NCBI RefSeq assembly: GCF_029714325.1
Contig: NZ_CP121666.1
Span: 1,054,001 to 1,118,000, forward strand
Source of the DNA: Bradyrhizobium sp. CB1717
Lineage (GTDB): Bacteria; Pseudomonadota; Alphaproteobacteria; Rhizobiales; Xanthobacteraceae
Reading direction: 5' to 3'
DNA: 64,000 nt
Numbering within the stretch: position 1 is the first letter of the stretch; the number at the start of each line of letters is the position of its first letter. The notes under the pieces were generated by a model. That model saw only the letters and a program-made list of their open reading frames with translations. It was not told the DNA's origin and searched no databases. Position numbers and translations under genes: made by a program. This document shows positions 1-64,000 of the stretch, piece after piece.

Positions 1-1211
1 TTCGCCTTTTCCGTCAGGCAGGCCGCGCGCAAAGAGCAGGAGCCACAAGCAGCAACGCGGGCCGCATAACGGATCTGTAATTTGCCGGCAGCATCCTGTT
101 TGCGACCATTCATCGGCTTGAGCCGTTCTCCTGCCGGACAGTGGTAGACATCGGTATCGGCGTCATAGTGGAAATCACCACGACCAAAACGTCCCTGTGC
201 AGCGAGGCGCTGATTCCGTTCCGCTGGCGGGACATAGGCAGTGACCGCATCCGCTTCGCAGGCCTTCAACGTCTCACCGTTGTAGTATCCGGCATCAGCC
301 ACTGCCGTTAGTGTTGCTACCCCAAGTGCCGCCTTGGCCGCCGCTGCCATCGCATATAATTGGCCACTGTCATTGCCGTCATTGACCACCTCGCTGGCGA
401 CGATCAGCTTGTGTTTTTCGTCGACAGCGAGCTGCACATTATATCCGGCAACCGTGTGGCCTCCCTTCGTCAGGAGGCGAGCGTCGGCGTCTGTGCGCGA
501 CAATTGTAGCTCACCGTTCTCCTCCAGACGATCGAGATCCGCCTTAGTGCGGGTTCGTCTCGCCATCAGTGCCGCCAGCTTTTCGGGTGTCGGTAGGTCT
601 CGTATGTCTTTGCAATCGATCGACGAGGGCATCTGCGCGGCTTCAGCCGCATCGTTCGCCTCTAGTGCGTTTGCATAGGCTTCTATGTCGCATTCGAGCG
701 CCTTGAGGCGCTCCGCCAGCTTCCTCTGCGTGGTGATGCTCGCTTTGCTCGCATCGCCACGAAAGAAGGCGCTATCGATGGCCACGAGTTCACCACCCAG
801 CAGATCGAGCGAGCGCGCCAGAAAGACGAAGTCTCTGTTCGCGGCCTTCAACGCCGCCCCGTTCTCCTTACGGAAATTGGCTATGGTTCGATAGCCCGGA
901 ACGAGCCCGCGCAATAGCCAGATTAGTTCCAGATTGCGCCCTGCCTCTCGCTCGAGGCGACGCGAGGAGCGGATCTGATTGATATAGCCGTAGAGATAGA
1001 GCTTCAGCAGATCTGCCGGATCATATGGCGGCTGTCCCGCTCCGCTCTGGCCCCCAGCGTGTCGAAAACCAAGTGCAACCAGATCAAGGTTCGCAACGTA
1101 GGCGTCGATTGCCCGCACCGGGTTGGCCGCGTCGACGTAGTCCTCGACACGCGGTGGCAGGAGGCTGGTCTGCTCGCGGCATGAACCGCGTTTGAATGCA
1201 CGAATCATCAT
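1..1211 (-). CDS. IS1182-family transposase, cut by the window edge
   Basis: The frame is open from an ATG at 1211 to the left edge, so about 400 residues are visible and the C-terminus lies outside. The N-terminus has the IS1182 pattern: residues around PPRVEDYVDAANPVRAIDAY, then a YDPADLLKLYLYGYINQIRSSRRLERE segment, then a VPGYRTIANFRKENG segment. Farther on come a VADAGYYNGETLKACE catalytic-type segment and a Cys-containing region (CGSCSLRAAC) close to the edge. The gene lies downstream of a truncated conserved gene and probably inserted into it. It differs from the IS1182 derivative near 38.5 kb and is not a copy of it. A second ATG follows directly after the first, so the start is uncertain by one codon. 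Intactness cannot be judged because the end is missing. Confidence 0.85.
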   Translation of the reverse strand, partial: MMIRAFKRGSCREQTSLLPPRVEDYVDAANPVRAIDAYVANLDLVALGFRHAGGQSGAGQPPYDPADLLKLYLYGYINQIRSSRRLEREAGRNLELIWLLRGLVPGYRTIANFRKENGAALKAANRDFVFLARSLDLLGGELVAIDSAFFRGDASKASITTQRKLAERLKALECDIEAYANALEANDAAEAAQMPSSIDCKDIRDLPTPEKLAALMARRTRTKADLDRLEENGELQLSRTDADARLLTKGGHTVAGYNVQLAVDEKHKLIVASEVVNDGNDSGQLYAMAAAAKAALGVATLTAVADAGYYNGETLKACEADAVTAYVPPAERNQRLAAQGRFGRGDFHYDADTDVYHCPAGERLKPMNGRKQDAAGKLQIRYAARVAACGSCSLRAACLTEKA

Positions 1212-1397
1212 GCGAAGAATCGTACACCATCGCGCGCCGAGGATTCTTGCCCAGTCTCTGACACGTTGACCACATGCCCACAGCAACAGCAGCAGACAGG
1301 GTTTCTCGCAGCGTGATAGAAACGGATCAGGAGCGGTCAGTTTCCAACTAACAAACCTGTTCAAGCTGTCCCGCTCCGCGGGTCCATTTCATTCGCT

Positions 1398-1772
1398 TCA
1401 AAGAAACCTGTAACGAACGGGGCGGTGTAAGGATACGTGGATAGCATTGTGATGGATGTCCCTGAACTCCTCTCGCTCTTCCGTTTGTCCTCTTCCTGAC
1501 CACTGTTTCCACTTCCAGCTAATCGTTCTGATGTAACGCGACTCTTTCGGTTTTGTTTTGTCAGGCCGCCACCTTCCTTCTGCGTTGAATCGAGAGGCCG
1601 GCCCCCGGATCGGTGGAAGCAGAGTCGTGCCGTCAGAGGCAGCCTCCGGGAATCCTGCGCGGACTAGGGCGGCGGTATCGTTTGAAACGTCGGCTACGAT
1701 TGTGACGGACGTCCCGGCAGCTATCGGTCTTGTGTAACGATCGAGATTATGAATTCGTTTCTTAATGCGCAT
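1398..1772 (-). CDS. Conserved hypothetical protein, possibly 3'-truncated by an IS
   Basis: A 124-residue protein is read from the ATG at 1772; an upstream ATG at 1826 would add 18 residues of poorer quality. The composition is protein-like rather than antisense-like. A segment FNAEGRWRPDKTKP is followed by a Trp-rich stretch (SWKWKQWSGRG), an acidic TEEREEFRDI segment and HVSLHRP. I remember uncharacterised proteins with a similar 'NAEG...DLPKE...W.W..W.G' layout but cannot name a family. The reading frame ends abruptly after LHRP, next to the IS1182 copy on its left, which suggests loss of the natural C-terminus. No function is assigned. Confidence 0.45.
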   Translation of the reverse strand: MRIKKRIHNLDRYTRPIAAGTSVTIVADVSNDTAALVRAGFPEAASDGTTLLPPIRGPASRFNAEGRWRPDKTKPKESRYIRTISWKWKQWSGRGQTEEREEFRDIHHNAIHVSLHRPVRYRFL

Positions 1773-1966
1773 TTGGTGCCTCGGGTTTCGATGACTACCA
1801 TAACGCGTGTGAGCAAGGAGAGACAATCTACCTGTTTCGGTCTTTGCGAACCTGGCTGGCGCGCCGCTAGCACTGGTGCACTGTCTCTTGCAAGCACGCT
1901 GTCATTTCAGACAGGTGCGTCCCACTCTAATATGAGCGCATGATCGCCGCGGTGGAGGGCTCTCCT

Positions 1967-2185
1967 ATGCAGCGCTATTATTTCCCGATTATCCACAACG
2001 GTCGCCTTCAGCCGGACGGCGAGGGTGAGATGTTCGGCTCGGCAGATCTCGCGAGTCAGTATGGCGCCAGTGTTGCTCGGGATATCGGCGGCGATCCTGA
2101 CTACAATCCCGTTAGCGAAACTGTCGTGCTGGTCTTTGATGGCGAAGGCACAGAGATCGCGCGGCACGTGGTTGTTGGTTTGTGA
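1967..2185 (+). CDS. DUF6894 family small protein
   Basis: A 72-residue protein starts at the ATG that gives MQRYYFPIIHNGR; an in-frame upstream ATG at 1940 adds nine residues without family similarity. The layout matches DUF6894 small proteins of rhizobia: an N-terminal aromatic 'yYF.i..NG' strand, a middle stretch about an aspartate-rich 'D.egemf', an alanine-rich helix, and a final strand ending 'DgeGtEiaRhvV'. The function of the family is unknown. These proteins are often multicopy in Bradyrhizobium. The gene stands alone and converges on a minus-strand membrane-protein gene 18 bp downstream. Confidence 0.6.
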   Translation: MQRYYFPIIHNGRLQPDGEGEMFGSADLASQYGASVARDIGGDPDYNPVSETVVLVFDGEGTEIARHVVVGL

Positions 2186-2203
2186 TCTCGCCGCGGCGAG
2201 CGA

Positions 2204-2515
2204 TTACCGCGTCACCCGAACATCGCCATTGTCTTCTCCGATGGGCCTCTCACCATCAAAATCTGAGTGGGCGAGTAGGGCGCCGATGCCAAACAGCACC
2301 ATGCCTCCAATCCAGATCAGTGCGGTGGCAGCAAGAAGCGCAGAGGTGCCGACACCAATCGAGCCTGTGAGGCCAAACAGGGTGCCGTCGTTGAACAACA
2401 GTCCAACGACGCCCCAGAGCCAGAACAGTCCGCTTAATATGATGCGCCCCGAACTCTGATGGCTTCTGAGTCGGAACGTGCGTTCCCAACTCTCTTTGCG
2501 CTTGAACAGCCCCAT
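2204..2515 (-). CDS. Small inner-membrane protein, unknown
   Basis: A 103-residue protein has a basic N-terminus (MGLFKRKESWERTFRLR), which is a cytoplasmic anchor by the positive-inside rule. Two hydrophobic segments follow, at about residues 25-45 (ILSGLFWLWGVVGLLF) and 57-82 (GTSALLAATALIWIGGMVLFGIG), and then a polar acidic tail. No catalytic motif is visible and I do not recognise a family. It lies just downstream of the IS30-interrupted secreted-peptide gene on the same strand and may once have shared its transcript. Confidence 0.5.
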   Translation of the reverse strand: MGLFKRKESWERTFRLRSHQSSGRIILSGLFWLWGVVGLLFNDGTLFGLTGSIGVGTSALLAATALIWIGGMVLFGIGALLAHSDFDGERPIGEDNGDVRVTR

Positions 2516-2733
2516 CTACGTTCCTATTGATGGGTGCCGTAGCGATTGCCGGTTCTGGAGTTCACATAAGTCCCGCCGCGATGAGATGAGCCGGAGCCCC
2601 CAGCGAAGCTCCCCCCGTGGCTGCTTGTGTGATGTCCGCCGCCGTAACTGACGCGGCCTCCGTGCGATCCGCCGCGCGCGAAAGCGCACTCGTTATGAGC
2701 CAGAAACATCACCACAGCGGTCAAGATTCCCAG

Positions 2734-4193
2734 GGCGGATTCAAACGGTCGTCGCAACACCAGTTACTTTCACTCATGACAGCAGATCGTCAAGCGCCTC
2801 CGCCGGCGTTTTCCAGCCTAGTGTCTTTCTCGGTCGGGCATTGAGGGCGGCTGCCACAGCGGATATCTCCTCGGCGCTGTGGATGCTCAGGTCTGTGCCT
2901 TTCGGGAAGTACTGCCGCAGCAACCCGTTGGTGTTCTCGTTAGTGCCGCGCTGCCAAGGGCTTTGCGGGTCGCAGAAGTAGACCTGGATACCCGCATCGA
3001 TCTTGAGACGATCGTGCTGAGCCATTTCGGTTCCCTGATCCCAGGTTAGCGAGCGACGCAGCTCTTCGGGTAAGGTGATGACGGTGCGCGTGATCGCGTC
3101 GCGCACGGCTTCGGCCCCATGTCCCGCGAGCGCAGGTCCGTTCTTCACGCGCGGAGCTTGGCCATGCCCCGCCAACCGGGGAAGGTGCAATAGCATCGTG
3201 AAGCGCGTCGTGCGCTCGACCAGCGTGCCGATTGCCGAGCTGCCAACACCGAGGATGAGGTCTCCCTCCCAATGTCCCGGCACTGCTCGATCGGCAGCTT
3301 CAGCAGGACGCTCACTGATCATGATCTCCGGGGAGACAAAGCCCTTGCCTCGCCTGCGTACGCGCGCTCTGGGCATCCGTAATACACGCCCTGTTCGCAA
3401 GCAGGCCGTCAGCTCGCGGCGTAGCGCGCCGCGGCCCTGAACGAAGAGAGCTTGATAGATAGCTTCGTGGCTGATGCGCATCGTCTTGTCGTCCGGGAAG
3501 TCGATCGGCAAGCGTCGGGCAATCTGCTCAGGGCTCCAGGCTTTGGCCCATCGCCGATCCTTGCGCGGGCCATGCCGGCGCCCCTTCCACGGAACGGAGG
3601 GACCAGGAACGGGAGCGCCGGTCGCGGCTACGACGCCGCCAGCAAGTCTCTCCTCCACATAAGTGCGCAAGGTTGCATTGAGCGCAAGCTTGGTCGGCCT
3701 GGGCCGGCGGGCGGATCGATCCGCATGCCATTGGGCAGTTGTTGCCCTATACTCCAACCCGCCGCCGCGGGTGGCCGCATTGCGCCGCAGTTCACGGGAG
3801 ACTGTCGAAGCAGCCCGCCCCAAGCGACGTCCAATCTCCTGTATGGAATGGCCCTGCACCTTGAGAAGTGCGATCTCCTCGCGCTCAATCAACGAGAGGT
3901 ACCGCCCGGAGAGCGCCTTTGCCGAAGATCTGAACATCGCTGGTGGCATGCCGCCCGCCTTTCGGAATAATCTGCTTCCGACAGGTTGTGACAATCCGGC
4001 TTCGAGTGCAGCATCTTCGCTGCTTAACCCAGCGGCAATCGCCCGCCAAAATTTATTCTGTTCACTGCGTCCCGCAACAGAGGGCCGTCCTGGCGACGGC
4101 AATGGGGCTCGTCCTGACCGCGCCGATCTGCGCCTTACAACGTTCATCGCAACCTCCAAACTCCGAGTGTTGCGACGACCGTTTGAATCCGCC
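2734..4193 (-). mobile_element. IS30-family insertion sequence with perfect 27-bp ends and CAG duplication
   Basis: The left end (2734-2760) and the right end (4167-4193) are exact reverse complements over 27 bp, beginning GGCGGATTCAAACGGTCGTC. The trinucleotide CAG flanks both sides (2731-2733 and 4194-4196) as a direct target-site duplication, the length expected for IS30-family elements. The single transposase gene fills the interior. Perfect ends plus an intact transposase point to a recent, probably still active copy. Confidence 0.9.
2774..4147 (-). CDS. IS30-family transposase
   Basis: This is the DDE transposase of the surrounding IS30 element, 457 residues. The start at 4147 is chosen because GGAGG sits six bases upstream. 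The N-terminal third carries the family's helix-turn-helix region (REEIALLKVQGHSIQEIGRRL, then AASTVSRELRRN). The catalytic core shows the IS30 landmarks: GHWEGDLILG for the first aspartate, TWDQGTEMAQH for the second, and a C-terminal NENTNGLLRQYFPKGTDLS stretch with the glutamate. The frame is undamaged and both inverted repeats are present. Confidence 0.92.
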   Translation of the reverse strand: MNVVRRRSARSGRAPLPSPGRPSVAGRSEQNKFWRAIAAGLSSEDAALEAGLSQPVGSRLFRKAGGMPPAMFRSSAKALSGRYLSLIEREEIALLKVQGHSIQEIGRRLGRAASTVSRELRRNAATRGGGLEYRATTAQWHADRSARRPRPTKLALNATLRTYVEERLAGGVVAATGAPVPGPSVPWKGRRHGPRKDRRWAKAWSPEQIARRLPIDFPDDKTMRISHEAIYQALFVQGRGALRRELTACLRTGRVLRMPRARVRRRGKGFVSPEIMISERPAEAADRAVPGHWEGDLILGVGSSAIGTLVERTTRFTMLLHLPRLAGHGQAPRVKNGPALAGHGAEAVRDAITRTVITLPEELRRSLTWDQGTEMAQHDRLKIDAGIQVYFCDPQSPWQRGTNENTNGLLRQYFPKGTDLSIHSAEEISAVAAALNARPRKTLGWKTPAEALDDLLS

Positions 4194-4477
4194 CAGTGTC
4201 TTCGTCATCTTCATATCCTTCTTCTGGAGGCTAGGGACATTCGGGCAATGCGAGAAGGTTGTCGTTGTAGTAACCGTCTGCGTGAGAACTTGCTGTTGGG
4301 CCCGTTGACGACACCGACTTCGGCACCTTTCCCACCACCATCGTGAAGAAGGTGTTTGAGCCTTGTTCGATGGAGAGGATCACCTGCGATCTGGGCTGAT
4401 CTGAGGCCGGCAAACTGGACCATTTTTGGCTAGAGTTGCGCTGCGTAAATCCCCTCGGCTGGGAGGAGCGGACAACG

Positions 4478-4744
4478 ATGAAGGCCTCGAAGTTTTCGGA
4501 CGCCCAGAAGGCGTTTATCCTGAAGCAGGGCAACGAGGGGGTCCCGGTTGCGGAGATCTGCCGCAAAGCCGGGATCAGCCAGGCGACCTATTTCAACTGG
4601 AAGAGAAAGTACGACGGACTGCTGCCGACAGAGATGCGCCGGTTGAAGCAGCTCGAGGACGAGAACGCCAAGCTGAAGAAGCTGGTGGCGGACTTGTCGC
4701 TCGACAAGGAGATGCTGCAGGACGTGATCCGCCGAAAACTGTGA
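4478..4744 (+). CDS. IS3-family (IS407-like) transposase OrfA
   Basis: An 88-residue OrfA starts MKASKFSDAQKAF. It contains the helix-turn-helix of IS3/IS407-group elements (VAEICRKAGISQATYFNWKRKY) followed by the leucine-zipper-like dimerisation stretch (MRRLKQLEDENAKLKKLVADL) and a standard ending KEMLQDVIRRKL. The stop overlaps a GTG that opens OrfB, the usual arrangement for producing the fused transposase by frameshifting. OrfB itself is destroyed downstream, so the element cannot move by itself. Confidence 0.88.
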   Translation: MKASKFSDAQKAFILKQGNEGVPVAEICRKAGISQATYFNWKRKYDGLLPTEMRRLKQLEDENAKLKKLVADLSLDKEMLQDVIRRKL

Positions 4745-4835
4745 AGCCTGGTCGGAAGCGCAAGCTCGTCGATGAGGTTTGCGGTGAATGGCAGGTCTCG
4801 ATCCGCAAGGCTTGTACGGATGTTGTAGACAAGCC
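4741..4835 (+). pseudogene. IS3 OrfB, 5' fragment
   Basis: After the GTG that overlaps the OrfA stop, the frame reads VKPGRKRKLVDEVCGEWQVS then IRKACTDVV, the normal beginning of an IS407-group OrfB. Homology then stops and the sequence passes into the end of an IS110 element on the opposite strand. The integrase core domain is missing here; its C-terminal end reappears at about 6291. Confidence 0.7.
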
Positions 4836-6056
4836 CTATGTCGCAGAAGCCTTGCGGCGTCGGGATCGCGGCTTTGCCCGCCACCGGGACGTGAACCTCG
4901 TGTACTCCTTCTCGGCGGATTCCACGCGTGCTCGTTCCTCAGCCCTCTTCGCGGGGATGTTGTAATCATAGGCCGATCCACGCTTGGCATGGCTGGTGGG
5001 TAATCCAGCGCGCAGTTCGATGCTCCGGAACTTGCGTGCCAGTAGGGCCGGCCTGGTCCAGATGTAGTCAGTGCTCTTGGTCAGCATATGCCAGATGATC
5101 ATCGCCAGCTTCCGCGCCGTCGCGACTGCGGCGATGTGCTTGCCGCGTCGTGAAGCCACGCGCTGGAAGAATGCACGCAGCGGTCCCGGCGAACGGGCTG
5201 CAGCCCATGCTGCTTCGACGAGCATTCCGCGAGCTTGGCCGCGGCCCTGCTTGGTGATCCTGCCATGGTAGGCGGAGCCCTCGCCAGACTGTCTTACGCT
5301 CGGGTTTAGCCCCAGGTAGCTCACCAGCCTGGTCGGATCGGCAAAGCGACGAATGTCGCCGACGGCCGCGGCCACGCCCGAAGCCACCGTCATATCCACA
5401 CCCGGGAGCGTCATCAGCCGCCGAATGACCGGATCGGACATCGCTTCACGCGCGATATCCGCCTCGACCTCCTTCAACGAACCCTGGATCAGGTCGATCT
5501 GCGCCAGGTGCCGCTCGATTGCGGCACGCTCGTCGGGAGGTACTATCTGCGCGGCGATCCACCTGCGACCGCTGATCCCTACAAGGTTGAGGTGTGGACA
5601 GGGCGGAATGAGGTGGGCGTGAAGGATCGACTGAATGAGGTTCTTCAAGCGTACCCGCTGCCGCACGAGCTGGGTACGGCGCGCGACTTGGCGTCGAAGG
5701 GCCATAGTGCGCTCATTGGGTACCCAGACCTCCGGAAGAAATCCGGTGGCGTACAATTTCGCGAGCACGGCGGCATCAATCGCATCCGTCTTGATCTTTG
5801 CGTGCGCGATCAACCGCACCTGCTTCGGGTTGGCGATGACAACACGGTCGACATACGGCGCCAGAACTTTGACAACGGCTGCGGCATTGCCAGTCGCCTC
5901 GACGACCACGTGATCGTCATGTGTGAGTTCCTTCCTGGCAAAAGACTCCAAGCTGTCACGAGTCATGGGAATGCGGCCGAGCTTCGTTAGATGTCCCTCG
6001 AGCAGCGCCACGGCCTCGGCCGCCACGCGATGGATGTCCATGCCAATGATGCGCAT
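4836..6056 (-). CDS. IS110-family transposase
   Basis: A 406-residue protein starts at MRIIGMDIHR. The N-terminal DEDD RuvC-like domain is visible in the opening GMDIHR, the VVEATGN and IANPKQVRLIAHAKIKTD segments and the following DAIDAAVLAKLY. The C-terminal Transposase_20 region follows, with the conserved LPGVDMTVASGVAAAVGDIR and SYLGLNPSVRQSG segments and the GRITKQGRGQARGMLVEAAW serine region. The last 30 residues are arginine-rich and probably read into the interrupted IS3. The element sits where the middle of IS3 OrfB should be, so insertion was accompanied by loss of OrfB sequence. Confidence 0.88.
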   Translation of the reverse strand: MRIIGMDIHRVAAEAVALLEGHLTKLGRIPMTRDSLESFARKELTHDDHVVVEATGNAAAVVKVLAPYVDRVVIANPKQVRLIAHAKIKTDAIDAAVLAKLYATGFLPEVWVPNERTMALRRQVARRTQLVRQRVRLKNLIQSILHAHLIPPCPHLNLVGISGRRWIAAQIVPPDERAAIERHLAQIDLIQGSLKEVEADIAREAMSDPVIRRLMTLPGVDMTVASGVAAAVGDIRRFADPTRLVSYLGLNPSVRQSGEGSAYHGRITKQGRGQARGMLVEAAWAAARSPGPLRAFFQRVASRRGKHIAAVATARKLAMIIWHMLTKSTDYIWTRPALLARKFRSIELRAGLPTSHAKRGSAYDYNIPAKRAEERARVESAEKEYTRFTSRWRAKPRSRRRKASAT

Positions 6057-6290
6057 CTCTCCCTCCATGGTCAGTGCGAAAGGGAGCTGCGGGCAACACG
6101 ACAATTACGGATCCGCGCTCGCAGCGCATCCGGGCTAGTCGCAGGGGCGGCCAGATAACGACCTCGAACTCGCAGTTCATGTCAGTGCCACGGCCTGCCC
6201 GCACTTGCGTGCTCCCGGTGCCCCGAGGCCCGGATCGGTCTACGCTAATCGGCTAGATCGAGTCTGGAAACACGGGACACCGGCTACATC

Positions 6291-6500
6291 ATGCCAGATA
6301 ATGCTTTTATCGAAGCCTTCAATGGCCGCTTCCGGGCCGAATGCCTCAATGCCCATTGGTTCCTGTCGCTTGCGGACGCCCGGGAAAAGGTGGAGACTTG
6401 GCGCAGATACTACAACGAAGAGCGGCCCCATGGAGCCATCGGCAATCGGCCGCCGATTTTGCTGCAAAATCACGCCGGCGCCACCAGCCCGCCAACGTGA
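6291..6500 (+). pseudogene. IS3 OrfB, 3' fragment
   Basis: The frame from [20 protein letters not shown] through the [19 protein letters not shown] stretch is the standard C-terminal end of the IS3-family rve integrase domain, including the last catalytic glutamate ([10 protein letters not shown]). It is the same subgroup as the OrfA and OrfB start upstream, so the two pieces probably belong to one element whose central 150 or so codons were lost around the IS110 insertion. Confidence 0.72.
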
Positions 6501-6502
6501 TT

Positions 6503-6602
6503 CAGAGCGCAAAACTCTAGTTCTGACTGGTCCAAAGTTCGGTCTCGCTACACAGAGCGCAAAACTCTAGTTCTGGCTGGTCCAAAGTTCGGTCTCGCTA
6601 CA
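6503..6602 (+). repeat. 50-bp tandem duplication of an IS3 terminal sequence
   Basis: Two head-to-tail 50-bp units begin CAGAGCGCAAAACTCTAG and differ at one base (CTGACTGG against CTGGCTGG). The reverse complement shares GGACCA, CTAGAGTT and GCGCT, in the same order, with the sequence left of OrfA (about 4415-4443). The unit is therefore the IS3 element's right terminal region, duplicated once. Confidence 0.75.
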
Positions 6603-6718
6603 AAGGTGGACGGATTCTACCCATTTTTGGAGGAAGTTCAGGGGCTCAGGTCATTCCCACTGCTGTAATACATCGCAACGTCAGATCTTGCTTTATGTGA
6701 CAATTGGTCAGCTGCTAG

Positions 6719-7477
6719 TCAGAAGATGCTTTCGGGCGCCTGACACTTGTACGGGACGCCGATCGTCAGACCGCCATCGACGACGATTTCGGAGCCCGTA
6801 AGATAAGAGGACTCGTCGCTGAGCAGGAACAACACAGCCTGTGACACTTCCGGCGGCTCGGCCGCCCGCCCAAGCGGAATGGGAAAACTAGAAGAATCGA
6901 AGTCCTTTGTCATCCAAGTGTTGATTAACCCCGGATGGACTGAGTTTATGCGAACCCCAGACGCAGCGGCCTCCAAAGCAGCGGACTTGGTTATGCCCCT
7001 CACGCCGAACTTGGAAGCAACGTAGGCGTGAAGCCCTGCACTACCCCTCAGCCCCTCGACCGACGAGATGTTGACGATCGAGCCTCCGCCCGCGCGGCGC
7101 ATGGCCGGCAGGGCAGTCTGCATTCCCAAAAATACACCGGTGAGATTGACAGCAAGGGTCTTCGTCCACTGCTCAAGCGGAAACTGCTCGATAGGAGCAA
7201 TACTGGCTATGCCGGCATTGTTGACGAGGCCATGCAGCGCGCCAAACTTGCTCTCCGCAGCCGCGATCGCTTGGCGCCATTCCTCTGGCTGAGCGACGTC
7301 TTGACGCAGATAGATCGCGGATGTGCCAAGGCCGGCCGCGAAAGCCTCTCCTTCTTTACGAAGAATATCGGTGATCACGACTTTAGCTCCCTCCGCTACC
7401 AGCAGGCGCGCATGAGCGGCCCCCATCCCTCGAGCCCCGCCGGTCACCAGAATGACTTTTTCGCTGACACGTCCCAT
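6719..7477 (-). CDS. SDR-family NAD(P)-dependent oxidoreductase
   Basis: A classical short-chain dehydrogenase/reductase of 252 residues; the start MGRVSEKVILVTGG is supported by a GAGGAAG ribosome-binding site. Visible landmarks are the cofactor loop TGGARGMG (residues 12-19), Asp37 at the end of the second strand (favouring NAD over NADP), NNAG (86-89), Asn111, the catalytic serine in NISSVEG (about 138), and Tyr152-x3-Lys156 (YVASK). The closing segment SYLTGSEIVVDGG is typical. Similar enzymes oxidise secondary alcohols or hydroxysteroids, but the substrate cannot be read from sequence. It is divergent from the acetoacetate-decarboxylase-like gene about 1.1 kb away, and a ketone or beta-ketoacid route would be a reasonable guess for the pair. 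Confidence 0.88.
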   Translation of the reverse strand: MGRVSEKVILVTGGARGMGAAHARLLVAEGAKVVITDILRKEGEAFAAGLGTSAIYLRQDVAQPEEWRQAIAAAESKFGALHGLVNNAGIASIAPIEQFPLEQWTKTLAVNLTGVFLGMQTALPAMRRAGGGSIVNISSVEGLRGSAGLHAYVASKFGVRGITKSAALEAAASGVRINSVHPGLINTWMTKDFDSSSFPIPLGRAAEPPEVSQAVLFLLSDESSYLTGSEIVVDGGLTIGVPYKCQAPESIF

Positions 7478-8569
7478 AATTTTGCTTCCTCGACAGTGTG
7501 GTGGTGCAAGGTCTTTGCGACATCCACTATGCACTATGTCAATCGACCCCTGGTCGATCTGCTGTGTCCCGCTGCGATGCCCAAAGGCTGTGCGTAGTGC
7601 CGTGCAACTCGGCGTGAAAACCAACTCGATAACGATTTCACGTCGTGGACACGCGTCCGCCGCTCAGGCGGTACCGTCGGAGGGTTGAATTGGCATCGCG
7701 ACATTGGGCCACCTTGTTGAGCCCGACAATTCACGACCGAGTTTCCTCCGGAAGATGGGCGTGGACTGCGGGCGGCGCAATGCCGGTTCCGCGCAGGTGC
7801 ACGTACTGAGCAGCTCTTCGTGGCTGGCCGCGGGAGTGGGGCGCAGAACGCATGAGGTTCTCCGAGCCTTGCAAATTGGAGTATCCACCCTGTGCAATCG
7901 GCGCGCCGAGAATCTGATACGAATGCAAACTCACGCAACTCTTGCAGAGTTGCTGGAGCTGTTCCGACCTTCTCGCGCGACCTGGGTATCCGCTAGCATG
8001 CGTTTCGGGCCATGCACAGTGATAGCGTTTCGACTTACCAAGGCTTAGTCGAGCCATCCACAACTTTGAGCCATGCGAGCTCCTCATCCGTTTATGCCCC
8101 GCTTGATCATGTCGGACGTTCGACATTCCGCGTCGCCAATCAAACAAGCGGGAAGGCAACAGAAGAAGAGGCGAAGGTTGTCGGCGGCCTTCTCGTACTC
8201 CAATTCGACATCTTCAGCCGAGCGGGTCCTATAACACCCAATGAGGTGCTTGGCATCAACGTTGCAGACAACAGATAGAGAGGCCTACCGAGTTATCGTC
8301 ATCGTCGGTGAGCACGCTTCGCTGGAATGAACGCACAATCGTCAAGCTCATTCTGCAGCACAGAATGGAGGTGCAACGCGCAGAACTGGATGCGTCGTCG
8401 GTAAGACGATCGCGATCACCGGATCTATGAGCCGACGGATCACCGAGCCGCATTGGAAGTTGCGCATCACAGTCTCTTCAGGATGCTTCAACAACCGAAT
8501 AGTCTTGGTGAGATGAGTTAGCTGAATCTTCGATTGCGTCCAAACACTCCAAGAGCGAGGAGGAATGCG
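7478..8569. other. 1.1-kb intergenic region without a convincing gene
   Basis: Several overlapping frames occur on both strands but none has family features, a good ribosome-binding site or a coherent composition. The stretch between the divergent SDR and acetoacetate-decarboxylase-like genes must hold their promoters. It could be the decayed remains of a regulator gene, but I cannot identify one. Confidence 0.5.
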
Positions 8570-9361
8570 ATGCCCGACGTCAAAGGTATTCCGCTTGATG
8601 CGCCTCTCTACCGTGGGAGCAAAGACCGTGGCAGCGCGTTTCTCGGCTGCCAAGCAATAAGCCTTGTATTCAGCGTGGGGCACGAGGTGTCCTCTCTATT
8701 ACCGAAGGGATTAGTACCCGAAGCAAGCCCTGCAATCGCCGTTGTGGGGATCGCGAGCTATTCCTCAAGCACTGTTGGGCCGTACTTGGAGTGCTATTCA
8801 GGAATTCAAGTTCGTGATCCCGGCGGTGAGACCGGCTTTTACATTCCTTACATTTACGTGACAACGAATGATGCAGCGCTCGCCTCGGGGCGAGAGGTTC
8901 TTGGTGCTCCAAAAAAGCTGGCGCACATTACTCTGATTAGAGAAGGTGGTCTAATTCAGGGTACGCTCGAGCGTCCAGCTGGCAAGCGTCTGCTGACCCT
9001 TACCGCTCAACCGGACCAGCGCATGAGCTCGAGTTCGCAACAGATGTTTTCTGCGCGGACGTATTTCTACTCGGTTCGGCATCTGCCCCCCATCAATGAG
9101 CGCGGGAAGGGCGCAGTAACGCAACTCGTCAAATGGTGCACCGCGCGAACATTGCGACGCGACGAGCTTGGCGAAGAAGTTCAATTTACTGGACCTACCT
9201 CCCTAACTTACGACTCACCCTCGATTGTCGATCCCGTGCACAATTTGGCACTTGGCGAACCCGTGCTCGGCACATACGAGGAGTATGACGCCAAGCTCGA
9301 GGCCATTGATATCCTGTCGGAAACCGCAACTCCATGTTTCCCTCTCTTACCAAGCACGTGA
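8570..9361 (+). CDS. Acetoacetate decarboxylase family protein
   Basis: A 263-residue protein has a strong GAGGAGG ribosome-binding site just before its ATG. The signature of acetoacetate decarboxylase-like proteins is clear: a glutamate in PYLECYSGI (residue 74), the YIPYIYVTTNDAALASGRE strand-helix, and GAPKKLA with the adjacent Lys115-Lys116 pair. In true acetoacetate decarboxylase the first lysine forms the Schiff base and its neighbour lowers the pKa. Having both lysines makes decarboxylase chemistry plausible, although many members act on other keto acids. No partner thiolase or CoA-transferase gene is nearby. It is divergent from the SDR gene. Confidence 0.82.
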   Translation: MPDVKGIPLDAPLYRGSKDRGSAFLGCQAISLVFSVGHEVSSLLPKGLVPEASPAIAVVGIASYSSSTVGPYLECYSGIQVRDPGGETGFYIPYIYVTTNDAALASGREVLGAPKKLAHITLIREGGLIQGTLERPAGKRLLTLTAQPDQRMSSSSQQMFSARTYFYSVRHLPPINERGKGAVTQLVKWCTARTLRRDELGEEVQFTGPTSLTYDSPSIVDPVHNLALGEPVLGTYEEYDAKLEAIDILSETATPCFPLLPST

Positions 9362-9560
9362 TCTGATCGTGACCGTCGCGCCACAACCGGACGGTGTTCT
9401 GTGACAGTCGATGACGCCGACGAAAGCGATGTCGGCGCGGTGGTGAAGCGCCATCAGCTCGATTTCCTTGCTGACGCCGCCGATGTGCCACTTCTCGATT
9501 GCCAAATCGCCGAATTGCCTACCTTTTGCTCGGCTGCTTGTTGTAGTACCCGCGAATGCG

Positions 9561-9920
9561 CTAGTCCGCGGCTATCAGAACACCGGCAACAATGTCGGCA
9601 TGCAGGCCACGCGCGATGATCTCGCATCCCTTGTCTTGACGCTGGCGCCATGTGTCGGCATAGCCGCCGCGCTCGCCCGCGACCCATTCGGAACCGCATT
9701 CCACCGAATGCGCGAGCGCGACGAGGTTGACCGCGCGCATCAGGTGCTCCGCCCGGGCGAGGAAGTGCGCGGGCCAATAGATCGCGATTTCCATCCGGGT
9801 GACGACCCTGTAGCTCGGAAGCAGCCGCGCCCGGTTCTACATGCGCTGCGTCTCTTCCAGCTCGCCTTGCTCCTGCTGCGCGAGCAGGTCCTCCGTAAGC
9901 GCGAATTTCGTCGCACCTTC
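9561..9920 (-). pseudogene. Decayed gene of unknown family with internal stop
   Basis: On the minus strand one frame reads KFALTEDLLAQQEQGELEE, meets a TAG, then continues LLPSYRVVTRMEIAIYWPA and on through HFLARAEHLMRAVNLVALAH to the DIVAGVLIAAD stretch. The two halves are in the same frame on either side of the stop and have good protein character, so this looks like the C-terminal part of a real gene with a nonsense mutation. I do not recognise the family. Confidence 0.4.
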
Positions 9921-9954
9921 TGCTTTTGAGTGCGCTGATGCATGAGGTGTCCAC

Positions 9955-10325
9955 TTAAATAGGTGGACTGAGATTCGCCGCCCTGCGCGTGCCCATTACC
10001 TCAATAACGTAAATCGGCGGAGAGCATGATGGTTGGTCTCCGCAGCAAGAGACTGTCAGACCGCGGCGCGCAGACGAGTTCCCTCGCGCCTCAGCGCAAG
10101 CACTTGCTAAGCAATTGATACGGCTAATTAATATGTGTCGGCGCCCGATAGACAAGTCGCAGGTTCCGCTCTTTAGAAAATGTCATCGGTGGAGAGGACA
10201 GCCAGTCTCGCCTGATCGCAATCGTCCTCGTTGGCGGCTTCAGCGGGTTGGGTTAATGTCGTAGCTGGGGTCATGGTCCTTTCCGAGGGCGCGAGCGCCT
10301 CATGATGATGTCCGGATCGGGCGCC
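9955..10325. other. Intergenic region with no identifiable feature
   Basis: Between the decayed gene and the IS110 remnants I see no open frame with family character, no clear inverted repeat and no RNA motif. Confidence 0.4.
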
Positions 10326-11321
10326 TCAACGTTTGCAGCGGAGTGCGGGCGAACCGCCAGCAGCCGATTGACCGAGGTCACCACGACCACCGTCCCAGCG
10401 GGACATCGCCAGTCCGGCGGACCGGACCAGGAACTTGCGAGCAAATATCAGATTGGCTTCGGCGGGCCCCGCTCGAACGATGTGCCAGCGACCCAGATGC
10501 AGTGGAGGATTACGGCGATCTTTCGGGCGATGGCGACCTTTGCCTTCTTCATGCCGATCCGCTTGGCGAGCTTCATGCCCCAGGCCTTTAGGGAAGAACT
10601 TTTTGGTTCGATAAAGAAGGACAGTGGCGGCCTCGAACAAGTAAGTTCGGAGAAGCCGGTTGCCCCATCGAGATATCTTTCCGTTGGTGTCGGTTTCGCC
10701 GGATTGGCTGCGCCTCGGCGTAAGGCCTAGGTAGGCGCCGACCGTCGAAGCCGATCGGAAGCGCGAGGGGTCATCGATCGTGTGGCGGAACGTTAGGGCC
10801 GTCACGACACCGACCCCCGGGACCGTCATCAGGCGACGCGTCGTCTCGTCCAGCTTTGCCAACCGGCGGACCTCGTTGTCGAGCTTACCTTGTTGTTGAC
10901 AAACGTTCTCATGGATCGAGAGCAGCGGCGATATCACGCTGAGAAGCAAATGATCGACGCCCAAGAGTTCGCTGACCTGGTTGCGGAACTGTTGGCCGAT
11001 CGCGCGAGGGAATAGCAATCCACATTCCTTGATCAAGCTGCGAACCTGGTTCTCGATGTCTCGGCGCATGGACACTAGCCGAGATCTGGCGACAAGGATC
11101 GCTCGGATCTTCTGGCTTTCCTCACTTTTGACTTTGACCTCTCGATACCCTCCAACCCGCACCAGTTCGGCAAGGCCTCGCGCATCATTCCGATCGCTCT
11201 TGTTCATTCGGACCGACAAAGCTGCGTGCGCATGCCGAGCGTCGATGCAGACCACCGGAAGCTCAACCCTGCGGAGTTCATACCATAGGCCTTGCTCCAA
11301 GCATCGAGGAGAGACGACCAT
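10326..11321 (-). pseudogene. IS110-family transposase, 5'-truncated and frameshifted
   Basis: The frame enters the IS110 DEDD domain at [20 protein letters not shown] and [17 protein letters not shown], so the first 50 or so residues are missing. It carries the C-terminal signature ([20 protein letters not shown], then [14 protein letters not shown] and [20 protein letters not shown]). After RTKKFFP the reading shifts: [20 protein letters not shown] is the out-of-frame version of the usual '[22 protein letters not shown]' ending. The missing N-terminus abuts the start of a second, oppositely oriented IS110 element. Confidence 0.78.
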
Positions 11322-12010
11322 GGACCATTATGCCGGAATCGACGTGTCATTGGAATGCTCCAGCGTGTGTGTTGTCGATGCGAACGGCAAGATTGTCGGG
11401 AGGTGAAGGTGGCCAACGAACCGGAGGCGCTGATCGACCGGTTCCGTTCGTTCGGGTTCGATCTCGCCAGGATCAGGCTGGAGGCAGGGCCGCTGTCGCA
11501 GTGGCTCTACGCGGCGATGAAGCAGGCTGGTCTTGGGGTTGAGCTTCTGGAGACGCGTCACGTGCGAGATGCCTTCAAGGCGATGCCGGTGAAGTCGGAC
11601 CACAACGACGCCCGCAACATCGCGCAGTTGATGCGGCTCGGCTGCTTCCGGCCGGTGCATTGCAAGTCGATGAGCGCGCAGGAGACGCGGGCAATGCTGA
11701 CCGCGCGCAAGCTGATCCAGAGCAAGCTGCAGGACGTCGAGAACAGCTTGCGGGGGATCTTGCGAGGCTTCGGGTTGAAGGTCGGCAAGACGACGAAGCG
11801 CGGCTTTGCGGCACGGATCAACGAGCTGGTCATCCGGCTCTGGACGCCATCGCCGCAGCGACGCTTGCGGTTCACACAGTGCTGCTTCGCGAGTTCAACG
11901 GCTTCGGCAAGCGGGTGCGGGTGATGTCCCTGCTGGATGCCAAGGCCAAGCTGTTGATGTCGACCCCAGCCGTGGGACCAATCATCTCGCTGACTATGCG
12001 AGCCACATCT
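11320..12010 (+). pseudogene. IS110-family transposase with two frameshifts, 3'-truncated
   Basis: The start [20 protein letters not shown] is a normal IS110 N-terminus but ends in a stop after GKIVGR. One frame over, the protein resumes (REVKVANEPEALIDRFRSFG, through LETRHVRDAFKAMPVKSDHN, to AARINELV). A second shift leads to ALDAIAAATLAVHTVLLREF and LMSTPAVGPIISLTMRA. Homology then ends before the serine-containing C-terminal segment. It is therefore non-functional and lies head to head with the truncated minus-strand IS110. Confidence 0.75.
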
Positions 12011-12143
12011 AACATGGATTATGAGCTTGCCGCTTTTTCCTGGTCTGCTGTAGAATCTTCTTCGTGTGAGGATTTCGAGGGAGTAGCTTCCTTTCAGCTC
12101 TACATTTCGCAATTCATTTGAAGGTTTCTGTGGGGACATTGCG

Positions 12144-12554
12144 ATGGCTAAGTCTTCCGTTTCCCGTGACGCCTTTCGAGGCTTGTTCGCTTTTTATGCG
12201 GTCAAGGCCCACCATGATCATAACGCTGTCGCCGAAGGCCGACTCCTCAAACTATTTGGATCGAGCGACCATATTCCCGACCGGCTGTTGGAGTTGTGGT
12301 CATCACGAACCGAGCTGATTGGCCCTGAGGCCGTTGGCAACATAGTGTCACTACTCGCTCATCAGATCCTGGAGGGCGGCGCACAAAATAATCACGCCAG
12401 CGACTTCCTTCATCCTTCATCGACTGCTGCGAGAGTTGGACCGAGACGTTCATTAACCGCGATTGCGAGAAAGTTGGGGTTGACCGGACATCAGTCGGTC
12501 GGCCGCGCAATGAGTGCCCGCGTTAGTTGGCGGCGAGACTGCCCCTCAATTTAG
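12144..12554 (+). CDS. Hypothetical protein, doubtful
   Basis: A 136-residue frame opens MAKSSVSRDAFRGLFAFYAV. Its first 90 or so residues have ordinary protein composition (for example RLLELWSSRTELIGPEAVGN), while the arginine- and serine-rich tail does not. No family is recognised and there is no strong ribosome-binding site. It sits between a broken IS110 and an IS5 element and may be a gene fragment that runs into unrelated sequence. Confidence 0.3.
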   Translation: MAKSSVSRDAFRGLFAFYAVKAHHDHNAVAEGRLLKLFGSSDHIPDRLLELWSSRTELIGPEAVGNIVSLLAHQILEGGAQNNHASDFLHPSSTAARVGPRRSLTAIARKLGLTGHQSVGRAMSARVSWRRDCPSI

Positions 12555-12811
12555 GAGCGGTCACCTGGATTTTCATTCGATGTTACGCCTCGAAAAACGG
12601 CGACGAGCCGATCTCCTTCCCAAAGCTCAACGTCGTGCTCCCCGCACATTTGCTCGGCTCGACATCTCGCAGTCTGCTCGTCGATGCAGTCGAGCTTCGC
12701 GGCGCAGATCACTCGCCGCCTGCTGTCCACTACAAACAGTCGCCCGTGAAGAATTCGGAAGCGATTGATCTGTCGCTGTGATTTGACGTGAGCAAGTATT
12801 CGATTATGCAA
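12551..12811 (-). CDS. Small DUF6894-like hypothetical, start uncertain
   Basis: The C-terminal 65 residues read FRILHGRLFVVDSRRRVICA, then KLDCIDEQTARCRAEQMCGE and HDVELWEGDRLVAVFR. This resembles the small rhizobial proteins of the type 'Y.l.fld..ghi..a..leC.dd..A...A..l...h.velW.g.R.iarf'. The only in-frame start near the beginning of the homology is a TTG at 12811; an ATG may have been removed when the IS5 element inserted just beyond. Function unknown. Confidence 0.4.
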   Translation of the reverse strand: MHNRILAHVKSQRQINRFRILHGRLFVVDSRRRVICAAKLDCIDEQTARCRAEQMCGEHDVELWEGDRLVAVFRGVTSNENPGDRS

Positions 12812-13774
12812 GAAAGCCGTGGGTAGGTGTTGGTTTTCTTGCGTTTTTGGATTCCGGATTTGGCGACTTCGTGATTCCTTTGACGGCGAGATTCGCTGTT
12901 GGGGAGAACCCATGAGCCATCCGCGCGACGATCGTCAGGACGATCTGTTTCGTCCGTCTCTGGAGAAGATCATCAACCTTCGCCATCCGTTGGTGCGTCT
13001 GGCGGCGGAGATCGATTGGGACTTCCTGGCGGGACGCTTCAGTTCGGTCTGTCGCCTCGGGCCGGGGCAGCCACCGTTGCCGACACGATTGGTAGCCGGA
13101 CTGTTCATCCTCAAGCACATGCACAATCTCTCCGACGAGGCACTGTGCGACAGGTGGGTCGAGAACCCGTATTTTCAGTATTTCTGCGGCGAGGTGGTGT
13201 TCCGGCACGACCTGCCGTTCGATCGCTCGTCGCTGACCCGCTGGCGCCAGCGGCTGGGTGAGGAGCAGATCGCCGCGCTATTGCAAGAAAGCCTCTCAGT
13301 GGCGCATCGAACTGGGGCGATCGAGACCAAAGATCTCGAGCGGGTCGTTGTGGACACCACCGTCCAGGAGAAGGCGATCGCGCATCCGAGCGATGCGCGG
13401 CTTATGCACCGGGCGATCGAGAAGCTGGTCGATTTAGCCAAACGCGAGAGCGTCGAACTGCGCCAGAGCTATCTGCGCGTGGCCAAGCGCGCCGCCATCA
13501 TGGTGGGGCGGTACACGCATGCCCACCAGTTCAAGCGTGCCCGACGAGAGCTCAAATTCCTGCGCACCCGGCTTGGCCGCATCATCCGTGACATCAGACG
13601 CAAGATCGAGGGCGACCCTGCGCTTGAGGATCGCTTTGGTCCGCTGCTCGATCTCGCCCACCGGGTTCGCCATCAAGAGCAGCGTCAGCGCGGTCCCAAG
13701 GTCTACTCGTTGCACGCCCCCGAGGTGGAGTGCATCGGCAAAGGCAAGGCCCGGGCACCTTACGAGTTAATGGC

Positions 13775-15167
13775 ATGGACCACGCCCGCTCTCAGCGGCA
13801 ACATGCCCCCCCGGCAAGAGAAGGAGCACAAGCCATGTCCGCTACAAACATTGTTACGATCGGCATCGATCTAGGGAAAAACACATTCCATGTGGTGGGG
13901 TTCGATGCTATGGGAGCAATCGTCCTACGCAAGAAGCGATCGAGAAATCAGCTGGAGCAGTCGCTGGCCAATGTTCCGTCCTGCCTGATCGGAATGGAGG
14001 CTTGTGCAGGAGCACACCACATCGGTCGGAGGCTCGAAAAATTAGGTCATCAAGTCCGGCTCTTGCCAGCACAATATGTGAAGCCGTACCTCAAGGGTCA
14101 CAAGAATGACTTCCGTGACGCTGAAGCAATTGCCGAAGCCGTTCAGCGCCCGACAATGCGATTCGTCCCATTGAAATCGACCGAGCAGCTCGATTTGCAG
14201 GCGCTCCACAGAGTTCGTAGTCGATTGGTGACGCAGCGAACAGCGGTCATCAATCAAATCCGGGGCTTTCTACTCGAGCGAGGGCTGCCGGTTCGGCAGG
14301 GAGCGGCAGCACTCCGATTGGCGCTTCCTCGGCTTCTTTCGATGCTCTCAGATAACCTGTCGCCTCGAGTAGTTCAGCTCGTTCAGGACTTGGCCGAGGA
14401 CTGGCGCTATCTCGACCGACGGGTTACATCAATTACGAAAGAAATCAACGAGCTCGCCGAGCAGGATGCACACTGTCATCGGCTGATGACTGCTCCGGGC
14501 GTCGGACCGATCATCTCAAGCGCGATGCTCGCCGCGATCGGGACCGGCGATGCTTTTCGCAAGGGCCGCGACTTTGCGGCATGGCTTGGTCTGGTACCGA
14601 AACAATTCTCGACCGGCGATCGAACCATTCTCGGCCGCATATCGAGGCGCGGCAATCGGTACCTGCGAACGCTCTTCATTCAAGGGGCCCGAGCCGTGCT
14701 TCTTAGGCGCCAGACTTGGTGCAGGCACGGGTTTGGAGCCTGGTTGGAAGCAGCGTCCAAGAGGCTCCACTCGAATGTACTGGTTGTCGCCTTGGCCGCA
14801 AAACTCGCGCGCATGGCCTGGAGCATGCTTGCAAAGGGCCGCGACTACGACGCCAATTTCTTAGGCCAGACCGCCTGAGACACACAACCGGGAAGGGAAG
14901 AAGGATTCACGATCTCAATCGGAAGGGCACAATATCCCGCCGAGGTCTGCGAGACGGAAAAGACAAATGGAGAAACGGTTCCACCGACACTTCTGAAGCC
15001 TGGTTCGCAGCCATGGGCCCCTTGTCGAGGCCGTCGAGTTATTGAGGACAGGAGTGGGCGGATATCCATATTGGCTCGAGGCGACAGCCTCAAATTGAAG
15101 CCGGATAGATTGGCGCAGACCGCTACATCCTTTTGTTGATTCCTCTTGCAACGCGGGCGTGGTCCAT
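13775..15167 (+). mobile_element. IS110-family (IS1111-type) element inserted in an IS5 transposase gene
   Basis: Fifteen-bp inverted repeats, ATGGACCACGCCCGC (13775-13789) and its exact reverse complement (15153-15167), lie close to the two junctions with the IS5 gene. Subterminal inverted repeats are the hallmark of the IS1111 subgroup, whose true ends lie a few bases outside. The transposase frame is intact, so this is the youngest element in this nest. Confidence 0.75.
13835..14878 (+). CDS. IS110-family transposase (IS1111 subgroup)
   Basis: A 347-residue protein with an AAGGAG ribosome-binding site. The N-terminal DEDD domain opens NIVTIGIDLGKNTFHVVGFD and continues through LIGMEACAGAHHIGRRL, VRLLPAQYVKPYLKGHKNDF and DAEAIAEAV. 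The Transposase_20 part has TAPGVGPIISSAMLAAIGTG, FAAWLGLVPKQFSTG and ISRRGNRYLRTLFIQGARA. The frame is undamaged and both subterminal repeats are present, so it may be active. Confidence 0.9.
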   Translation: MSATNIVTIGIDLGKNTFHVVGFDAMGAIVLRKKRSRNQLEQSLANVPSCLIGMEACAGAHHIGRRLEKLGHQVRLLPAQYVKPYLKGHKNDFRDAEAIAEAVQRPTMRFVPLKSTEQLDLQALHRVRSRLVTQRTAVINQIRGFLLERGLPVRQGAAALRLALPRLLSMLSDNLSPRVVQLVQDLAEDWRYLDRRVTSITKEINELAEQDAHCHRLMTAPGVGPIISSAMLAAIGTGDAFRKGRDFAAWLGLVPKQFSTGDRTILGRISRRGNRYLRTLFIQGARAVLLRRQTWCRHGFGAWLEAASKRLHSNVLVVALAAKLARMAWSMLAKGRDYDANFLGQTA

Positions 15168-15658
15168 AGATTGGTTGCAAAGTCTCGATTGCCACGCCTG
15201 CCACCGCGCCCAAAGGCGGGCAGTTTGTGCTGCATGCCAAGGCCCTGCACGGCAATCCCTATGACGGCCACACGCTCGGTCCCGTCATCGCCGACCTCGA
15301 AAAGCTCACAGGTGTTGCAGCGCGCCGCATCCACGGCGACAAGGGCTGCCGCGGCCACAACTATCCCGACCGGTTCAAGGTCTGGATCAGCGGCCAGGTT
15401 CGCCGTGTCACCAAAGCCATCCGCCGCGAGATGCGGCGTCGCACCGCCGTCGAGCCTGTGATCGGCCATCTCAAGGACGACCACCGGATGCGCCGTAACC
15501 ATCTCAAGGGCCGCGACGGCGACCGCATCAACGCCGTGCTCGCCGCCGCCGGCTACAACTTCAGCCTGCTCCGCCGCTGGCTCGCGGAACTTTTACGCGG
15601 CCTGTTATGGATACTCTGTCGCCACCTATCGCAACCACACCTTGCGTAAAAACGGTGC

Positions 15659-15982
15659 TCAGAAACGTTCTTCACAAACGACCAAACACTCTGTACCGCA
15701 TGATGGCTGTCCCATCCGAAAGGAGGCTGTCATCGTAATCGAGTGTTTGTGTAAGGCAGCGCCAAAGTAAGTGCAGGCGCGCGGAAGGTTTGTACGTGTG
15801 GCAATTCGGCTATACCAGCGCCTGTAATTCTTCCATTTTAATGGCGTAGCCTGCTCAACCACACCAGTAATGCGGAGTGGCTGCGGAGAAGCCCGATACG
15901 CTCGCTTGGAAGGATAACCATAGACGTAGGTTGGCAGCTCCTTTTTCGATATGCTTGTCCGAAGAAAGTCCAGCCAATCCAT
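15659..15982 (-). pseudogene. Fragment, possibly N-terminus of a radical-SAM coproporphyrinogen-oxidase-like protein
   Basis: The first 35 residues (MDWLDFLRTSISKKELPTYV then YGYPSKRAYR) have protein character. The YVYGYPSKRAYR stretch resembles the N-terminal segment of HemN-like radical SAM proteins of the 'YvYsYPhktAYRpl' type. Beyond residue 40 the frame becomes nonsensical and no CxxxCxxC cluster follows. The adjacent IS5 end probably deleted the rest. The assignment is weak. Confidence 0.25.
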
Positions 15983-16219
15983 GACCTAGCCTGCTAATTG
16001 CCAGCCCGGTGCACGCCCGACGGCCGTCGTTCGCCGAACGACACAAGTTCATGCCTTGTGGTGATCAGCACTCCTGGAAACTGCTAATCTGCAGTCCGTG
16101 CTGCGTTTTCTTCGCTTATGCTAGCCGTACGGCTTATGCGTAAGAAGCCAGACGCCAGTGGACATTAGTACAGCCGTGCCCGCGGAGAATTCCAGCAAAC
16201 GCTCCTATGAGGAGCCGAC

Positions 16220-16384
16220 GTGGCCGACGCATCGATCCAGCTCAACCCGTTGAACGTATCGGTATCCCGCGAGGACCTCGATCATGACGAGATCGCCGAG
16301 GGTGCCAGACGCAAAGCCTGGCGCCAGCCATTCTTTGTCGGAATTCGCGCACTAGTTTTCGTTTTTGAAAAATGGAGAAGTTAA
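16220..16384 (+). CDS. Possible 54-residue leader protein upstream of the cold-shock gene
   Basis: A GTG with GGAG upstream opens a 54-residue frame (ADASIQLNPLNVSVSREDLD to FVFEKWRS). Its stop lies six bases before the cold-shock gene's ATG, and its final codons contain that gene's ribosome-binding site. The spacing would permit translational coupling. No family is recognised, so it could equally be a fortuitous frame in a long 5' leader. Confidence 0.3.
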   Translation: MADASIQLNPLNVSVSREDLDHDEIAEGARRKAWRQPFFVGIRALVFVFEKWRS

Positions 16385-16390
16385 GTGGCT

Positions 16391-16588
16391 ATGGGAACAG
16401 TAAAGTGGTTCCACCCGACAAAGGGATATGGATTTATTCAACCTGACAACGGCGGCAAGGATGTGTTCGTCCATATCTCGGCAGTCGAGAAAGCTGGCTT
16501 CACCTCTCTCGCCGAGGGCGCCAAAGTCAGCTTCGACGTCGTTTCAAATCGCGGTAAAGAATCGGCGGAAAATCTACGAGTCGGGTGA
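16391..16588 (+). CDS. Cold-shock domain protein (CspA family)
   Basis: A 65-residue single OB-fold cold-shock protein that binds single-stranded RNA or DNA. RNP1 (KGYGFIQPD) and RNP2 (VFVHISAVE) are both present, preceded by [11 protein letters not shown] and ended by the usual [15 protein letters not shown] lies 10 bases before the ATG; an in-frame GTG two codons earlier is an alternative. It would act as an RNA chaperone during stress. The region upstream is AT-richer than its surroundings, as is common for cold-shock leaders. Confidence 0.9.
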
Positions 16589-16957
16589 TGCGCCCAGCAT
16601 CCGTGGGTTCGCGGCGTTTTCATCGGCCGAGTCCGAGAACGCCGCGTCGAGTTTGAACCTGTCCCAAATGGCGCGCGCCTCGACCCGATAGGGCGAGGCA
16701 TGCGGGCGTCCAAGACCATTTTGTCGAACTTGGTGGTCCTAGCCGATGTAGCGGGCGGACTCGCGGCGTCCAATGTCCGGCGTCGCCCGTGCGTCGCTGC
16801 ATAAAAGCCCTTGCTCGAATGGAGCGTGACCGACCGATTCTGGTGGGTGCCAGACAGGCTTTTCGCCGATACAACTTGGTGGCACCCTGTGGGCTAGGCT
16901 CTCCCGCGGTGGGCGACCGCGGTCAGTTTTGCTACCAGATGGAAGGCTGGCCGTGTT

Positions 16958-17041
16958 GAAGTTAGCGGTGCGTTGCAGGGACAGCGCAGCCCCGTGTATC
17001 CGTGGGGCTTTTTGGCGCCGAGCCACGCTGCCGCTAACTTC
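16958..17041. repeat. MITE-like inverted-repeat element, copy 1
   Basis: An 84-bp unit is bounded by GAAGTTAGCGG and its reverse complement CCGCTAACTTC. The interior contains GACAGCGC and GGCGCCGAGCCACG. A second copy with the same ends and interior blocks lies at 19008, and a lone end-like motif occurs at 18551. It has no coding capacity. Confidence 0.55.
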
Positions 17042-17137
17042 TCCGGCAGCGCGGGCGCGATAGGGACAGCATCCGATCCATCCCAGCTGACCGGCGCCGA
17101 GTTGCCACCGCGCTGTTTACGTTCACTGAGACAAAGA

Positions 17138-17428
17138 TCATCCGGGGCACTCGGCTAGAAGCGGGAGAACATTGTCTGGTTGAACGTCGTCGGCCGTCGT
17201 CTTGATGTATTTGTGCCCGTTGTGCGTAGCCCAAACCACACCAACCCTGCGTCCATTTTCTTCGACATAGAACTCCCATTCGGAGCTCTCGATATCTTTG
17301 ACAACCTGGTCGATGGATCGCTTCCACGGCTTTCCATCGGGGTTTACTCCGCCGACATGTGTTATTCTTTCGTGAGGATTCTTTCTGTCCGTCTTGTTGG
17401 CGTAACGAATGCGTGCGCGTTTGGCCAT
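17138..17428 (-). CDS. DUF3892 domain protein
   Basis: A 96-residue protein starts MAKRARIRYANKTDRKNPHE with a GGGAGAG ribosome-binding site; the longer frame to 17518 reads into the neighbouring IS. The family signature is present: ITHVGGVNPDGKPWKRSIDQ, then WEFYVEENGRRVGVVWATHN and GHKYIKTTADD. DUF3892 proteins are small, of unknown function and common on mobile islands. An IS5 element begins 41 bp upstream of the start, so the native promoter may have been displaced. Confidence 0.78.
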   Translation of the reverse strand: MAKRARIRYANKTDRKNPHERITHVGGVNPDGKPWKRSIDQVVKDIESSEWEFYVEENGRRVGVVWATHNGHKYIKTTADDVQPDNVLPLLAECPG

Positions 17429-17468
17429 TTGAGTCTCTCCCAAATTGCAAGCCTGAGGCACTAGCTTA

Positions 17469-18400
17469 GTGTCCGACCGAAAAATAAGTTGAGTGATATC
17501 AGCGAGTTCTGATTCCATCGGTGTTGCGAAGCATCAAAGGGATCGAGAATGTGGACTGATATCACCCGGGCACAGTTTGCCCGAGAGGAGCTGCGTTTGC
17601 CAAGCGACTTGACGGATGCGGAATGGGGCGTGCTGGAGAGGTTGCTTCCTGTGCGGGCCAAGCGCGGGCGGCGCCCGAAATGGAGCTATCGCGACATCGT
17701 CGAGGCCGTGCTCTATCTGCTGCGCGGCGGATTGCCGTGGCGCATGCTGCCGCCGACTCTGTTTCCACCAATGACCACGGTGCAGTACTATTTCTACCAG
17801 TGGCGCGACAACGGATTGTGGCAATCGATCAACCACGCACTCCTGATGCTGGCGCGCGAGGCGATCGGCCGGGAGGCCTCGCCGACGGCCGGCGTGATCG
17901 ACAGCCAATCGGTCAAGACCACGGAAAGTGGCGGCCCTCGCGGCTACGACGCGGGAAAGAAGATCAAGGGTCGAAAGCGCCACATCGTCACCGACACCCA
18001 AGGGCTCCTGGTCGGAGCGATCGTTCACGCTGCCGACGTCCAGGATCGCGATGGCGCGCCAGATGTCCTGTGCAGCATTCGCTACCGCTTCCCCTGGCTG
18101 CGCCATATCTTCGCCGATGGCGGCTATGCCGGCGAAAAGCTCAAGGCGGTGCTGGAAAAGATCGGCCGGTGGACTGTCGAGATCATCAAGCGCTCCGATG
18201 CCGCACAGGGCTTCGAGGTGCTTCCGCGCCGCTGGGCGGTCGAACGAACCTTCGCCTGGCTCGGCCGCAACCGCAGATTGGCCAAGGACTTCGAGCGAAC
18301 CATCGAAAGCGCAACTGCCTGGCTCTTCCTCGCCTCTGTCCAACTCATGACAAGGCGCATCGCAGCGGTAAAAACAGCAATGCAATTTTGAGTCAGGCTC
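17469..18400 (+). mobile_element. IS5-family (IS427/IS1031-like) element, copy A
   Basis: The left end GTGTCCGACCGAAAAA and the reverse complement of the right end, GAGCCTGACTCAAAAT, are imperfect inverted repeats. TTA flanks both sides (17466-17468 and 18401-18403) as a 3-bp target duplication. An almost identical copy in inverse orientation lies at 19334-20265. Confidence 0.85.
17549..18391 (+). CDS. IS5-family transposase, copy A
   Basis: A 280-residue DDE transposase in a single frame. It opens MWTDITRAQFAREELRLPSD, has the helical LTDAEWGVLERLLP entry domain, AGVIDSQSVKTTESGGPRGY for the first aspartate, HIFADGGYAGEKL for the second, and RRWAVERTFAWLGRNRRLAK for the Y-(2)-R-(3)-E-(6)-K-type region. 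It differs from the inverted copy at 19.3 kb at only four positions (for example FADGG against FVDGG), so the two diverged recently. Confidence 0.92.
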   Translation: MWTDITRAQFAREELRLPSDLTDAEWGVLERLLPVRAKRGRRPKWSYRDIVEAVLYLLRGGLPWRMLPPTLFPPMTTVQYYFYQWRDNGLWQSINHALLMLAREAIGREASPTAGVIDSQSVKTTESGGPRGYDAGKKIKGRKRHIVTDTQGLLVGAIVHAADVQDRDGAPDVLCSIRYRFPWLRHIFADGGYAGEKLKAVLEKIGRWTVEIIKRSDAAQGFEVLPRRWAVERTFAWLGRNRRLAKDFERTIESATAWLFLASVQLMTRRIAAVKTAMQF

Positions 18401-18592
18401 TTAGACCGGGGCAGTCAATTCGACCGGCCGCCAATTCAGGTAGGTGCTTCCAGTCCTTCTCAGCGATACTCCTTGATCGCGCCCTTGAGAATCTGAGCCT
18501 CTCGGGAGCGAAGGTGGCCAGCCTCAGTCTTCGAGGACGGGCTGGCCACCGAAGTTAGCGGCTCAAATCCATAGGGCAGTACGGGCCAACCG

Positions 18593-18865
18593 ATGCACGT
18601 ATTCCAGCGGCACATCACGTCCCTGCGGTCGCAAGCGCTCGCGGTGCTTGCAGCCAATCAGGCTCGGGCGGCCGATCCGTCTCTGAATCTATCAGATCGC
18701 CAAGTTGCAACATTTGATGCGGAGGAGGCTCAGGCAATGATAGACATACTTGATTGCATGAAACCCAATCTCGGGCCGAAGGAGGTACGGAAGATCGCTG
18801 CACGCATACGCGATCTTCTAGGGGGATCGCGTGAGTGCCAACCGGTTCGGGTGGGATGCCTGTGA
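18593..18865 (+). CDS. Hypothetical protein, doubtful
   Basis: A 90-residue frame lies in the segment between the two inverted IS5 copies. Residues 30-78 are protein-like (LNLSDRQVATFDAEEAQAMI, MKPNLGPKEVRKIAARIRDL), but there is no clear ribosome-binding site or known family. The rest of the 930-bp segment holds only the second MITE-like repeat. Confidence 0.3.
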   Translation: MHVFQRHITSLRSQALAVLAANQARAADPSLNLSDRQVATFDAEEAQAMIDILDCMKPNLGPKEVRKIAARIRDLLGGSRECQPVRVGCL

Positions 18866-19007
18866 GACTTTCGCAAGCGCGGTGCGCCCGCGATGCTTGC
18901 GGTGTGAGATTGATCAATCACTGGCTACGACCAGTTCTGGTAGTTGTGCTAGGGCGTTCGCCGAACGATACATCCTCCGGTCAGCTTCTTCTTGAGGCTC
19001 ACCGTGG

Positions 19008-19080
19008 TGAAGTTAGCTGTGCGTAGCAAGGACAGCGCTCATCGGTCCACTTTAAGCGCCGGGCCACGTGCCGCTAACTT
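19008..19080. repeat. MITE-like inverted-repeat element, copy 2
   Basis: A 73-bp unit starts GAAGTTAGCTGTGCG and ends CCGCTAACTTC. It shares GGACAGCGC and GCGCCGGGCCACG with copy 1 in the same order. The upstream bases (CCGTG.TGAAG) also match between the copies, so the unit may extend a few bases to the left. Confidence 0.55.
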
Positions 19081-19333
19081 CTACTATGGGTCCGAATGAA
19101 CGGGGATGATCGACGGGACAAACCATCGCCAGTATTTGGACCGGGCTTTTGGTCAGCCGGGGGAGGCCGCATCGAGCGATCCGCTGGGGAGACGGGCGGG
19201 CCTCTCAACAGGCTCAGCAACGCGATGACGGAGCAGCAACGCGTGGCATCCGGCGGCGTTAGCTTCGGTTGCGACGCCGCTTCCACCGCGGCTCCCTGCG
19301 GTGTCCGCCAATTCGATTGCTTCTTTAATCTTA

Positions 19334-20265
19334 GAGCCTGACTCAAAATTGCATTGCTGATTTTATCGCTGCGATGCGCCTTGTCATGAGTTGGACAGAG
19401 GCGAGGAAGAGCCAGGCAGTTGCGCTTTCGATGGTTCGCTCGAAGTCCTTGGCCAATCTGCGGTTGCGGCCGAGCCAGGCGAAGGTTCGTTCGACCACCC
19501 AGCGGCGCGGAAGCACCTCGAAGCCCTGTGCGGCATCGGAGCGCTTGATGATCTCGACAGTCCACCGGCCGATCTTTTCCAGCACCGCCTTGAGCTTTTC
19601 GCCGGCATAGCCGCCATCGACGAAGATATGGCGCAGCCAGGGGAAGCGGTAGCGAATGCTGCACAGGACATCTGGCGCGCCATCGCGATCCTGGACGTCG
19701 GCAGCGTGAACGATCGCTCCGACCAGGAGCCCTTGGGTGTCGGTGACGATGTGGCGCTTTCGACCCTTGATCTTCTTTCCCGCGTCGTAGCCGCGAGGGC
19801 CGCCACTTTCCGTGGTCTTGACCGATTGGCTGTCGATCACGCCGGCCGTCGGCGAGGCCTCCCGGCCGATCGCCTCGCGCGCCAGCATCAGGAGTGCGTG
19901 GTTGATCGATTGCCACAATCCGTTGTCGCGCCACTGGTAGAAATAGTACTGCACCGTGGTCATTGGTGGAAACAGAGTCGGCGGCAGCATGCGCCACGGC
20001 AATCCGCCGCGCAGCAGATAGAGCACGGCCTCGACGATGTCGCGATAGCTCCATTTCGGGCGCCGCCCGCGCTTGGCCCGCACAGGAAGCAACCTCTCCA
20101 GCACGCCCCATTCCGCATCCGTCAAGTCGCTTGGCAAACGCAGCTCCTCTCGGGCAAACTGTGCCCGGGTGATATCAGTCCACATTCTCGATCCCTTTGA
20201 TGCTTCGCAACACCGATGGAATCAGAACTCGCTGATATCACTCAACTTATTTTTCGGTCGGACAC
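19334..20265 (-). mobile_element. IS5-family (IS427/IS1031-like) element, copy B, inverted
   Basis: The ends are the same as copy A but reversed: GAGCCTGACTCAAAAT on the left and TTTTTCGGTCGGACAC on the right. The flanks are TTA on the left and TAA on the right, so the 3-bp duplication is not identical. That hints at a rearrangement, or at a 2-bp TA duplication for this insertion. Confidence 0.85.
19343..20185 (-). CDS. IS5-family transposase, copy B
   Basis: A 280-residue intact DDE transposase, near-identical to the copy at 17.5 kb. Visible differences are FVDGGYAGEKL, RRWVVERTF and IAAIKSAMQF in place of FADGG, RRWAVERTF and IAAVKTAMQF. The catalytic aspartates and the ERTFAWLGRNRRLAK region are preserved. 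Together with copy A it brackets about 930 bp in a composite-transposon-like arrangement. Confidence 0.92.
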   Translation of the reverse strand: MWTDITRAQFAREELRLPSDLTDAEWGVLERLLPVRAKRGRRPKWSYRDIVEAVLYLLRGGLPWRMLPPTLFPPMTTVQYYFYQWRDNGLWQSINHALLMLAREAIGREASPTAGVIDSQSVKTTESGGPRGYDAGKKIKGRKRHIVTDTQGLLVGAIVHAADVQDRDGAPDVLCSIRYRFPWLRHIFVDGGYAGEKLKAVLEKIGRWTVEIIKRSDAAQGFEVLPRRWVVERTFAWLGRNRRLAKDFERTIESATAWLFLASVQLMTRRIAAIKSAMQF

Positions 20266-20363
20266 TAACTGAACACGTTGCGACTGTACTTCCAGAGACA
20301 TCCCCGGCGACAGGCTCGCAGCCGACTGCGCCGAATCATCATTCAAAACGAAAGCTGCCTCCG

Positions 20364-20879
20364 ATGACGTACAGGCAAACCTTGTTTAGACAGAAGTGGC
20401 TTGTTTCTGGAGCTGCAATCATATTCTGTTCGGCGCGGCCCGCGCTCGCTGCTGACGTCCCCAGTGGGACGGAAACAGCGAACACCAAAGAATTCGTTAC
20501 GTATTTCAGCCCGAACGATTTCAAGGTCCTTAATTCTGATGACCTTCATGACGCTCCGGCTAAGTTCATCGGGAAGCCTATCGAGCTTCGAAACGTGAGA
20601 TGCCTCTACGCCATGGAGGGCTACCACTGCATTGCACCTTTGCCCAGCGCGGTTACGGTTGTTTTTGCAGGTTCTGCCGCACCGGCGGCCGAACGGGAAG
20701 CCTTGAGAAACGACTGCGCTGCAATCCAGATGATGGCGAAGTCGCACGCCTGCCGAAAGAATATTCGAATTATTCCAGATGACTTGACCGAAAGTTCTCT
20801 CCCCAACGGCGTTGGAAAACGCGTCGTTGTGAGGGCCGAGAAAATTGAAGTCCTACCGGCGTCGCGACCGGAGCGTTAA
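20364..20879 (+). CDS. Exported hypothetical protein
   Basis: A 171-residue protein from MTYRQTLFRQKWL; the longer open frame reads out of the IS5 copy and is not natural. A signal peptide is clear: a basic n-region, hydrophobic SGAAIIFCSA, and a probable cleavage in RPALAADVP. The mature part has FVTYFSPNDFKVLNSDDLHD followed by APAKFIGKPIELRNVRCLYA and a pair of cysteines in the second half (NDCAAIQ, SHACRKN). That suggests a periplasmic fold with a disulphide. I do not recognise a family. It ends overlapping a small convergent minus-strand frame. Confidence 0.65.
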   Translation: MTYRQTLFRQKWLVSGAAIIFCSARPALAADVPSGTETANTKEFVTYFSPNDFKVLNSDDLHDAPAKFIGKPIELRNVRCLYAMEGYHCIAPLPSAVTVVFAGSAAPAAEREALRNDCAAIQMMAKSHACRKNIRIIPDDLTESSLPNGVGKRVVVRAEKIEVLPASRPER

Positions 20880-21052
20880 CACGTCGGATGTCCGCGTGTT
20901 GCTCCGTCATCGATCTCGATCAGCACGTTTTGGGCGCACCAGTTTGCCAGCGGACCGCGGAGGGAGTCGATTCGCTTGGCAGGCAGGCTGTCCGCATAGT
21001 GCAACGGAAAAGTGAACTGGATCCCATTGTCGGGAATGATGCTGATGTTCAT
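20876..21052 (-). CDS. Small hypothetical protein
   Basis: A 58-residue frame reads MNISIIPDNGIQFTFPLHYA, DSLPAKRIDSLRGPLANWCA and QNVLIEIDDGATRGHPTC. Its composition is well balanced and quite unlike the antisense frames around it, so it is probably a real gene. The start is preceded only by a weak purine tract (GAAAGAAA). Its stop overlaps the end of the convergent exported-protein gene. No family recognised. Confidence 0.45.
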   Translation of the reverse strand: MNISIIPDNGIQFTFPLHYADSLPAKRIDSLRGPLANWCAQNVLIEIDDGATRGHPTC

Positions 21053-21387
21053 TTTCTTTCAGTCAATCGGGAATTATGGGATTAAATGGCCTCCCGACGG
21101 CTACAGCCGTTTCTCCTCGGTACCGTAGGCGGTCTTGATGCGGTGGTCCACCCTGCTACGTACAGTAGTACTGCACTTCTTGCCGCTGCGGATAACGATA
21201 CATCCGTGGTTGGTCCTTCGGATCAATGATTGTTGGCGATACCCGCTCAACGCTATGCGGCACGACCGGTGGTCGTATGTCGTATCGGCGCTCAGGATCA
21301 TGTCTGGAAACTGCCGCGTCACCAGATCACTTGGGAGTTGTGGTGCGCCGTCCGGATCGGCGAGCAATGCCGCGAATGGTCCGCCTA

Positions 21388-22505
21388 GTACCCACTTTCC
21401 TTTGGAAGTGAGTCATGATTCAACGTCGGGATGATACCCGAAGCAAGAGAAGTCCACCTTTCGAGGAAAGATCGCAAGGTGCTTGAGGAACGTTGCCGCT
21501 CACCGGTGACGTTGCAGCGCGATTTGAAGCGGGCGCGGATCGTTCTTTTAGCTGCTGCCGGTCGCAGCACCCGATCGATCGCCAAGGAGGTTGGGGTCCA
21601 GCCGCGGATTGTCAGCCTTTGGCGGCATCGCTATGCGGATCAAGGCCTTGAAGGTCTGCAAAGCAAACCTCTGCCGGGCAAGCAGCCGATCTATACGAAG
21701 GCCACTGACAAACGGATTTTAAAGTTGCTCGATAAGTCGCCTCCCGCCGGGTACGCGCGCTGGACTGGGCCTCTGCTGGCTGGGGAACTTGGCGATGTCG
21801 ATGTGCAATATGTCTGGCGGTTCTTGCGCAGCAACAAAATCGATCTCGCCGCTCGCAAGTCCTGGTGCGAGAGCAACGACCCGCAGTTTACGGCCAAAGC
21901 CGCCGACGTGGTTGGCCTGTATGTCGCCCCGCCAAAGAAGGCCATCGTGCTATGCGTGGACGAAAAGCCCTCGATCCAGGCCTTGGAGAGAGCGCAGGGT
22001 TATCTGAAACTGCCCAACGGCAGATCCTTGACCGGGCAAAGCCACGACTACAAACGGCACGGCACGACCACGCTGTTCGCAGCGCTGGAAGTCGCCACCG
22101 GGAAGATCCTTGCGACGCATTCGAAACGACGTCGCCGGGTCGAGTTTCTCGACTTCATGGATCGCGTGACCGCAGCATTTCCGAACCGCCAGCTTCACGT
22201 CATTCTCGACAACCTCAGCACCCATACGAAGAACGAGGAATGGCTTGAGGCACATCCCAATGTGAACTTTCATTTCACGCCCACCAGCGCGTCCTGGCTC
22301 AATCAGGTCGAGGTGTGGTTTTCGATCTTACAGGGGCAATCGTTGAGCGGCGCCTCATTCACAAGCCTCAAACAGCTTGAGCAGCACATCGATGCCTATA
22401 TCAAAGCATATAACGGCAGAGCTGAGCCATTCGTCTGGACCAAGAAAAAGGTCCGGCAACGCCGATTCAAAGGCCGACGAATCACTCAGCTATGATTCCG
22501 GGTAC
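21388..22505 (+). mobile_element. IS630-family element flanked by TA
   Basis: The ends carry the inverted repeat GTACCC / GGGTAC, and TA dinucleotides flank both (21386-21387 and 22506-22507), giving CTAGTACCC and GGGTACTAG. Insertion at TA with TA duplication is diagnostic for IS630/Tc1-type elements. The transposase inside is intact. Confidence 0.82.
21431..22495 (+). CDS. IS630-family transposase
   Basis: A 354-residue protein. The N-terminal helix-turn-helix region runs RARIVLLAAAGRSTRSIAKE to VGVQPRIVSLWRHRY. The DDE core is readable as IVLCVDEKPSIQALER (first aspartate), LHVILDNLSTHTKNEE (second) and TPTSASWLNQVEVWFSILQG (glutamate), the standard IS630 trio. The frame is complete and the TA-flanked ends are present, so it is potentially functional. 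Confidence 0.92.
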   Translation: MIPEAREVHLSRKDRKVLEERCRSPVTLQRDLKRARIVLLAAAGRSTRSIAKEVGVQPRIVSLWRHRYADQGLEGLQSKPLPGKQPIYTKATDKRILKLLDKSPPAGYARWTGPLLAGELGDVDVQYVWRFLRSNKIDLAARKSWCESNDPQFTAKAADVVGLYVAPPKKAIVLCVDEKPSIQALERAQGYLKLPNGRSLTGQSHDYKRHGTTTLFAALEVATGKILATHSKRRRRVEFLDFMDRVTAAFPNRQLHVILDNLSTHTKNEEWLEAHPNVNFHFTPTSASWLNQVEVWFSILQGQSLSGASFTSLKQLEQHIDAYIKAYNGRAEPFVWTKKKVRQRRFKGRRITQL

Positions 22506-22508
22506 TAG

Positions 22509-22650
22509 CTCTTCACTCGCATTCTCGCGATCGATTAGCGGTTGGTCGAACGCCTTGCGATATCGGTCGTATCTGGCGCGGTCACGCTCGGAGAGAGCCG
22601 CCACGCGATCGGCTAATGCGTCGAGCAGAATGGCCGCGCGCCAGGCGTTT
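22509..22650 (-). pseudogene. Gene fragment cut by the IS630 element
   Basis: The minus strand reads ILLDALADRVAALSERDRAR, YDRYRKAFDQPLIDRENASE and ELV up to the IS630 right end. The composition is charged, helical and coherent, so this is likely an internal piece of a displaced gene rather than chance. The family is not recognised. Confidence 0.35.
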
Positions 22651-22689
22651 CATACGCTCTAGGTCAGCGTTTTCATGGTTCGAATCATA

Positions 22690-23850
22690 TCAGGCCGCCT
22701 CGGCGAGCTTGTAGGACCATGTGTGGATGACCGGGTGCCGATTGACGTCATCGATGCCTTCCATGATGCGCTCCTTGAGTTCGTGTTTCGATGTCACTCG
22801 GATGTGGCGCAGGACGGAGCGGGCGAACTTGGAGAAGAAGCCTTCGATAAGGTTGAGCCAGGAGCCGTGCTTAGGCGTGAACGTAAATTCGAAGCGGCCT
22901 ACGGGTCGTGTCTCGAGCCAGGCTTTGGTTTCTCTCGAGATGTGTGCGGAATGGTTGTCGAGGATCAGCTTGATCGCCGTGTTGGCCGGATAGGTCGCGT
23001 CGAGAAGCTTGAGGAATTCGACGAACTCGCGGCTGCGGTGGCGGTCCTTGACGAGCGCGTGGACCTTTCCGGTTAGCAGATCAATTCCAGCCAACAGGCT
23101 GAGCGTGCCATGGCGTCGATACTCAAAATCGCGCGCAAAGGCCGGATGGACGCCTGGCACGGGCGGTAAATCCGGCGCCGTCGTCGCGATGGCCTGAATC
23201 CCCGGCTTTTCGTCGTAGGAGACGATCGCCACCGGCTTTCCCGATTTCTTCGACCTGGCGTTCTTCGACCTGGCTGCGGCCTTCTTCAGGACCTGGACCT
23301 CGCGATAGACACACAGAACCTCCGCCATTTTCTGCTCGAACTCGGCGTCGCGACGCTCCAGATAGTAGCGCACCTTGTGCGGCTTGATTTCTTCTTGGCC
23401 GAGAATTTTGCACACCGTGCCCTGGACCAGATTGGCAAGACATTGATGCCCGGCTTCCGGGCCGTGCTCGCGCGCATGGCGGGCCAGCAGCCGCGTCGTC
23501 CACAGCTCGTGCGGGTAGCCGTGCTCCTTGGCCTTATCGCACGCCAAAGACACCAGCCAGGCCTTGGCCTCCGGCGTAATCACCGGCTCCTTGCCCGGTC
23601 GCGGCCGGTCGTCGAGGGCCGCCAGCGTGCCATAGGCGACCGCCCGCTCAACGCAGCGCTGGACCGTCTGATGATGCAAGCCAAGTCCTCGTCCCACGGC
23701 GAAGAACGACGGATTCTCGCGGTAAGCCAGCAGCATCGCTGCCCGCGATACCCGGCTCGCCGGCTCGGTCCGCGACCGCGAAAGAGCCGTTAAGGTTTCA
23801 ATCTCCGCCTCGGTCATCGCCAACTCGACTGCGTGCCGCCATGTTGCCAT
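22690..23850 (-). CDS. IS630-family transposase (second type)
   Basis: A 386-residue transposase starts MATWRHAVELAMTEAEIETL; the much longer open frame upstream is antisense to an IS5 gene. It has the N-terminal helix-turn-helix (AMLLAYRENPSFFAVGRGLG to HHQTVQRCVERAV) and the DDE triad in VAIVSYDEKPGIQAIATTAP, IKLILDNHSAHISRETKAWL and TPKHGSWLNLIEGFFSKFAR. It is unrelated in detail to the IS630 copy just to its left. The frame is intact; I did not establish its ends. Confidence 0.9.
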   Translation of the reverse strand: MATWRHAVELAMTEAEIETLTALSRSRTEPASRVSRAAMLLAYRENPSFFAVGRGLGLHHQTVQRCVERAVAYGTLAALDDRPRPGKEPVITPEAKAWLVSLACDKAKEHGYPHELWTTRLLARHAREHGPEAGHQCLANLVQGTVCKILGQEEIKPHKVRYYLERRDAEFEQKMAEVLCVYREVQVLKKAAARSKNARSKKSGKPVAIVSYDEKPGIQAIATTAPDLPPVPGVHPAFARDFEYRRHGTLSLLAGIDLLTGKVHALVKDRHRSREFVEFLKLLDATYPANTAIKLILDNHSAHISRETKAWLETRPVGRFEFTFTPKHGSWLNLIEGFFSKFARSVLRHIRVTSKHELKERIMEGIDDVNRHPVIHTWSYKLAEAA

Positions 23851-23946
23851 GATATCAATCCTCGTTCGGACAAACTCAAACGAGGAATCCACGAACACGC
23901 TTCCAGTTCCGCGGATGCCGGGTTTATGGAATCGGTCGTCTAGTAA

Positions 23947-25474
23947 TGAGTCGGTTGTGAAGAACACGCAAGCCGTTGAGAGAGAATCGATTTTTGGCGA
24001 ACAGACATGGTTCTGTTCGCAGGATTTCGGCGGGTGAGCCCGCAGTTTCTTGCAAATTGCTCTTGGGCGATCGCTGTGATTCTGTCGCGGCGGGCTAATC
24101 AACGACGGGCAATTGCAATGCGGCCGAAGGCGCGGCGGGAGAGCGGACAGAACGATCTGTTCAAGGCGAGGCTCGATCAAATCGTCGATCCGGACCATGC
24201 GCTGGTCAGACTGTCGGGCTCGATCGACTGGCGGTTCCTCGAAGACCGGTTCGGCGCGGTCTATGACGATGATCCCGGCAGGCCGCCATTGCCGACCCGC
24301 TTGATGGTTGGGCTCGCCATCCTCAAGCACATGCACGACCTCTCGGACGAAGGGTTGTGCGAGCGCTGGGTCGAAAATCCCTACTATCAGCTGCTTTGCG
24401 GCGAAGAGTTCTTCCAGCACCGGCTGGTGTTCGACCGCTCCTCACTGACGCGCTGGCGGCAACGGATGGGCGAGGATCGCCTTGCGGTATTGGTTCAGGA
24501 GAGCCTCTCTGCCGCGGTGCGGCTGGGCGCGGCGAAACCCACCGACTTCACCCAGGTCATCGTCGACACCACGGTGCAGGAGAAGGCGATCGCATTCCCG
24601 ACCGATGCTCGACTGATGCATCGGGCGCGCGAGAGGTTGGTGCGGAGCTGCGCCAATCCTACGTCCGCGTCGGCAAGATCGCACTGATCCGACATCAGCG
24701 CTACGCCCACGCCAAGCACTTCAATCGGGCGAACCGCGCCTTGCGCACGATTAGGACCATGCTGGGCCGCGTGATCCGCGATATTGGTCGCAAGATCGCG
24801 GATCGGCCGCAGCTGGAGGACGTCTTTGCGTTGCCGCTGTCGCTGGCCCGGCAGGTCCGCGAACAGCGGCAACGGCAGCGCGGCAAGAAAATCTATTCGT
24901 TGCACGCGCCGGAGGTCGAATGCATCGGTAAGGGAAAAGCTCACAAGCCCTACGAGTTCGGCGTGAAGGTGAGTGTCGCCACGCCCGTTGATCGCTGCAA
25001 GGGCGGCCAGTTTGTCGCCCATGTGAAAGCGTTGCCGGGCAATCCGTATGACGGACACACGCTCGCGACTGTCATTCCCGAGATCGAGGCCAGCGTCGGC
25101 GCTTGCCTGACCAGGATCGTTGCCGATGCTGGCTATCGCGGTCACAACGCGCCGAAAGACAAGATCTTCAAGGTCTATGTCGCCGGCCAGAAGCGTGGCG
25201 TGACCGCAGCAATCAAACGCGCCTTCCGACGCCGATCCGCGGTCGAACCGGTGATAGGCCATCTCAAGAATGAGCACCGGATGAACCGAAATCATCTCGC
25301 CGGCACCCGCGGCGACGCCCCCAACGCGGTCCTTGCCGCCGCGGGCTACAACTTCCGGCTTCTGATCCTCTGGCTCACGACTTTGTTTGTCCGGATCTGC
25401 TGCGCCTTCCTGTTCGCCGGCGCCTGGTCATCCCGTCAACAGACCTCATGATCAACGTTCTTCACGGTCGACTA
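23947..25474 (+). mobile_element. IS5-family element with inverted ends, transposase broken
   Basis: TGAGTCGGTTGTGAAGAAC at 23947-23965 and the reverse complement of 25457-25474 (TTAGTCGACCGTGAAGAAC) are imperfect inverted repeats enclosing the broken transposase gene. The same right-end motif (GTTCTTCAC) follows the related split IS5 copy near 15.67 kb. Confidence 0.6.
24118..25451 (+). pseudogene. IS5-family transposase with internal frameshift
   Basis: The first frame runs from MRPKARRESGQNDLFKARLD through PTRLMVGLAILKHMHDLSDE and DTTVQEKAIAFPTDARLMHR. After ARERLVR it shifts; the second frame continues ELRQSYVRVGKIALIRHQRY through YSLHAPEVECIGKGKAHKPY, IVADAGYRGHNAPKDK and RRSAVEPVIGHLKNEHRMNR. 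Comparison with the relative at 12.9 kb suggests a short deletion near 24640-24660. It is the same subgroup as that copy but clearly diverged. Confidence 0.85.
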
Positions 25475-25727
25475 ATGATCCGACGCTGCTCATGCTGCGA
25501 CCTCGCCGCCAACCAGCGCTAATGGCTTGCTATGCAATCCGGCGGGATGAGCTAGGTGGGTCGATGCGGGCGCCGCCATACTCACGTAGCTTGGACAGAT
25601 CGCCATGAGGGACACGCCTAAAGACGGCGCGATGGGTTTCGGCTGGGATGGCCCGGCCTCGTTCATCCCAGCGGCGCGCGGGTGATGAACCAGGCGAACA
25701 TCCCTGCGACCGCCTAGTCCAAACGTA
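25452..25727. other. Intergenic stretch of IS debris
   Basis: Apart from the IS5 right end at its beginning, I see no credible frame or structured element. It lies between an IS5 remnant and an IstB remnant and is probably decayed mobile-element sequence. Confidence 0.4.
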
Positions 25728-25890
25728 GCCGAATGACGAGGTCGACTACGTTGAAGAAGCGCCGCGGGCACCGGATCGGATGCAGCTTCTGGCGATGGCA
25801 AGGGCCAGGTGGGTTTTGCCTGTGCCGGTGCCGCCAACCAGTACGACGTTGCGTTGTTGGGCGATGAAGCCGCCGCTTTGCGGGCCACAG
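25728..25890 (-). pseudogene. IS21-type IstB ATPase fragment
   Basis: The minus strand encodes FIAQQRNVVLVGGTGTGKTH followed by LALAIARSCIRSGARG, the Walker A region of IstB-like helper ATPases (GGTGTGKTH). The frame is lost directly after RSGARG, and neither the Walker B half nor an IstA gene is present. It is a dead remnant of an IS21-family element. Confidence 0.7.
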
Positions 25891-26055
25891 CATCCGCTAC
25901 CGGCCAGACACGCACTTTTGGCCATTCTCCGGATGCTCGGGCAACGCTTGCGCCCCAGTCAACTACCAACCTTGGGAATTGATGGAGAAGATGGTCACAT
26001 GGCAATTCTCGTTAATACACCGTCAAGGAAGTCGATACGAAGCTGGGTTTAGAGA

Positions 26056-26829
26056 ATGAAAAAAGTTCTGCTGGGCACGGTAGCCTTCATCGCACTAGCC
26101 GCTCCTGCCTCTGCCGCTGATCTGGCCGCGCGACCCTACGTCAAAGCGCCCCCGGCGGTCATTCCAATCTATGATTGGAGCGGCTTCTACATCGGCATTA
26201 ACGGCGGCGGCGGCTCCGCGCATCAGTGCTGGGACCTGCTTAATGCCGGCGGCGTGATCGTCGCTCCGCCCGTCACCATGGGGTGCCATAATGCGACGGG
26301 AGGCACGGTCGGCGGTCAAATCGGCTATCGCTGGCAAATAGCGAACTCGATGTTCGGCCTGGAGGCGCAGGGCAACTGGGCCGATTTCAAGGGCTCCAAC
26401 GCGAACCTCGCTCTTGCAGGCGTCCAGGACAACTCCAAGCTTGATGCATTCGGCCTGTTCACGGGACAAGTCGGCTATGCCTGGAATAACGTGCTGCTTT
26501 ATGTGAAAGGTGGCGCGGCGGTTGTCCGCGACAAATACCGGGTCTCCGATTTTGCGACTGGGCTGACCATCGACAACGGCAGCGAAACCCGTTGGGGCGG
26601 CACAGTAGGAGCGGGCCTTGAATTTGGCTTCGCTCCGAACTGGTCCATCGGCGTTGAGTACGACCACCTGTTCATGGGGCATCGGGACGTAGACTTCTTC
26701 TTTTCAACAGGAATCGTAGGTGCTCCGGTGGGCGCTTTTGCAGGGACTGCCCGTATCGGTCAGGACGTCGATATCGGTTTGGTCCGCGTGAACTACCGCT
26801 GGGGTGGCCCGGTCGCCACGACATATTGA
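26056..26829 (+). CDS. Outer-membrane beta-barrel protein (RopB/Omp25-like porin family)
   Basis: A 257-residue exported protein has a textbook signal peptide (MKKVLLGTVAFIALAAPASAADLAAR). Next comes the rhizobial motif AP.VIPIYDWSGFYIGINGGG, which opens the OmpA-like eight-stranded barrel. Later strands GGQIGYRWQ, GLFTGQVGYAWNNVLLYVKG, GGTVGAGLEFGFAPNWSIGV and EYDHLFMG follow, and the protein ends with VRVNYRWGGPVATTY, whose C-terminal aromatic fits the outer-membrane insertion signal. Such proteins are abundant surface porins of rhizobia, often multicopy. The promoter must lie within 150 bp of IS21 debris. Confidence 0.88.
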   Translation: MKKVLLGTVAFIALAAPASAADLAARPYVKAPPAVIPIYDWSGFYIGINGGGGSAHQCWDLLNAGGVIVAPPVTMGCHNATGGTVGGQIGYRWQIANSMFGLEAQGNWADFKGSNANLALAGVQDNSKLDAFGLFTGQVGYAWNNVLLYVKGGAAVVRDKYRVSDFATGLTIDNGSETRWGGTVGAGLEFGFAPNWSIGVEYDHLFMGHRDVDFFFSTGIVGAPVGAFAGTARIGQDVDIGLVRVNYRWGGPVATTY

Positions 26830-26883
26830 TCTTCGCCAGAACGGAAGCGCTCCTTCACACGGGGGACGGGCAGCCGGATAATC

Positions 26884-27174
26884 TTGGCGCGCTGCTCGTA
26901 TCTCAAGCTAGCAATCATTGATTTAGATCATTTCCAGAAACTACGTAAGGATCGGAATAGGCGGAGACGATGCGCTGGTCTCGCAGTCTTGGTTTTTCTT
27001 CCTCCTTCAGGTGAAGCACGAGGGCACATCGCAAAGACGCGCAACCATCCCTATGCTCAGGCGGTGATCGCCGCGGGCTGGATTACCTTGTTCTTCGGCT
27101 TTGCCCTCTGCCCACTCGCCTTCATCTGGGCCTATGTCGAGGTGCCGGCTCCTCGAAATACGGGAGCCTCGTGA
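26884..27174 (+). CDS. DUF3302-like inner-membrane protein, N-terminus uncertain
   Basis: The C-terminal 60 residues fit DUF3302 proteins: IAKTRNHPYAQAVIAAGWIT, then LFFGFALCPLAFIWAYVEVP, with the 'A..RNHPyaqAv..AgWitl' signature. The N-terminal 40 residues do not match, and the open frame begins at a TTG without a ribosome-binding site, so the first membrane segment may be altered by mutation. DUF3302 proteins normally pair with an HlyD-type membrane-fusion protein, and such a gene start follows with TGATG overlap. Confidence 0.45.
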   Translation: MARCSYLKLAIIDLDHFQKLRKDRNRRRRCAGLAVLVFLPPSGEARGHIAKTRNHPYAQAVIAAGWITLFFGFALCPLAFIWAYVEVPAPRNTGAS

Positions 27175-27392
27175 TGGGCGTCCCGATCATCAACACTTTC
27201 GTTGTGCGGCTGCTCTTGCTATTCCTCTTCAAGATCGTGCGGTTCAACGTATTCTGGAAGCTTTCGCCTTCCCTGGTCAGCCTGCCGGCCTTGCTCGGTC
27301 TCCTCATCCCGGGGCTCGGTCATCGTAGTGCGCAGCGCGGTCTCTGGGGCGGCTATGCCCAAACCCAATGCGACTTGTTGGTAGTGTTCTAA
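27174..27392 (+). pseudogene. HlyD-type membrane-fusion protein, N-terminal fragment
   Basis: Starting at an ATG that overlaps the DUF3302 stop by one base, the frame gives a single membrane segment (VVRLLLLFLFKIVRFNVFWK and SLVSLPALLGLLIPG). This is like the N-terminus of the HlyD/EmrA-type proteins that accompany DUF3302. After about 45 residues the sequence loses character and stops, so the biotinyl-lipoyl and beta-barrel domains are missing. It is inferred to be a truncated transport gene. Confidence 0.4.
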
Positions 27393-27407
27393 CAGCCGCT
27401 ACAGAAA

Positions 27408-27911
27408 TATCATGAGAAGCGATAAACCATATACTTGGCCTGCTCGTCGTAGCTAGCAAGCTTCTCGTTCACTTGCGGGTCTTCCAGCGTCTGGAAGCTA
27501 TTCCTCTCCCAGAACCTCGTTGAGCCGTTCACAGCAACCAGGGAAACGTTTGGAAGGTGCGCGCGCCTAGCGTGGCTAATCAGCTTGCGCACAACCTCGG
27601 ACGCTGCGCCGCCAGACCGCGCCTCGGGCAATAGCGCGATATCGTGGATATAATATGTGGATGCGGCGTCGGGTACGGATTTTAGAAGGACATTGAGAGC
27701 GGGTGGCTTTTGAAGTGCCAAGGATGGATGAAATATAGCCAGCAGCACCAATCGCCTCGCGCTCAAGCACGAAGCATCCGGCGGGGTAAAGCCGAAGCCG
27801 CTCCGAGAATACGGCCTCATCCTCAGGGTAATTGAGGTGAACGCGATCTACGATCGCGTTCACAGATGGAAGATCTTCGCACTCCATTGCTCGCCAAGGC
27901 ATGCAATGCAC
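27408..27911 (-). pseudogene. GNAT-family N-acetyltransferase with a frameshift
   Basis: The N-terminal frame (MHCMPWRAMECEDLPSVNAI, VDRVHLNYPEDEAVFSERLR, YPAGCFVLEREAIGAAGYI) ends in nonsense. The other frame picks up at FHPSLALQKPPALNVLLKSV and continues YIHDIALLPEARSGGAASEV, VRKLISHARRAHLPNVSLVA and VNGSTRFWERNSFQTLED. The acetyl-CoA loop would be the EARSGGAASEV region. A single-base loss near 27735 explains the break. The substrate is unknown. Confidence 0.75.
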
Positions 27912-28500
27912 TTTCAGTGATTTATTAACCGCTGTTCACTAGCATCAAATGCTGGCGGGCAACAGTACACGCCCTGACGCTCGGCTGCTCAATCCGTGAG
28001 CGGAACAGACTCTAGTCCTTTTGCCCCGAGGTCGTATGCGCCGTATAGATGGGCCGATGCGGGGCCCTTGGGGAAAGAGGAGCAGAACTGCTCAAAGTCG
28101 CGGAAACCTTCATTGCCAATCCCGAGCCAAGCCCCTGCCAGGGGGGAGGAGTAGAGACTCGACGGGAAGCACCTACAGCGGACATCGCCGGGTGAAGGGA
28201 TAGTCCAGACCACGAACGCCGGAAGGGTGACAGGCGACGCGATCGGATCATGAAGCGTTTCAAATCGTCCCGTCAGGCTCAACTTTTCTGTCAGTTCATG
28301 ATCAGGTCGCGAACCTTTTCCACATCCTCTCTCTCGGAGCCGTCACTGCCGACTTCCGTCGTGCTTCGCGCGAGCGAGCCTTTGCGACTTGGCGCGATCT
28401 CCACGACAAGCGCTCGCCGAACCTCGACCTTGGGGCTGCTCCAATTCGTTAACTTGACGGTGCCGCCTTGACGAATCTCCGCGAGCGGCGCCTATATGTA
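27912..28500. other. Intergenic region upstream of the riboswitch
   Basis: No convincing gene is visible. On the minus strand a 58-residue frame (GGTVKLTNWSSPKVEVRRAL to EDVEKVRDLIMN, about 28292-28470) has plausible composition but lacks a start and a known family. The rest holds no recognisable element. Confidence 0.35.
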
Positions 28501-28514
28501 GCCCGTCACGGTCT

Positions 28515-28700
28515 TCCATTCCCGCATCTCGTAGGATGGAAGCTAAGAGGGAACCCGGTGCGCCGGCAACGGCTATTCCGAGGCTGCCCCCGCAACTGTA
28601 AGCGGCGAGCGGTTGTCATCATGGTCACTGGCGCGACAGCGCTGGGAAGGCCGACAGCCGCAGCGACCCGCGAGCCAGGAGACCTGCCGCGACAGAACGA
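28515..28700 (+). promoter_or_regulatory. Cobalamin (adenosylcobalamin) riboswitch upstream of nrdAB
   Basis: The conserved core pieces of a B12 riboswitch occur in the right order. There is AAGAGGGAACCCGGTGC near 28545, GCCGGCAACGG, then the diagnostic TGCCCCCGCAACTGTAAGCG at 28585-28604. GGTCACTGG follows, then the loop GCTGGGAAGGCCGACAG, and finally GCGAGCCAGGAGACCTGCC ending at about 28689 (the B12 box). The nrdA start is about 120 bp downstream on the same strand. Cobalamin riboswitches are known to repress B12-independent isozymes when B12 is plentiful, which fits a class I reductase in an organism whose relatives use the B12-dependent class II enzyme. Confidence 0.92.
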
Positions 28701-28810
28701 ACGTCCTCGGGCGGGGTGCCCCGGTGGGTTGCTTGCAACTGGTGATATTTGCCCGGTCTCCTCGCAAGTCGTCCGCACGGCCCCCAGCCTCAAACATCGC
28801 GGGGTTGCCG

Positions 28811-30748
28811 ATGTCGCCGTCTTACGATTTCGATCAGCATGGTCATCTCATCGAGATGCCGAGTGTGCGGCCGCTCCCAGCGCAGGCCAAGCCTACCACG
28901 CCTGAGCTGTGTCTTGTGCAGCCGCCGCCATCGCCGGCTCCGCTGCCAAGGCCCCTCGCGCCATCGCCAAGGCCGTCTGACCTCACGCTCGATCGGTCGC
29001 GCGACAACCTGCTGACGTCGTTCGGCAAGCTGACGCTGACCGACCGTTATCTGCTCGCCGGCGAAAGCCTCCAGGACATGTTCGCCCGGGTGTCTTGCGC
29101 CTTCGCGGACGATGTTGCGCATGCCCAACGTCTGTATGATGGGATGTCTCGACTGTGGTTCATGCCGGCCACACCGGTGCTCTCCAACGGCGGCACCCCG
29201 CGCGGCCTGCCGATCTCGTGCTTCCTTAACTCGGTGTCGGACTCGCTCGAAGGCATCGTCGGCATCTGGAACGAGAACGTCTGGCTTGCCTCCAACGGCG
29301 GCGGCATCGGCACCTACTGGGGGAATGTTCGCTCGATCGGCGAGAAAGTGAGGGGCGGCGTCACCTCGGGCATCATCCCGTTCATCCACGTCATGGACGG
29401 CCTGACGCTGGCGATCAGCCAGGGCTCGTTGCGGCGCGGCTCGGCGGCGGTCTATCTCGATATCCACCATCCCGAGATCGAGGAGTTCCTCGAGATCCGC
29501 AAGGCGTCCGGCGACTTCAACCGCAAGAGCCTCAACCTACATCACGGCATCAACGTCACCGACGAGTTCATGCGTGCCGTGGGTGCCGGCACCACGTTCG
29601 CTCTGCGCAGCCCGAAGACTAACGAGGTCGTCCGCGAGATCGATGCCCGCCAGCTGTGGCAACGTATCCTTGAGAACCGGCTGCAGACGGGCGAGCCTTA
29701 TCTCTTGTTCATCGACACCGTGAACCGCGCGCTCCCCAAGCACCAGCGCGAGCTCGGCCTCAAGGTCTCGACCTCCAACCTGTGCAGCGAGATTACGCTG
29801 CCGACCGGCATCGATCATCGCGACGAGGAGCGCACCGCGGTGTGCTGCCTGTCGTCGCTCAACCTCGAGACCTGGGACCAGTGGAATAAGGAGCCCGGCT
29901 TCATCGAGGACGTCATGCGCCTCCTCGACAACGTGCTCACCCACTTCATCACAGTGGCGCCGGACGGCATGAAGCGTGCCCGCTACGCCGCCCTGCGCGA
30001 ACGCTCCGTTGGCCTCGGCGTCATGGGCTTCCACTCGTTTCTCCAGGCCAAGGGCATTCCGATGGAGAGTGTCCTGGCCAAGTCGTTCAATCTGAACATG
30101 TTCCGAAAAATCCGTCGCGATGCCGACGCGGCATCCGTGGCGCTCGCTCGCGAGCGTGGCCCGTGCCCGGATGCCCTGGAACGCGGCGTGATGGCGCGCT
30201 TCAGCCACAAGATAGCGATCGCGCCGACCGCCTCGATAAGCATCATCTGCGGCGGCACCAGCGCCTGCACCGAGCCAATCCCGGCCAACATCTACACCCA
30301 CAAGACGCTATCCGGCGCCATCTCGGTGCGTAATCCGCATCTCGCCAAGGTGCTGGCCGCCAAGGGCGCCGACACCTCGGCGACCTGGCAGTCGATCATC
30401 GCGCACGAGGGGTCGGTCGCCCATCTCGACATCCTGTCGGAGCACGAGAAAGCGATCCTTCGCACCGCCTTTGAGGTCGACCAGCGCTGGATCGTCGAGC
30501 TTGCCGCCGATCGCGCCCCATTCATTTGCCAGAGCCAGTCGATCAACCTCTATCTGCCGGCCGACGTCGATAAGTGGGACCTCCACATGCTGCACTGGAC
30601 GGCATGGAAGCGTGGGGTGAAGAGCCTCTACTACTGCCGTTCAAAATCGATCTCGCGCGCGGCGTTCGCCGGCAAGATTGCCGAGGATGACACGGCAACG
30701 CCGGCGCCGCAGCGCACCGACTATGAGGAGTGCCTCGCATGTCAATGA
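28811..30748 (+). CDS. nrdA: Ribonucleoside-diphosphate reductase class I, alpha subunit
   Basis: The catalytic subunit of class I ribonucleotide reductase, which converts ribonucleoside diphosphates to deoxyribonucleotides. The 645-residue product starts after the riboswitch; the upstream extension of the frame (from 28613) overlaps the riboswitch and is not used. A proline-rich N-terminal 60 residues lacks an ATP-cone. The core shows FMPATPVLSNGGTPRGLPIS with the active-site cysteine at about 137 (SCFLN), STSNLCSEI with the Asn-x-Cys-x-Glu trio, and AVCCLSSLNLETW with the second redox cysteine. RERSVGLGVMGFHSF and IAPTASISIICGG follow. The tail YEECLACQ provides the C-x-x-C thiol shuttle. 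The gene overlaps nrdB by 10 bp. Confidence 0.95.
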   Translation: MSPSYDFDQHGHLIEMPSVRPLPAQAKPTTPELCLVQPPPSPAPLPRPLAPSPRPSDLTLDRSRDNLLTSFGKLTLTDRYLLAGESLQDMFARVSCAFADDVAHAQRLYDGMSRLWFMPATPVLSNGGTPRGLPISCFLNSVSDSLEGIVGIWNENVWLASNGGGIGTYWGNVRSIGEKVRGGVTSGIIPFIHVMDGLTLAISQGSLRRGSAAVYLDIHHPEIEEFLEIRKASGDFNRKSLNLHHGINVTDEFMRAVGAGTTFALRSPKTNEVVREIDARQLWQRILENRLQTGEPYLLFIDTVNRALPKHQRELGLKVSTSNLCSEITLPTGIDHRDEERTAVCCLSSLNLETWDQWNKEPGFIEDVMRLLDNVLTHFITVAPDGMKRARYAALRERSVGLGVMGFHSFLQAKGIPMESVLAKSFNLNMFRKIRRDADAASVALARERGPCPDALERGVMARFSHKIAIAPTASISIICGGTSACTEPIPANIYTHKTLSGAISVRNPHLAKVLAAKGADTSATWQSIIAHEGSVAHLDILSEHEKAILRTAFEVDQRWIVELAADRAPFICQSQSINLYLPADVDKWDLHMLHWTAWKRGVKSLYYCRSKSISRAAFAGKIAEDDTATPAPQRTDYEECLACQ

Positions 30749-31812
30749 TCGATCTGTCGTCCGTCGATCCGCGCACGCTGATCGGCAAGGGGCGCGTCGG
30801 CCTCCTTGATTCGACCGGCAGCTATGACGTCGATCGCTACGCCTGGGCTTACGAGTTCTGGAAGCGCCAGCAGCAGACCCACTGGATGGGCGAAGAGGTG
30901 CCGCTCGGCACCGACCTCAAGGACTGGGCGTCGGACCGCGTCACCGCCAACGAGCGTGCGCTGCTTACCCAGATCTTCCGTTTTTTCACTCAGTCGGACA
31001 TCGAGGTCGGCGACAACTATCTCAAGCGCTACATCCCGATCTTCCAGCCGCTCACCGTCCAGATGATGATGGCCGCTTTCACCAATATGGAGACGGTTCA
31101 TATCGACGCCTATGCGCTGCTGCTCAAGACGCTTGGTATGCCCAAGACCGAGTTTGAGGCATTCCGCGGCTATGCGCAGATGCGCGCCAAGGCGGACTAC
31201 ATGCACGAATTCGGCGTCGACACCGTGGCCGATGTCGCCCGCACCCTGGCGATGTTCGGAGCCTTCACCGAAGGCATGGCCTTGTTCGCGAGCTTCGCCA
31301 TGCTGCTCAACTTCCCGCGCCACAACAAGATGAACGGCATGGGACAGATCGTAAGCTGGTCAGTGCGCGACGAGAGTCTCCACTGCGAGGGCATCATCAA
31401 GCTATTTCACGAATGGCACCGCGAAACCGGCGCGGTGACGCGCTCCGTCCGCGACGACATTGTCGACGTCGCCAAGACCATGGTGAACCTGGAGGAGAAC
31501 TTCGTCGAGCTCGCCTTCGGCCTTGGCAAGATCGAGGGCATGCTGCCTGAGCACATCCACGCCTACGTCCGCTACGTCGCCGACTGGCGACTGACCCAGC
31601 TCCGGATTGCCCCGGTCTTCGGCTTCTTCGAGGCGAAGGAGGGCGGGTTCACACAGCTCAAGGCGCATCCGCTGCCGTGGCTCGTCGAGATTCTCAATGG
31701 CGTCGAGCACGCCAATTTCTTCGAGCAGCGCGCCACGGAGTACTCCAAGGCGGCGAGCCGCGGCAGCTGGGACGGCGAAAACGGGGTGTGGGCGGCTTTC
31801 GGCCGTATCTAG
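30739..31812 (+). CDS. nrdB: Ribonucleoside-diphosphate reductase class I, beta subunit
   Basis: The radical-generating subunit paired with NrdA, 357 residues. The start at 30739 is supported by GAGGAG eight bases upstream; ATG 30745 would give the classic ATGA overlap but lies farther from it. The ferritin-like ligand set is visible: Asp87 in FTQSDIEVGDN, then Glu118-x2-His121 in METVHIDAY with Tyr125 four residues beyond, the position of the radical tyrosine in class Ia/Ib enzymes. The second pair is in FTEGMALFASFAM and SVRDESLHCEGI. The metal cannot be told from sequence. Co-translated with nrdA and under the same riboswitch. Confidence 0.94.
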   Translation: MSMIDLSSVDPRTLIGKGRVGLLDSTGSYDVDRYAWAYEFWKRQQQTHWMGEEVPLGTDLKDWASDRVTANERALLTQIFRFFTQSDIEVGDNYLKRYIPIFQPLTVQMMMAAFTNMETVHIDAYALLLKTLGMPKTEFEAFRGYAQMRAKADYMHEFGVDTVADVARTLAMFGAFTEGMALFASFAMLLNFPRHNKMNGMGQIVSWSVRDESLHCEGIIKLFHEWHRETGAVTRSVRDDIVDVAKTMVNLEENFVELAFGLGKIEGMLPEHIHAYVRYVADWRLTQLRIAPVFGFFEAKEGGFTQLKAHPLPWLVEILNGVEHANFFEQRATEYSKAASRGSWDGENGVWAAFGRI

Positions 31813-31936
31813 CCCGTCTTTATTCATGAAGGGCCTGTGGGTGGCTAGCGAGTGTGGTGTAAGCCGCTGATGGGACGTGGGATTCGGTTGCTGAGACCAA
31901 TTCTGCGCTGACATCATCGAGGCAACCACACCGGCC

Positions 31937-32035
31937 ATGGTCGACGATACGATTCTGCCCTTCCTGTTTCCAGCGGTCAGGCGCAAGACGATCACAGCCG
32001 CCTTTGATGGTGGGCGGCTGTTTTCAGCGGCTATG
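31937..32035 (+). pseudogene. IS1380-family transposase, N-terminal remnant
   Basis: MVDDTILPFLFPAVRRKTIT then AAFDGGRLFS is the recognisable beginning of an IS1380-type transposase (usually 'AAFDGGRLTSDGG'). The frame then departs into unrelated sequence, so only the first 33 residues survive just downstream of nrdB. Confidence 0.65.
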
Positions 32036-32201
32036 ATGTGGAGGGCTCCGCGACCCGAACCCGCTCGAATGCGACAGGGGACCAGAGGGACTTCTCGTTC
32101 CGCGGATTCATAGCCCCCGAAGGATCATTGAAATCCCTTGGCTGCGTCCAAAAGCGCCATCGATGCGGGGCAGGGGCCTTGCCGGCCCGGCTTAGATGTG
32201 T

Positions 32202-32646
32202 TCATGCGATGGCTGGAGACACCAGCTTGACCGGCGCGGCCTCGACCTCCTGCCAATCGCCGTGGCCGCTGCGATAGCGGTAAGGAGGCGGTTCCCGATC
32301 GCCAGTTCGGGACCAGGGTCATGCGCAGATCGACGTTGGGCAGAATCACCGGTCCAAGCCCGCCATGGTTCGGCCAGTGGATCGGCGGGTAACCGGTAAG
32401 GAGCACAAGAAGCAGTGTCGGCGCCGGCGGGAGCGTCGGCAGTTGGCTGTAATTGCCTTGCAGGGCGGTGGCGACATCGAGCGGCGGATTAACAGCTTGG
32501 GTGATGCTGCCGAAACCTTGGATCCGGCTGTTCGGCTTGTCGACGACCAGATCCAGCTTGAAGATTATGCCTCCGGGGCGGCTTTCGCCAATCTGATAGC
32601 AGGCGTGAAACAATCCGACGCGGCCTTTGGTTGTCGTATCGGGCAT
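32202..32646 (-). pseudogene. DUF1842 domain protein, frameshifted near its C-terminus
   Basis: The protein begins MPDTTTKGRVGLFHACYQIG and has the DUF1842 layout: ESRPGGIIFKLDLVVDKPNS, then IQGFGSITQAVNPPLDVATA, LQGNYSQLPTLPPAPTLLLV and a final VDLRMTLVPNW. Directly after NWRSGTAS the frame degenerates. Shifting by one base recovers YRYRSGHGDWQEVEAAPVKL then VSPAIA and a stop at 32202, the expected ending. One base near 32284 therefore appears gained or lost. Function unknown. It follows two tiny genes on the same strand. Confidence 0.65.
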
Positions 32647-32694
32647 AGAGCGTCCTTTCCCATTTAGGAAGGTTGATCGGGTGATCGACCGTGG

Positions 32695-32871
32695 TCATCC
32701 GGCCAACTGCCGCACGTAGTCGTCAGATTCTTCCGCCGGGATCAGCTTCACCGCAACCAGGCGCGTGCCATTGCTGCCGGAGACGACGATTTGCGGCACG
32801 TAATGGCCGGGGAAGCTGCCCTTGACCGCGTAGGGCGTGGACCCATCACCGAGCGGTCCCGTCCATCCCAT
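32695..32871 (-). CDS. 58-residue hypothetical in the DUF1842 gene set
   Basis: The frame reads MGWTGPLGDGSTPYAVKGSF, PGHYVPQIVVSGSNGTRLVA and VKLIPAEESDDYVRQLAG, with GAGG seven bases upstream. It has a compact beta-rich composition and lies 11 bp after another tiny gene and 48 bp before the DUF1842 gene, all co-directional. No family is recognised; the tight spacing suggests a common transcript. Confidence 0.5.
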   Translation of the reverse strand: MGWTGPLGDGSTPYAVKGSFPGHYVPQIVVSGSNGTRLVAVKLIPAEESDDYVRQLAG

Positions 32872-32882
32872 TACGTCGATCC

Positions 32883-33041
32883 TCAGGCCGCCGACCCAAT
32901 GCGGATCCGCACGAGGGTAATTCCTGTCGTGAAGTTCGGCGCATCACCCTCAACCTCGATCAGAAATAGCCCGAATCCGTCAGGTCCGTGGATGAAGCTG
33001 GCTTTTGCCGTGTTAAACGGCTCCGTCTGATAGAAACCCAT
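32883..33041 (-). CDS. 52-residue hypothetical in the DUF1842 gene set
   Basis: Starts MGFYQTEPFNTAKASFIHGP after a strong AGGAGG ribosome-binding site and continues DGFGLFLIEVEGDAPNFTTG to ITLVRIRIGSAA. Alternating hydrophobic strands suggest a small beta domain. It is the first gene of a three-gene minus-strand set ending with the DUF1842 protein. No family recognised. Confidence 0.5.
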   Translation of the reverse strand: MGFYQTEPFNTAKASFIHGPDGFGLFLIEVEGDAPNFTTGITLVRIRIGSAA

Positions 33042-33627
33042 GCTTGTCCTCCTGGTGAGCTGACGCTTGGCGACGCAGCATCCAGGCACGCCTGATGACC
33101 AGTGCGGCGCCGGGCTGGTGTCCGCCGGCGGCCGCAAACGCGTTCTCCCCGGCAGGGATCTGGGACCTAACTAGCAATGAGTGTGCCACCAGAGAATTTG
33201 CGCAGTGAATGCTTCAATAGAGATAGAAAGGTGTGCCTCGCCGGTGCGGGTCCAGAGGCTCGGCGTGGAGTTGCGGACATTGTGTGATCGACCTGGCACT
33301 GGCACAGATGAATACGACGACACCGGCATCAACTTGCTGCGCGACCAGTCTAAGACAACCGGTTATATGCGAGCTAATCGGGTCGAGCGCTTTCAACTGC
33401 AGCGCACGGCGCTCGCATCATGCCGTTCCAGAACCTACCGACCCGCCATGTGCTGCCTTCGAGTAATCCCAACTGATTGAGCTAGCCTGAGAATGTTGGC
33501 AGTCGCACGCGGTTGTCAGCTTTGCGTCCATTGTCGTCGACGCGATGCTCGCCATCCCTGTAGGATCAGCATTTTCGGTCCGGCACGCCGGTTGCTCTGT
33601 TTCTGGCACCCTTACCCACCAGCGTAC
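33042..33627. other. Intergenic region, nothing identified
   Basis: Short frames on both strands here lack ribosome-binding sites and family features. The promoter of the three small DUF1842-set genes should lie at its left end. Confidence 0.4.
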
Positions 33628-33819
33628 GGTAAGTGGTTCAATGTCCAAAAGGGGTACGGATTTATCGCTCCAGATGACGGCGGAAACGACATCTTTGTCC
33701 ACATTAGCGCCGTAGAACGCGCTGGACTCTCTGGTTTGGCAGAAGGCCAAAAGATTGCTTACGAAGTCAAAGTCGCCCCCAAGCGTGGCAAGAGCAGCGC
33801 TGAAAACCTGCGGGTCTGA
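33628..33819 (+). pseudogene. Cold-shock domain gene lacking its start codon
   Basis: From GKWFNVQKGYGFIAPDDGGN through [20 protein letters not shown] to GKSSAENLRV the cold-shock domain is complete, including RNP1 (KGYGFIAPD) and RNP2 (IFVHISAVE). The expected M-(A)-x-G-T-V opening is replaced by unrelated sequence and no start codon or ribosome-binding site is correctly placed. It could only be made as part of a longer frame beginning at 33493, which seems unlikely. It is a paralogue of the intact gene at 16.4 kb. Confidence 0.65.
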
Positions 33820-34650
33820 TCACGTCCCCCGGGTGATAGGTCTCCGGCAAAAATTGCTAAGACGAGCAGGCTGCGTTTCTTTTCAGAGATGACGCAGCGA
33901 ATTAGGAGTTCGGAACCTCTTTGGACTGACCATGTTCGCCGTCTTTTACGGCTATATCCGCGTCGGGCTTTCGATCGTAAGTGCAGTAGAGCCACGGCAG
34001 TACGGTTTGTAGATTCGTTGTCTGCGGTTGCGGGAGGAGCTTGAGCAATTCGAGTTTGATAAGGCCGAGCGCAGCCGAGGGCACGAAGACCCAGGCGATC
34101 ACGAGGCCATTCCTTATCGACCAACGTGTCTTTCAGCGTCGAGCCTTGCAACCGTTGTACGAGAGGGCGTGGTTTCGTCGCGCCTCGAGTAGAAAATGGC
34201 TATTGAAAACGTTTAGGTTGTATGCCACTGTAGGCTTGGGTCTCAGAAACCCAAGATAGCATCAGTGGCCATCAATGGGCCTGCGTTCTAACAGCCCCGT
34301 TCGGCGGGGACGGTGCGTCCATGTCCGCACCCCAAAAGCACATTGGCCGTTCACGAATACGGTTTCTGAACCCCGGCAGCCAGTCCGCTACCGGCATCAG
34401 AGCTAAAAGCAAAATCCATGAACCATCAGCGAAACTCGCGCCGCGCCGTGGCGATCGCTCGCGTCTGTAGCCTCGAAGTGTTGCACGACAACGAAACATC
34501 TCAGCAGAGAGCCGACCGGTTGCGGGCGCCGCACAAGCGGCGTAACCGTTGTCCGTCATCAAATGATTTGAGGCTGATTAGGCGGCTCGCGAAGGGAGGG
34601 GCTGGCTCCTCTGGGGTTAGAGTTTAAGCAGCCTGCACTCGATGCTGCGA
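33820..34650. other. Intergenic region with one doubtful small frame
   Basis: A 66-residue minus-strand frame (34102 to 33902, MIAWVFVPSAALGLIKLELL then KLLPQPQTTNLQTVLPWLYC) has one possible membrane segment, but no family and only a weak ribosome-binding site. Elsewhere I find no gene, repeat or RNA structure. Confidence 0.3.
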
Positions 34651-34760
34651 GCGACGGTTTGCCTCTCATCGGCGCCATCCTGCTCGAGCAGCGCCCAAGT
34701 TGGGCACCTCCCAAAGCGCCTTTGGCGCTGCAAAGCGTTTGTCCCAACGAAAAGCTTTCT
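34651..34760 (+). pseudogene. Possible IS256-type transposase C-terminal remnant
   Basis: The plus strand reads SDGLPLIGAILLEQRPSWAP, which resembles the 'PLIGAvLLEQNDEWavqra' tail of IS256-family transposases. It degenerates within 20 codons. This is a weak call based on one short motif. Confidence 0.3.
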
Positions 34761-34835
34761 TCGGGCGGGTATTTCGGGGGCCTGAGAGATTGTGCGGATT
34801 GAGGGCAATACCTTATCGCGAGGGGCGGAGCGGTT

Positions 34836-34991
34836 GACGGCGAAGGCGAGAACGCCTTCTGGACCACGATCGGCGCCGCCTGGGAGCATGAGGACAGCAA
34901 GGGCTTCAACGTCCTGCTGACCGCGATGCCCTTGAATGGCCGCCTCGTGATCCGCGAGCCGAAGCCGCAAGATGTAGAAGTTTCGACTTAA
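34836..34991 (+). pseudogene. DUF736-like mobile-element protein, C-terminal fragment
   Basis: VDGEGENAFWTTIGAAWEHE, DSKGFNVLLTAMPLNGRLVI and REPKPQDVEVST end in TAA. The pattern 'g.gekafWt.IGaAw.hkdg.Gf.v.LdamPlnGrivlr' is that of small proteins frequent on rhizobial integrative and conjugative elements. The N-terminal 15 or so residues and the start codon are not recoverable. It lies just before the Mrr-like nuclease gene. Confidence 0.55.
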
Positions 34992-35005
34992 TCTGACGGC
35001 AAGAT

Positions 35006-35890
35006 TTGACTGGCAGGGAATGGAGCTGCGGGTTCAATAACACGCGTAAGGCGCTTATCCGTGATGCGCTCGTCGGCTTGATCGACCAGATCGATGCGGA
35101 CATCCGAGCCGTTCGCGCGGGCGTCGGCGCGGATGCAGATCCGCGGGAACAAATTAATCGCGACGTATGGAGCGCCATCCGTGAGCACACGAAGCAGATT
35201 GAAGTGCTGCTCGGGTCGAGCGTGCAGAAGCCGGCGCGGTGGTGGTCCGACATGATGCGGCATATGCATTTTGGATATGTCGGCGACCTTCATGATATAG
35301 AAGCGATGGATTGGCCGGACGTAAAGAACACCTTGCGGAAGGGACTTTACGGCGTCAACGAGGCGGTTCCCGTTGAGGTCGAGGACTTGTCGGCCTTGGT
35401 CGCGGCGCGGCCAACTGGGCCGATCACGACGGCATTGGCGTGGTCAAAAATCGAAGACCAGGCTTTCGAATGCCTGATTTTCACGCTCATCAGCGACACG
35501 CCGGGATACGAGAATCCTGAGTGGCTGATGCAGACGCGAGCGCCTGACAAAGGTCGGGATCTATCGGTGGTGCGCGTGATCCAAGACGAGCTGTCGGGCA
35601 CGCTGCGGCTTCGTGTCGTGATCCAATGCAAGCATTGGACGAGCCGTAGGGTGAGCCTCTCGGAGGTCTCGTCGACGAAGGATCAAATGGCGCTTTGGCC
35701 CAATCCTCGAGTTGACGTCCTGATCATAGCAACCAGCGGGCGGTTCACCGCCGATGCTGTGACGTGGATCGAACAGCACAATGCGAATGGCGCATCGCCG
35801 CGCATCGAGATGTGCCCCGAGAGCCATCTTGAACGCCTCCTCGCCGCTCGGCCCGCCATCATTGCGGAGTTTGGTCTGCGGGGACACTGA
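35006..35890 (+). CDS. Mrr-like restriction endonuclease, PD-(D/E)XK type
   Basis: A 294-residue protein is read from a TTG at 35006; better starts are absent, so the N-terminus is unsure. The first 140 residues form a helical region (for example RDALVGLIDQIDADIRAVRA and REQINRDVWSAIREHTKQIE) without a recognised family. The C-terminal half is nuclease-like: IEDQAFECLIFTLISDTPGY supplies the leading helix, TRAPDKGRDLSVVRV the catalytic aspartate, and LRLRVVIQCKHWTSRRVSLS the Q-x-K motif, followed by VDVLIIATSGRFTADAVTWI as in Mrr_cat proteins. It is predicted to cut DNA, perhaps modified DNA. It is convergent with a minus-strand gene cluster holding three more proteins with similar motifs. 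Confidence 0.7.
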   Translation: MTGREWSCGFNNTRKALIRDALVGLIDQIDADIRAVRAGVGADADPREQINRDVWSAIREHTKQIEVLLGSSVQKPARWWSDMMRHMHFGYVGDLHDIEAMDWPDVKNTLRKGLYGVNEAVPVEVEDLSALVAARPTGPITTALAWSKIEDQAFECLIFTLISDTPGYENPEWLMQTRAPDKGRDLSVVRVIQDELSGTLRLRVVIQCKHWTSRRVSLSEVSSTKDQMALWPNPRVDVLIIATSGRFTADAVTWIEQHNANGASPRIEMCPESHLERLLAARPAIIAEFGLRGH

Positions 35891-36003
35891 CGCGCGGACG
35901 CGCTGGAACGATCAGTGAAAGCTGCGCGCTTTGACCTTGATCGTGTCGTTGTACAAGTCCGGAGTGTCGATGTCGCGAGTTTGTAGCCCCTTGGGTGTCC
36001 GGC

Positions 36004-37014
36004 TCAGTCGATCTGAACGCGCGCGCTATCGGGCGGTAGTAATTTTCCTACACTCACCTTGACGGTGATCGTGTGGCGCGGAAGCACGGTGATTGTGGTG
36101 GGCGCTATGGCCTCCTCGTGTACATCATCAATCAGGTCGCGGATTGCCTGCTGGTCTCCGGTGACGATGCGCCTGACGCGGTCATTGTCCCGGGGCTCGG
36201 CCAGAATTGGACCGCTTCGCATCAGGCCGGAGAAAGATCCATGATGGGAGCGTGGAGTAAAGTGCTCGATGATGAACCAGGTAAACGGTAGAGCGGAACG
36301 AAATGCCTCGTCGTGCAGACTAACAAAGCCCGTGGGCTTACCTTCCATCGATCGAAGCCAGATACCGGCGTCGATTCCGCCGTTGTTGACCAAGGTGTCT
36401 CTTAGCGCCAGCCCGGTTCCGAAATCGAAGATCTGGCCACTTAAGTTTCGCGTGTGAAGGGCGCGCACTTGGGTACGGGTCGTGTCCGGAATCTTCGGAG
36501 TTTGAGGACAATAGAGGCCGCACAGGAGCGCGCCCTTGCCAAGAATCGAAGAGAGCCGGTCGAGCCGGGTTTGTTGCTCCGCATCGACGGCTTTGAAGTT
36601 TGCCCGCTGGTCGTACTCGCCAGAATTCGGGTTACGAAAAAGCCGCTTTGCCTGAACGAGATAGGCCGTGGACCAGCTTTCTTCGGGAAGGATGTTGTTT
36701 TCATAAGAGAGCACGAGACCGAAATCGGACTGGGAAACGTGGCGCTCCATCGCCGTGTTATGAGGATACGTATCGAGCACGACTTCGAAACCGAGGCCGT
36801 CGCCAAGGGAACCAAGGTCGGCGTTGAGCTGGTCTAGGCTATAGGGGAGATTTTCCTCGCTCCGCTGAGTTTCTATATCGAGCAGGGCGCAAAGCTCGTT
36901 GGTAAGAGCCGGTTCATCCGGTGGGTGTTTGCGGAGCATCCGCTGAGATAAAGCGTAGTCGATGCCGTCGAGGTATTGGATGACGTGCTTGAGGTGCTGC
37001 GGTCCGAACATCAT
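36004..37014 (-). CDS. Unknown protein with a PD-(D/E)XK-like motif
   Basis: A 336-residue protein with no family I recognise. A nuclease-like motif is suggested by PALTNELCALLDIE (helix with glutamate), SQSDFGLVLSYENNILPEES (aspartate) and STAYLVQAKRLFRNPNSGEY (Q-x-K with a following arginine), in the spacing and order of PD-(D/E)XK enzymes. The C-terminal part (from about residue 180) carries LSGQIFDFGTGLALRDTLVN and VSLHDEAFRSALPFTWFIIE and looks like a separate domain. It is the last gene of a co-directional row after two Mrr-type genes, with an 80-bp gap. The function assignment is inference only. Confidence 0.5.
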   Translation of the reverse strand: MMFGPQHLKHVIQYLDGIDYALSQRMLRKHPPDEPALTNELCALLDIETQRSEENLPYSLDQLNADLGSLGDGLGFEVVLDTYPHNTAMERHVSQSDFGLVLSYENNILPEESWSTAYLVQAKRLFRNPNSGEYDQRANFKAVDAEQQTRLDRLSSILGKGALLCGLYCPQTPKIPDTTRTQVRALHTRNLSGQIFDFGTGLALRDTLVNNGGIDAGIWLRSMEGKPTGFVSLHDEAFRSALPFTWFIIEHFTPRSHHGSFSGLMRSGPILAEPRDNDRVRRIVTGDQQAIRDLIDDVHEEAIAPTTITVLPRHTITVKVSVGKLLPPDSARVQID

Positions 37015-37094
37015 GCTGCTTCTTGTTACTGCGCTTCGTTTTGAGCGGCGCGAGGGTTTTAACTATTGGCTTTTCGTCGCCTTGCCGCGGGCGG

Positions 37095-37916
37095 CTATAA
37101 GGTATCCGCAAATAGAATACGGGGGAGGGTGTCGGTAGGCGTCCAAGCTCCAAGCGTACGCCTGACATAGGACTGGCAGAGGGCGATAATTTTGTTGGCG
37201 ACGAACAAGTTGCCGCGATTTCTGTACGTCCGGAAAGGGCTGGTACGGTGTATCCGGAGCTGGATAAGAGAAGACCAGGGCTTTGCGCCGTACGGCATGA
37301 CCACCTCAACGAAGGGCTCCAGAATGTCGGAGCCCGGTCTCGATGGCGCCTTCCAGTGCTTGATCTCAACGAGATAGATCACAGGCTGGCCGGCCTCGAC
37401 GCAGCGCAGTTCCAAATCGAAGCCGCCGTCGCGTCCCGGGCGTGTGACCAGAACGTTGAACCCCAATCCCGAAAGAACCTCGCCCAGCAATCGTTCGAGG
37501 TCACGCCACTCGACATGCACCAGGTAATCGGGGCTACAAACGATTTCCTGAGCTAAGGCTTGCAACATGGAACGCAAGGCACGTTCGACGATTGCCCCCG
37601 GAGCTTCATCTTGGTCGCGCAGCGCTTCCTGTTGTTCCGAAATATAGCGCTTCAAACGGGGGCGGCCGCCGTTGGTCGGCCACACGATTCGGCCGTTAGC
37701 GTCTTCGGCTTGCGCCCGTTCAAAAGTGAATCGCCAGTGCCGGCCGTTCGGAGGAAGATGTCCCCTCCAGTCGTATTGAAGGCGTGGCCGCACCCCATGA
37801 ACCGTGCGATCGGCAAGCAAATATGGTCCGCGAGAATCATTGTCGGGATTGCGATAGCGGTCTGAATTGGGGACCGATCGGCGCTCGCCTGACCGGTGTG
37901 TGTCTTGAACGCTCAC
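37095..37916 (-). CDS. Mrr-type endonuclease fused to a methyltransferase-tail-like segment
   Basis: A 273-residue protein from a GTG three bases after the stop of the previous gene. Residues 30-95 read GPYLLADRTVHGVRPRLQYD, WRGHLPPNGRHWRFTFERAQ and DANGRIVWPTNGGRPRLKRY. That is the segment usually found after the catalytic part of type-III-like DNA methyltransferases ('GR.WrfS.ekm..Ld.eGRI.wp..g.PrlKrYldE'). The C-terminal part is an Mrr-like nuclease: WRDLERLLGEVLSGLGFNVL, VTRPGRDGGFDLELRC with the aspartate, and YLVEIKHWKAPSRPG with E-x-K, and then PFVEVVMPYGAK. No methyltransferase catalytic motif (DPPY, FxGxG) is present. Confidence 0.68.
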   Translation of the reverse strand: MSVQDTHRSGERRSVPNSDRYRNPDNDSRGPYLLADRTVHGVRPRLQYDWRGHLPPNGRHWRFTFERAQAEDANGRIVWPTNGGRPRLKRYISEQQEALRDQDEAPGAIVERALRSMLQALAQEIVCSPDYLVHVEWRDLERLLGEVLSGLGFNVLVTRPGRDGGFDLELRCVEAGQPVIYLVEIKHWKAPSRPGSDILEPFVEVVMPYGAKPWSSLIQLRIHRTSPFRTYRNRGNLFVANKIIALCQSYVRRTLGAWTPTDTLPRILFADTL

Positions 37917-38452
37917 GATTTATCCCTCGCTGTCCGGCCAATTGCCGCCAGTTCGGAGATCGGCGATATCGGTTGAGTCCTTGGGCATTTGTAACGACAT
38001 GTGCCAATCTCGAGGCAGGGTTCGCTTCGAAACGAACTCGACGCGCTGAATTGCAGGTGCTTCGGACGACCCGTACTCGACTCTTTGTGCATCTTCGAGA
38101 GGGATCATTTCTGGCTCGACCCAAAGAGCCACCCCGAGGAAAACGTGACCCAGCAAATGAGTGCTGCCGCCATGGTCGATCACCACGTTGCCGGAATATG
38201 GAACACGCGCGGTTCGAATGATCGGCGGAGCACCCTTCGAAATGTCGCCGAAGGGATTCAGTGCCGCTTGGACTTCCTGCCAAACATCATTGAGTGACCA
38301 AGTGGACCCGTCGTCTGCGTTTCGAAAGATAGGTGCGAATAAGTCAGTATCTTCCGGCAAAGTGAAGTCGAATTCATCCGGCGGTGTTGTGCCAGGCTCG
38401 TCCGGGCGAAAGGTTTGAATACCGCCCCCTGCAAAGGCGCACGCTTTGTGCC

Positions 38453-39336
38453 GATTTTGTTGCAAAAGTCGGTTGAGACGGGCCGCGAAGCGTGATTCCG
38501 TTGTGTTGAGGCGAATCTCGGCGAGGTCGATCCATGATGGGCCGTCTGAAGAGTGACCAAGGTCAACTGTTCTACGAGTTTCGCCTTGGCGACGCGGTTC
38601 CTGAAGATCATCTGGTGCGGAAGATCGATGCTGCTCTCGATCTGTCCTGGCTTCGCGGTGAACTAGCATCTCACTATACATCGATGGGGCGCCCGTCGAT
38701 CGATCCGGAGCTGATGATCCGGATGCTGATCGCGGGGTATGTCTTTGCGATCCGCTCGGAACGGCTGATCTGCCGTGAAGTGAAGGTGAATCTCGCCTAT
38801 CGATACGAGCCGACCGGCGACGTCTACCACTGCCCGGGTGGCAAGCGGCTTGCGACGAGCGGTACCGTGCACGAGGGCAAGACCCTTCTGTATCGTGCAA
38901 ACAAGCTCGACTGCGATGGATGCCCGCTCAAACCGCAGTGCTGCCCAAAAGAACCATCACGCAAGATCCCGCGCGATATCCATGAGCATGCCCGAGACGT
39001 TGCCCGGGCGCTCGCAGGCACCGAGGGCTTCGAGCTGTCTCGGCGTCAGCGCAAGAAGATCGAGATGCGGTTCGCACACTTGAAGCGCATCCTGAAGCTT
39101 GGTCGGCTCCGACTGCGTGGTCCGCGAGGTGCCCAGGATGAGTTTGTTCTAGCGGCCATCGCCCAGAACCTGAGGCGGTTTGCATCGCTGGTCGCGCGAC
39201 CGCCACCGGCTCAGGCGCTGCGCATCGCGTAGCGTCGAAGTTGCGTAAAATGCGTCAGGGCCAGCGCTTCAGAGCGCGGCTATCAACGAAAGGCCCAACG
39301 GCCAAATCCGTTGCAGCCGACTTTTGCAACAAAATC
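38453..39336 (+). mobile_element. IS1182-derived non-autonomous element with TGCC target duplication
   Basis: Terminal inverted repeats GATTTTGTTGCAAAAGTCGG (38453-38472) and its exact complement (39317-39336) are flanked on both sides by TGCC (38449-38452 and 39337-39340). At 884 bp it is about half the length of a full IS1182 element, because its transposase gene carries a large internal deletion. It must have moved using a transposase supplied elsewhere, or been deleted after insertion. Confidence 0.88.
38534..39232 (+). pseudogene. IS1182-family transposase with in-frame internal deletion
   Basis: The 232-residue frame starts MMGRLKSDQGQLFYEFRLGD and follows the family through RGELASHYTSMGRPSIDPEL to VFAIRSERLICREVKVNLAY. 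It then jumps directly to YEPTGDVYHCPGGKRLATSG and the cysteine-containing CDGCPLKPQCCP, ending with HLKRILKLGRLRLRGPRGAQ. Roughly 200 residues carrying most of the DDE core are missing at the junction, so the product is inactive even though the frame stays open. Confidence 0.85.
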
Positions 39337-39757
39337 TGCCAGAAGATCACGAAATCCAGCTTCAAGAGCTGATTGATATCTGCGACTGAGAATTCCGACG
39401 CCCGCCGAAGCGAAATGCCATGCTGCAGTGCTACGGCTTCGGCCTCGGGCGAAAAACCTGATGCACTGACTGCTATGGTGCGGTCTGCGCCGATTGCTTG
39501 GCGTTTGGCCGCCAGCTGTTCGATCCAGGTGACATCCTGTTTCTTGCTTCTCCGCCGACACTCTACCGTGATGAGGAGCTCCGAAGTCCCGGCTCTGGTG
39601 CGGATGCTCGCGTCGACCTCGCGAAGCCGGCCCGTGACCCTGCATTTGATCCGGTCGGGGGACTTTACGACCATGCCGGTCGGGCCGGCGTCGGCCTCGA
39701 TCCGCGCAACCAAACGCTCGAACTCGCGCCATTCGGGATCTTGGCGGGGTCGCGCAG

Positions 39758-40988
39758 TCACTCCTCGCTGCCTTTCTTTTTCGCCGCCGCGTTCAGAAAC
39801 ATCGGAAAGAAGCTTCGCTGCGTTTTCACCTTGATGACATCGTTGACGCCGATCGTATTTGCCTTCCTCCTCTCGCCGCCGGCTGGAGTGATTACCTCCA
39901 AATCCGGATTCTCGATGATCGCCGCATGAACATCCTCTGCATGCGCAGGGGTGACGTTGTAGATGCTCTCGTAGAAGTCGATTACGGACATGGCATCGCC
40001 GGATTCCGTCACGAGGCGTGGAATGTCTCCCAAGAGTTGGTCCTTTGCGGACGCTCGACCTTTAGCGTCGAACAAGTAGAGCATTCCCTCATCGTGCCTG
40101 GGGTCATAGGACAGCATATTGAGGCCCGAGCGACCGAAATGCGCCTGGAGGCTCGCATTGTCATGAAGGATGTTGTTGTAGACCTGCCGTGCCCGATAGG
40201 CGTTGGCGAAGTGGATCAACCAATACCTCCATCCGCCTGGATTGTTGATCGAGAAGGGACTGACGTAGGGCGCGCATAGGCGAAAGGCGTCGAAGACAAT
40301 CTTCTCTGCAGTTCCCAGCCAATCGTTCTTGCTCATCAAGCTATTGAGCGCATCGATGCTCGCGCTCGTCAGCCCAAGATGAGCAAGTCGTGTTCTCAGC
40401 TGTTCCGGCTGGTTTTTCTGCAGGAAAGCGAGCAGCGAACTGATCATAAAAGTGTAGAAGATTTCTGCAGCGGGATAGGAGTGCATGATGTCGAGGAGCG
40501 TATCCCTCTCGACATGACTGTCGCCGCCTTGATCCAGGTTGAAGATGACGCTCCGATACCGCCCTTGTTCAAGTAGCGTCTTGATCTGCGGGTATGCGGC
40601 CTCGAAAAACTCGTTCAAATACTCGACGCGCAAGTGCAGCTTCGGGCATCTGGGAGATGGCAGCTTGCATCGGCGCGACATCGTTGAAGATGAGAAGGCA
40701 TTCGACCTCGATCGCGCCAAGGCCTTGTACTGACCGATGTGTGTTTACCGCCTCGACAGCGCGTTGCAATTCTTCAATGAATATCAGCGGTGATCCAGGT
40801 GTGCCGCACTGGTATCGTCCGCCGCCCGCAAAGCCGTCCACAATTGCAAGCCGAAATCGTTCTTGCTGCGGCAGCCGGCAGCGGACGCTAAGATAATCGA
40901 AGACGTATTCGCGCAGGATTTTGTGTTTGCGCTTGGAATGCTCTTCGAGCTTTGCACCATCAGCCCATTCGCATGGTGTTTCTACCAC
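39758..40988 (-). pseudogene. tcmP: Three-Cys-motif partner protein TcmP, one frameshift
   Basis: The N-terminal frame starts at 40988 with WADGAKLEEHSKRKHKILRE, then the family signature RLAIVDGFAGGGRYQCGTPG and SPLIFIEELQRAVEAVNTHR, up to MPEAALARRV. The continuation is in the next frame: VEYLNEFFEAAYPQIKTLLE, YRSVIFNLDQGGDSHVERDT through GLNMLSYDPRHDEGMLYLFD to FPMFLNAAAKKKGSEE. One base near 40630 is gained or lost. Without it the product would be about 410 residues, normal for TcmP. TcmP proteins are encoded beside DUF5131 three-Cys-motif proteins, as here; their function is unknown. The stop overlaps the next gene's start. A sequencing error or programmed shift cannot be excluded. Confidence 0.75.
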
Positions 40989-41017
40989 GTCGCCCCCATC
41001 CCTCGATGCTCACGCCT

Positions 41018-41800
41018 TTAAGGAATAGCGCTGGGAACGGTGGGCATCTCATCCCACGTACGTCCCCGATACTCGCGTCCGTTTGCTTTTTTTGAGCGCT
41101 TTTTATTGTCTTTGCCCCAGGTGCCCCACTGCTTAAAAAAGAAGGCTGTTCCTGCTGACAAGCATTGCAGATGTATTTCGTCGATCCATTCCTCACGGAT
41201 AGGCCGAGCTGATTTCCCGCTCTCGCCGCCGACGATCGCCCAATCGATATCGCGAAGGTCGACAGGACCGACGGCGCCAATAAGAGGCTCGAAGGAGATG
41301 AACCGTATGGCCGCCGGTGCCTGGCGCAGGTGTCCTATGCGTTCGACCACATCCGCGTTCTCAATACTGGTGCCGAGCCAGACACTCGGCAAGATCTCGC
41401 CAATGCGATTGGCCACCAGCTTAGCCATGCGCTCGGGACGTTTCGTGAGAATCTGGTAGTGATGATGGGGCGTCTCACGCATGACCTGCCAGACGTCGCT
41501 GATGAAGGCGTCGCTCACCCGTTCATGGAAGAGGTCGCTCATCGAGTTTACGAATATCTTGCGGGACTTGCGCCAACGGAGCGGAATCGAAAGCGCTTCG
41601 CGGTCCTCCCGCACGACACCGTTCCAGACCGTGCGCTTCCCGGTTTTGCGAGTGAGCTTGGCATATTTCTCCACACCCATAGCCTCGAGGCGCCGCGCCA
41701 TTTCCATGGCATAGCAATGAGTGCAACCGGCGGTGACGATCGAGCAGCCGGCGACTGGATTCCAAGTGGCATCCGTCCACTCGATCTGAGTTTCAGCCAT
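41018..41800 (-). CDS. DUF5131 / phage Gp37-Gp68 family three-Cys-motif protein
   Basis: A 260-residue protein; the ATG at 41800 has GGAGG six bases upstream, so the earlier ATG at 41812 is rejected. The family opening is clear: ETQIEWTDATWNPVAGCSIV followed by TAGCTHCYAMEMARRLE. The three closely placed cysteines (C..GC.HCYA) resemble an iron-sulphur radical-SAM-like cluster motif. Later KIFVNSMSDLFHERVSDAFI, YQILTKRPERMAKLVANRIG, VWLGTSIENADVVERIGHLR, FISFEPLIGAVGPVDLRDID and WAIVGGESGKSARPIREEWI are family hallmarks. Its partner TcmP follows after 29 bp. These proteins occur on phages and islands. Their chemistry is unproven. Confidence 0.9.
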   Translation of the reverse strand: MAETQIEWTDATWNPVAGCSIVTAGCTHCYAMEMARRLEAMGVEKYAKLTRKTGKRTVWNGVVREDREALSIPLRWRKSRKIFVNSMSDLFHERVSDAFISDVWQVMRETPHHHYQILTKRPERMAKLVANRIGEILPSVWLGTSIENADVVERIGHLRQAPAAIRFISFEPLIGAVGPVDLRDIDWAIVGGESGKSARPIREEWIDEIHLQCLSAGTAFFFKQWGTWGKDNKKRSKKANGREYRGRTWDEMPTVPSAIP

Positions 41801-41853
41801 CTTTTCCTCCATTCAGACTTTGTGTCGGCCGGCGCATCAGACGGTTCCTATCA

Positions 41854-42228
41854 TCACGCGCCGGCCTGTTTGCGACGTCGAGCGGCTGTGTGAACTGTCG
41901 TCCCCGTCTTAACGCCGATGTCGCCGAGTTTCTGGAGGCGAAACGCAGGCCGCGCAGGAAGCTTCACCGTCAGTTCAAGCTTTCCACCAATAGCCTCGAC
42001 ATAGCTTCGTAGCGTCGACAGATACATATCGGTCTGTTTCTCGATCTTCGACACGGAGGGCTGCTTGATGTTGAGCGCGGTTGCGATGTCCTCTTGCGCC
42101 TTGCCGGCGATCTGGCGCAGCTCGCGCAGCCCCTCGACCTCTTCCCGGAGGTTCTGAAAACGCGCCTCGATCTGCTCCTGCTGGTCGCGGGGCAGCGCAG
42201 CGATGATATCATCCAGTTTCCGACCCAT
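41854..42228 (-). CDS. XRE-family antitoxin (HigA-like)
   Basis: A 124-residue protein. After MGRKLDDIIAALPRDQQEQI there is a coiled helical stretch, then the Xre helix-turn-helix LRQIAGKAQEDIATALNIKQ and PSVSKIEKQTDMYLSTLRSY, continuing VEAIGGKLELTVKLPAR. This is the standard architecture of HigA-like antitoxins that bind both operator DNA and the toxin. It lies four bp after the toxin gene, so the order is toxin first, as in higBA loci. Confidence 0.88.
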   Translation of the reverse strand: MGRKLDDIIAALPRDQQEQIEARFQNLREEVEGLRELRQIAGKAQEDIATALNIKQPSVSKIEKQTDMYLSTLRSYVEAIGGKLELTVKLPARPAFRLQKLGDIGVKTGTTVHTAARRRKQAGA

Positions 42229-42232
42229 AGGA

Positions 42233-42598
42233 TTATCCCTCCTTTCCGGATTTCAGGCTTTCCAGATGTTCGGAAAACCGATTATCCGCCTTTGCGATAA
42301 GCTGCTTATAGAAGCGCTTCTGGCTACCGCCGGATTTATCGCCTGCGACCAGAACGATGGCCTTCCGTTCCGGGTCGAAAGCGAAGGCAGCACGCCATTC
42401 GCCTTCGGCAGCTGAGAAGCGCATCTCCTTCATGTTGGCGTGTTTCGAGCCCTTGAGCGTATCGACGTAGGGTCGACCGAGCTGCGGGCCGTATTCGGCG
42501 AGCAGTTTGGCGACGGCTAGCAACTCCATCTGGACTTCGCGAACAAATGTTAGAAACTCCGCCTCGAAGGCACCATGCAATCTGACGTCCCAAATCAT
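42233..42598 (-). CDS. RelE/HigB-like toxin (Gp49 family)
   Basis: A 121-residue protein opens MIWDVRLHGAFEAEFLTFVR. It carries LLAEYGPQLGRPYVDTLKGS, KHANMKEMRFSAAEGEWRAA and FAFDPERKAIVLVAGDKSGG, and ends with KRFYKQLIAKADNRFSEHLE. This matches the Gp49/HigB-like branch of RelE-superfamily mRNA interferases. Together with the antitoxin downstream it forms a type II toxin-antitoxin pair, probably autoregulated from the promoter just upstream. Confidence 0.88.
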   Translation of the reverse strand: MIWDVRLHGAFEAEFLTFVREVQMELLAVAKLLAEYGPQLGRPYVDTLKGSKHANMKEMRFSAAEGEWRAAFAFDPERKAIVLVAGDKSGGSQKRFYKQLIAKADNRFSEHLESLKSGKEG

Positions 42599-42693
42599 AT
42601 AGCCTCCAGGCTATGTTCGGTCAATGGGAATCCCGCCAGCGGATCCGCATCAGCGGGTTCAGCGCTGGCGGTTGAGATGGGGCAGGAGGAGGG

Positions 42694-43947
42694 TTATGCG
42701 GCTTCCAGCAGCGCGCTCTTGCGCTTCTTCTTCGTCAGAAGATCGCGGACGAACTTGTCCCACTTGGTCATGGCTGCGCGCTTTTCGGGCATGTAATTCC
42801 AGCGATCGTAGCTCTTAGAGCTGACGTCCTGCAGAGTGTGGTTCTGCAATCGGTCTCGGATCTCTTTCGACAGGCCAGCCTTGCCGGCAAGCGTCTTCCA
42901 TGTGCGACGCAGGTCGCGGTTCGTCACCACAGGGATCACCTCGCGGTCGCGCTGGCGCCACATGAACGAATAGAGCGTGCCATGGCTAACCGGTTTTAAA
43001 GGATCGGTCGCGGAGGGGAAGAACCAGCCATACTCGTTCGGTTTGATCGACTCGATGAGCTCGGCGGCGACCTTAGGCACTGGGATGGCGTGTGGTTTGC
43101 CATTCTTGGTCTTTGACCAGTCGATGATGCGCTCTGCGGCATCCCATTGGTCGACATGCAAGCGGGCGATCTCATCGACGCGCTGACCGGTCAGCATGAG
43201 AATTCTGACTGCGCGGGTGTAGGGCGGGTGGACTGGTGCATCCGGGCATTCGAGCCAGCGATAGAGGCGCAGGAATTCCTCCTCGTCCAGCCAGCGTGTG
43301 CCGACGTTCTTTGGCTCGGTCGGAATGCCGGCAGCAGGATTATAAACGAGACGGAAGCGTCGGGCTGACGTGCTGCGGTAGTCGTGCTCGGACTTCAAAC
43401 CCCAGCTGTAAGCCGATCGGATGTAGCTGCGAACATGATCGGCCATGGCGCGTTTGCCGCGTTCATAGATCGGGCGGATGATGTCCCTAATTTCGTCAGG
43501 CTCGATGTCGCGGGCTGCACGGTTGCGCCCAAGCGTATCGGCGATCTTGTTCAGCCCCTTTTCGACCTCCTTCCAGGACGGCTTCCCATCTGCCTTGAGT
43601 GCGGCGACGTAAGCTTCGAATAGATCCGCAACGGTGCCGGGCCGCGTGTCGCCCGCAATCTTGATGCTGCGTCCCTTCTGGATCATGTCGGCGTAGTCGC
43701 GCTTGAAAATCTCGCGCGCCTGGCTGAGGCTCATGGAAGGGTAAGAGCCGAGTTTTTTCTTAAGGCGCTTTTGGTCACGCCACTGCTGGGCCATCCAGTC
43801 CGCCGTTACGCGGGTTGGCATCGGCTTCATCACGAGGACCAGTCGGCCCGTTCCGTGGCCCTCACCATCGACAAGGCTTTGCTGCTTTCCGGTCTCTTCA
43901 ACCTGTTTCAGAGCGCGGCGAATTTCTCCATCTGTAAGGCTTGGCAC
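42694..43947 (-). CDS. Tyrosine site-specific recombinase (island integrase)
   Basis: A 417-residue integrase with a GTG start after GGGAGAC. The N-terminal part has the arm-binding fold (VKTLGSYPSMSLSQAREIFK-like) and a SAM-like core-binding domain (TVADLFEAYVAALKADGKPS). The catalytic domain shows ILMLTGQRVDEIARLHVDQW with the first arginine, NGKPHAIPVP with the beta-hairpin lysine region, VVTNRDLRRTWKTLAGKAGL for box II, and LQNHTLQDVSSKSYDRWNYM with the late histidine and nucleophilic tyrosine. In box II the usual histidine of H-x-x-R is an arginine (NRDLRR). The gene abuts the truncated radC and is the likely agent that inserted the island. Confidence 0.9.
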   Translation of the reverse strand: MPSLTDGEIRRALKQVEETGKQQSLVDGEGHGTGRLVLVMKPMPTRVTADWMAQQWRDQKRLKKKLGSYPSMSLSQAREIFKRDYADMIQKGRSIKIAGDTRPGTVADLFEAYVAALKADGKPSWKEVEKGLNKIADTLGRNRAARDIEPDEIRDIIRPIYERGKRAMADHVRSYIRSAYSWGLKSEHDYRSTSARRFRLVYNPAAGIPTEPKNVGTRWLDEEEFLRLYRWLECPDAPVHPPYTRAVRILMLTGQRVDEIARLHVDQWDAAERIIDWSKTKNGKPHAIPVPKVAAELIESIKPNEYGWFFPSATDPLKPVSHGTLYSFMWRQRDREVIPVVTNRDLRRTWKTLAGKAGLSKEIRDRLQNHTLQDVSSKSYDRWNYMPEKRAAMTKWDKFVRDLLTKKKRKSALLEAA

Positions 43948-44094
43948 TGGGGTCTCCCGTAGGCTTTCAAGTGGGATCGGCGGACGAGTAGTAGGGGTCT
44001 GTGCTTGGGTCCAAAACGGGCCTCGATCCCCCTAAAACCGACCCCAATATGCCACGGTATCCGGCTCTATGACGAGCCAAAAAATCGTTGTGCT

Positions 44095-44706
44095 TCAATG
44101 TGCTATAGCGTGATCGAGCGGGATCAAAAAGAGCGGAGTGGGATGGTTGTGCACCAGGATCAGCGCGGTCGCCGACAATTCCAGCGCGCGCTTGATCACC
44201 TCGCGTGGATAGACCGGAGTGTGGTCGACGGTGCCGGTCTGCTGCACCTCGTCGGCGATCAGCTGGTTGCGCTTGTCGAGGAAGAGGAGACGGAATTGCT
44301 CCTTGTCTGAAAACGCCATGCTGGTGCGGCAATAGTCGATCACCTCGTTCCAGGACGACAGCGCGTTGCGGCTGTTGACCTCGCCCTTGGCGACGCGGTG
44401 CGCCGCCGCGGCGATCAGCTTGAGCTGGTTGATGGCGGCTTCGCCGACGCCGTCGATCTCGCGCAGGCGCGCCACCGGGGCATGCACGACCTCGGCGAAC
44501 GAGCCGAAGGTCTTGATCAGCGCCTTCGCCAGCGGTTTGGTGTCGCGCCGCGGCAGCGCCGGAAACAGCGCCATCTCCAGCAGCTCGTAGTCGCTGAGCG
44601 CGTCCGCGCCCGCGCTGTAGAAGCGCTCGCGCAGCCGCTCGCGATGGCCGTGATAGTGCGGCGCATCCTCCGGCTTGCTCTTGTCGTGGTCTGGCTTGGC
44701 GGGCAT
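44095..44706 (-). pseudogene. radC: DNA repair protein RadC, 3'-truncated at the island junction
   Basis: The chosen start [11 protein letters not shown] precedes the RadC N-terminal helix-hairpin-helix region ([60 protein letters not shown]). The MPN/JAMM domain follows ([40 protein letters not shown]). It breaks immediately after HNHP, where a normal RadC continues SGDPTPS and about 45 more residues. Here [14 protein letters not shown] follows and then a stop. The third JAMM ligand (Asp) is lost, so any metalloenzyme activity is probably gone. The junction at about 44138 marks the right boundary of the inserted island. Confidence 0.85.
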
Positions 44707-44797
44707 CGGCCGCCAGCATTGCCGCGGAACTCTGTTTTTGCAACCGTCAATTGCGGCGGCGAATCCGGTTCGCGCGGGTCGGCGCCCCCTTAGAGGC

Positions 44798-45616
44798 TCA
44801 CCCGATCTGCTTCTCGCCGTGCCGCTCGGACAGCGTGAAGATCTCGACACCGGTCGCGGTGACGCCGACGGAGTGCTCGAACTGGGCCGACAGCGAACGG
44901 TCCCGGGTGACCGCGGTCCAGCCGTCGGAGAGAATCTTCACATGCGGTTTGCCGAGATTGATCATCGGCTCGATGGTGAAGAACATGCCGGGCTTGAGCT
45001 GCACGCCTTCGCCGGGCCGGCCGATATGGATGATGTTCGGCTCGTCGTGGAACATGCGCCCGAGGCCATGGCCGCAGAAATCGCGCACCACGCTCATGCC
45101 TTGCGGCTCGACGAAGCTCTGGATGGCGTGGCCGATATCGCCGGTGGTGGCGCCGGGCTTCACGGCGGCGATGCCGCGCATCATCGCTTCATACGTCACC
45201 TCGATCAGCCGCTCGGCCTTGCGCGCGATCGGGCCGACCGCATACATCCGGCTGGAATCGCCGTACCAGCCATCGACGATGAAGGTGACGTCGATGTTGA
45301 CGATGTCGCCTTCCTTCAGCGGACGGTCGCCGGGCATGCCGTGGCAGACGACGTGGTTGAGCGAGGTGCAGGTCGAGTAGCGATAGCCGCGATACATCAG
45401 CGTCGCCGGATAGGCGCCATGGCTGAAAGCGAAGTCGCGGACGAATTCGTCGATCTTCGAGGTCGGCACGCCCGGCCCGACGATGTCGGTGAGCTCGTCG
45501 AGACACTTGGCCACCAGCGCGCCGGCCTTGCGCATGCCGGCAAAGGCGGCGGGCCCATGCAGCTTGATCTGTCCGGTCTTGCGCAGGGAGGTATCGGTGG
45601 CTTCGACGTAGCTCAT
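44798..45616 (-). CDS. map: Methionine aminopeptidase, type I
   Basis: A 272-residue enzyme that removes initiator methionine from nascent proteins. All five metal ligands can be placed: two aspartates in [20 protein letters not shown], a histidine in [17 protein letters not shown], and glutamates in [12 protein letters not shown] and [14 protein letters not shown]. The substrate-binding histidine is in [12 protein letters not shown]. The length and single-domain form are those of type I bacterial enzymes. It lies directly upstream of radC on the same strand, an arrangement seen in related rhizobia. It is essential in most bacteria and marks the return to core chromosome. Confidence 0.95.
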
Positions 45617-45735
45617 GCTTGTGCGGTCTTCCGGGCTGATCTCGATGTCGGTGGAAAGGCTTGATTTCAGGCCCTAATTTAATGATTGCCCGCCCTCATG
45701 CAAGCCGAGCGTGGCTTTTGCGCCCGAAAGCGGGC

Positions 45736-47052
45736 CTAATTCGGGACTTCCACGGTGGTTTCCACCGGCAGGGCGCCGCCGCGGACGCGGATTTCGCGGA
45801 CGGGGTAGGGAACCCGGATGCCCTCGCGCTTGAAGGCGTCCCATAGCGCCAGCATCACGTCGCTCTTGACGTTGTCCATGCCGTCGGGGTCCGCGATCCA
45901 GAAGGTCAGCGAGAACTTCATCCCGGCTTCCGCGAACTCGGTCAAAATGCTGTTCGGCGCCTTGCCCTTGGTGGCGCGCGGATGGGCGGCGGCGGTCTCG
46001 GCGGCGAGCTTGGTGACCAGGCGCGGGTCGGCGTCGTAATTGGTGCCGAAGGCGATCTTCACCAGCGTGTTCTTGTCGGTATAGGTCCAGTTGACGACCT
46101 TCTGCGTCACCAGGTCCTCGTTCGGCACCAGGAATTCGCGCCCGTCGCCGGCGGCAACGGAAATATAGCGCGTCTTCATCGCGCTGATCCGCCCCGTGTT
46201 GTCGCCGATGGTGACGAGGTCGCCCGGCTTCACCGATTTGTCGGCGAGCAGGATGATGCCCGAGATGAAATTGGCCACGATCTTCTGCAGGCCGATACCG
46301 ATGCCGACGCCGACTGCGCCTGAGAATACCGCGAGCGCGGAGAGATCGATCCCGACGGCGCCGAGCGCAATGACGATTGCGACGGCAAGAAGCCCGATGC
46401 GGATGATCTTGACCAGCAGCACCTGCACCGACGGCGTCAGGTCGGTGGTCGAATTGATCCGGCTCTCGGCGAAATTGCTGGCGATGTTGGTGGCCCACAG
46501 CGCGATCAGCAGCAGCGCGCCGGCCTTGATCACCAGCAGCGGCGTCAGCCTGAGGCCGCCGAGCACGATCGCGAAGGAGTCGAGCAGCTCGATGGTCGTG
46601 TCGAGCTGGCCGATGATGGACAGAGCCGCGACGAACCAGGCCGTGATCGACACCAGCTTGACGATGAAGGCGTTGCGCAGCACCGAGGTCACCAGCCGGA
46701 TCACGAGCCAGGCCAGCCCCATCTTGGCGGCGACCATCAGGAGATAGCTGCGGCTCGGCCAGGTCGCGTGGTACATCACCACGCGGGAGATGATCACGAG
46801 CAGGGTGAACACCGCCGTCGAGGCGCTCGACATCATCACCCGCGAGAAGTGCCGGAGCGGCAGCGGCCAGCCCGTCGCCAGCGATGTCATGTCGACGCGA
46901 TTGCGAATGCCGGCTTCCGCGGCATAGGCGATGCCGGCTGCCGCGAGAATGAGACCAAATTGCAGGTAGAACCAGGGTGAGGAAATCTCCGCCCCGACAC
47001 TGCGTGCGGTCGTCTGCACGAACTCCATGAAGTCTTTGAGGTCCATGTCCAT
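45736..47052 (-). CDS. MscS-family mechanosensitive ion channel
   Basis: A 438-residue inner-membrane protein. Five or more hydrophobic segments precede the MscS core, more than the three of minimal MscS. The pore helix is AVFSGAVGVGIGIGLQKIVA, rich in Gly/Ala, then NFISGIILLADKSVKPGDLV and TIGDNTGRISAMKTRYISVA forming the beta domain. REFLVPNEDLVTQKVVNWTY follows, then the alpha/beta C-terminal domain up to VETTVEVPN. It is expected to open under membrane tension during hypo-osmotic shock. The start could be the ATG at 47046 instead. The gene diverges from a K+/H+ antiporter gene 205 bp away, so both may respond to osmotic conditions. Confidence 0.9.
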   Translation of the reverse strand: MDMDLKDFMEFVQTTARSVGAEISSPWFYLQFGLILAAAGIAYAAEAGIRNRVDMTSLATGWPLPLRHFSRVMMSSASTAVFTLLVIISRVVMYHATWPSRSYLLMVAAKMGLAWLVIRLVTSVLRNAFIVKLVSITAWFVAALSIIGQLDTTIELLDSFAIVLGGLRLTPLLVIKAGALLLIALWATNIASNFAESRINSTTDLTPSVQVLLVKIIRIGLLAVAIVIALGAVGIDLSALAVFSGAVGVGIGIGLQKIVANFISGIILLADKSVKPGDLVTIGDNTGRISAMKTRYISVAAGDGREFLVPNEDLVTQKVVNWTYTDKNTLVKIAFGTNYDADPRLVTKLAAETAAAHPRATKGKAPNSILTEFAEAGMKFSLTFWIADPDGMDNVKSDVMLALWDAFKREGIRVPYPVREIRVRGGALPVETTVEVPN

Positions 47053-47257
47053 CGGTCTCGTCGGGAAGCAGGGGAAATTGATTCGAGGGCGCCGCAGAAT
47101 CCCACAAGGGGGGCGGCCCGGCCATCGATACACCGTGAAGTGAAGCGCGTTAAGGCCGCAAAATACGGGCAGATTGCCGCGAGCAGCGAAAATGGGTTGG
47201 CGCGGGGGAATGCCGACGATAAGGATGAAAATCCTGCGATTTTTACCCGGAAGGTGG

Positions 47258-49051
47258 ATGGCCTCCCTCGACTCCTTCAGCCTCACCATATTGCTCGGCG
47301 CCGTCCTCGTCATGGCCGGTATCCTGTCGAGCCTGCTTGCGCTGCGGTTCGGCGCGCCTTTGCTGCTCGTGTTCCTTGTCATCGGCATGCTCGCGGGAGA
47401 TTCCGGTCCCGGGCAGATCCAGTTCAACGACGTCGGCACGACCTATCTGGTCGGCTCGGTGGCACTGGCCCTGATCCTGTTCGACGGCGGCCTGCGGACG
47501 CGCTTTGCCAGCATCCGCACCGTGCTTGCGCCATCCGTGGTGCTGGCCACCGTCGGCGTGCTCCTGACCGCGGTGGTCACGGCGCCGTTCGCCAAATACG
47601 CGCTCGATCTCAACTGGACGGAATCGCTGCTGGTCGGCGCCGTTGTGGCCTCGACCGACGCCGCAGCGGTGTTCCTGCTGGTCCATACCCAGGGCCTGCG
47701 CCTGCGTCCACGCGTCGGTGCGACGCTGGAAGCGGAGTCCGGCACCAACGATCCCTTCGCGATCTTCCTTACCTTGATGCTGGTCGAGTACATCTCGCTG
47801 GGGACGGGCACGGCGGGTCACGTGCTGATAGAGTTCTTGCAGGAGGCGGTGCTGGGCGCCGTCGTCGGCTTCTTCGGCGGGCGCCTCGTCGTCATCGCGC
47901 TCAACAAGGTCGCGTTGCCGCAGGGCCTGCACGCGCCGTTCGTCACCACCGCAGCGCTCGTGATCTTCGGCGGCTCGCAGATCATGCACGCCTCGGGCTT
48001 CCTGGCGGTCTATCTCGCCGGCATCATCATCGGCAACCGGCCGACGCGCGCGCACAACTCGGTGGTGACCTTCCTGGATGCGGCGACCTGGCTGGCGCAG
48101 ATCGTGATGTTCGTGCTGCTCGGCCTTTTGGTCTCGCCGAGCCGGTTAGGGGCCAGCGTGCTGCCGGCGGTCGGCGTTGCGCTTGTGCTCATGCTGGTGG
48201 CGCGGCCGCTTGCGGTGTTCGTGTGCCTCGCGCCGTTCCGCTTCAACTGGCGCGAAAAGATCTTCATCGCCTGGACCGGTCTGCGCGGCGCGGTCGCGAT
48301 CTTCCTGGCGTCGATCCCGATGCTGGTCGGCCTGTCCAAGGCCTATCTCTATTTCGACGTCGCCTTCGTCGTCGTCATCATCTCGCTGCTGCTGCAAGGC
48401 TGGACGCTGGCGCCCGCCGCGCGCAAGCTGCACGTCGCGCTGCCCCGCGCCGAGCGCGGCCCGCGCCGCGTCGAGCTCGATTTGCCCGGCCAGCTCGAGC
48501 AGCAGCTGGTCGGCTATCCGGTGCGCCCCAAGAGCCTGTATTTCCGCCGCGGCCTGATCCCGTCCTGGTCCAAGCCGACGCTGGTGATCCGCAACCAGAA
48601 CATCCTGACGCCCATGGAAGCCGATCCGATCGCGCCCGGCGACTACATCTACCTGCTGGCGCCGCCGGAAAAGGCCGAGTCGCTCGACCGCTTCTTCGTC
48701 GACATGCAGCCGAGCTCGGCGCCCGATCCGCACCTGCTCGGCGACTTCATGGTGTCAGGCGAGCACACGCTGGCGGAGCTTGCCGGGATCTACGGCGTCA
48801 AGGTGAGCGAGGACGAGGGCAAGCTGACGCTGGCCGACTATTTCGACGTCCACCTCGACCGCGCGCCGAAGGAGGGCGCCGAGCTCGCGCTGGACGAGAT
48901 CGTCCTCGTCGCACGCAGCATCTCCGGCGGCCGCGTCAATGTCGTCGGCCTGCGCCTGCCGGAAGAAGACGAGACGCCACCGCCGCTGACGCGCCGGCAG
49001 ACGCTGCGGAAGAAGCTTGCGGATTTGTGGACGTCGGTGGCGGGGGTCTGA
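47258..49051 (+). CDS. Potassium/proton antiporter, CPA1 family (NhaP2/CvrA-like)
   Basis: A 597-residue protein from an ATG with GGAAGGTGG upstream. About twelve membrane segments cover the first 400 residues, with the CPA1 landmarks LALILFDGGLRTRFASIRTV, LVGAVVASTDAAAVFLLVHT and LEAESGTNDPFAIFLTLMLV (the Asn-Asp ion site) and FIAWTGLRGAVAIFLASIPM. A TrkA_C-like domain follows (YFRRGLIPSWSKPTLVIRNQ to DPIAPGDYIYLLAPPEKAES), then a CorC/HlyC-type terminal domain (LTLADYFDVHLDRAPKEGAE to VARSISGGRVNVVGLRL). It exports K+ in exchange for protons. It is divergent from the mechanosensitive channel gene. Confidence 0.92.
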   Translation: MASLDSFSLTILLGAVLVMAGILSSLLALRFGAPLLLVFLVIGMLAGDSGPGQIQFNDVGTTYLVGSVALALILFDGGLRTRFASIRTVLAPSVVLATVGVLLTAVVTAPFAKYALDLNWTESLLVGAVVASTDAAAVFLLVHTQGLRLRPRVGATLEAESGTNDPFAIFLTLMLVEYISLGTGTAGHVLIEFLQEAVLGAVVGFFGGRLVVIALNKVALPQGLHAPFVTTAALVIFGGSQIMHASGFLAVYLAGIIIGNRPTRAHNSVVTFLDAATWLAQIVMFVLLGLLVSPSRLGASVLPAVGVALVLMLVARPLAVFVCLAPFRFNWREKIFIAWTGLRGAVAIFLASIPMLVGLSKAYLYFDVAFVVVIISLLLQGWTLAPAARKLHVALPRAERGPRRVELDLPGQLEQQLVGYPVRPKSLYFRRGLIPSWSKPTLVIRNQNILTPMEADPIAPGDYIYLLAPPEKAESLDRFFVDMQPSSAPDPHLLGDFMVSGEHTLAELAGIYGVKVSEDEGKLTLADYFDVHLDRAPKEGAELALDEIVLVARSISGGRVNVVGLRLPEEDETPPPLTRRQTLRKKLADLWTSVAGV

Positions 49052-49105
49052 CGCTGCCCTACGAAGTCTGGTGCTTTGGCAGGACAAAGCCAGCCAAGAA
49101 CTCGT

Positions 49106-49187
49106 CATTGCGAGGAGCCCTTGCGACGAAGCAATCCAGGATATTTCCGCGGGGGGATTCTGGATTGCTTCGCTGCGCTCGCAATGA
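49106..49187. repeat. Bradyrhizobium-type palindromic intergenic repeat
   Basis: CATTGCGAGGAGCCCTTGCG...GCAATCCAG is paired with CTGGATTGCTTCGCTGCGCT...CGCAATG to form a long imperfect hairpin between two co-directional genes. It may act as a terminator for the antiporter gene. Confidence 0.6.
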
Positions 49188-49372
49188 CGGTGTTTGTTGA
49201 AGCGCTATATCTCAAACGTGGCGTCGCAACTTGCGGGAACGGAACACCAGATAACCGCCACCAAATCGCCGCAACCGCCGAAGATTTGCGCGGCTCCATA
49301 ACCTCTGGATCCGGAACGCTCTGCGGCGCCGCTCGTTCTTCGCGTGACGCCATCTTTGACAGGAGCAGTTCC

Positions 49373-49633
49373 ATGCGAAGCTTCATCTTGCCTGCCATCG
49401 TCGCGATCTGTCTCGGATCGGCTGCGCCGGCGATGGCCTATGACACCGGCGACCAGATCTCGATGCAGGTCGCGCTCGACGTTGCCAGCGATCTTGGTGT
49501 CGCCACGGTCTCGCACACGAACTTCCTCGGCGATGAATGGCAGATCGAAGGCCGCGATCGCACCGGGCGCTGGATGGAGGTTGATGTCGATGCGCGGACC
49601 GGCGAGGTCCGCAACGTCGACCGCGGCTGGTAA
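49373..49633 (+). CDS. Small periplasmic PepSY-domain-like protein
   Basis: An 86-residue protein. The signal peptide MRSFILPAIVAICLGSAAPA is cut near AMA-YDT. The remaining 64 residues follow the PepSY pattern: ISMQVALDVASDLGVATVSH, then a turn, EWQIEGRDRTGRWMEVDVDA and RTGEVRNVDRGW. The 'g..y.v...d..G...ev.vDa.tGev' strand pair is typical. Such short forms are thought to bind or modulate other periplasmic proteins; the partner is unknown. A GGAGCAG-like ribosome-binding site precedes the ATG. Confidence 0.75.
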   Translation: MRSFILPAIVAICLGSAAPAMAYDTGDQISMQVALDVASDLGVATVSHTNFLGDEWQIEGRDRTGRWMEVDVDARTGEVRNVDRGW

Positions 49634-49672
49634 AGCCGAAGCGGAAGCGCTGAAGCGCGAGATCCCTCCCCA

Positions 49673-49803
49673 CCGTCGTCCTGGCGAAAGCCAGGACCCA
49701 TTACCCCAGGGAGATGTTGTTGCCGGGAATGTAACCGCGAGTCGCCGCCAAACCACCGACGGTGGCAATGGGTCCTGGCTTTCGCCAGGACGATGGCGGA
49801 GGG
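49673..49803. repeat. Intergenic palindromic repeat, CCAGGACCCATTACCCC type
   Basis: CGTCGTCCTGGCGAAAGCCA...CCCATTACCCCAGGGAG (40 bp, 49673-49712) faces an inverse partial copy at 49769-49800. The same 40 bp recurs exactly, inverted, at 53003-53042. It separates the convergent PepSY and modC genes and may serve as a two-way transcription terminator. Confidence 0.7.
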
Positions 49804-49821
49804 TGGGTCGACATCACGACC

Positions 49822-50484
49822 TCACGTCAGCACCTTGACCCCGCCGAACGACGTCACGCGGCCCTGCTTCAGCATCACGATTTGCGTTGCGAGCTGGCGC
49901 AGCTCGGCGACGTCGTGGCTGACATAGACCATCGGCACGTTGGCTTCATCGCGCAGCCGCACCAGATAGGGCAGGATCTCGAGCTTGCGGCCCTCGTCGA
50001 GCGCGCCGAGCGGCTCGTCGAGCAGCAACAGGCGCGGCTTCGACAGCAGCGCGCGGCCGAGCGCGACGCGCTGGCGCTCGCCGCCGGAGAGTTTTCCGGG
50101 ACGGCGATCCTGCAGCGCGCCGATGTCGAGCAGGTCGATGATGCGCTTGTGTTGTGCAGGATCCGGCGCAAGTCCGTTCATCCGTCTGCCGTAGTCGAGG
50201 TTCTGCGCGACGCTCATGTGCGGAAACAGCCGTGCATCCTGGAACACATAGCCGATGCGGCGGCGGTAAGTGGGCACGTGGATGCCGGCCGTGGTGTCGT
50301 CGACGGTCTCGCCGTCGATCACGATGGTGCCGCGGTCGGGCCGCAACAGGCCGGCGATCATGTTGACCAGCGAGCTCTTGCCGGCGCCCGAGGCACCGAA
50401 CAGGCCGATGACACGGCCCTCGCCGGTGAAGGATGCGTGAAGCGAGAACTCGCCGAGCTGTTTTTCGATGTCGACCCGCAGCAT
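49822..50484 (-). CDS. modC: Molybdate ABC transporter ATP-binding protein, short form
   Basis: A 220-residue ATPase energising molybdate uptake. The start MLRVDIEKQLGEFSLHASFT is two bases after the modB stop. Walker A is GLFGASGAGKSS, the Q-loop IGYVFQDARLFPHMSVAQNL is ModC-like, the signature is LSGGERQRVALGRALL, Walker B is RLLLLDEPLGALDE, and the switch histidine is in VYVSHDVAELRQLA. The protein ends soon after, so the C-terminal TOBE/Mop molybdate-sensing domain of the longer E. coli-type ModC is missing. It forms an operon with modA and modB. Confidence 0.93.
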   Translation of the reverse strand: MLRVDIEKQLGEFSLHASFTGEGRVIGLFGASGAGKSSLVNMIAGLLRPDRGTIVIDGETVDDTTAGIHVPTYRRRIGYVFQDARLFPHMSVAQNLDYGRRMNGLAPDPAQHKRIIDLLDIGALQDRRPGKLSGGERQRVALGRALLSKPRLLLLDEPLGALDEGRKLEILPYLVRLRDEANVPMVYVSHDVAELRQLATQIVMLKQGRVTSFGGVKVLT

Positions 50485-50486
50485 GG

Positions 50487-51182
50487 TCAATTCCCGTGCA
50501 GGCGCAGCGTGGCGCGGCGGGCGAACCATTCGGCCGCGATCAGCGCGCCGATCGCGAGCACGATCGAGACGATCACGAGCCGGCCCGCCGCGGCATCGCC
50601 GTCGGGCGTCTGGATCAGCGAATAGATCGCGGACGAAATCGTCTGGGTCTCGCCGGGAATGTTGGAGACGAAGGTGATGGTGGCGCCGAACTCGCCGATC
50701 GCCTTGGCAAAGCCCAGCACCATGCCGGCGAGCACGCCCGGCAGCGCCAGCGGCAGCGTCACCGTGAAGAACACTTTCCAGGGCGCGGCGCCAAGCGTCT
50801 CGGCAGCCTGCTCGAGCCGGCGGTCGATCGCCTCGATCGACAGCCGCATCGGCCGCACCAGCAGCGGAAACGACATCACGCCGCAGGCGAGTGCGGCACC
50901 GGTCCAGCGGAACGCGAAAACGATGCCGAGATGATCGGCCAGGAACCCGCCGACGAGCCCGCGGCGGCCGAAGGTGAGCAGCAGCAGATAGCCGGTGACG
51001 ACAGGCGGCAGCACCAGAGGCAGGTGCACGACGGCGTCGAGCACCGACTTGCCCCAGAAGTCACGTCGCGCGAGCAGCCATGCCAGCGCGATGCCGAACG
51101 GCGTCGCGACCAGCGTAGCGATGACGGCGACCCTGAGCGAGAGCAGGATCGCCGTCCATTCGGCGGGAGAGATCTCGAACAT
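50487..51182 (-). CDS. modB: Molybdate ABC transporter permease
   Basis: A 231-residue inner-membrane permease with about five hydrophobic segments. It starts MFEISPAEWTAILLSLRVAV; the ORF extension by a TTG is unneeded. The family features include ATPFGIALAWLLARRDFWGK, VVHLPLVLPPVVTGYLLLLT and the coupling-helix EAA region ETLGAAPWKVFFTVTLPLAL-PGVLAGMVLGFAKAIGEFGA. GATITFVSNIPGETQTISSA is ModB-specific. It transfers molybdate from ModA across the membrane using ModC, and lies between the modA and modC genes. Confidence 0.94.
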   Translation of the reverse strand: MFEISPAEWTAILLSLRVAVIATLVATPFGIALAWLLARRDFWGKSVLDAVVHLPLVLPPVVTGYLLLLTFGRRGLVGGFLADHLGIVFAFRWTGAALACGVMSFPLLVRPMRLSIEAIDRRLEQAAETLGAAPWKVFFTVTLPLALPGVLAGMVLGFAKAIGEFGATITFVSNIPGETQTISSAIYSLIQTPDGDAAAGRLVIVSIVLAIGALIAAEWFARRATLRLHGN

Positions 51183-51208
51183 CAAGGCGTAATATCAGGT
51201 CGCAAAAA

Positions 51209-51994
51209 TCAGGTTGTCGGGCTGATCAGAAATTTGAAGCCGTATTTTTCCAAAATGGTCTTGGCGGCGGTCGAGCGCAGGAAGGCGAGATAGTCGTTGG
51301 TCTCGGGCTTCGCAGTCGTTGTCGCCGCGACGGGATAGATGATCGCGGGATGCGAATCCGCCGGGAAGGTGCCGACGATCTTGACACCGGGCTCGACCTT
51401 GGCGTCGGTGGAATAGACGATGCCGAGCGTGGCTTCGCCGCGGGCGACCAGCGTCAGCGCGGCGCGCACGCTCTCGGCCATCGCGAATTTCGGCTCCGCG
51501 GCCTGCCAGGCCCCGAGCTTCTCCAGTGCGGCCTTGGCATATTTTCCGACTGGCACGGACTTCACGTCGCCGGTCGCGATCTTGCCGTCGCCGGCGAGTT
51601 TTGCGAGGTCAAAGCCTGGCGCGATCGCGACGTTGTCGATCTTGGAATCCTTCGGCGCGATCAGCACGATGCTGTTGCCGAGCAGGTTGACCCTGGAAGG
51701 CTCGTTGATGGACTTCTTGGAGACCGCGTAGTCCATCCAGTCGGTGTCAGCGGAGACGAACACGTCGGCGGGGGCGCCCTGCTCGATCTGCTTGGCCAGC
51801 ACCGAGCTTGCGGCATAGCTGACGCTGAACTTGACGCCGGTCTTGGCGGTGTAGGCGGCGTCGATCTCGTCCAGCGCGTTCTTCATCGAGGCCGCGGCGA
51901 ACACGGTGATGGTCTTGTCTTCGGCGCTGGCAGGCGAGAGGGTCGCGCTCGCGAGGATGACGAAGGCGGTGAAAAGTCCGGTGATACGAAACAT
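51209..51994 (-). CDS. modA: Molybdate-binding periplasmic protein
   Basis: A 261-residue substrate-binding protein. The signal peptide MFRITGLFTAFVILASATLS-PASA is followed by the ModA opening ITVFAAASMKNALDEIDAAY. Ligand-contact strands include FSVSYAASSVLAKQIEQGAP, ADVFVSADTDWMDY and LLGNSIVLIAPKDS; FAMAESVRAALTLVARGEAT and LGIVYSTDAKVEPGVKIVGT follow. The ending FLRSTAAKTILEKYGF is typical. It leads the modABC operon. Molybdenum uptake would serve nitrogenase and nitrate reductase in a rhizobium. No ModE box was identified with confidence upstream. Confidence 0.94.
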   Translation of the reverse strand: MFRITGLFTAFVILASATLSPASAEDKTITVFAAASMKNALDEIDAAYTAKTGVKFSVSYAASSVLAKQIEQGAPADVFVSADTDWMDYAVSKKSINEPSRVNLLGNSIVLIAPKDSKIDNVAIAPGFDLAKLAGDGKIATGDVKSVPVGKYAKAALEKLGAWQAAEPKFAMAESVRAALTLVARGEATLGIVYSTDAKVEPGVKIVGTFPADSHPAIIYPVAATTTAKPETNDYLAFLRSTAAKTILEKYGFKFLISPTT

Positions 51995-52247
51995 GGATAG
52001 CGCTCCGTGCGAGCTCGCGCGCAAGGCAACACGCGCAAATCTGGCGTTGGTTGGGTCAGGTATGCGACGGGCGGAAGCGCTGTTCCACGGCCCCTTGCGA
52101 CGGCTTACGGCCGGCGGGGATATCGCAGTGCAAACATAGCAGGCTGAGGCCGCAGGTCAAAGGCGACCGTTTGTCTAACCGCGCATGACCCGGAAAGGTG
52201 CGCAGCGGTTTTCCGAAAAGGTCATGCGCAAACAACAAAGTACCCGT

Positions 52248-52751
52248 TTATTGCGCCGGCAGGATCGCAATCGAGAGCGAATTGTCCTTGGCGCCGCTGA
52301 CCTGGAGGACAAGCGGCTGCGCCGACAGCTCGTATTTCATGGTCTTGCGGATGCCGTCGCAATCGGTCGCGCCGCTGAAGGCGACGGGCTTGAGGAAATG
52401 GCCGTCCTGGACCACGTCGACCCAGGCCCCGGCCGACAGGCTGATCGTGTACAAACCGGCCTTCGGCGCCTTGATGCCAGTGAAGCCGGCAAAGGTGCCG
52501 TCCTTCGGCGCCCGCTCCGGCGGCGAGGGCAGTTTCGCGTCACTCGGGGCGACCAGCCCCAGCGTGATGGCTGACGCGGGCAGCGCCGCCTGCTCGGCGC
52601 CCGAGGCGAGTTTTGCCCGATCCGGCGCCGTGAGCGCGGCGCGCTCGCGCTCGACCGGCCATTTGAACTTGTCGCAGCCGCTCGGCTCCTCGGCGGCGAG
52701 GGCGGAGGTCGCGCTGATCGTAAGTGCAGCAAGGATGGTGAGGACGCGCAT
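52248..52751 (-). CDS. Exported hypothetical protein
   Basis: A 167-residue protein. The signal peptide MRVLTILAALTISATSALAA is cleaved before EEPSGCDKFKWPVERE. The mature part reads as one beta-rich domain (APKAGLYTISLSAGAWVDVV, QDGHFLKPVAFSGATDCDGI, RKTMKYELSAQPLVLQVSGA, KDNSLSIAILPAQ) with two cysteines that could bridge. Similar proteins are common and uncharacterised in Bradyrhizobium. It does not appear to belong to the mod operon, being separated by about 250 bp. Confidence 0.75.
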   Translation of the reverse strand: MRVLTILAALTISATSALAAEEPSGCDKFKWPVERERAALTAPDRAKLASGAEQAALPASAITLGLVAPSDAKLPSPPERAPKDGTFAGFTGIKAPKAGLYTISLSAGAWVDVVQDGHFLKPVAFSGATDCDGIRKTMKYELSAQPLVLQVSGAKDNSLSIAILPAQ

Positions 52752-52898
52752 GTCAGATTCCATCGTTGGCCACGCGCCGGAGGCGAGGCGTGCGGTCAGG
52801 CTTGTTGAGGTGGCGGGATGCGCATCCCGGGATGCCGCGGGCTTACGGCTGGGCGGCGGGGTGGATATTAGCGCAACTGGGTAGCGCGAACTACCCAT

Positions 52899-53044
52899 CG
52901 TCGTCCTGGACAAGCGCAGCGAAGCGGAGCGCCGATCCAGGACCCATTACCCCAGGGAGTAGTTTGGCGAAGATTCGGGGCTGCCAGCTCGCACCACGAC
53001 TCCTCCCTGGGGTAATGGGTCCTGGCTTTCGCCAGGACGACGGC
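52899..53044. repeat. Intergenic palindromic repeat pair
   Basis: GGACCCATTACCCCAGGGAG (52941-52960) and the inverse CTCCCTGGGGTAATGGGTCC with extension to 53042 form a large hairpin. The right arm is an exact inverted copy of the 40 bp at 49673-49712. It lies between two minus-strand genes and may terminate mepA-side transcription. Confidence 0.7.
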
Positions 53045-53068
53045 CGAATGTTTGGTGGCGGCGGTGCA

Positions 53069-54013
53069 CTACGGCTTCGCATCGCCCGCATGCAGCACGG
53101 CCTTGCAGGCCGCCGGCATCTGCGCCAGCGTCATCGGCGGTTTGGGCTTCGGCGGCTCCGGCGGCGGCTTGGGATGCAGCACGGCATCGCTGAACCAATA
53201 GCCGAGATCGGCGTCCTTGCAGCCTTCGTCCTCGGACTGCGACGGTTGGCCCTCGCACTCGCCGGCGCCCGCCGGGCAGCGCATGCGGATGTGGAAGTGA
53301 TAGTCGTGGCCCCACCACGGCCGGATTTTTGAAAGCCAGGAGCGGTCGCCCTTGGCCTCGCGGCACAGCGCCTTCTTGATCGCGGCGTTGACGAAGATGC
53401 GTTGCACCGCCGGCTCCTGCGCGGCGGCGCGCAGCACCAGCACGTGGGCAGGCGTGAACACCTTCGGGTCGATATCGAGCCGGTCCTGCCGCACCATCAT
53501 CACCGCCGACATATCCTCGCGCTCCTCGCGCGAAAGGCGGCGGTCCGGCATCGGCGTCAGCCAGATGTCGGCATCGAGGCCGATCTGGTGGCTGGCATGG
53601 CCCGACAGCGCCGGCCCGCCGCGCGGCTGGGCGATGTCGCCGACCAGGATGCCCGGCCAGCCCGCGTCCTTGCGAGCCTTGGCCGCAAGGCGCTTGATCA
53701 GCGCGATCATGTCGGGATGGCCGAAATTGCGGTTACGCGACAGCCGCATCACCTGCCAATTGTCGCCGTTGAGCGGCATCTGCGCGGCGCCGCCGATGCA
53801 GCCCTTGGTGTAGGAGCCGATGACATGCGCCGGCCCCTTCGAGGGCAGCAGTTTTCGCGCGAACAGTTCCTTGGCGCCGAGATGCGGATCGTTCGGATTG
53901 GCCAGCGGCGGCAGCGGCTTCGGGTTGACGCTGCCCTTGTCCTGGGCTAGCGCGCCGCCGGCGGCCAGGAGCGTCATGACAAGCAGGAGAGGGGTAATGC
54001 GGCGGGGACTCAT
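53069..54013 (-). CDS. mepA: Penicillin-insensitive murein endopeptidase
   Basis: A 314-residue periplasmic peptidase of the LAS/M74 family that cleaves D-Ala-meso-DAP cross-links in peptidoglycan. A signal peptide (RRITPLLLVMTLLAAGGALAQ) is followed by HLGAKELFARKLLPSKGPAH and then the metal motif SGHASHQIGLDADIWLTPMP (His and Asp). A conserved segment MMVRQDRLDIDPKVFTPAHV and the second motif WWGHDYHFHIRMRCP with H-x-H complete it. The proline-rich tail with two extra cysteines is usual in alphaproteobacterial forms. It is divergent from an L,D-transpeptidase gene, so the pair controls opposite steps in wall remodelling. Confidence 0.92.
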   Translation of the reverse strand: MSPRRITPLLLVMTLLAAGGALAQDKGSVNPKPLPPLANPNDPHLGAKELFARKLLPSKGPAHVIGSYTKGCIGGAAQMPLNGDNWQVMRLSRNRNFGHPDMIALIKRLAAKARKDAGWPGILVGDIAQPRGGPALSGHASHQIGLDADIWLTPMPDRRLSREEREDMSAVMMVRQDRLDIDPKVFTPAHVLVLRAAAQEPAVQRIFVNAAIKKALCREAKGDRSWLSKIRPWWGHDYHFHIRMRCPAGAGECEGQPSQSEDEGCKDADLGYWFSDAVLHPKPPPEPPKPKPPMTLAQMPAACKAVLHAGDAKP

Positions 54014-54144
54014 GCTCAGTCCTTATAACCCAACGCCGCGTCAGGGTTAAGTATTAGGCTTGTAGCGAGGGCGCGATCTCACGCCGTCTTTACAGCCGCC
54101 AGCCGCTGGCGACATCATGCCCTCGAGGCAAAGGGCCTTTTATC

Positions 54145-54603
54145 ATGACATTTGTTTTGGCGCGGCTCGCGAGGCGGGCCACCATGGCCGCTTTTGTAAT
54201 GGCCGCTTTTGTACTGACCCCGCTCATTGCGACCCCGGCGCAGGCCGATCTCAGGGTCGACATCGACAAATCCTCGCAGCGCATGTCGGTGCGCGTCGAC
54301 GGCGCGCCGCGCTACTCCTGGCCGGTGTCGACCGGCCGCCGCGGCTACGGCACGCCGAGCGGCACCTTCCATCCACAGGCGATGATGCGGCGCTATTTCT
54401 CGCGCAAATACTACAATTCGCCGATGCCGCACGCGATCTTCTTCCATCACGGCTTCGCCATCCACGGCACCACCGACCTCTCGCGCCTGGGCGGACCGGC
54501 CTCGCATGGCTGCATCCGCCTGCATCCCGCGCATGCGGCAGCCCTGTTCGCGCTGGTCCAGCGCGAGGGCGCGCGCAACACGACGATCCGTATCTCCAAC
54601 TAG
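54145..54603 (+). CDS. L,D-transpeptidase (YkuD domain)
   Basis: A 152-residue exported enzyme. The signal region contains a directly repeated MAAFV-MAAFV coded by a 15-bp tandem duplication, then ATPAQADLRVDIDKSSQRMS. The YkuD catalytic region is complete: a histidine in HAIFFHHGFAIHGTTDLSRL and the cysteine motif GGPASHGCIRLHPAHAAALF. It makes 3-3 cross-links or attaches proteins to peptidoglycan. The short length means a single domain without LysM. It is divergent from mepA 131 bp away. Confidence 0.92.
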   Translation: MTFVLARLARRATMAAFVMAAFVLTPLIATPAQADLRVDIDKSSQRMSVRVDGAPRYSWPVSTGRRGYGTPSGTFHPQAMMRRYFSRKYYNSPMPHAIFFHHGFAIHGTTDLSRLGGPASHGCIRLHPAHAAALFALVQREGARNTTIRISN

Positions 54604-54990
54604 GATCGTCGAGCGTCGCAATTTTTTGTGCCGCCCGGCCGCATTTTTAACGGCGCGATAACCGTATCCTGCATTGACCAAAATTCGTGCGCGGAGTGAG
54701 GGAACGCCGCGGTCCGCATGCAATCGGCCGTGATTTCGGAAATGATTCAAGCGAGCGCGTAATTTTGCGCCAGCGCGCCATTTGATCGCGACGGCGGAAT
54801 GGGTTTGGCGCGTCGGTCGGCGCATTTTGCGCCTCGCAAACAGGCACGAGTGCCGGCGAGCGGCGGCGGTCCCGAGGCCAAGATTACTTTTTTTTCAGAC
54901 ACTTGCCCCAAAACTTGCGGCCACAGGGCGCGACTGGGACATGTGACGTTGAGTTTGGGGTCTCGAAAACAAAAAAGGCGAAAGCGTAAC
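54604..54990. other. Intergenic leader before the EAL-domain gene
   Basis: An open plus-strand frame from 54799 continues into the EAL protein, but its residues (MGLARRSAHFAPRKQAR...) are not protein-like. I therefore treat this as upstream promoter and leader DNA. A T-rich tract with CAGACACTTGCCCC around 54890-54910 is the only distinctive sequence. Confidence 0.4.
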
Positions 54991-57159
54991 GTGCTTGCGG
55001 CGGCCGGCGGGCAGCTGCGCAAGCCGCGATTCGCGCGCGCGCCGCATTCGCCCGTTGCACAGGCCGAGCTCGTGCAGAGCCGCGCGGAAGCGGAGGCCGC
55101 GATCGCGGAGGCGCGCAAGGCCCATGAGCGGCTGCGCCAGGCCATCGACATCCTGCCGCAGGGCATCGTCTTCCTCGATGCCGAGGGCCGCTACGTCCTC
55201 TGGAACAAGAAATACGCCGAGATCTACAGCAAGACCGCCGACCTCTTCGCCGAAGGTGCGCGCCTCGAGGACACGCTGCGCGTCGGCGTCGCGCGCGGCG
55301 ACTATCCCGAGGCCGAAGGCCACGAGGACGAGTGGATCGCCGAGCGGCTGCAAAAGCTCTATCAGCCCGGCGCACGTCACGAGCAGAAGCTGGCGGACGG
55401 CCGCGTCATCCTGATCGACGAGCGGCTGACCGACGACGGCGGCGTCGTCGGCCTGCGCGTCGACATCACCGAGCTGAAGCAGCGCGAAGCCTCGTTCCGC
55501 CTGCTGTTCGACGGCAACCCCGTTCCCATGATCGTCTGTGCACTCGACGACGAGCGCATCCTCGGCGTCAACGACGCCGCGATCGCGCATTATGGCTATG
55601 GCCGTAGCGACTTCGAGAAGCTGACGATCCGTTCCTTGCAGGCCTTCGACAGCGAGCCGCCCTGGACCATTGATGTGACCGGCGAGGAGCAGGCCGGCCG
55701 CACCTGGAAGCACGTCAAGGCCGATGGCGCGCTGATCGATCTTGCAATCTACTCGCGCGAATTGACCTATGCCGAGCGGCCCGCGGTGCTGCTCGCGCTG
55801 ATGGACATCACCGAGCGCAAGCGCGCCGAGGCGCGGCTCGCCTTCATGGCCCAGCATGACGGGCTCACCGGCTTGCCGAACCGCAGCCTCCTGCGCCAGC
55901 AGGTCGACGAGATGCTGCTGCACACGCGCCGCAGCGCCGAGAAGGTCGCGCTGCTGATGCTGGGGTTGGACAATTTCAAGTCAGTCAACGACACGCTGGG
56001 ACATGCGATCGGCGACAAGCTGCTCCGCGGCGTCGCCAAGCGGCTGCGCTCCACTTTGCGCGAGGAGGACGCGCTGGCGCGCCTCAACTCCGACGAGTTC
56101 GCGATCGTGCAGAGCGGGCTGGCCCGGCCGGAAGACGCCGTGGGACTGGCAAAACGCCTGCTCGAGGCCATCTCTGATCCCTATCTGCTCGACGGCCATT
56201 CCGTGGTGATCGGCGCCTCCATCGGCATCGCAATGGCGCCGGGCGACGGCGATGATTCCGAAAAACTGCTCAAGAGCGCCGACATGGCGCTGTCCCGGGC
56301 CAAGCAGGATGCGCGCGGCACCTTCGCCTTCTTCGAGGCCGCGTTAGATGCAAAAGCGCAGAGCCGCCGCAAGATCGAGGTCGAGCTGCGCGATGCGATC
56401 CAGAACGACGTGCTGCGCCCCTACTACCAGCCGCTGATCGACCTCCAGAGCGGCCGCATCACCGGCTTCGAGGCGCTGGTGCGTTGGCCCCATGCCGAGC
56501 GCGGCATGGTCTCGCCGGCCGAGTTCATCCCGGTCGCGGAAGACACCGGCCTCATCAATCCGCTCGGCGGCCTGATGCTGCGCCGGGCGTGCCTGGATGC
56601 CGCGACCTGGCCGGACGACGTCCGCGTTGCCGTCAATCTGTCGCCGTTGCAGTTCCGCAGCGGCAATCTGCTCTCGATGGTGACGGACGCGCTGAAGCAT
56701 TCCGGTCTGCCGCCGCGCCGGCTCGAGCTCGAGATCACCGAGACGCTGCTGCTCGAGAAGAGCGCACAGGTGCTGGCGACGCTGCATGCGCTGCGCGCGC
56801 TGGGGGTGCGCATCTCCATGGACGATTTCGGCACCGGCTATTCCAGCCTCAGCTATTTGCGCAGCTTCCCGTTCGACAAGATCAAGATCGACCAGTCCTT
56901 CGTGCGCGATCTCGGCGCCAATCGCGAGGCGCAGGCGATCATCCGCTCCATCGTCAGCCTCGGCAAAGGCCTCGGCGTCACCATCACCGCCGAAGGCGTC
57001 GAGACCGAAGCCGAGCTGAGCTGCCTCCGCACTGAGGGCTGCGACGAGGGCCAGGGTTTTCTGTTCAGCAAGGCCCGGCCCAATCTCGAGATCATCAGCC
57101 TGCTGCAGGCACAGCGCGGCATCGACGCCGCGGAAGAGGACGCTGCGCTGGTGGCGTGA
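54991..57159 (+). CDS. PAS-PAS-GGDEF-EAL protein with degenerate GGDEF site
   Basis: A cyclic-di-GMP signalling protein of about 722 residues, starting at an in-frame GTG; the frame remains open to 54799, so the start is uncertain. After a helical leader, PAS domain 1 (AIDILPQGIVFLDAEGRYVL, WNKKYAEIYSKTADLFAEGA) and PAS 2 (LFDGNPVPMIVCALDDERIL, GVNDAAIAHYGYGRSDFEKL) precede the GGDEF domain (HDGLTGLPNRSLLRQQVDEM). The signature there is LARLNSDEFAIVQSG, that is NSDEF in place of GGDEF. The EAL domain is complete: ITGFEALVRWPHAERGMVSP, LELEITETLLLEKSAQVLAT, MDDFGTGYSSLSYLRSFPFD-KIKIDQSF and TAEGVETEAEL. It is predicted to be a phosphodiesterase whose GGDEF part is regulatory. There is no transmembrane segment. 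Confidence 0.85.
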   Translation: MLAAAGGQLRKPRFARAPHSPVAQAELVQSRAEAEAAIAEARKAHERLRQAIDILPQGIVFLDAEGRYVLWNKKYAEIYSKTADLFAEGARLEDTLRVGVARGDYPEAEGHEDEWIAERLQKLYQPGARHEQKLADGRVILIDERLTDDGGVVGLRVDITELKQREASFRLLFDGNPVPMIVCALDDERILGVNDAAIAHYGYGRSDFEKLTIRSLQAFDSEPPWTIDVTGEEQAGRTWKHVKADGALIDLAIYSRELTYAERPAVLLALMDITERKRAEARLAFMAQHDGLTGLPNRSLLRQQVDEMLLHTRRSAEKVALLMLGLDNFKSVNDTLGHAIGDKLLRGVAKRLRSTLREEDALARLNSDEFAIVQSGLARPEDAVGLAKRLLEAISDPYLLDGHSVVIGASIGIAMAPGDGDDSEKLLKSADMALSRAKQDARGTFAFFEAALDAKAQSRRKIEVELRDAIQNDVLRPYYQPLIDLQSGRITGFEALVRWPHAERGMVSPAEFIPVAEDTGLINPLGGLMLRRACLDAATWPDDVRVAVNLSPLQFRSGNLLSMVTDALKHSGLPPRRLELEITETLLLEKSAQVLATLHALRALGVRISMDDFGTGYSSLSYLRSFPFDKIKIDQSFVRDLGANREAQAIIRSIVSLGKGLGVTITAEGVETEAELSCLRTEGCDEGQGFLFSKARPNLEIISLLQAQRGIDAAEEDAALVA

Positions 57160-57225
57160 GCGGCGGTGCTTTACCTCTCCCCGTAAGAACGGGGCGAGGG
57201 AGCGCACCATCATCGCGGCCGCTCT

Positions 57226-58377
57226 TTAACCCCCCGCCAGAATCGCCTTCCCCACATCCTCGTAATGCGTATCCCGCGCCTGGATCTGCTGCGCGATCGC
57301 ATGCATGTCGCGAAACCGCCGCTCGAACGGCTGGCTGCGGAACACCGCGGTCGCACCGGCCATGTGATAGGCGGTATCGACCACCTTTGCCGATTGATGG
57401 ATGGTCCAGGTCGCCGCCAGACGGACTGCGCTGCGATGCGCCGCGCTGAATTCGCCGGTCGCGACCAGGTCGCGCCACATCGCATTGGCCGTGGCATAGA
57501 GATAGGCGCGCGCCGCGCGCAGATCGCCCTCGGTGCGGCCGATCAGGCCCTGGACTGCCTGATTGTCGCGCATGGCGCCGGCGGCCAGCGACTGATGCTT
57601 TGCGCGCGCGAGCGCAATGGCGGCGTCCAGCGTGGCGCGCGCGACGCCGAGCGAGACCGCGGCAAAGCCGAGACTGAACGTCGAGCCGGTGCCGATCCTG
57701 TAGAGCGGTCCCGTCTCGCGCAGCGCGGACGACACGTCGCGGAACGCGGTGAAGCGCTCGGGAACGAAGAGGTCCGCCGCCTCATAGGAGTCCGTGCCGG
57801 TGCCGGCGAGCCCGATTGCCTGCCACACGTCGTGCAGTGTCGCGCTTGCGACGGGAAACAAAATGGTCCGCACCTCCGGCGAGCCGTCGGCATTTTTGCG
57901 CGGTACACCATCGCTCCCGACGATACGCACATGCGCCCCCAGCCAGCTCGCCTGCCGCGAGCCCGAGGCAAAATCCCAGCGCGCCGTGACGCGATAGCCG
58001 CCCTCGACCGCGCGCGCCTCATGCGCAATCGCGCCCCAGGCGAGGATGCCGGGCGCCGTATTGAAGATCTCATGCGCGGTGTCGTGATCGAGCCAGGCCG
58101 CGATCATCGCGCAGACGCTGCATTGGCCGAGGCACCAGGCGGTGGAGGCATCCGCCTTCGCAATCTCCTCCAGCATCTGCATGAATGCTTCCGGCGCAGC
58201 CTCGCTGCCGCCAAGGCTTTGCGGCAATAGCGCGCGATAAAGCCCGTTCTCGACGAGGGCGGAGACCACGGCAGGCGTCAACTGCCGCGTCCGCTCGATC
58301 TCGGCGGCTTCGCCCGCAATCAACGGCGCGAGCGCGCGGGCACGTTCGACCAGGCCAAATCCGGAAGCTGCATTCAT
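57226..58377 (-). CDS. Acyl-CoA dehydrogenase-like flavoprotein
   Basis: A 383-residue protein with the acyl-CoA dehydrogenase three-part fold. The N-terminal helical domain shows RQLTPAVVSALVENGLYRAL, LPQSLGGSEAAPEAFMQMLE and IAKADASTAWCLGQCSVCAM. The middle beta domain shows YRVTARWDFASGSRQASWLG and DSYEAADLFVPERFTAFRD, and the C-terminal helices are VSLGVARATLDAAIALARAK and YHMAGATAVFRSQPFERRFR-DMHAI. The 'D..aGS......G' stretch and absence of a catalytic glutamate suggest the flavin-dependent monooxygenase branch (HsaA/DszC type) rather than beta-oxidation. The substrate is unknown. It stands alone. Confidence 0.85.
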   Translation of the reverse strand: MNAASGFGLVERARALAPLIAGEAAEIERTRQLTPAVVSALVENGLYRALLPQSLGGSEAAPEAFMQMLEEIAKADASTAWCLGQCSVCAMIAAWLDHDTAHEIFNTAPGILAWGAIAHEARAVEGGYRVTARWDFASGSRQASWLGAHVRIVGSDGVPRKNADGSPEVRTILFPVASATLHDVWQAIGLAGTGTDSYEAADLFVPERFTAFRDVSSALRETGPLYRIGTGSTFSLGFAAVSLGVARATLDAAIALARAKHQSLAAGAMRDNQAVQGLIGRTEGDLRAARAYLYATANAMWRDLVATGEFSAAHRSAVRLAATWTIHQSAKVVDTAYHMAGATAVFRSQPFERRFRDMHAIAQQIQARDTHYEDVGKAILAGG

Positions 58378-58490
58378 TGCTGCGTTTCCTCGCCCCTTCT
58401 TGGTGTGAGCGGTCTCGAGGATGCGATGGTGGTCTATTTGGCGGGGAGGATCAAGATCAGCCCCAGCGCCGGCTCCATCCGGGCCAGGGG

Positions 58491-58952
58491 TTATTCGAGG
58501 GAGTCGAGCAATCGCTCCATGACGATCGTGCGTTCGTCGCCATGATAGCTGTCGCGTACGGCATTGAACCCAAGCCGCGCATAGAAGCCCTCGGCGGTGA
58601 CCGATGAAGGGACCGTCAGCGAGGGAATATTTCGCTCGCGCGCTGTGCGCTCGATCTCGGCCATCAGCAGCTTGCCGATACCGCGGGCCTGAACGTCGGG
58701 AGCCACGAAGACGGTGCGGACGACGCTTCCGTCGAGGCTTGCCGTTGCAACGACGCGTCTGCCAATGGTGGCGACGAAAACGGTGCGTTTCGCGATGAGC
58801 TGCCTGACGGCGTCCGGACTGAAGCTGCGCTCGATCCTTTCGATGATCTCGGCCGCATAGTCCTTCGCATTGGTTTCGCGCAGCGCACGCAAGATGACCG
58901 CACTGATGGCGTTGGCGTCATCGTCCATCGCGGGCCGGATCGTGCAGTCCAT
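58491..58952 (-). CDS. GNAT-family N-acetyltransferase
   Basis: A 153-residue protein. The N-terminal part MDCTIRPAMDDDANAISAVI-LRALRET is the alpha1-alpha2 region. VVATASLDGSVVRTVFVAPD and VQARGIGKLLMAEIERTARE form strand 4 plus the acetyl-CoA pyrophosphate loop (Q-A-R-G-I-G-K). SSVTAEGFYARLGFNAVRDS supplies the C-terminal tyrosine and strand. It transfers acetyl from acetyl-CoA to an amine; the acceptor is unknown. It is complete, unlike the frameshifted GNAT gene at 27.4 kb. Confidence 0.88.
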   Translation of the reverse strand: MDCTIRPAMDDDANAISAVILRALRETNAKDYAAEIIERIERSFSPDAVRQLIAKRTVFVATIGRRVVATASLDGSVVRTVFVAPDVQARGIGKLLMAEIERTARERNIPSLTVPSSVTAEGFYARLGFNAVRDSYHGDERTIVMERLLDSLE

Positions 58953-59084
58953 GAATTACCCCACCGAAGTCTTTGCGAAGACTGGTCGCCGAGCCTGCGC
59001 CACAGCCGCGGCAAGCAGCTTGTGGCGTGACCAGACGTTCTGCTACCGTAAGTAGCATATCCGGGGTCGACCAAGAAGCACAGC

Positions 59085-60743
59085 ATGAAGAAGCCAGCCC
59101 GCCGCAACGCGAGCCTCGCCGCGGCCGAGGCGCGGGTCGAGCCACAGCTCGAGAACGCGCCCATGAGCGACATTATCGATGCCTTGGCGGCCGAGAGGGT
59201 CAACGCAACGGCGTTGACCGAGGCCTATCTCGCGCGCATCGCAGCCTTTGACCGCGCCGGGCCCATGCTCAACGCCGTTCGCGCGCTCAATCCCGACGCA
59301 CTCGCGATCGCAGGCAAGCTCGACGGCACCAGGCCGTCGGCCAAACGACCGCTCGCCGGTGTGCCCATTTTGCTGAAGGACAACATCGCCACCGGCGACA
59401 AGCAGTCGACCACGGCGGGCTCGCTGGCATTGGAGGGGGCGCGTGCCAGGGGCGATGCCACCATCGTCAAGCTGCTGCGAAACGCCGGCGCCGTGATCCT
59501 CGGCAAGGCCAACCTGACGGAGTTTGCTAACATTCTCGCGACCGACATGCCCTCGGGTTATTCGTCGCTCGGCGGTCAGGTGAAGAACCCCTACGTGCCG
59601 ACCCTGCTGGACGATCGGGGCATCCCGGTCGTCGACCCCGGCGGCTCGAGCTCGGGTTCGGCGGTCGCCGTGGCCGCAGGTCTGTGCGCGGCCTCTGTTG
59701 GCACTGAGACCTCCGGCTCGTTGCTGCACCCTGCCAGCCGGAATGGCATCGTCACCGTCAAGCCGACCGTCGGCTTGATCAGCCGCGCCGGCATCGTGCC
59801 GATCGCGCACAGCCAGGACACTGCGGGCCCGATGACGCGCACCGTGCGCGACGCGGCGATGCTCCTCAACGTGCTGGCCGCCAAGGATCCGCGCGATCCT
59901 GCGACGGAGCGGCAGAAGCGGCCGGCCGATTACTCGGCCGACCTCGCACGCGATGCGATGAAGGGCGCGCGGATCGGCGTGCCGAGCGATCCCGACGATC
60001 CGCTGAACGATCCCTATTACGGCAAGTTGCCTCCAGACGGGACCAGGCTGATGGCCGAAGTGATCAAGGTGCTGGAGGATCTCGGCGCGATCATCGTGCG
60101 CGCGGCCATGCCGACCGCCGGCTGGATCGGCGGTCCAGGCACGACCATGCCGGTGCTCAACCGCAATCCGCTGAGTCGCAACAAGGGCAATCTGGCGACG
60201 CCGCCGATCGTCTTCCTCTACGAGCTGAAGCACGATCTCAATCTCTACCTGAAGGATTGGGCGACCAAGACCGACATCAAGACCATCGCCGACATCGTGG
60301 CCTTCAACGAGGCGAATGCGGCGAAGGCGCTGCGCTTCGGCCAGGACCTGTTCCTCGCCGCCAACGCAACCAGGGGCGACTTGAGCGAGCGCGAATACAG
60401 ATCGGCCCGGGCCATGGACCTGCTTGCCGCCAGGACGCGCGGCATGGACGCTTACATGAACCAGCACAGGCTCGACGCCGTGCTGTTCCCCGGCGCCACG
60501 GGCGCCGTGATCGCTGCCAAGGCCGGCTATCCCAGCGTCATGGTGCCCGGCGGCTTCGTCTCGGGCGCCGACGGCAAGGACACGCCCGACTATCCGCTCG
60601 GCGTCACCTTCGCAGGGAGAGCCTGGAGCGAGCATAAGCTGCTGCGTCTCGCCTACGCCTATGAGCAGGCATCGAATATGCGCAAGCCGCCGCCGGGTCT
60701 GCCGGCGCCTCGACCCGCGAGCGGGCTGATTAACTTCGCCTGA
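59085..60743 (+). CDS. Amidase signature family hydrolase
   Basis: A 552-residue hydrolase. The Ser-cisSer-Lys triad can be placed: the lysine in AGVPILLKDNIATGDKQSTT, the cis-serine and nucleophile in VVDPGGSSSGSAVAVAAGLC and ASVGTETSGSLLHPASRNGI. VTVKPTVGLISRAGIVPIAH followed by SQDTAGPMTRTVRDAAMLLN is standard for this family. The absence of neighbouring gat genes and the divergent C-terminus argue against GatA, so a stand-alone amidase acting on small amides or peptides is likelier. An N-terminal basic extension without a clear signal peptide precedes the fold. The large open frame on the opposite strand is a codon-bias artefact. Confidence 0.9.
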   Translation: MKKPARRNASLAAAEARVEPQLENAPMSDIIDALAAERVNATALTEAYLARIAAFDRAGPMLNAVRALNPDALAIAGKLDGTRPSAKRPLAGVPILLKDNIATGDKQSTTAGSLALEGARARGDATIVKLLRNAGAVILGKANLTEFANILATDMPSGYSSLGGQVKNPYVPTLLDDRGIPVVDPGGSSSGSAVAVAAGLCAASVGTETSGSLLHPASRNGIVTVKPTVGLISRAGIVPIAHSQDTAGPMTRTVRDAAMLLNVLAAKDPRDPATERQKRPADYSADLARDAMKGARIGVPSDPDDPLNDPYYGKLPPDGTRLMAEVIKVLEDLGAIIVRAAMPTAGWIGGPGTTMPVLNRNPLSRNKGNLATPPIVFLYELKHDLNLYLKDWATKTDIKTIADIVAFNEANAAKALRFGQDLFLAANATRGDLSEREYRSARAMDLLAARTRGMDAYMNQHRLDAVLFPGATGAVIAAKAGYPSVMVPGGFVSGADGKDTPDYPLGVTFAGRAWSEHKLLRLAYAYEQASNMRKPPPGLPAPRPASGLINFA

Positions 60744-60921
60744 TTTCGCGCGCCAGTCCGTGGCAGATCGTGCAATGGAATGCCCGCGATCCGAACCTGC
60801 TGGCCGGAACCTGGCGACCAGCCGGTGATTGGCCGCCGCGCCGCGGCGGCATTGAACCTGTCCGGCTTCCGGGAGCACCAACGGCTCGTAAGTCCCGATA
60901 GCCGCGACGAGGGAAGGCGCG

Positions 60922-61875
60922 ATGAGGACCCTGAGAGCATCGATCTGCGTTGCAGTCACCGCGCTTTCCTTGAGCCTGTCGTTCGGCGCGCCATCCTACG
61001 GCCAGGAGGATGAGGTGGGCACGCTCACGCGGCAGATGAAGGAGCTTTATCGGGCCGGGAAGTACACGGAAGCGCTGCCCCTGGCCCAGAAGTCGCTGGC
61101 CCTTCGCGAGAAGGAGTTTGGCCCCGATGACGCGCATGTCGCGATGCCGCTGAACGACCTCGGCACGATCCATTACAATCTCGGCCAATACGCCGTTGCC
61201 GAGCCGCTGTACAAGCGCGCGCTGGCCATCCGGGAGAAGACGCTCGGTCCGGATCATGCGGAAGTCGCAATGGTGCTGAACAATCTGGGCGATCTCTATC
61301 GCGCGGAAGAGCGCTACGCGGAAGCGGAGCCGCTGCTGAAACGATCGATCGCCATTGGCGAGAAAACCAACGATCCGTCGCTCGTGCTGGCGTTGAGCAA
61401 CCTCGGCGCCGCCTACAGCAATCAGGGCCGGTACGACCAGGCTGTACCGCTGTTCAAGCGGGGCCTGGCCGTGCTGCAGAAAGCGCTCGGCCCCGACGAT
61501 CCCGAAGCTACGGTGCTGATGAACAATTTGGCCGATGCCTACATCCAGCGGCATCGCTATGCCGATGCAGAGCGGCTGCTGAAGCGGTCGATGGTGATGA
61601 CCGAGAAGGCGTACGGCCCCGATCATCCCGACATCGCGCAGGCGCAGAACAATCTGGCTGCGCTCTATGCGCGTCAGGGGCGCAACGCCGAGGCCGAGCG
61701 GCTGTTCAAGCGGTCGGTGCTCACTTTCGAGAAAACCCTCGGTCCCAACCATCCCGATCTCGCCGGTGTCCTGGATAACCTCGCCGGTCTCTACAAGGAT
61801 CAGGGCCGCTATGCCGATGCCCAACAGATCTTCAAGCGTTCGATGGCCATCCGCGGCAAGACAAGGCCGATCTGA
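60922..61875 (+). CDS. Exported TPR (kinesin-light-chain-like) protein
   Basis: A 317-residue protein. A signal peptide (RASICVAVTALSLSLSFGAP-SYGQ) precedes six or so tandem 42-residue tetratricopeptide repeats of the kinesin-light-chain type. Examples are AEPLYKRALAIREKTLGPDH-AEVAMVLNNLGDLYRAEERY and AERLLKRSMVMTEKAYGPDH-PDIAQAQNNLAALYARQGRN. Such repeats form a superhelical protein-binding surface. There is no enzymatic domain. It is likely a periplasmic scaffold; partners are unknown. Confidence 0.87.
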   Translation: MRTLRASICVAVTALSLSLSFGAPSYGQEDEVGTLTRQMKELYRAGKYTEALPLAQKSLALREKEFGPDDAHVAMPLNDLGTIHYNLGQYAVAEPLYKRALAIREKTLGPDHAEVAMVLNNLGDLYRAEERYAEAEPLLKRSIAIGEKTNDPSLVLALSNLGAAYSNQGRYDQAVPLFKRGLAVLQKALGPDDPEATVLMNNLADAYIQRHRYADAERLLKRSMVMTEKAYGPDHPDIAQAQNNLAALYARQGRNAEAERLFKRSVLTFEKTLGPNHPDLAGVLDNLAGLYKDQGRYADAQQIFKRSMAIRGKTRPI

Positions 61876-62122
61876 CGCTCCCCGTCCAACGCGGACATGA
61901 CGTCCCGGAAGCTGATCCGCCTGGAGCCAGCAGTCGCCGGCAGACATGCTGACGACATTTTTCCAACTTTTTTGCACATTGACGGCCGGACCATGTCGGC
62001 ATGGGCCGGTCTCGATCGTCCTTGGGTGGACACGTCCCCGGACGTGCTGGAGATATGGACCCGGCACACGTGACGTGATTTCGTCAATTCGAGCCGTCAA
62101 AGTCGCAACTGGAGCAATGCCC

Positions 62123-62539
62123 ATGAGGATCACCGTCGAAACCAGCGTCGCCGCCCCCATCGATCAGGTCTGGCGCGCCTATACGACGCCTGCCGATATC
62201 GTGAAGTGGAACGCCGCGTCCGACGACTGGCACACGACCAGGGCCACGGTCGACCTGCGCGAGGGCGGCGCCTTCTCCTCGCGCATGGAGGCCAAGGACG
62301 GCAGCATGGGCTTTGACTTCGCCGGCACCTACACGACGATCGTCGAGCACAAGCTGATCGAATATGCGTTCGGCGATCGCAAGGCCGAGGTCGAGTTCGT
62401 CCCCGGTCCGAAGGGCGTCGTCGTCCGCGTCGTCTTCGACAGCGAACCGACGCACTCGGTCGAGCAGCAGCAAGGCGGCTGGCAGGCCATCCTCGACAAT
62501 TTTGCACGCTACGTCGCGGTGAAGCAGAAGACGTCGTGA
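62123..62539 (+). CDS. SRPBCC (AHSA1-like) domain protein
   Basis: A 138-residue protein with the START/Bet v 1-like fold: MRITVETSVAAPIDQVWRAY, TTPADIVKWNAASDDWHTTR, VDLREGGAFSSRMEAKDGSM, FDFAGTYTTIVEHKLIEYAF and GGWQAILDNFARYV. The aromatic 'W....p..i.kWn' and 'GGW...ldnl' blocks are those of AHSA1-type proteins. The ATG at 62123 is eight bases after GGAG; the ATG two codons earlier is too close. It probably binds a hydrophobic ligand. Alone in its transcription unit. Confidence 0.87.
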   Translation: MRITVETSVAAPIDQVWRAYTTPADIVKWNAASDDWHTTRATVDLREGGAFSSRMEAKDGSMGFDFAGTYTTIVEHKLIEYAFGDRKAEVEFVPGPKGVVVRVVFDSEPTHSVEQQQGGWQAILDNFARYVAVKQKTS

Positions 62540-62621
62540 GGGTGTGCAGGGCGCGGAGTCTTTGCGGGCTTCCGCGTCTTCGTCTACGATCCGATCGCGC
62601 AATTGTTCCGGAGACGCAGGG

Positions 62622-63311
62622 ATGCGAACCATTGGCCTGATCGGAGGCATGAGCTGGGAAAGCACCGCGCTCTACTACAAGCTCATCAACGAGCGCGTCC
62701 GCGACCGCATGGGCAAGCTGCATTCGGCTCCGCTGCTGATGTATTCCTACGATTTCCAGGAGATCAAGGAGATGCAGTATGCCGGCCGCTGGCCGGAGGC
62801 CGCAAGCAGCCTCGCGGAGGTCGCTCGGCGCCTCGAGAGCGCCGGCGCGCGCGCTATCGTGCTGTGCACGAACACGATGCACAAACTGGCGCCCGACATC
62901 ACGTCGGGCCTGACCATCCCCTTCATCCACATCGGCGACGCGACCGCCGAGCGCATCCGGGCGAAAGGGTACCGGCGGGTTGGGCTGCTCGGCACCGTGT
63001 TCACGATGGAGGAGGAGTTTTACATCGACCGGCTGCGCGCCCATGACCTCGACGTCCTGGTTCCTCCCGAAGGCGCACGAGCGGTCGTGAACCGCATCAT
63101 TTACGACGAGCTGTGCCTCGGAGTCGTCACAGCTCCTTCCCGTCGCCGCTATCAGGACGTGATGGCGGCGCTCGTCGCCGCCGGCGCCGAATGCATCATC
63201 CTCGGCTGCACCGAGATCACGATGCTGGTCGGCCAGGGCGACACAACGGTCGAAACATTCGACACCACGGCTATCCACGCCGAGACGGCGGCCGATTTCG
63301 CCATCGGGTGA
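62622..63311 (+). CDS. Aspartate/glutamate racemase family protein
   Basis: A 229-residue protein. MRTIGLIGGMSWESTALYYK is the typical opening. The two catalytic cysteines are in RAIVLCTNTMHKLAPDI and ECIILGCTEITMLVGQ, related by internal symmetry. GYRRVGLLGTVFTMEEEFYI matches the domain-linking strand. It is PLP-independent and interconverts D and L aspartate or related amino acids; the YgeA-like members have broad specificity. It is complete and free-standing, following the SRPBCC gene by 80 bp on the same strand. Confidence 0.92.
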   Translation: MRTIGLIGGMSWESTALYYKLINERVRDRMGKLHSAPLLMYSYDFQEIKEMQYAGRWPEAASSLAEVARRLESAGARAIVLCTNTMHKLAPDITSGLTIPFIHIGDATAERIRAKGYRRVGLLGTVFTMEEEFYIDRLRAHDLDVLVPPEGARAVVNRIIYDELCLGVVTAPSRRRYQDVMAALVAAGAECIILGCTEITMLVGQGDTTVETFDTTAIHAETAADFAIG

Positions 63312-63458
63312 TGACGATCTCGTTGGTCATTTTCCATCCGAGACCGAGATTGCAGCCGAGGTCGAATGAGTCGGCGGTCAGTCCGCAGCCTTGCCGCAAT
63401 CTGCGTCAACCTGGGCCCGCAATCGTCGGCGAGTTGGCGCCGGCACGGCTTTCGTCGG

Positions 63459-63540
63459 GTGGGCAAAGGCGCAGAGCGCCGTGCCCACCACTCTTCCCGA
63501 TGGCACGCAAATTGGTGGGCACGCTTCCGCCCTGCGACTA
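63459..63540. repeat. Bradyrhizobium-type GTGGGCA palindromic repeat
   Basis: GTGGGCAAAGGCGCAGAGCG followed by CCGTGCCCACCA makes a hairpin, and an inverse half-copy (TGGTGGGCACGCTTCCGCCC) follows 22 bp later. This motif is a familiar intergenic repeat of the genus and lies between two co-directional genes. Confidence 0.6.
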
Positions 63541-63636
63541 ATCGCAGGATGCGCCTTTCGGCAATGGCGATTGGAACCAGGAAAAGCTTGGGAAGTTCGC
63601 GTGTTCAGGGGCCGGAGCAAGCCGTGGAGGAGAGGT

Positions 63637-63954
63637 ATGCGAACAGCAATTCTCGCGCTGATTGTCGTTGCCGGAAGCGCAATGACCTTCCAGGCAACGG
63701 CCCAAGAGCAAAAGGCCGCCCCGAGTGAGCAAACCAAGGAGGAGATGCGGCGTGATGTAGACCAAGGGCTCAAGACTGGCGAGCCCAACGAGCAGATGCA
63801 GCGTGATGCGGACAAAGGGATCAAGACCCGCAACTCCGGAGAGTCCGGATATGTGGCCGATCAAGACAAGCCAGGTGCTGCTGCGCATCCTCCGGGTCGA
63901 CCGGGAAGTGAGCAGACCACGGGTTCGGCTGGCCAGACCAGCGCTCCGAAATAG
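63637..63954 (+). CDS. Small exported hypothetical with two imperfect repeats
   Basis: A 105-residue protein with a very strong GGAGGAGAGG ribosome-binding site. The signal peptide MRTAILALIVVAGSAMTFQA is cut at TAQ. The mature, strongly polar part holds two imperfect repeats, EEMRRDVDQGLKTGEPNEQ and EQMQRDADKGIKTRNSGES, and a Gly/Ser/Pro-rich tail GRPGSEQTTGSAGQTSAPK that is likely disordered. It has no cysteine and no known domain. It may be a stress-related periplasmic protein. Confidence 0.7.
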   Translation: MRTAILALIVVAGSAMTFQATAQEQKAAPSEQTKEEMRRDVDQGLKTGEPNEQMQRDADKGIKTRNSGESGYVADQDKPGAAAHPPGRPGSEQTTGSAGQTSAPK

Positions 63955-64000
63955 AAGTCTTCGCTCGTAGCTCGATGGGTCGAGCGACTCGTCCGCCGTA

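What the first reader, a model, noticed from the sequence alone, without database searches (positions are those of the whole stretch)
35006..42598. Candidate undescribed defence island: four nuclease-like proteins with a TcmP / three-Cys-motif pair and a toxin-antitoxin
Within 7.6 kb there are four different proteins with PD-(D/E)XK-like signatures (35006, 36004, 37095, and the split gene 37920/39761), a DUF5131 three-Cys-motif protein, its partner TcmP, and HigB/HigA. Six of the genes are co-directional, with gaps of 3-54 bp and start/stop overlaps (GTGA between tcmP and the split mrr-like gene). Mrr-like enzymes restrict modified DNA, and DUF5131/TcmP pairs are found on phages and islands but have no known job. 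Tight co-transcription suggests DUF5131/TcmP modify DNA or sense a modification that the nucleases read. The proposed link is inference; the gene content is direct.
Basis: partly seen in the sequence, partly recalled or inferred. Interest (0 to 1): 0.88.

Follow-up and report, generated by a model that had tools for sequence, protein, structure and literature searches.

The report
Decayed defence cargo with methylase-like pair
This stretch of a soil bacterium's chromosome appears to hold the partly broken remains of several anti-virus-type genes lying together on a mobile island, more likely than one new defence machine, although some of its gene families look worth testing.

The parts
35006..35890 (+). 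mrrA: 5'-truncated Mrr_cat restriction endonuclease gene (294 aa from a TTG; relatives in two plasmids 392 aa)
   Evidence: PF04471 E 6.9e-8 and PADLOC PDC-M58A; up to 85.6% DNA identity to Agrobacterium plasmid genes; lacks aa 1-102 of relative
36004..37014 (-). pd336: full-length PD-(D/E)XK-like protein, no named family
   Evidence: 67 relatives; invariant E34, D97, Q121, K123; model pTM 0.86, weak RecU/Hjc/PvuII-type matches
37095..37916 (-). mrr273: type III Mod-like segment (aa about 16-99) plus Mrr_cat; open frame, but an altered stretch near the C-terminus
   Evidence: Mod match 6k0w_B 272-367 E 9.3e-8
37920..38452 (-). C-terminal piece of the interrupted mrr-like gene
   Evidence: No Pfam family; one weak match (E 9.1e-4) besides itself in 199 genomes
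38453..39336 (+). IS1182-type element with shortened transposase (ORF 38534-39232), 20-bp terminal inverted repeats, TGCC target duplication
   Evidence: NF033551 203.6 bits, two stretches, below cut-off 270; ends and duplication; one match in genome
39337..39761 (-). N-terminal Mrr_cat piece of the interrupted mrr-like gene
   Evidence: PF04471 E 4.7e-10 on ORF 39255-39761
39758..40988 (-). tcmP pseudogene: three-Cys-motif partner, split over two reading frames
   Evidence: TIGR04474 in both fragments; frames by tblastn; full-length relatives of about 420 aa
41018..41812 (-). DUF5131 (Gp37/Gp68) three-Cys protein, Cys23/Cys30/Cys33, full length
   Evidence: PF07505 E 1.9e-101; PDC-M41B/M30B; Cys invariant in 20 rows
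41854..42228 (-). HigA-like antitoxin
   Evidence: HTH_37 E 7.3e-9
42233..42598 (-). HigB-like toxin (Gp49 family)
   Evidence: PF05973 E 6.5e-21
42694..43947 (-). phage-type integrase beside the right end of the low-GC stretch
   Evidence: PF00589 E 3.7e-9; GC rises from about 0.60 to 0.64 at about 44 kb

Best explanation
Decayed defence cargo beside an integrase in a Bradyrhizobium-like chromosome, made of separate units. One unit is a DUF5131-TcmP module. An intact TcmP relative has a SAM-methyltransferase fold nearest RlmJ; DUF5131 is a three-Cys, possibly radical-SAM-like protein. I infer that together they chemically modify a nucleic acid and act as a stand-alone anti-phage or element-competition module; here it is dead because tcmP is broken. 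The Mrr-type nucleases (three of which may form a group of their own) and HigBA are not readers of a mark made by the pair. Shown: gene identities, breaks, adjacency of the pair elsewhere, TcmP fold, absence of the window's nucleases from the other pair loci examined. Inferred: modification chemistry, defence role, independence in the ancestor.
Against: A TcmP 98% identical and a pd336 89% identical share a listed contig length of 24711, so part of the block probably recurs. tcmP and mrr overlap by 4 bp, which suggests co-translation. Some pairs have no clear defence neighbour (for example L115). L102 has two Mrr_cat genes beside a distant pd336 relative, so the nucleases need not be three separate arrivals. 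Loci were sampled, not exhaustive. I saw no defence test of the pair.
Confidence: 0.7

Rival explanations
1. A true multi-gene modification-plus-restriction system: DUF5131/TcmP mark DNA and the Mrr-type nucleases cut marked or unmarked DNA; this copy is a decayed example of a rare arrangement.
For: Seven co-directional genes with an overlap between tcmP and mrr; probable co-occurrence of TcmP and pd336 on a 24711-bp contig; methyltransferase fold of a TcmP relative; methylase-like segment in the 37095 protein.
Against: No nuclease of these families near the 42 adjacent pairs, one 26-bit match aside; nuclease families without the pair in 28 and 5 loci; pd336 in 1 of 397 order genomes while DUF5131 is in 77 of 397.
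Confidence: 0.15
2. The three co-directional nucleases (mrr, mrr273, pd336) are a linked group of their own; the pair and HigBA only lie next to it. Compatible with most of the best explanation.
For: In L102 an ATPase/Mrr_cat protein (PF04471 E 2.2e-25), an N-terminal Mrr_cat protein (E 7.2e-12) and a distant pd336 relative (155.9 bits) follow one another on one strand, without the pair. mrr273 (80%) and pd336 (89%) relatives are both on a 4076007-bp M. parvus contig, with no TcmP of that contig length among the best 120 of 1857. 3-bp gap between mrr273 and the mrr piece.
Against: No pd336 profile match in the 28 mrr273 loci, and no mrr273 profile match in 4 of 5 pd336 loci. The L102 Mrr proteins are only distant relatives (43 bits to the mrr273 profile; none to the mrr piece at E 0.001). 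Distance on the M. parvus contig unknown.
Confidence: 0.35
3. The DUF5131-TcmP pair is not defence but a mobile-element maintenance or RNA-modification gene pair carried by phages and plasmids.
For: DUF5131 relatives in 159 phage and 406 plasmid records; 20 viral contigs with TcmP; nearest fold is an rRNA methyltransferase.
Against: Several pairs embedded among defence genes; PADLOC candidate status.
Confidence: 0.3

Closest known systems
PADLOC candidates PDC-M30 and PDC-M41 (DUF5131 + TcmP)
   Same: DUF5131 at 332.8 (M41B) and 314.6 bits (M30B); TcmP N-terminal piece at 42.6 bits (M30A)
   Different: tcmP broken here and its C-terminal piece matches no PADLOC model; further genes of the PADLOC systems, if any, were not checked
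RlmJ 23S rRNA m6A methyltransferase (fold of TcmP)
   Different: 13% identity; D165 and G168 invariant, but the DPPY motif (recalled for RlmJ) is not kept; extra C-terminal part with a sub-threshold wHTH match
Mrr-type (type IV) restriction endonucleases
   Same: Mrr_cat in three genes
   Different: One carries a type III Mod-like segment; one is truncated and one interrupted
RecU/Hjc/PvuII-type nucleases
   Same: Weak fold match and residue pattern in pd336

Membership tests
PDC-M30/PDC-M41 DUF5131-TcmP pair | DUF5131 gene | tested here: met
PDC-M30/PDC-M41 DUF5131-TcmP pair | Adjacent intact TcmP gene | tested here: not met
   Adjacent, but split over two frames; so a relic of the pair, not a working member
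PDC-M30/PDC-M41 DUF5131-TcmP pair | Anti-phage activity | not testable with these tools
   PMC10855318 passages give only prevalence among resistant P. aeruginosa strains
Mrr_cat endonucleases (PF04471) | Curated score reached | tested here: met
   33, 31.2 and 40 bits against cut-off 21 for 35006, 37095 and 39255
PD-(D/E)XK nuclease (pd336) | Conserved E, D, (D/E/Q)xK | tested here: met
   E34, D97, Q121, K123 invariant in 29 of 29 rows; assignment to the motif is mine
PD-(D/E)XK nuclease (pd336) | Fold match to solved members | tested here: inconclusive
Radical SAM (DUF5131) | Three conserved Cys near the N-terminus | tested here: met
   Cys23, Cys30, Cys33 invariant in 20 rows; spacing Cx6Cx2C, not the classical Cx3Cx2C (recalled)
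Radical SAM (DUF5131) | Sequence match to radical SAM families | tested here: inconclusive
   TIGR04471 E 2.6e-18, 66.3 bits against cut-off 355; no PDB sequence match up to E 0.1; fold not predicted
RlmJ-like methyltransferase (TcmP) | Class I SAM-methyltransferase fold | tested here: met
   on relative P0147, not on the broken window gene
RlmJ-like methyltransferase (TcmP) | DPPY amino-methyltransferase motif | tested here: not met
   D165 and G168 invariant; the residues between them are not PP in the aligned rows; motif recalled
Linked nuclease plus DUF5131/TcmP system | Recurring co-occurrence in other genomes | tested here: not met
   one probable exception, the 24711-bp contig

The most novel reading that the evidence does not exclude
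The 273-aa family is a stand-alone restriction enzyme that took a target-recognition-type segment from a type III methyltransferase and joined it to an Mrr nuclease, so that it cuts at methylase-type or modified sites without a methylase of its own; in this lineage it was coupled to a DUF5131-TcmP modification module (radical-SAM-like enzyme plus RlmJ-like methyltransferase) that writes a mark which the nuclease set reads.
Probability: 0.12. Interest if true: 0.8.

Novelty: new member of a known kind. Interest (0 to 1): 0.36.

Why it matters
It weakens the idea of a seven-gene system and replaces it with small, testable questions: what the mobile DUF5131-TcmP pair does, now that TcmP can be placed near RlmJ by fold; whether a methylase-derived segment can guide an Mrr nuclease; whether pd336 is a new nuclease family and works with Mrr proteins, as L102 hints. 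DUF5131 occurs in 77 of 397 genomes sampled from the order (it also occurs without TcmP), so its job would matter widely.

Tried and rejected
Rejected: all seven genes as one system (no recurrence). Rejected: 35006 as part of the cluster; it faces the other way, and in the two Agrobacterium plasmids looked at it has other neighbours. In the plasmid search with 35000-42600, 839 records matched, none over 80% of the query; the 15 listed cover at most 22%. Rejected: an att repeat at the right end; only 12-15 bp repeats inside the window. The left end of the island was not found.

Led nowhere: paper searches gave no functional study. One search was swamped by other meanings of TCMP (213 papers, 40 listed); one search listed 10 of 20. 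PDB sequence searches with TcmP and DUF5131 found nothing up to E 0.1 and with pd336 two weak non-nuclease matches. Foldseek on pd336 gave no match at E 0.001. pd336 in 199 genomes of a guessed family gave one 33-residue match of 24.8 bits, judged chance. A Pfam/PADLOC tally of 241 neighbouring ORFs shows only the 25 commonest families of each list; Mrr_cat is not among them, but a single one could be hidden.

Errors: the TcmP C-terminal query was translated in a wrong frame; its few matches were ignored and TcmP was searched with a profile from then on. The mrr N-terminal query (39255-39761) includes a tail read from the IS. In one search all loci were searched but some not printed; one search recounts them.
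Full report
WHAT IS THERE. The window is bases 1054001-1118000 of a 9.23-Mb single-contig genome. At about 44 kb GC rises from about 0.60 to 0.64. A phage-type integrase (42694-43947, PF00589 E 3.7e-9) lies on the low-GC side, next to a RadC-like gene (44095-44850) on the other. The left end is unclear: GC is also above 0.61 at 28-32 kb, where ribonucleotide reductase genes lie. No tRNA is in the window and only 12-15-bp repeats link the boundary to the rest of it. The left 26 kb holds six transposase ORFs.

THE GENES. On the minus strand in transcription order: HigB-type Gp49 protein and HigA (42598-41854), DUF5131 (41812-41018), tcmP (40988-39758), an mrr-like gene (39761-37920, interrupted), a 273-aa Mrr protein (37916-37095) and a 336-aa protein (37014-36004). 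On the plus strand, convergent: an Mrr protein (35006-35890). Gaps are 4, 41, 29, -4, 3 and 80 bp, leaving out the insertion.

HOW INTACT. tcmP matches a full-length relative in two frames, both pieces hitting TIGR04474. The mrr-like gene is cut at 38453-39336 by an IS1182-type element with 20-bp inverted ends, a TGCC duplication, a shortened transposase and no second match in the genome. The 35006 gene begins at residue 103 of a 392-aa relative. The 273-aa gene is open and aligns in one frame at 84% to P0002, but a motif shared by the relatives near its end reads in another frame; the effect is unknown. pd336, DUF5131 and HigBA appear full length. The locus is unlikely to work as a unit today.

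DOES THE SET RECUR? DUF5131 occurs in 77 of 397 genomes drawn from the order, at 91 places. I fetched 60 of the 90 outside the window's genome: the best-scoring ones, with one near-duplicate skipped. Twenty of the 60 have a TcmP profile match, 14 adjacent by single-sequence search, including all 10 closest relatives of the window's DUF5131. None of the 60 matched the window's nucleases or HigBA, by single sequence or with the profile set (recount). I then took 46 loci: those 14, 12 named plasmid loci and 20 viral loci. The two genes are adjacent (under 500 bp) in 42: DUF5131 upstream in 37, opposite strands in 5. None carried the window's nucleases or HigBA apart from a 26-bit match in L129. 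The loci hold 6.6 to 19 kb each, and some TcmP are themselves in pieces (L007) or cut off by the end of the locus (L125). The 12 plasmid loci were picked by me from 40 listed of 406 records, not at random.

FROM THE NUCLEASE SIDE. The 273-aa family has 79 listed proteins, the window's own included. In the 397 order genomes only the window's own matches in full; 31 others match in part, nearly all in the N-terminal segment inside longer ORFs. In 27 genome loci and 1 viral locus, 8 covering the N-terminal segment, none had TcmP or DUF5131 in the up to 8 kb held on each side. pd336 has 67 listed proteins, occurs in 1 of 397 order genomes, the window's own, and in 3 of 265 of the genus, own included. 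Five other loci (two viral, perhaps the same phage; two genus members; one Sphingomonas plasmid) lack the pair. The mrr-like N-terminal piece matched in 5 of 60 relatives, own included, the others at E 1e-14 or weaker; the C-terminal piece has one weak match besides itself in 199 genomes. The 35006 gene has relatives at up to 85.6% DNA identity on Agrobacterium plasmids, beside AbiV or AbiE genes in the two looked at.

RESULTS AGAINST INDEPENDENCE. A 98% TcmP (P0147) and an 89% pd336 (P0080) are both listed with a longest contig of 24711 bp and with JGI among their sources, so a second organism probably has both, with TcmP of full length (422 aa). Equal lengths can coincide: 1632 bp occurs in both nuclease lists, on contigs too short for both genes. 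A contig of 4076007 bp, named as Methylocystis parvus, holds both a 273-aa (80%) and a 336-aa (89%) relative; no TcmP of that contig length is among the best 120 of 1857. I could not read either contig. In L102, two Mrr_cat genes precede a distant pd336 relative on the same strand, a hint that pd336 and Mrr proteins go together without the pair.

NEIGHBOURS OF THE PAIR ELSEWHERE. Hachiman HamA/HamB near two order loci, QatA near one, PDC-S19 near one. On plasmids, by annotation: CBASS genes, AbiE, a type ISP restriction enzyme, helicase, methylase and GIY-YIG nuclease, caspase and dGTPase. Not all pairs are so placed: L115 lies between a helicase and pilus genes; L113 shows DUF5131 without TcmP, an IS3 transposase following. 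L108 and L114 had no annotation. In S. meliloti a TcmP gene, SMa2243, is listed next to the helicase Hna in one table (PMC12445080, one passage); it may be the second, opposite-strand TcmP seen in L108, not the one of the pair.

LITERATURE. Searches with TcmP, DUF5131, three-Cys-motif, PF07505, PDC-M30, PDC-M41, TIGR04474, Gp37Gp68, PF22560 and TIGR04471 found no functional study in what was listed from the held library; most subscription papers and preprints are not held. PMC10855318 (passages) reports PDC-M30 in 32 strains of a 100-strain P. aeruginosa panel, 68.8% of them phage resistant, as an unvalidated candidate. PMC12429752 (one passage) lists TcmP among prophage ORFs. PMC11878078, PMC7387457, PMC3306737 and PMC5463345 were seen in listings only.

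VERDICT. The gene content is real but more broken than described. The best account is decayed defence cargo beside an integrase, with a known-candidate two-gene module as one unit and the nucleases as another or others. The proposed functional link between the pair and the nucleases is not supported by recurrence, with one probable exception that should be read next.

Noticed in passing
window 28492-31812 (+): Cobalamin riboswitch (RF00174, 127.6 bits) at the start of ribonucleotide reductase large and small subunit genes (PF02867, PF00268).
   Followed up: partly
window 2774-25451: Six transposase ORFs (two IS110, a DDE_3, a DUF772, an HTH_38/rve and a DDE_Tnp type); ORFs 17623-18558 (+) and 19074-20111 (-) begin with the same residues, as an inverted duplication.
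   Followed up: partly
L003, L108, L109, L110: A second TcmP-type gene on the opposite strand lies next to the DUF5131-TcmP pair, with a DEAD-box helicase further on.
   Followed up: no
L116, L117, L127, L135, L137: DUF5131 and TcmP are on opposite strands here, yet still adjacent, so adjacency is kept without co-transcription.
   Followed up: partly
L102:6184-9932: An ATPase/Mrr_cat ORF, an N-terminal Mrr_cat ORF and a distant pd336 relative lie in a row on one strand: possibly an undescribed nuclease cluster.
   Followed up: partly
L101:5518-11196: A pd336 relative in another genus member lies downstream of an SMC/AAA-type ATPase ORF; the 335-aa ORF beyond has no Pfam family.
   Followed up: partly
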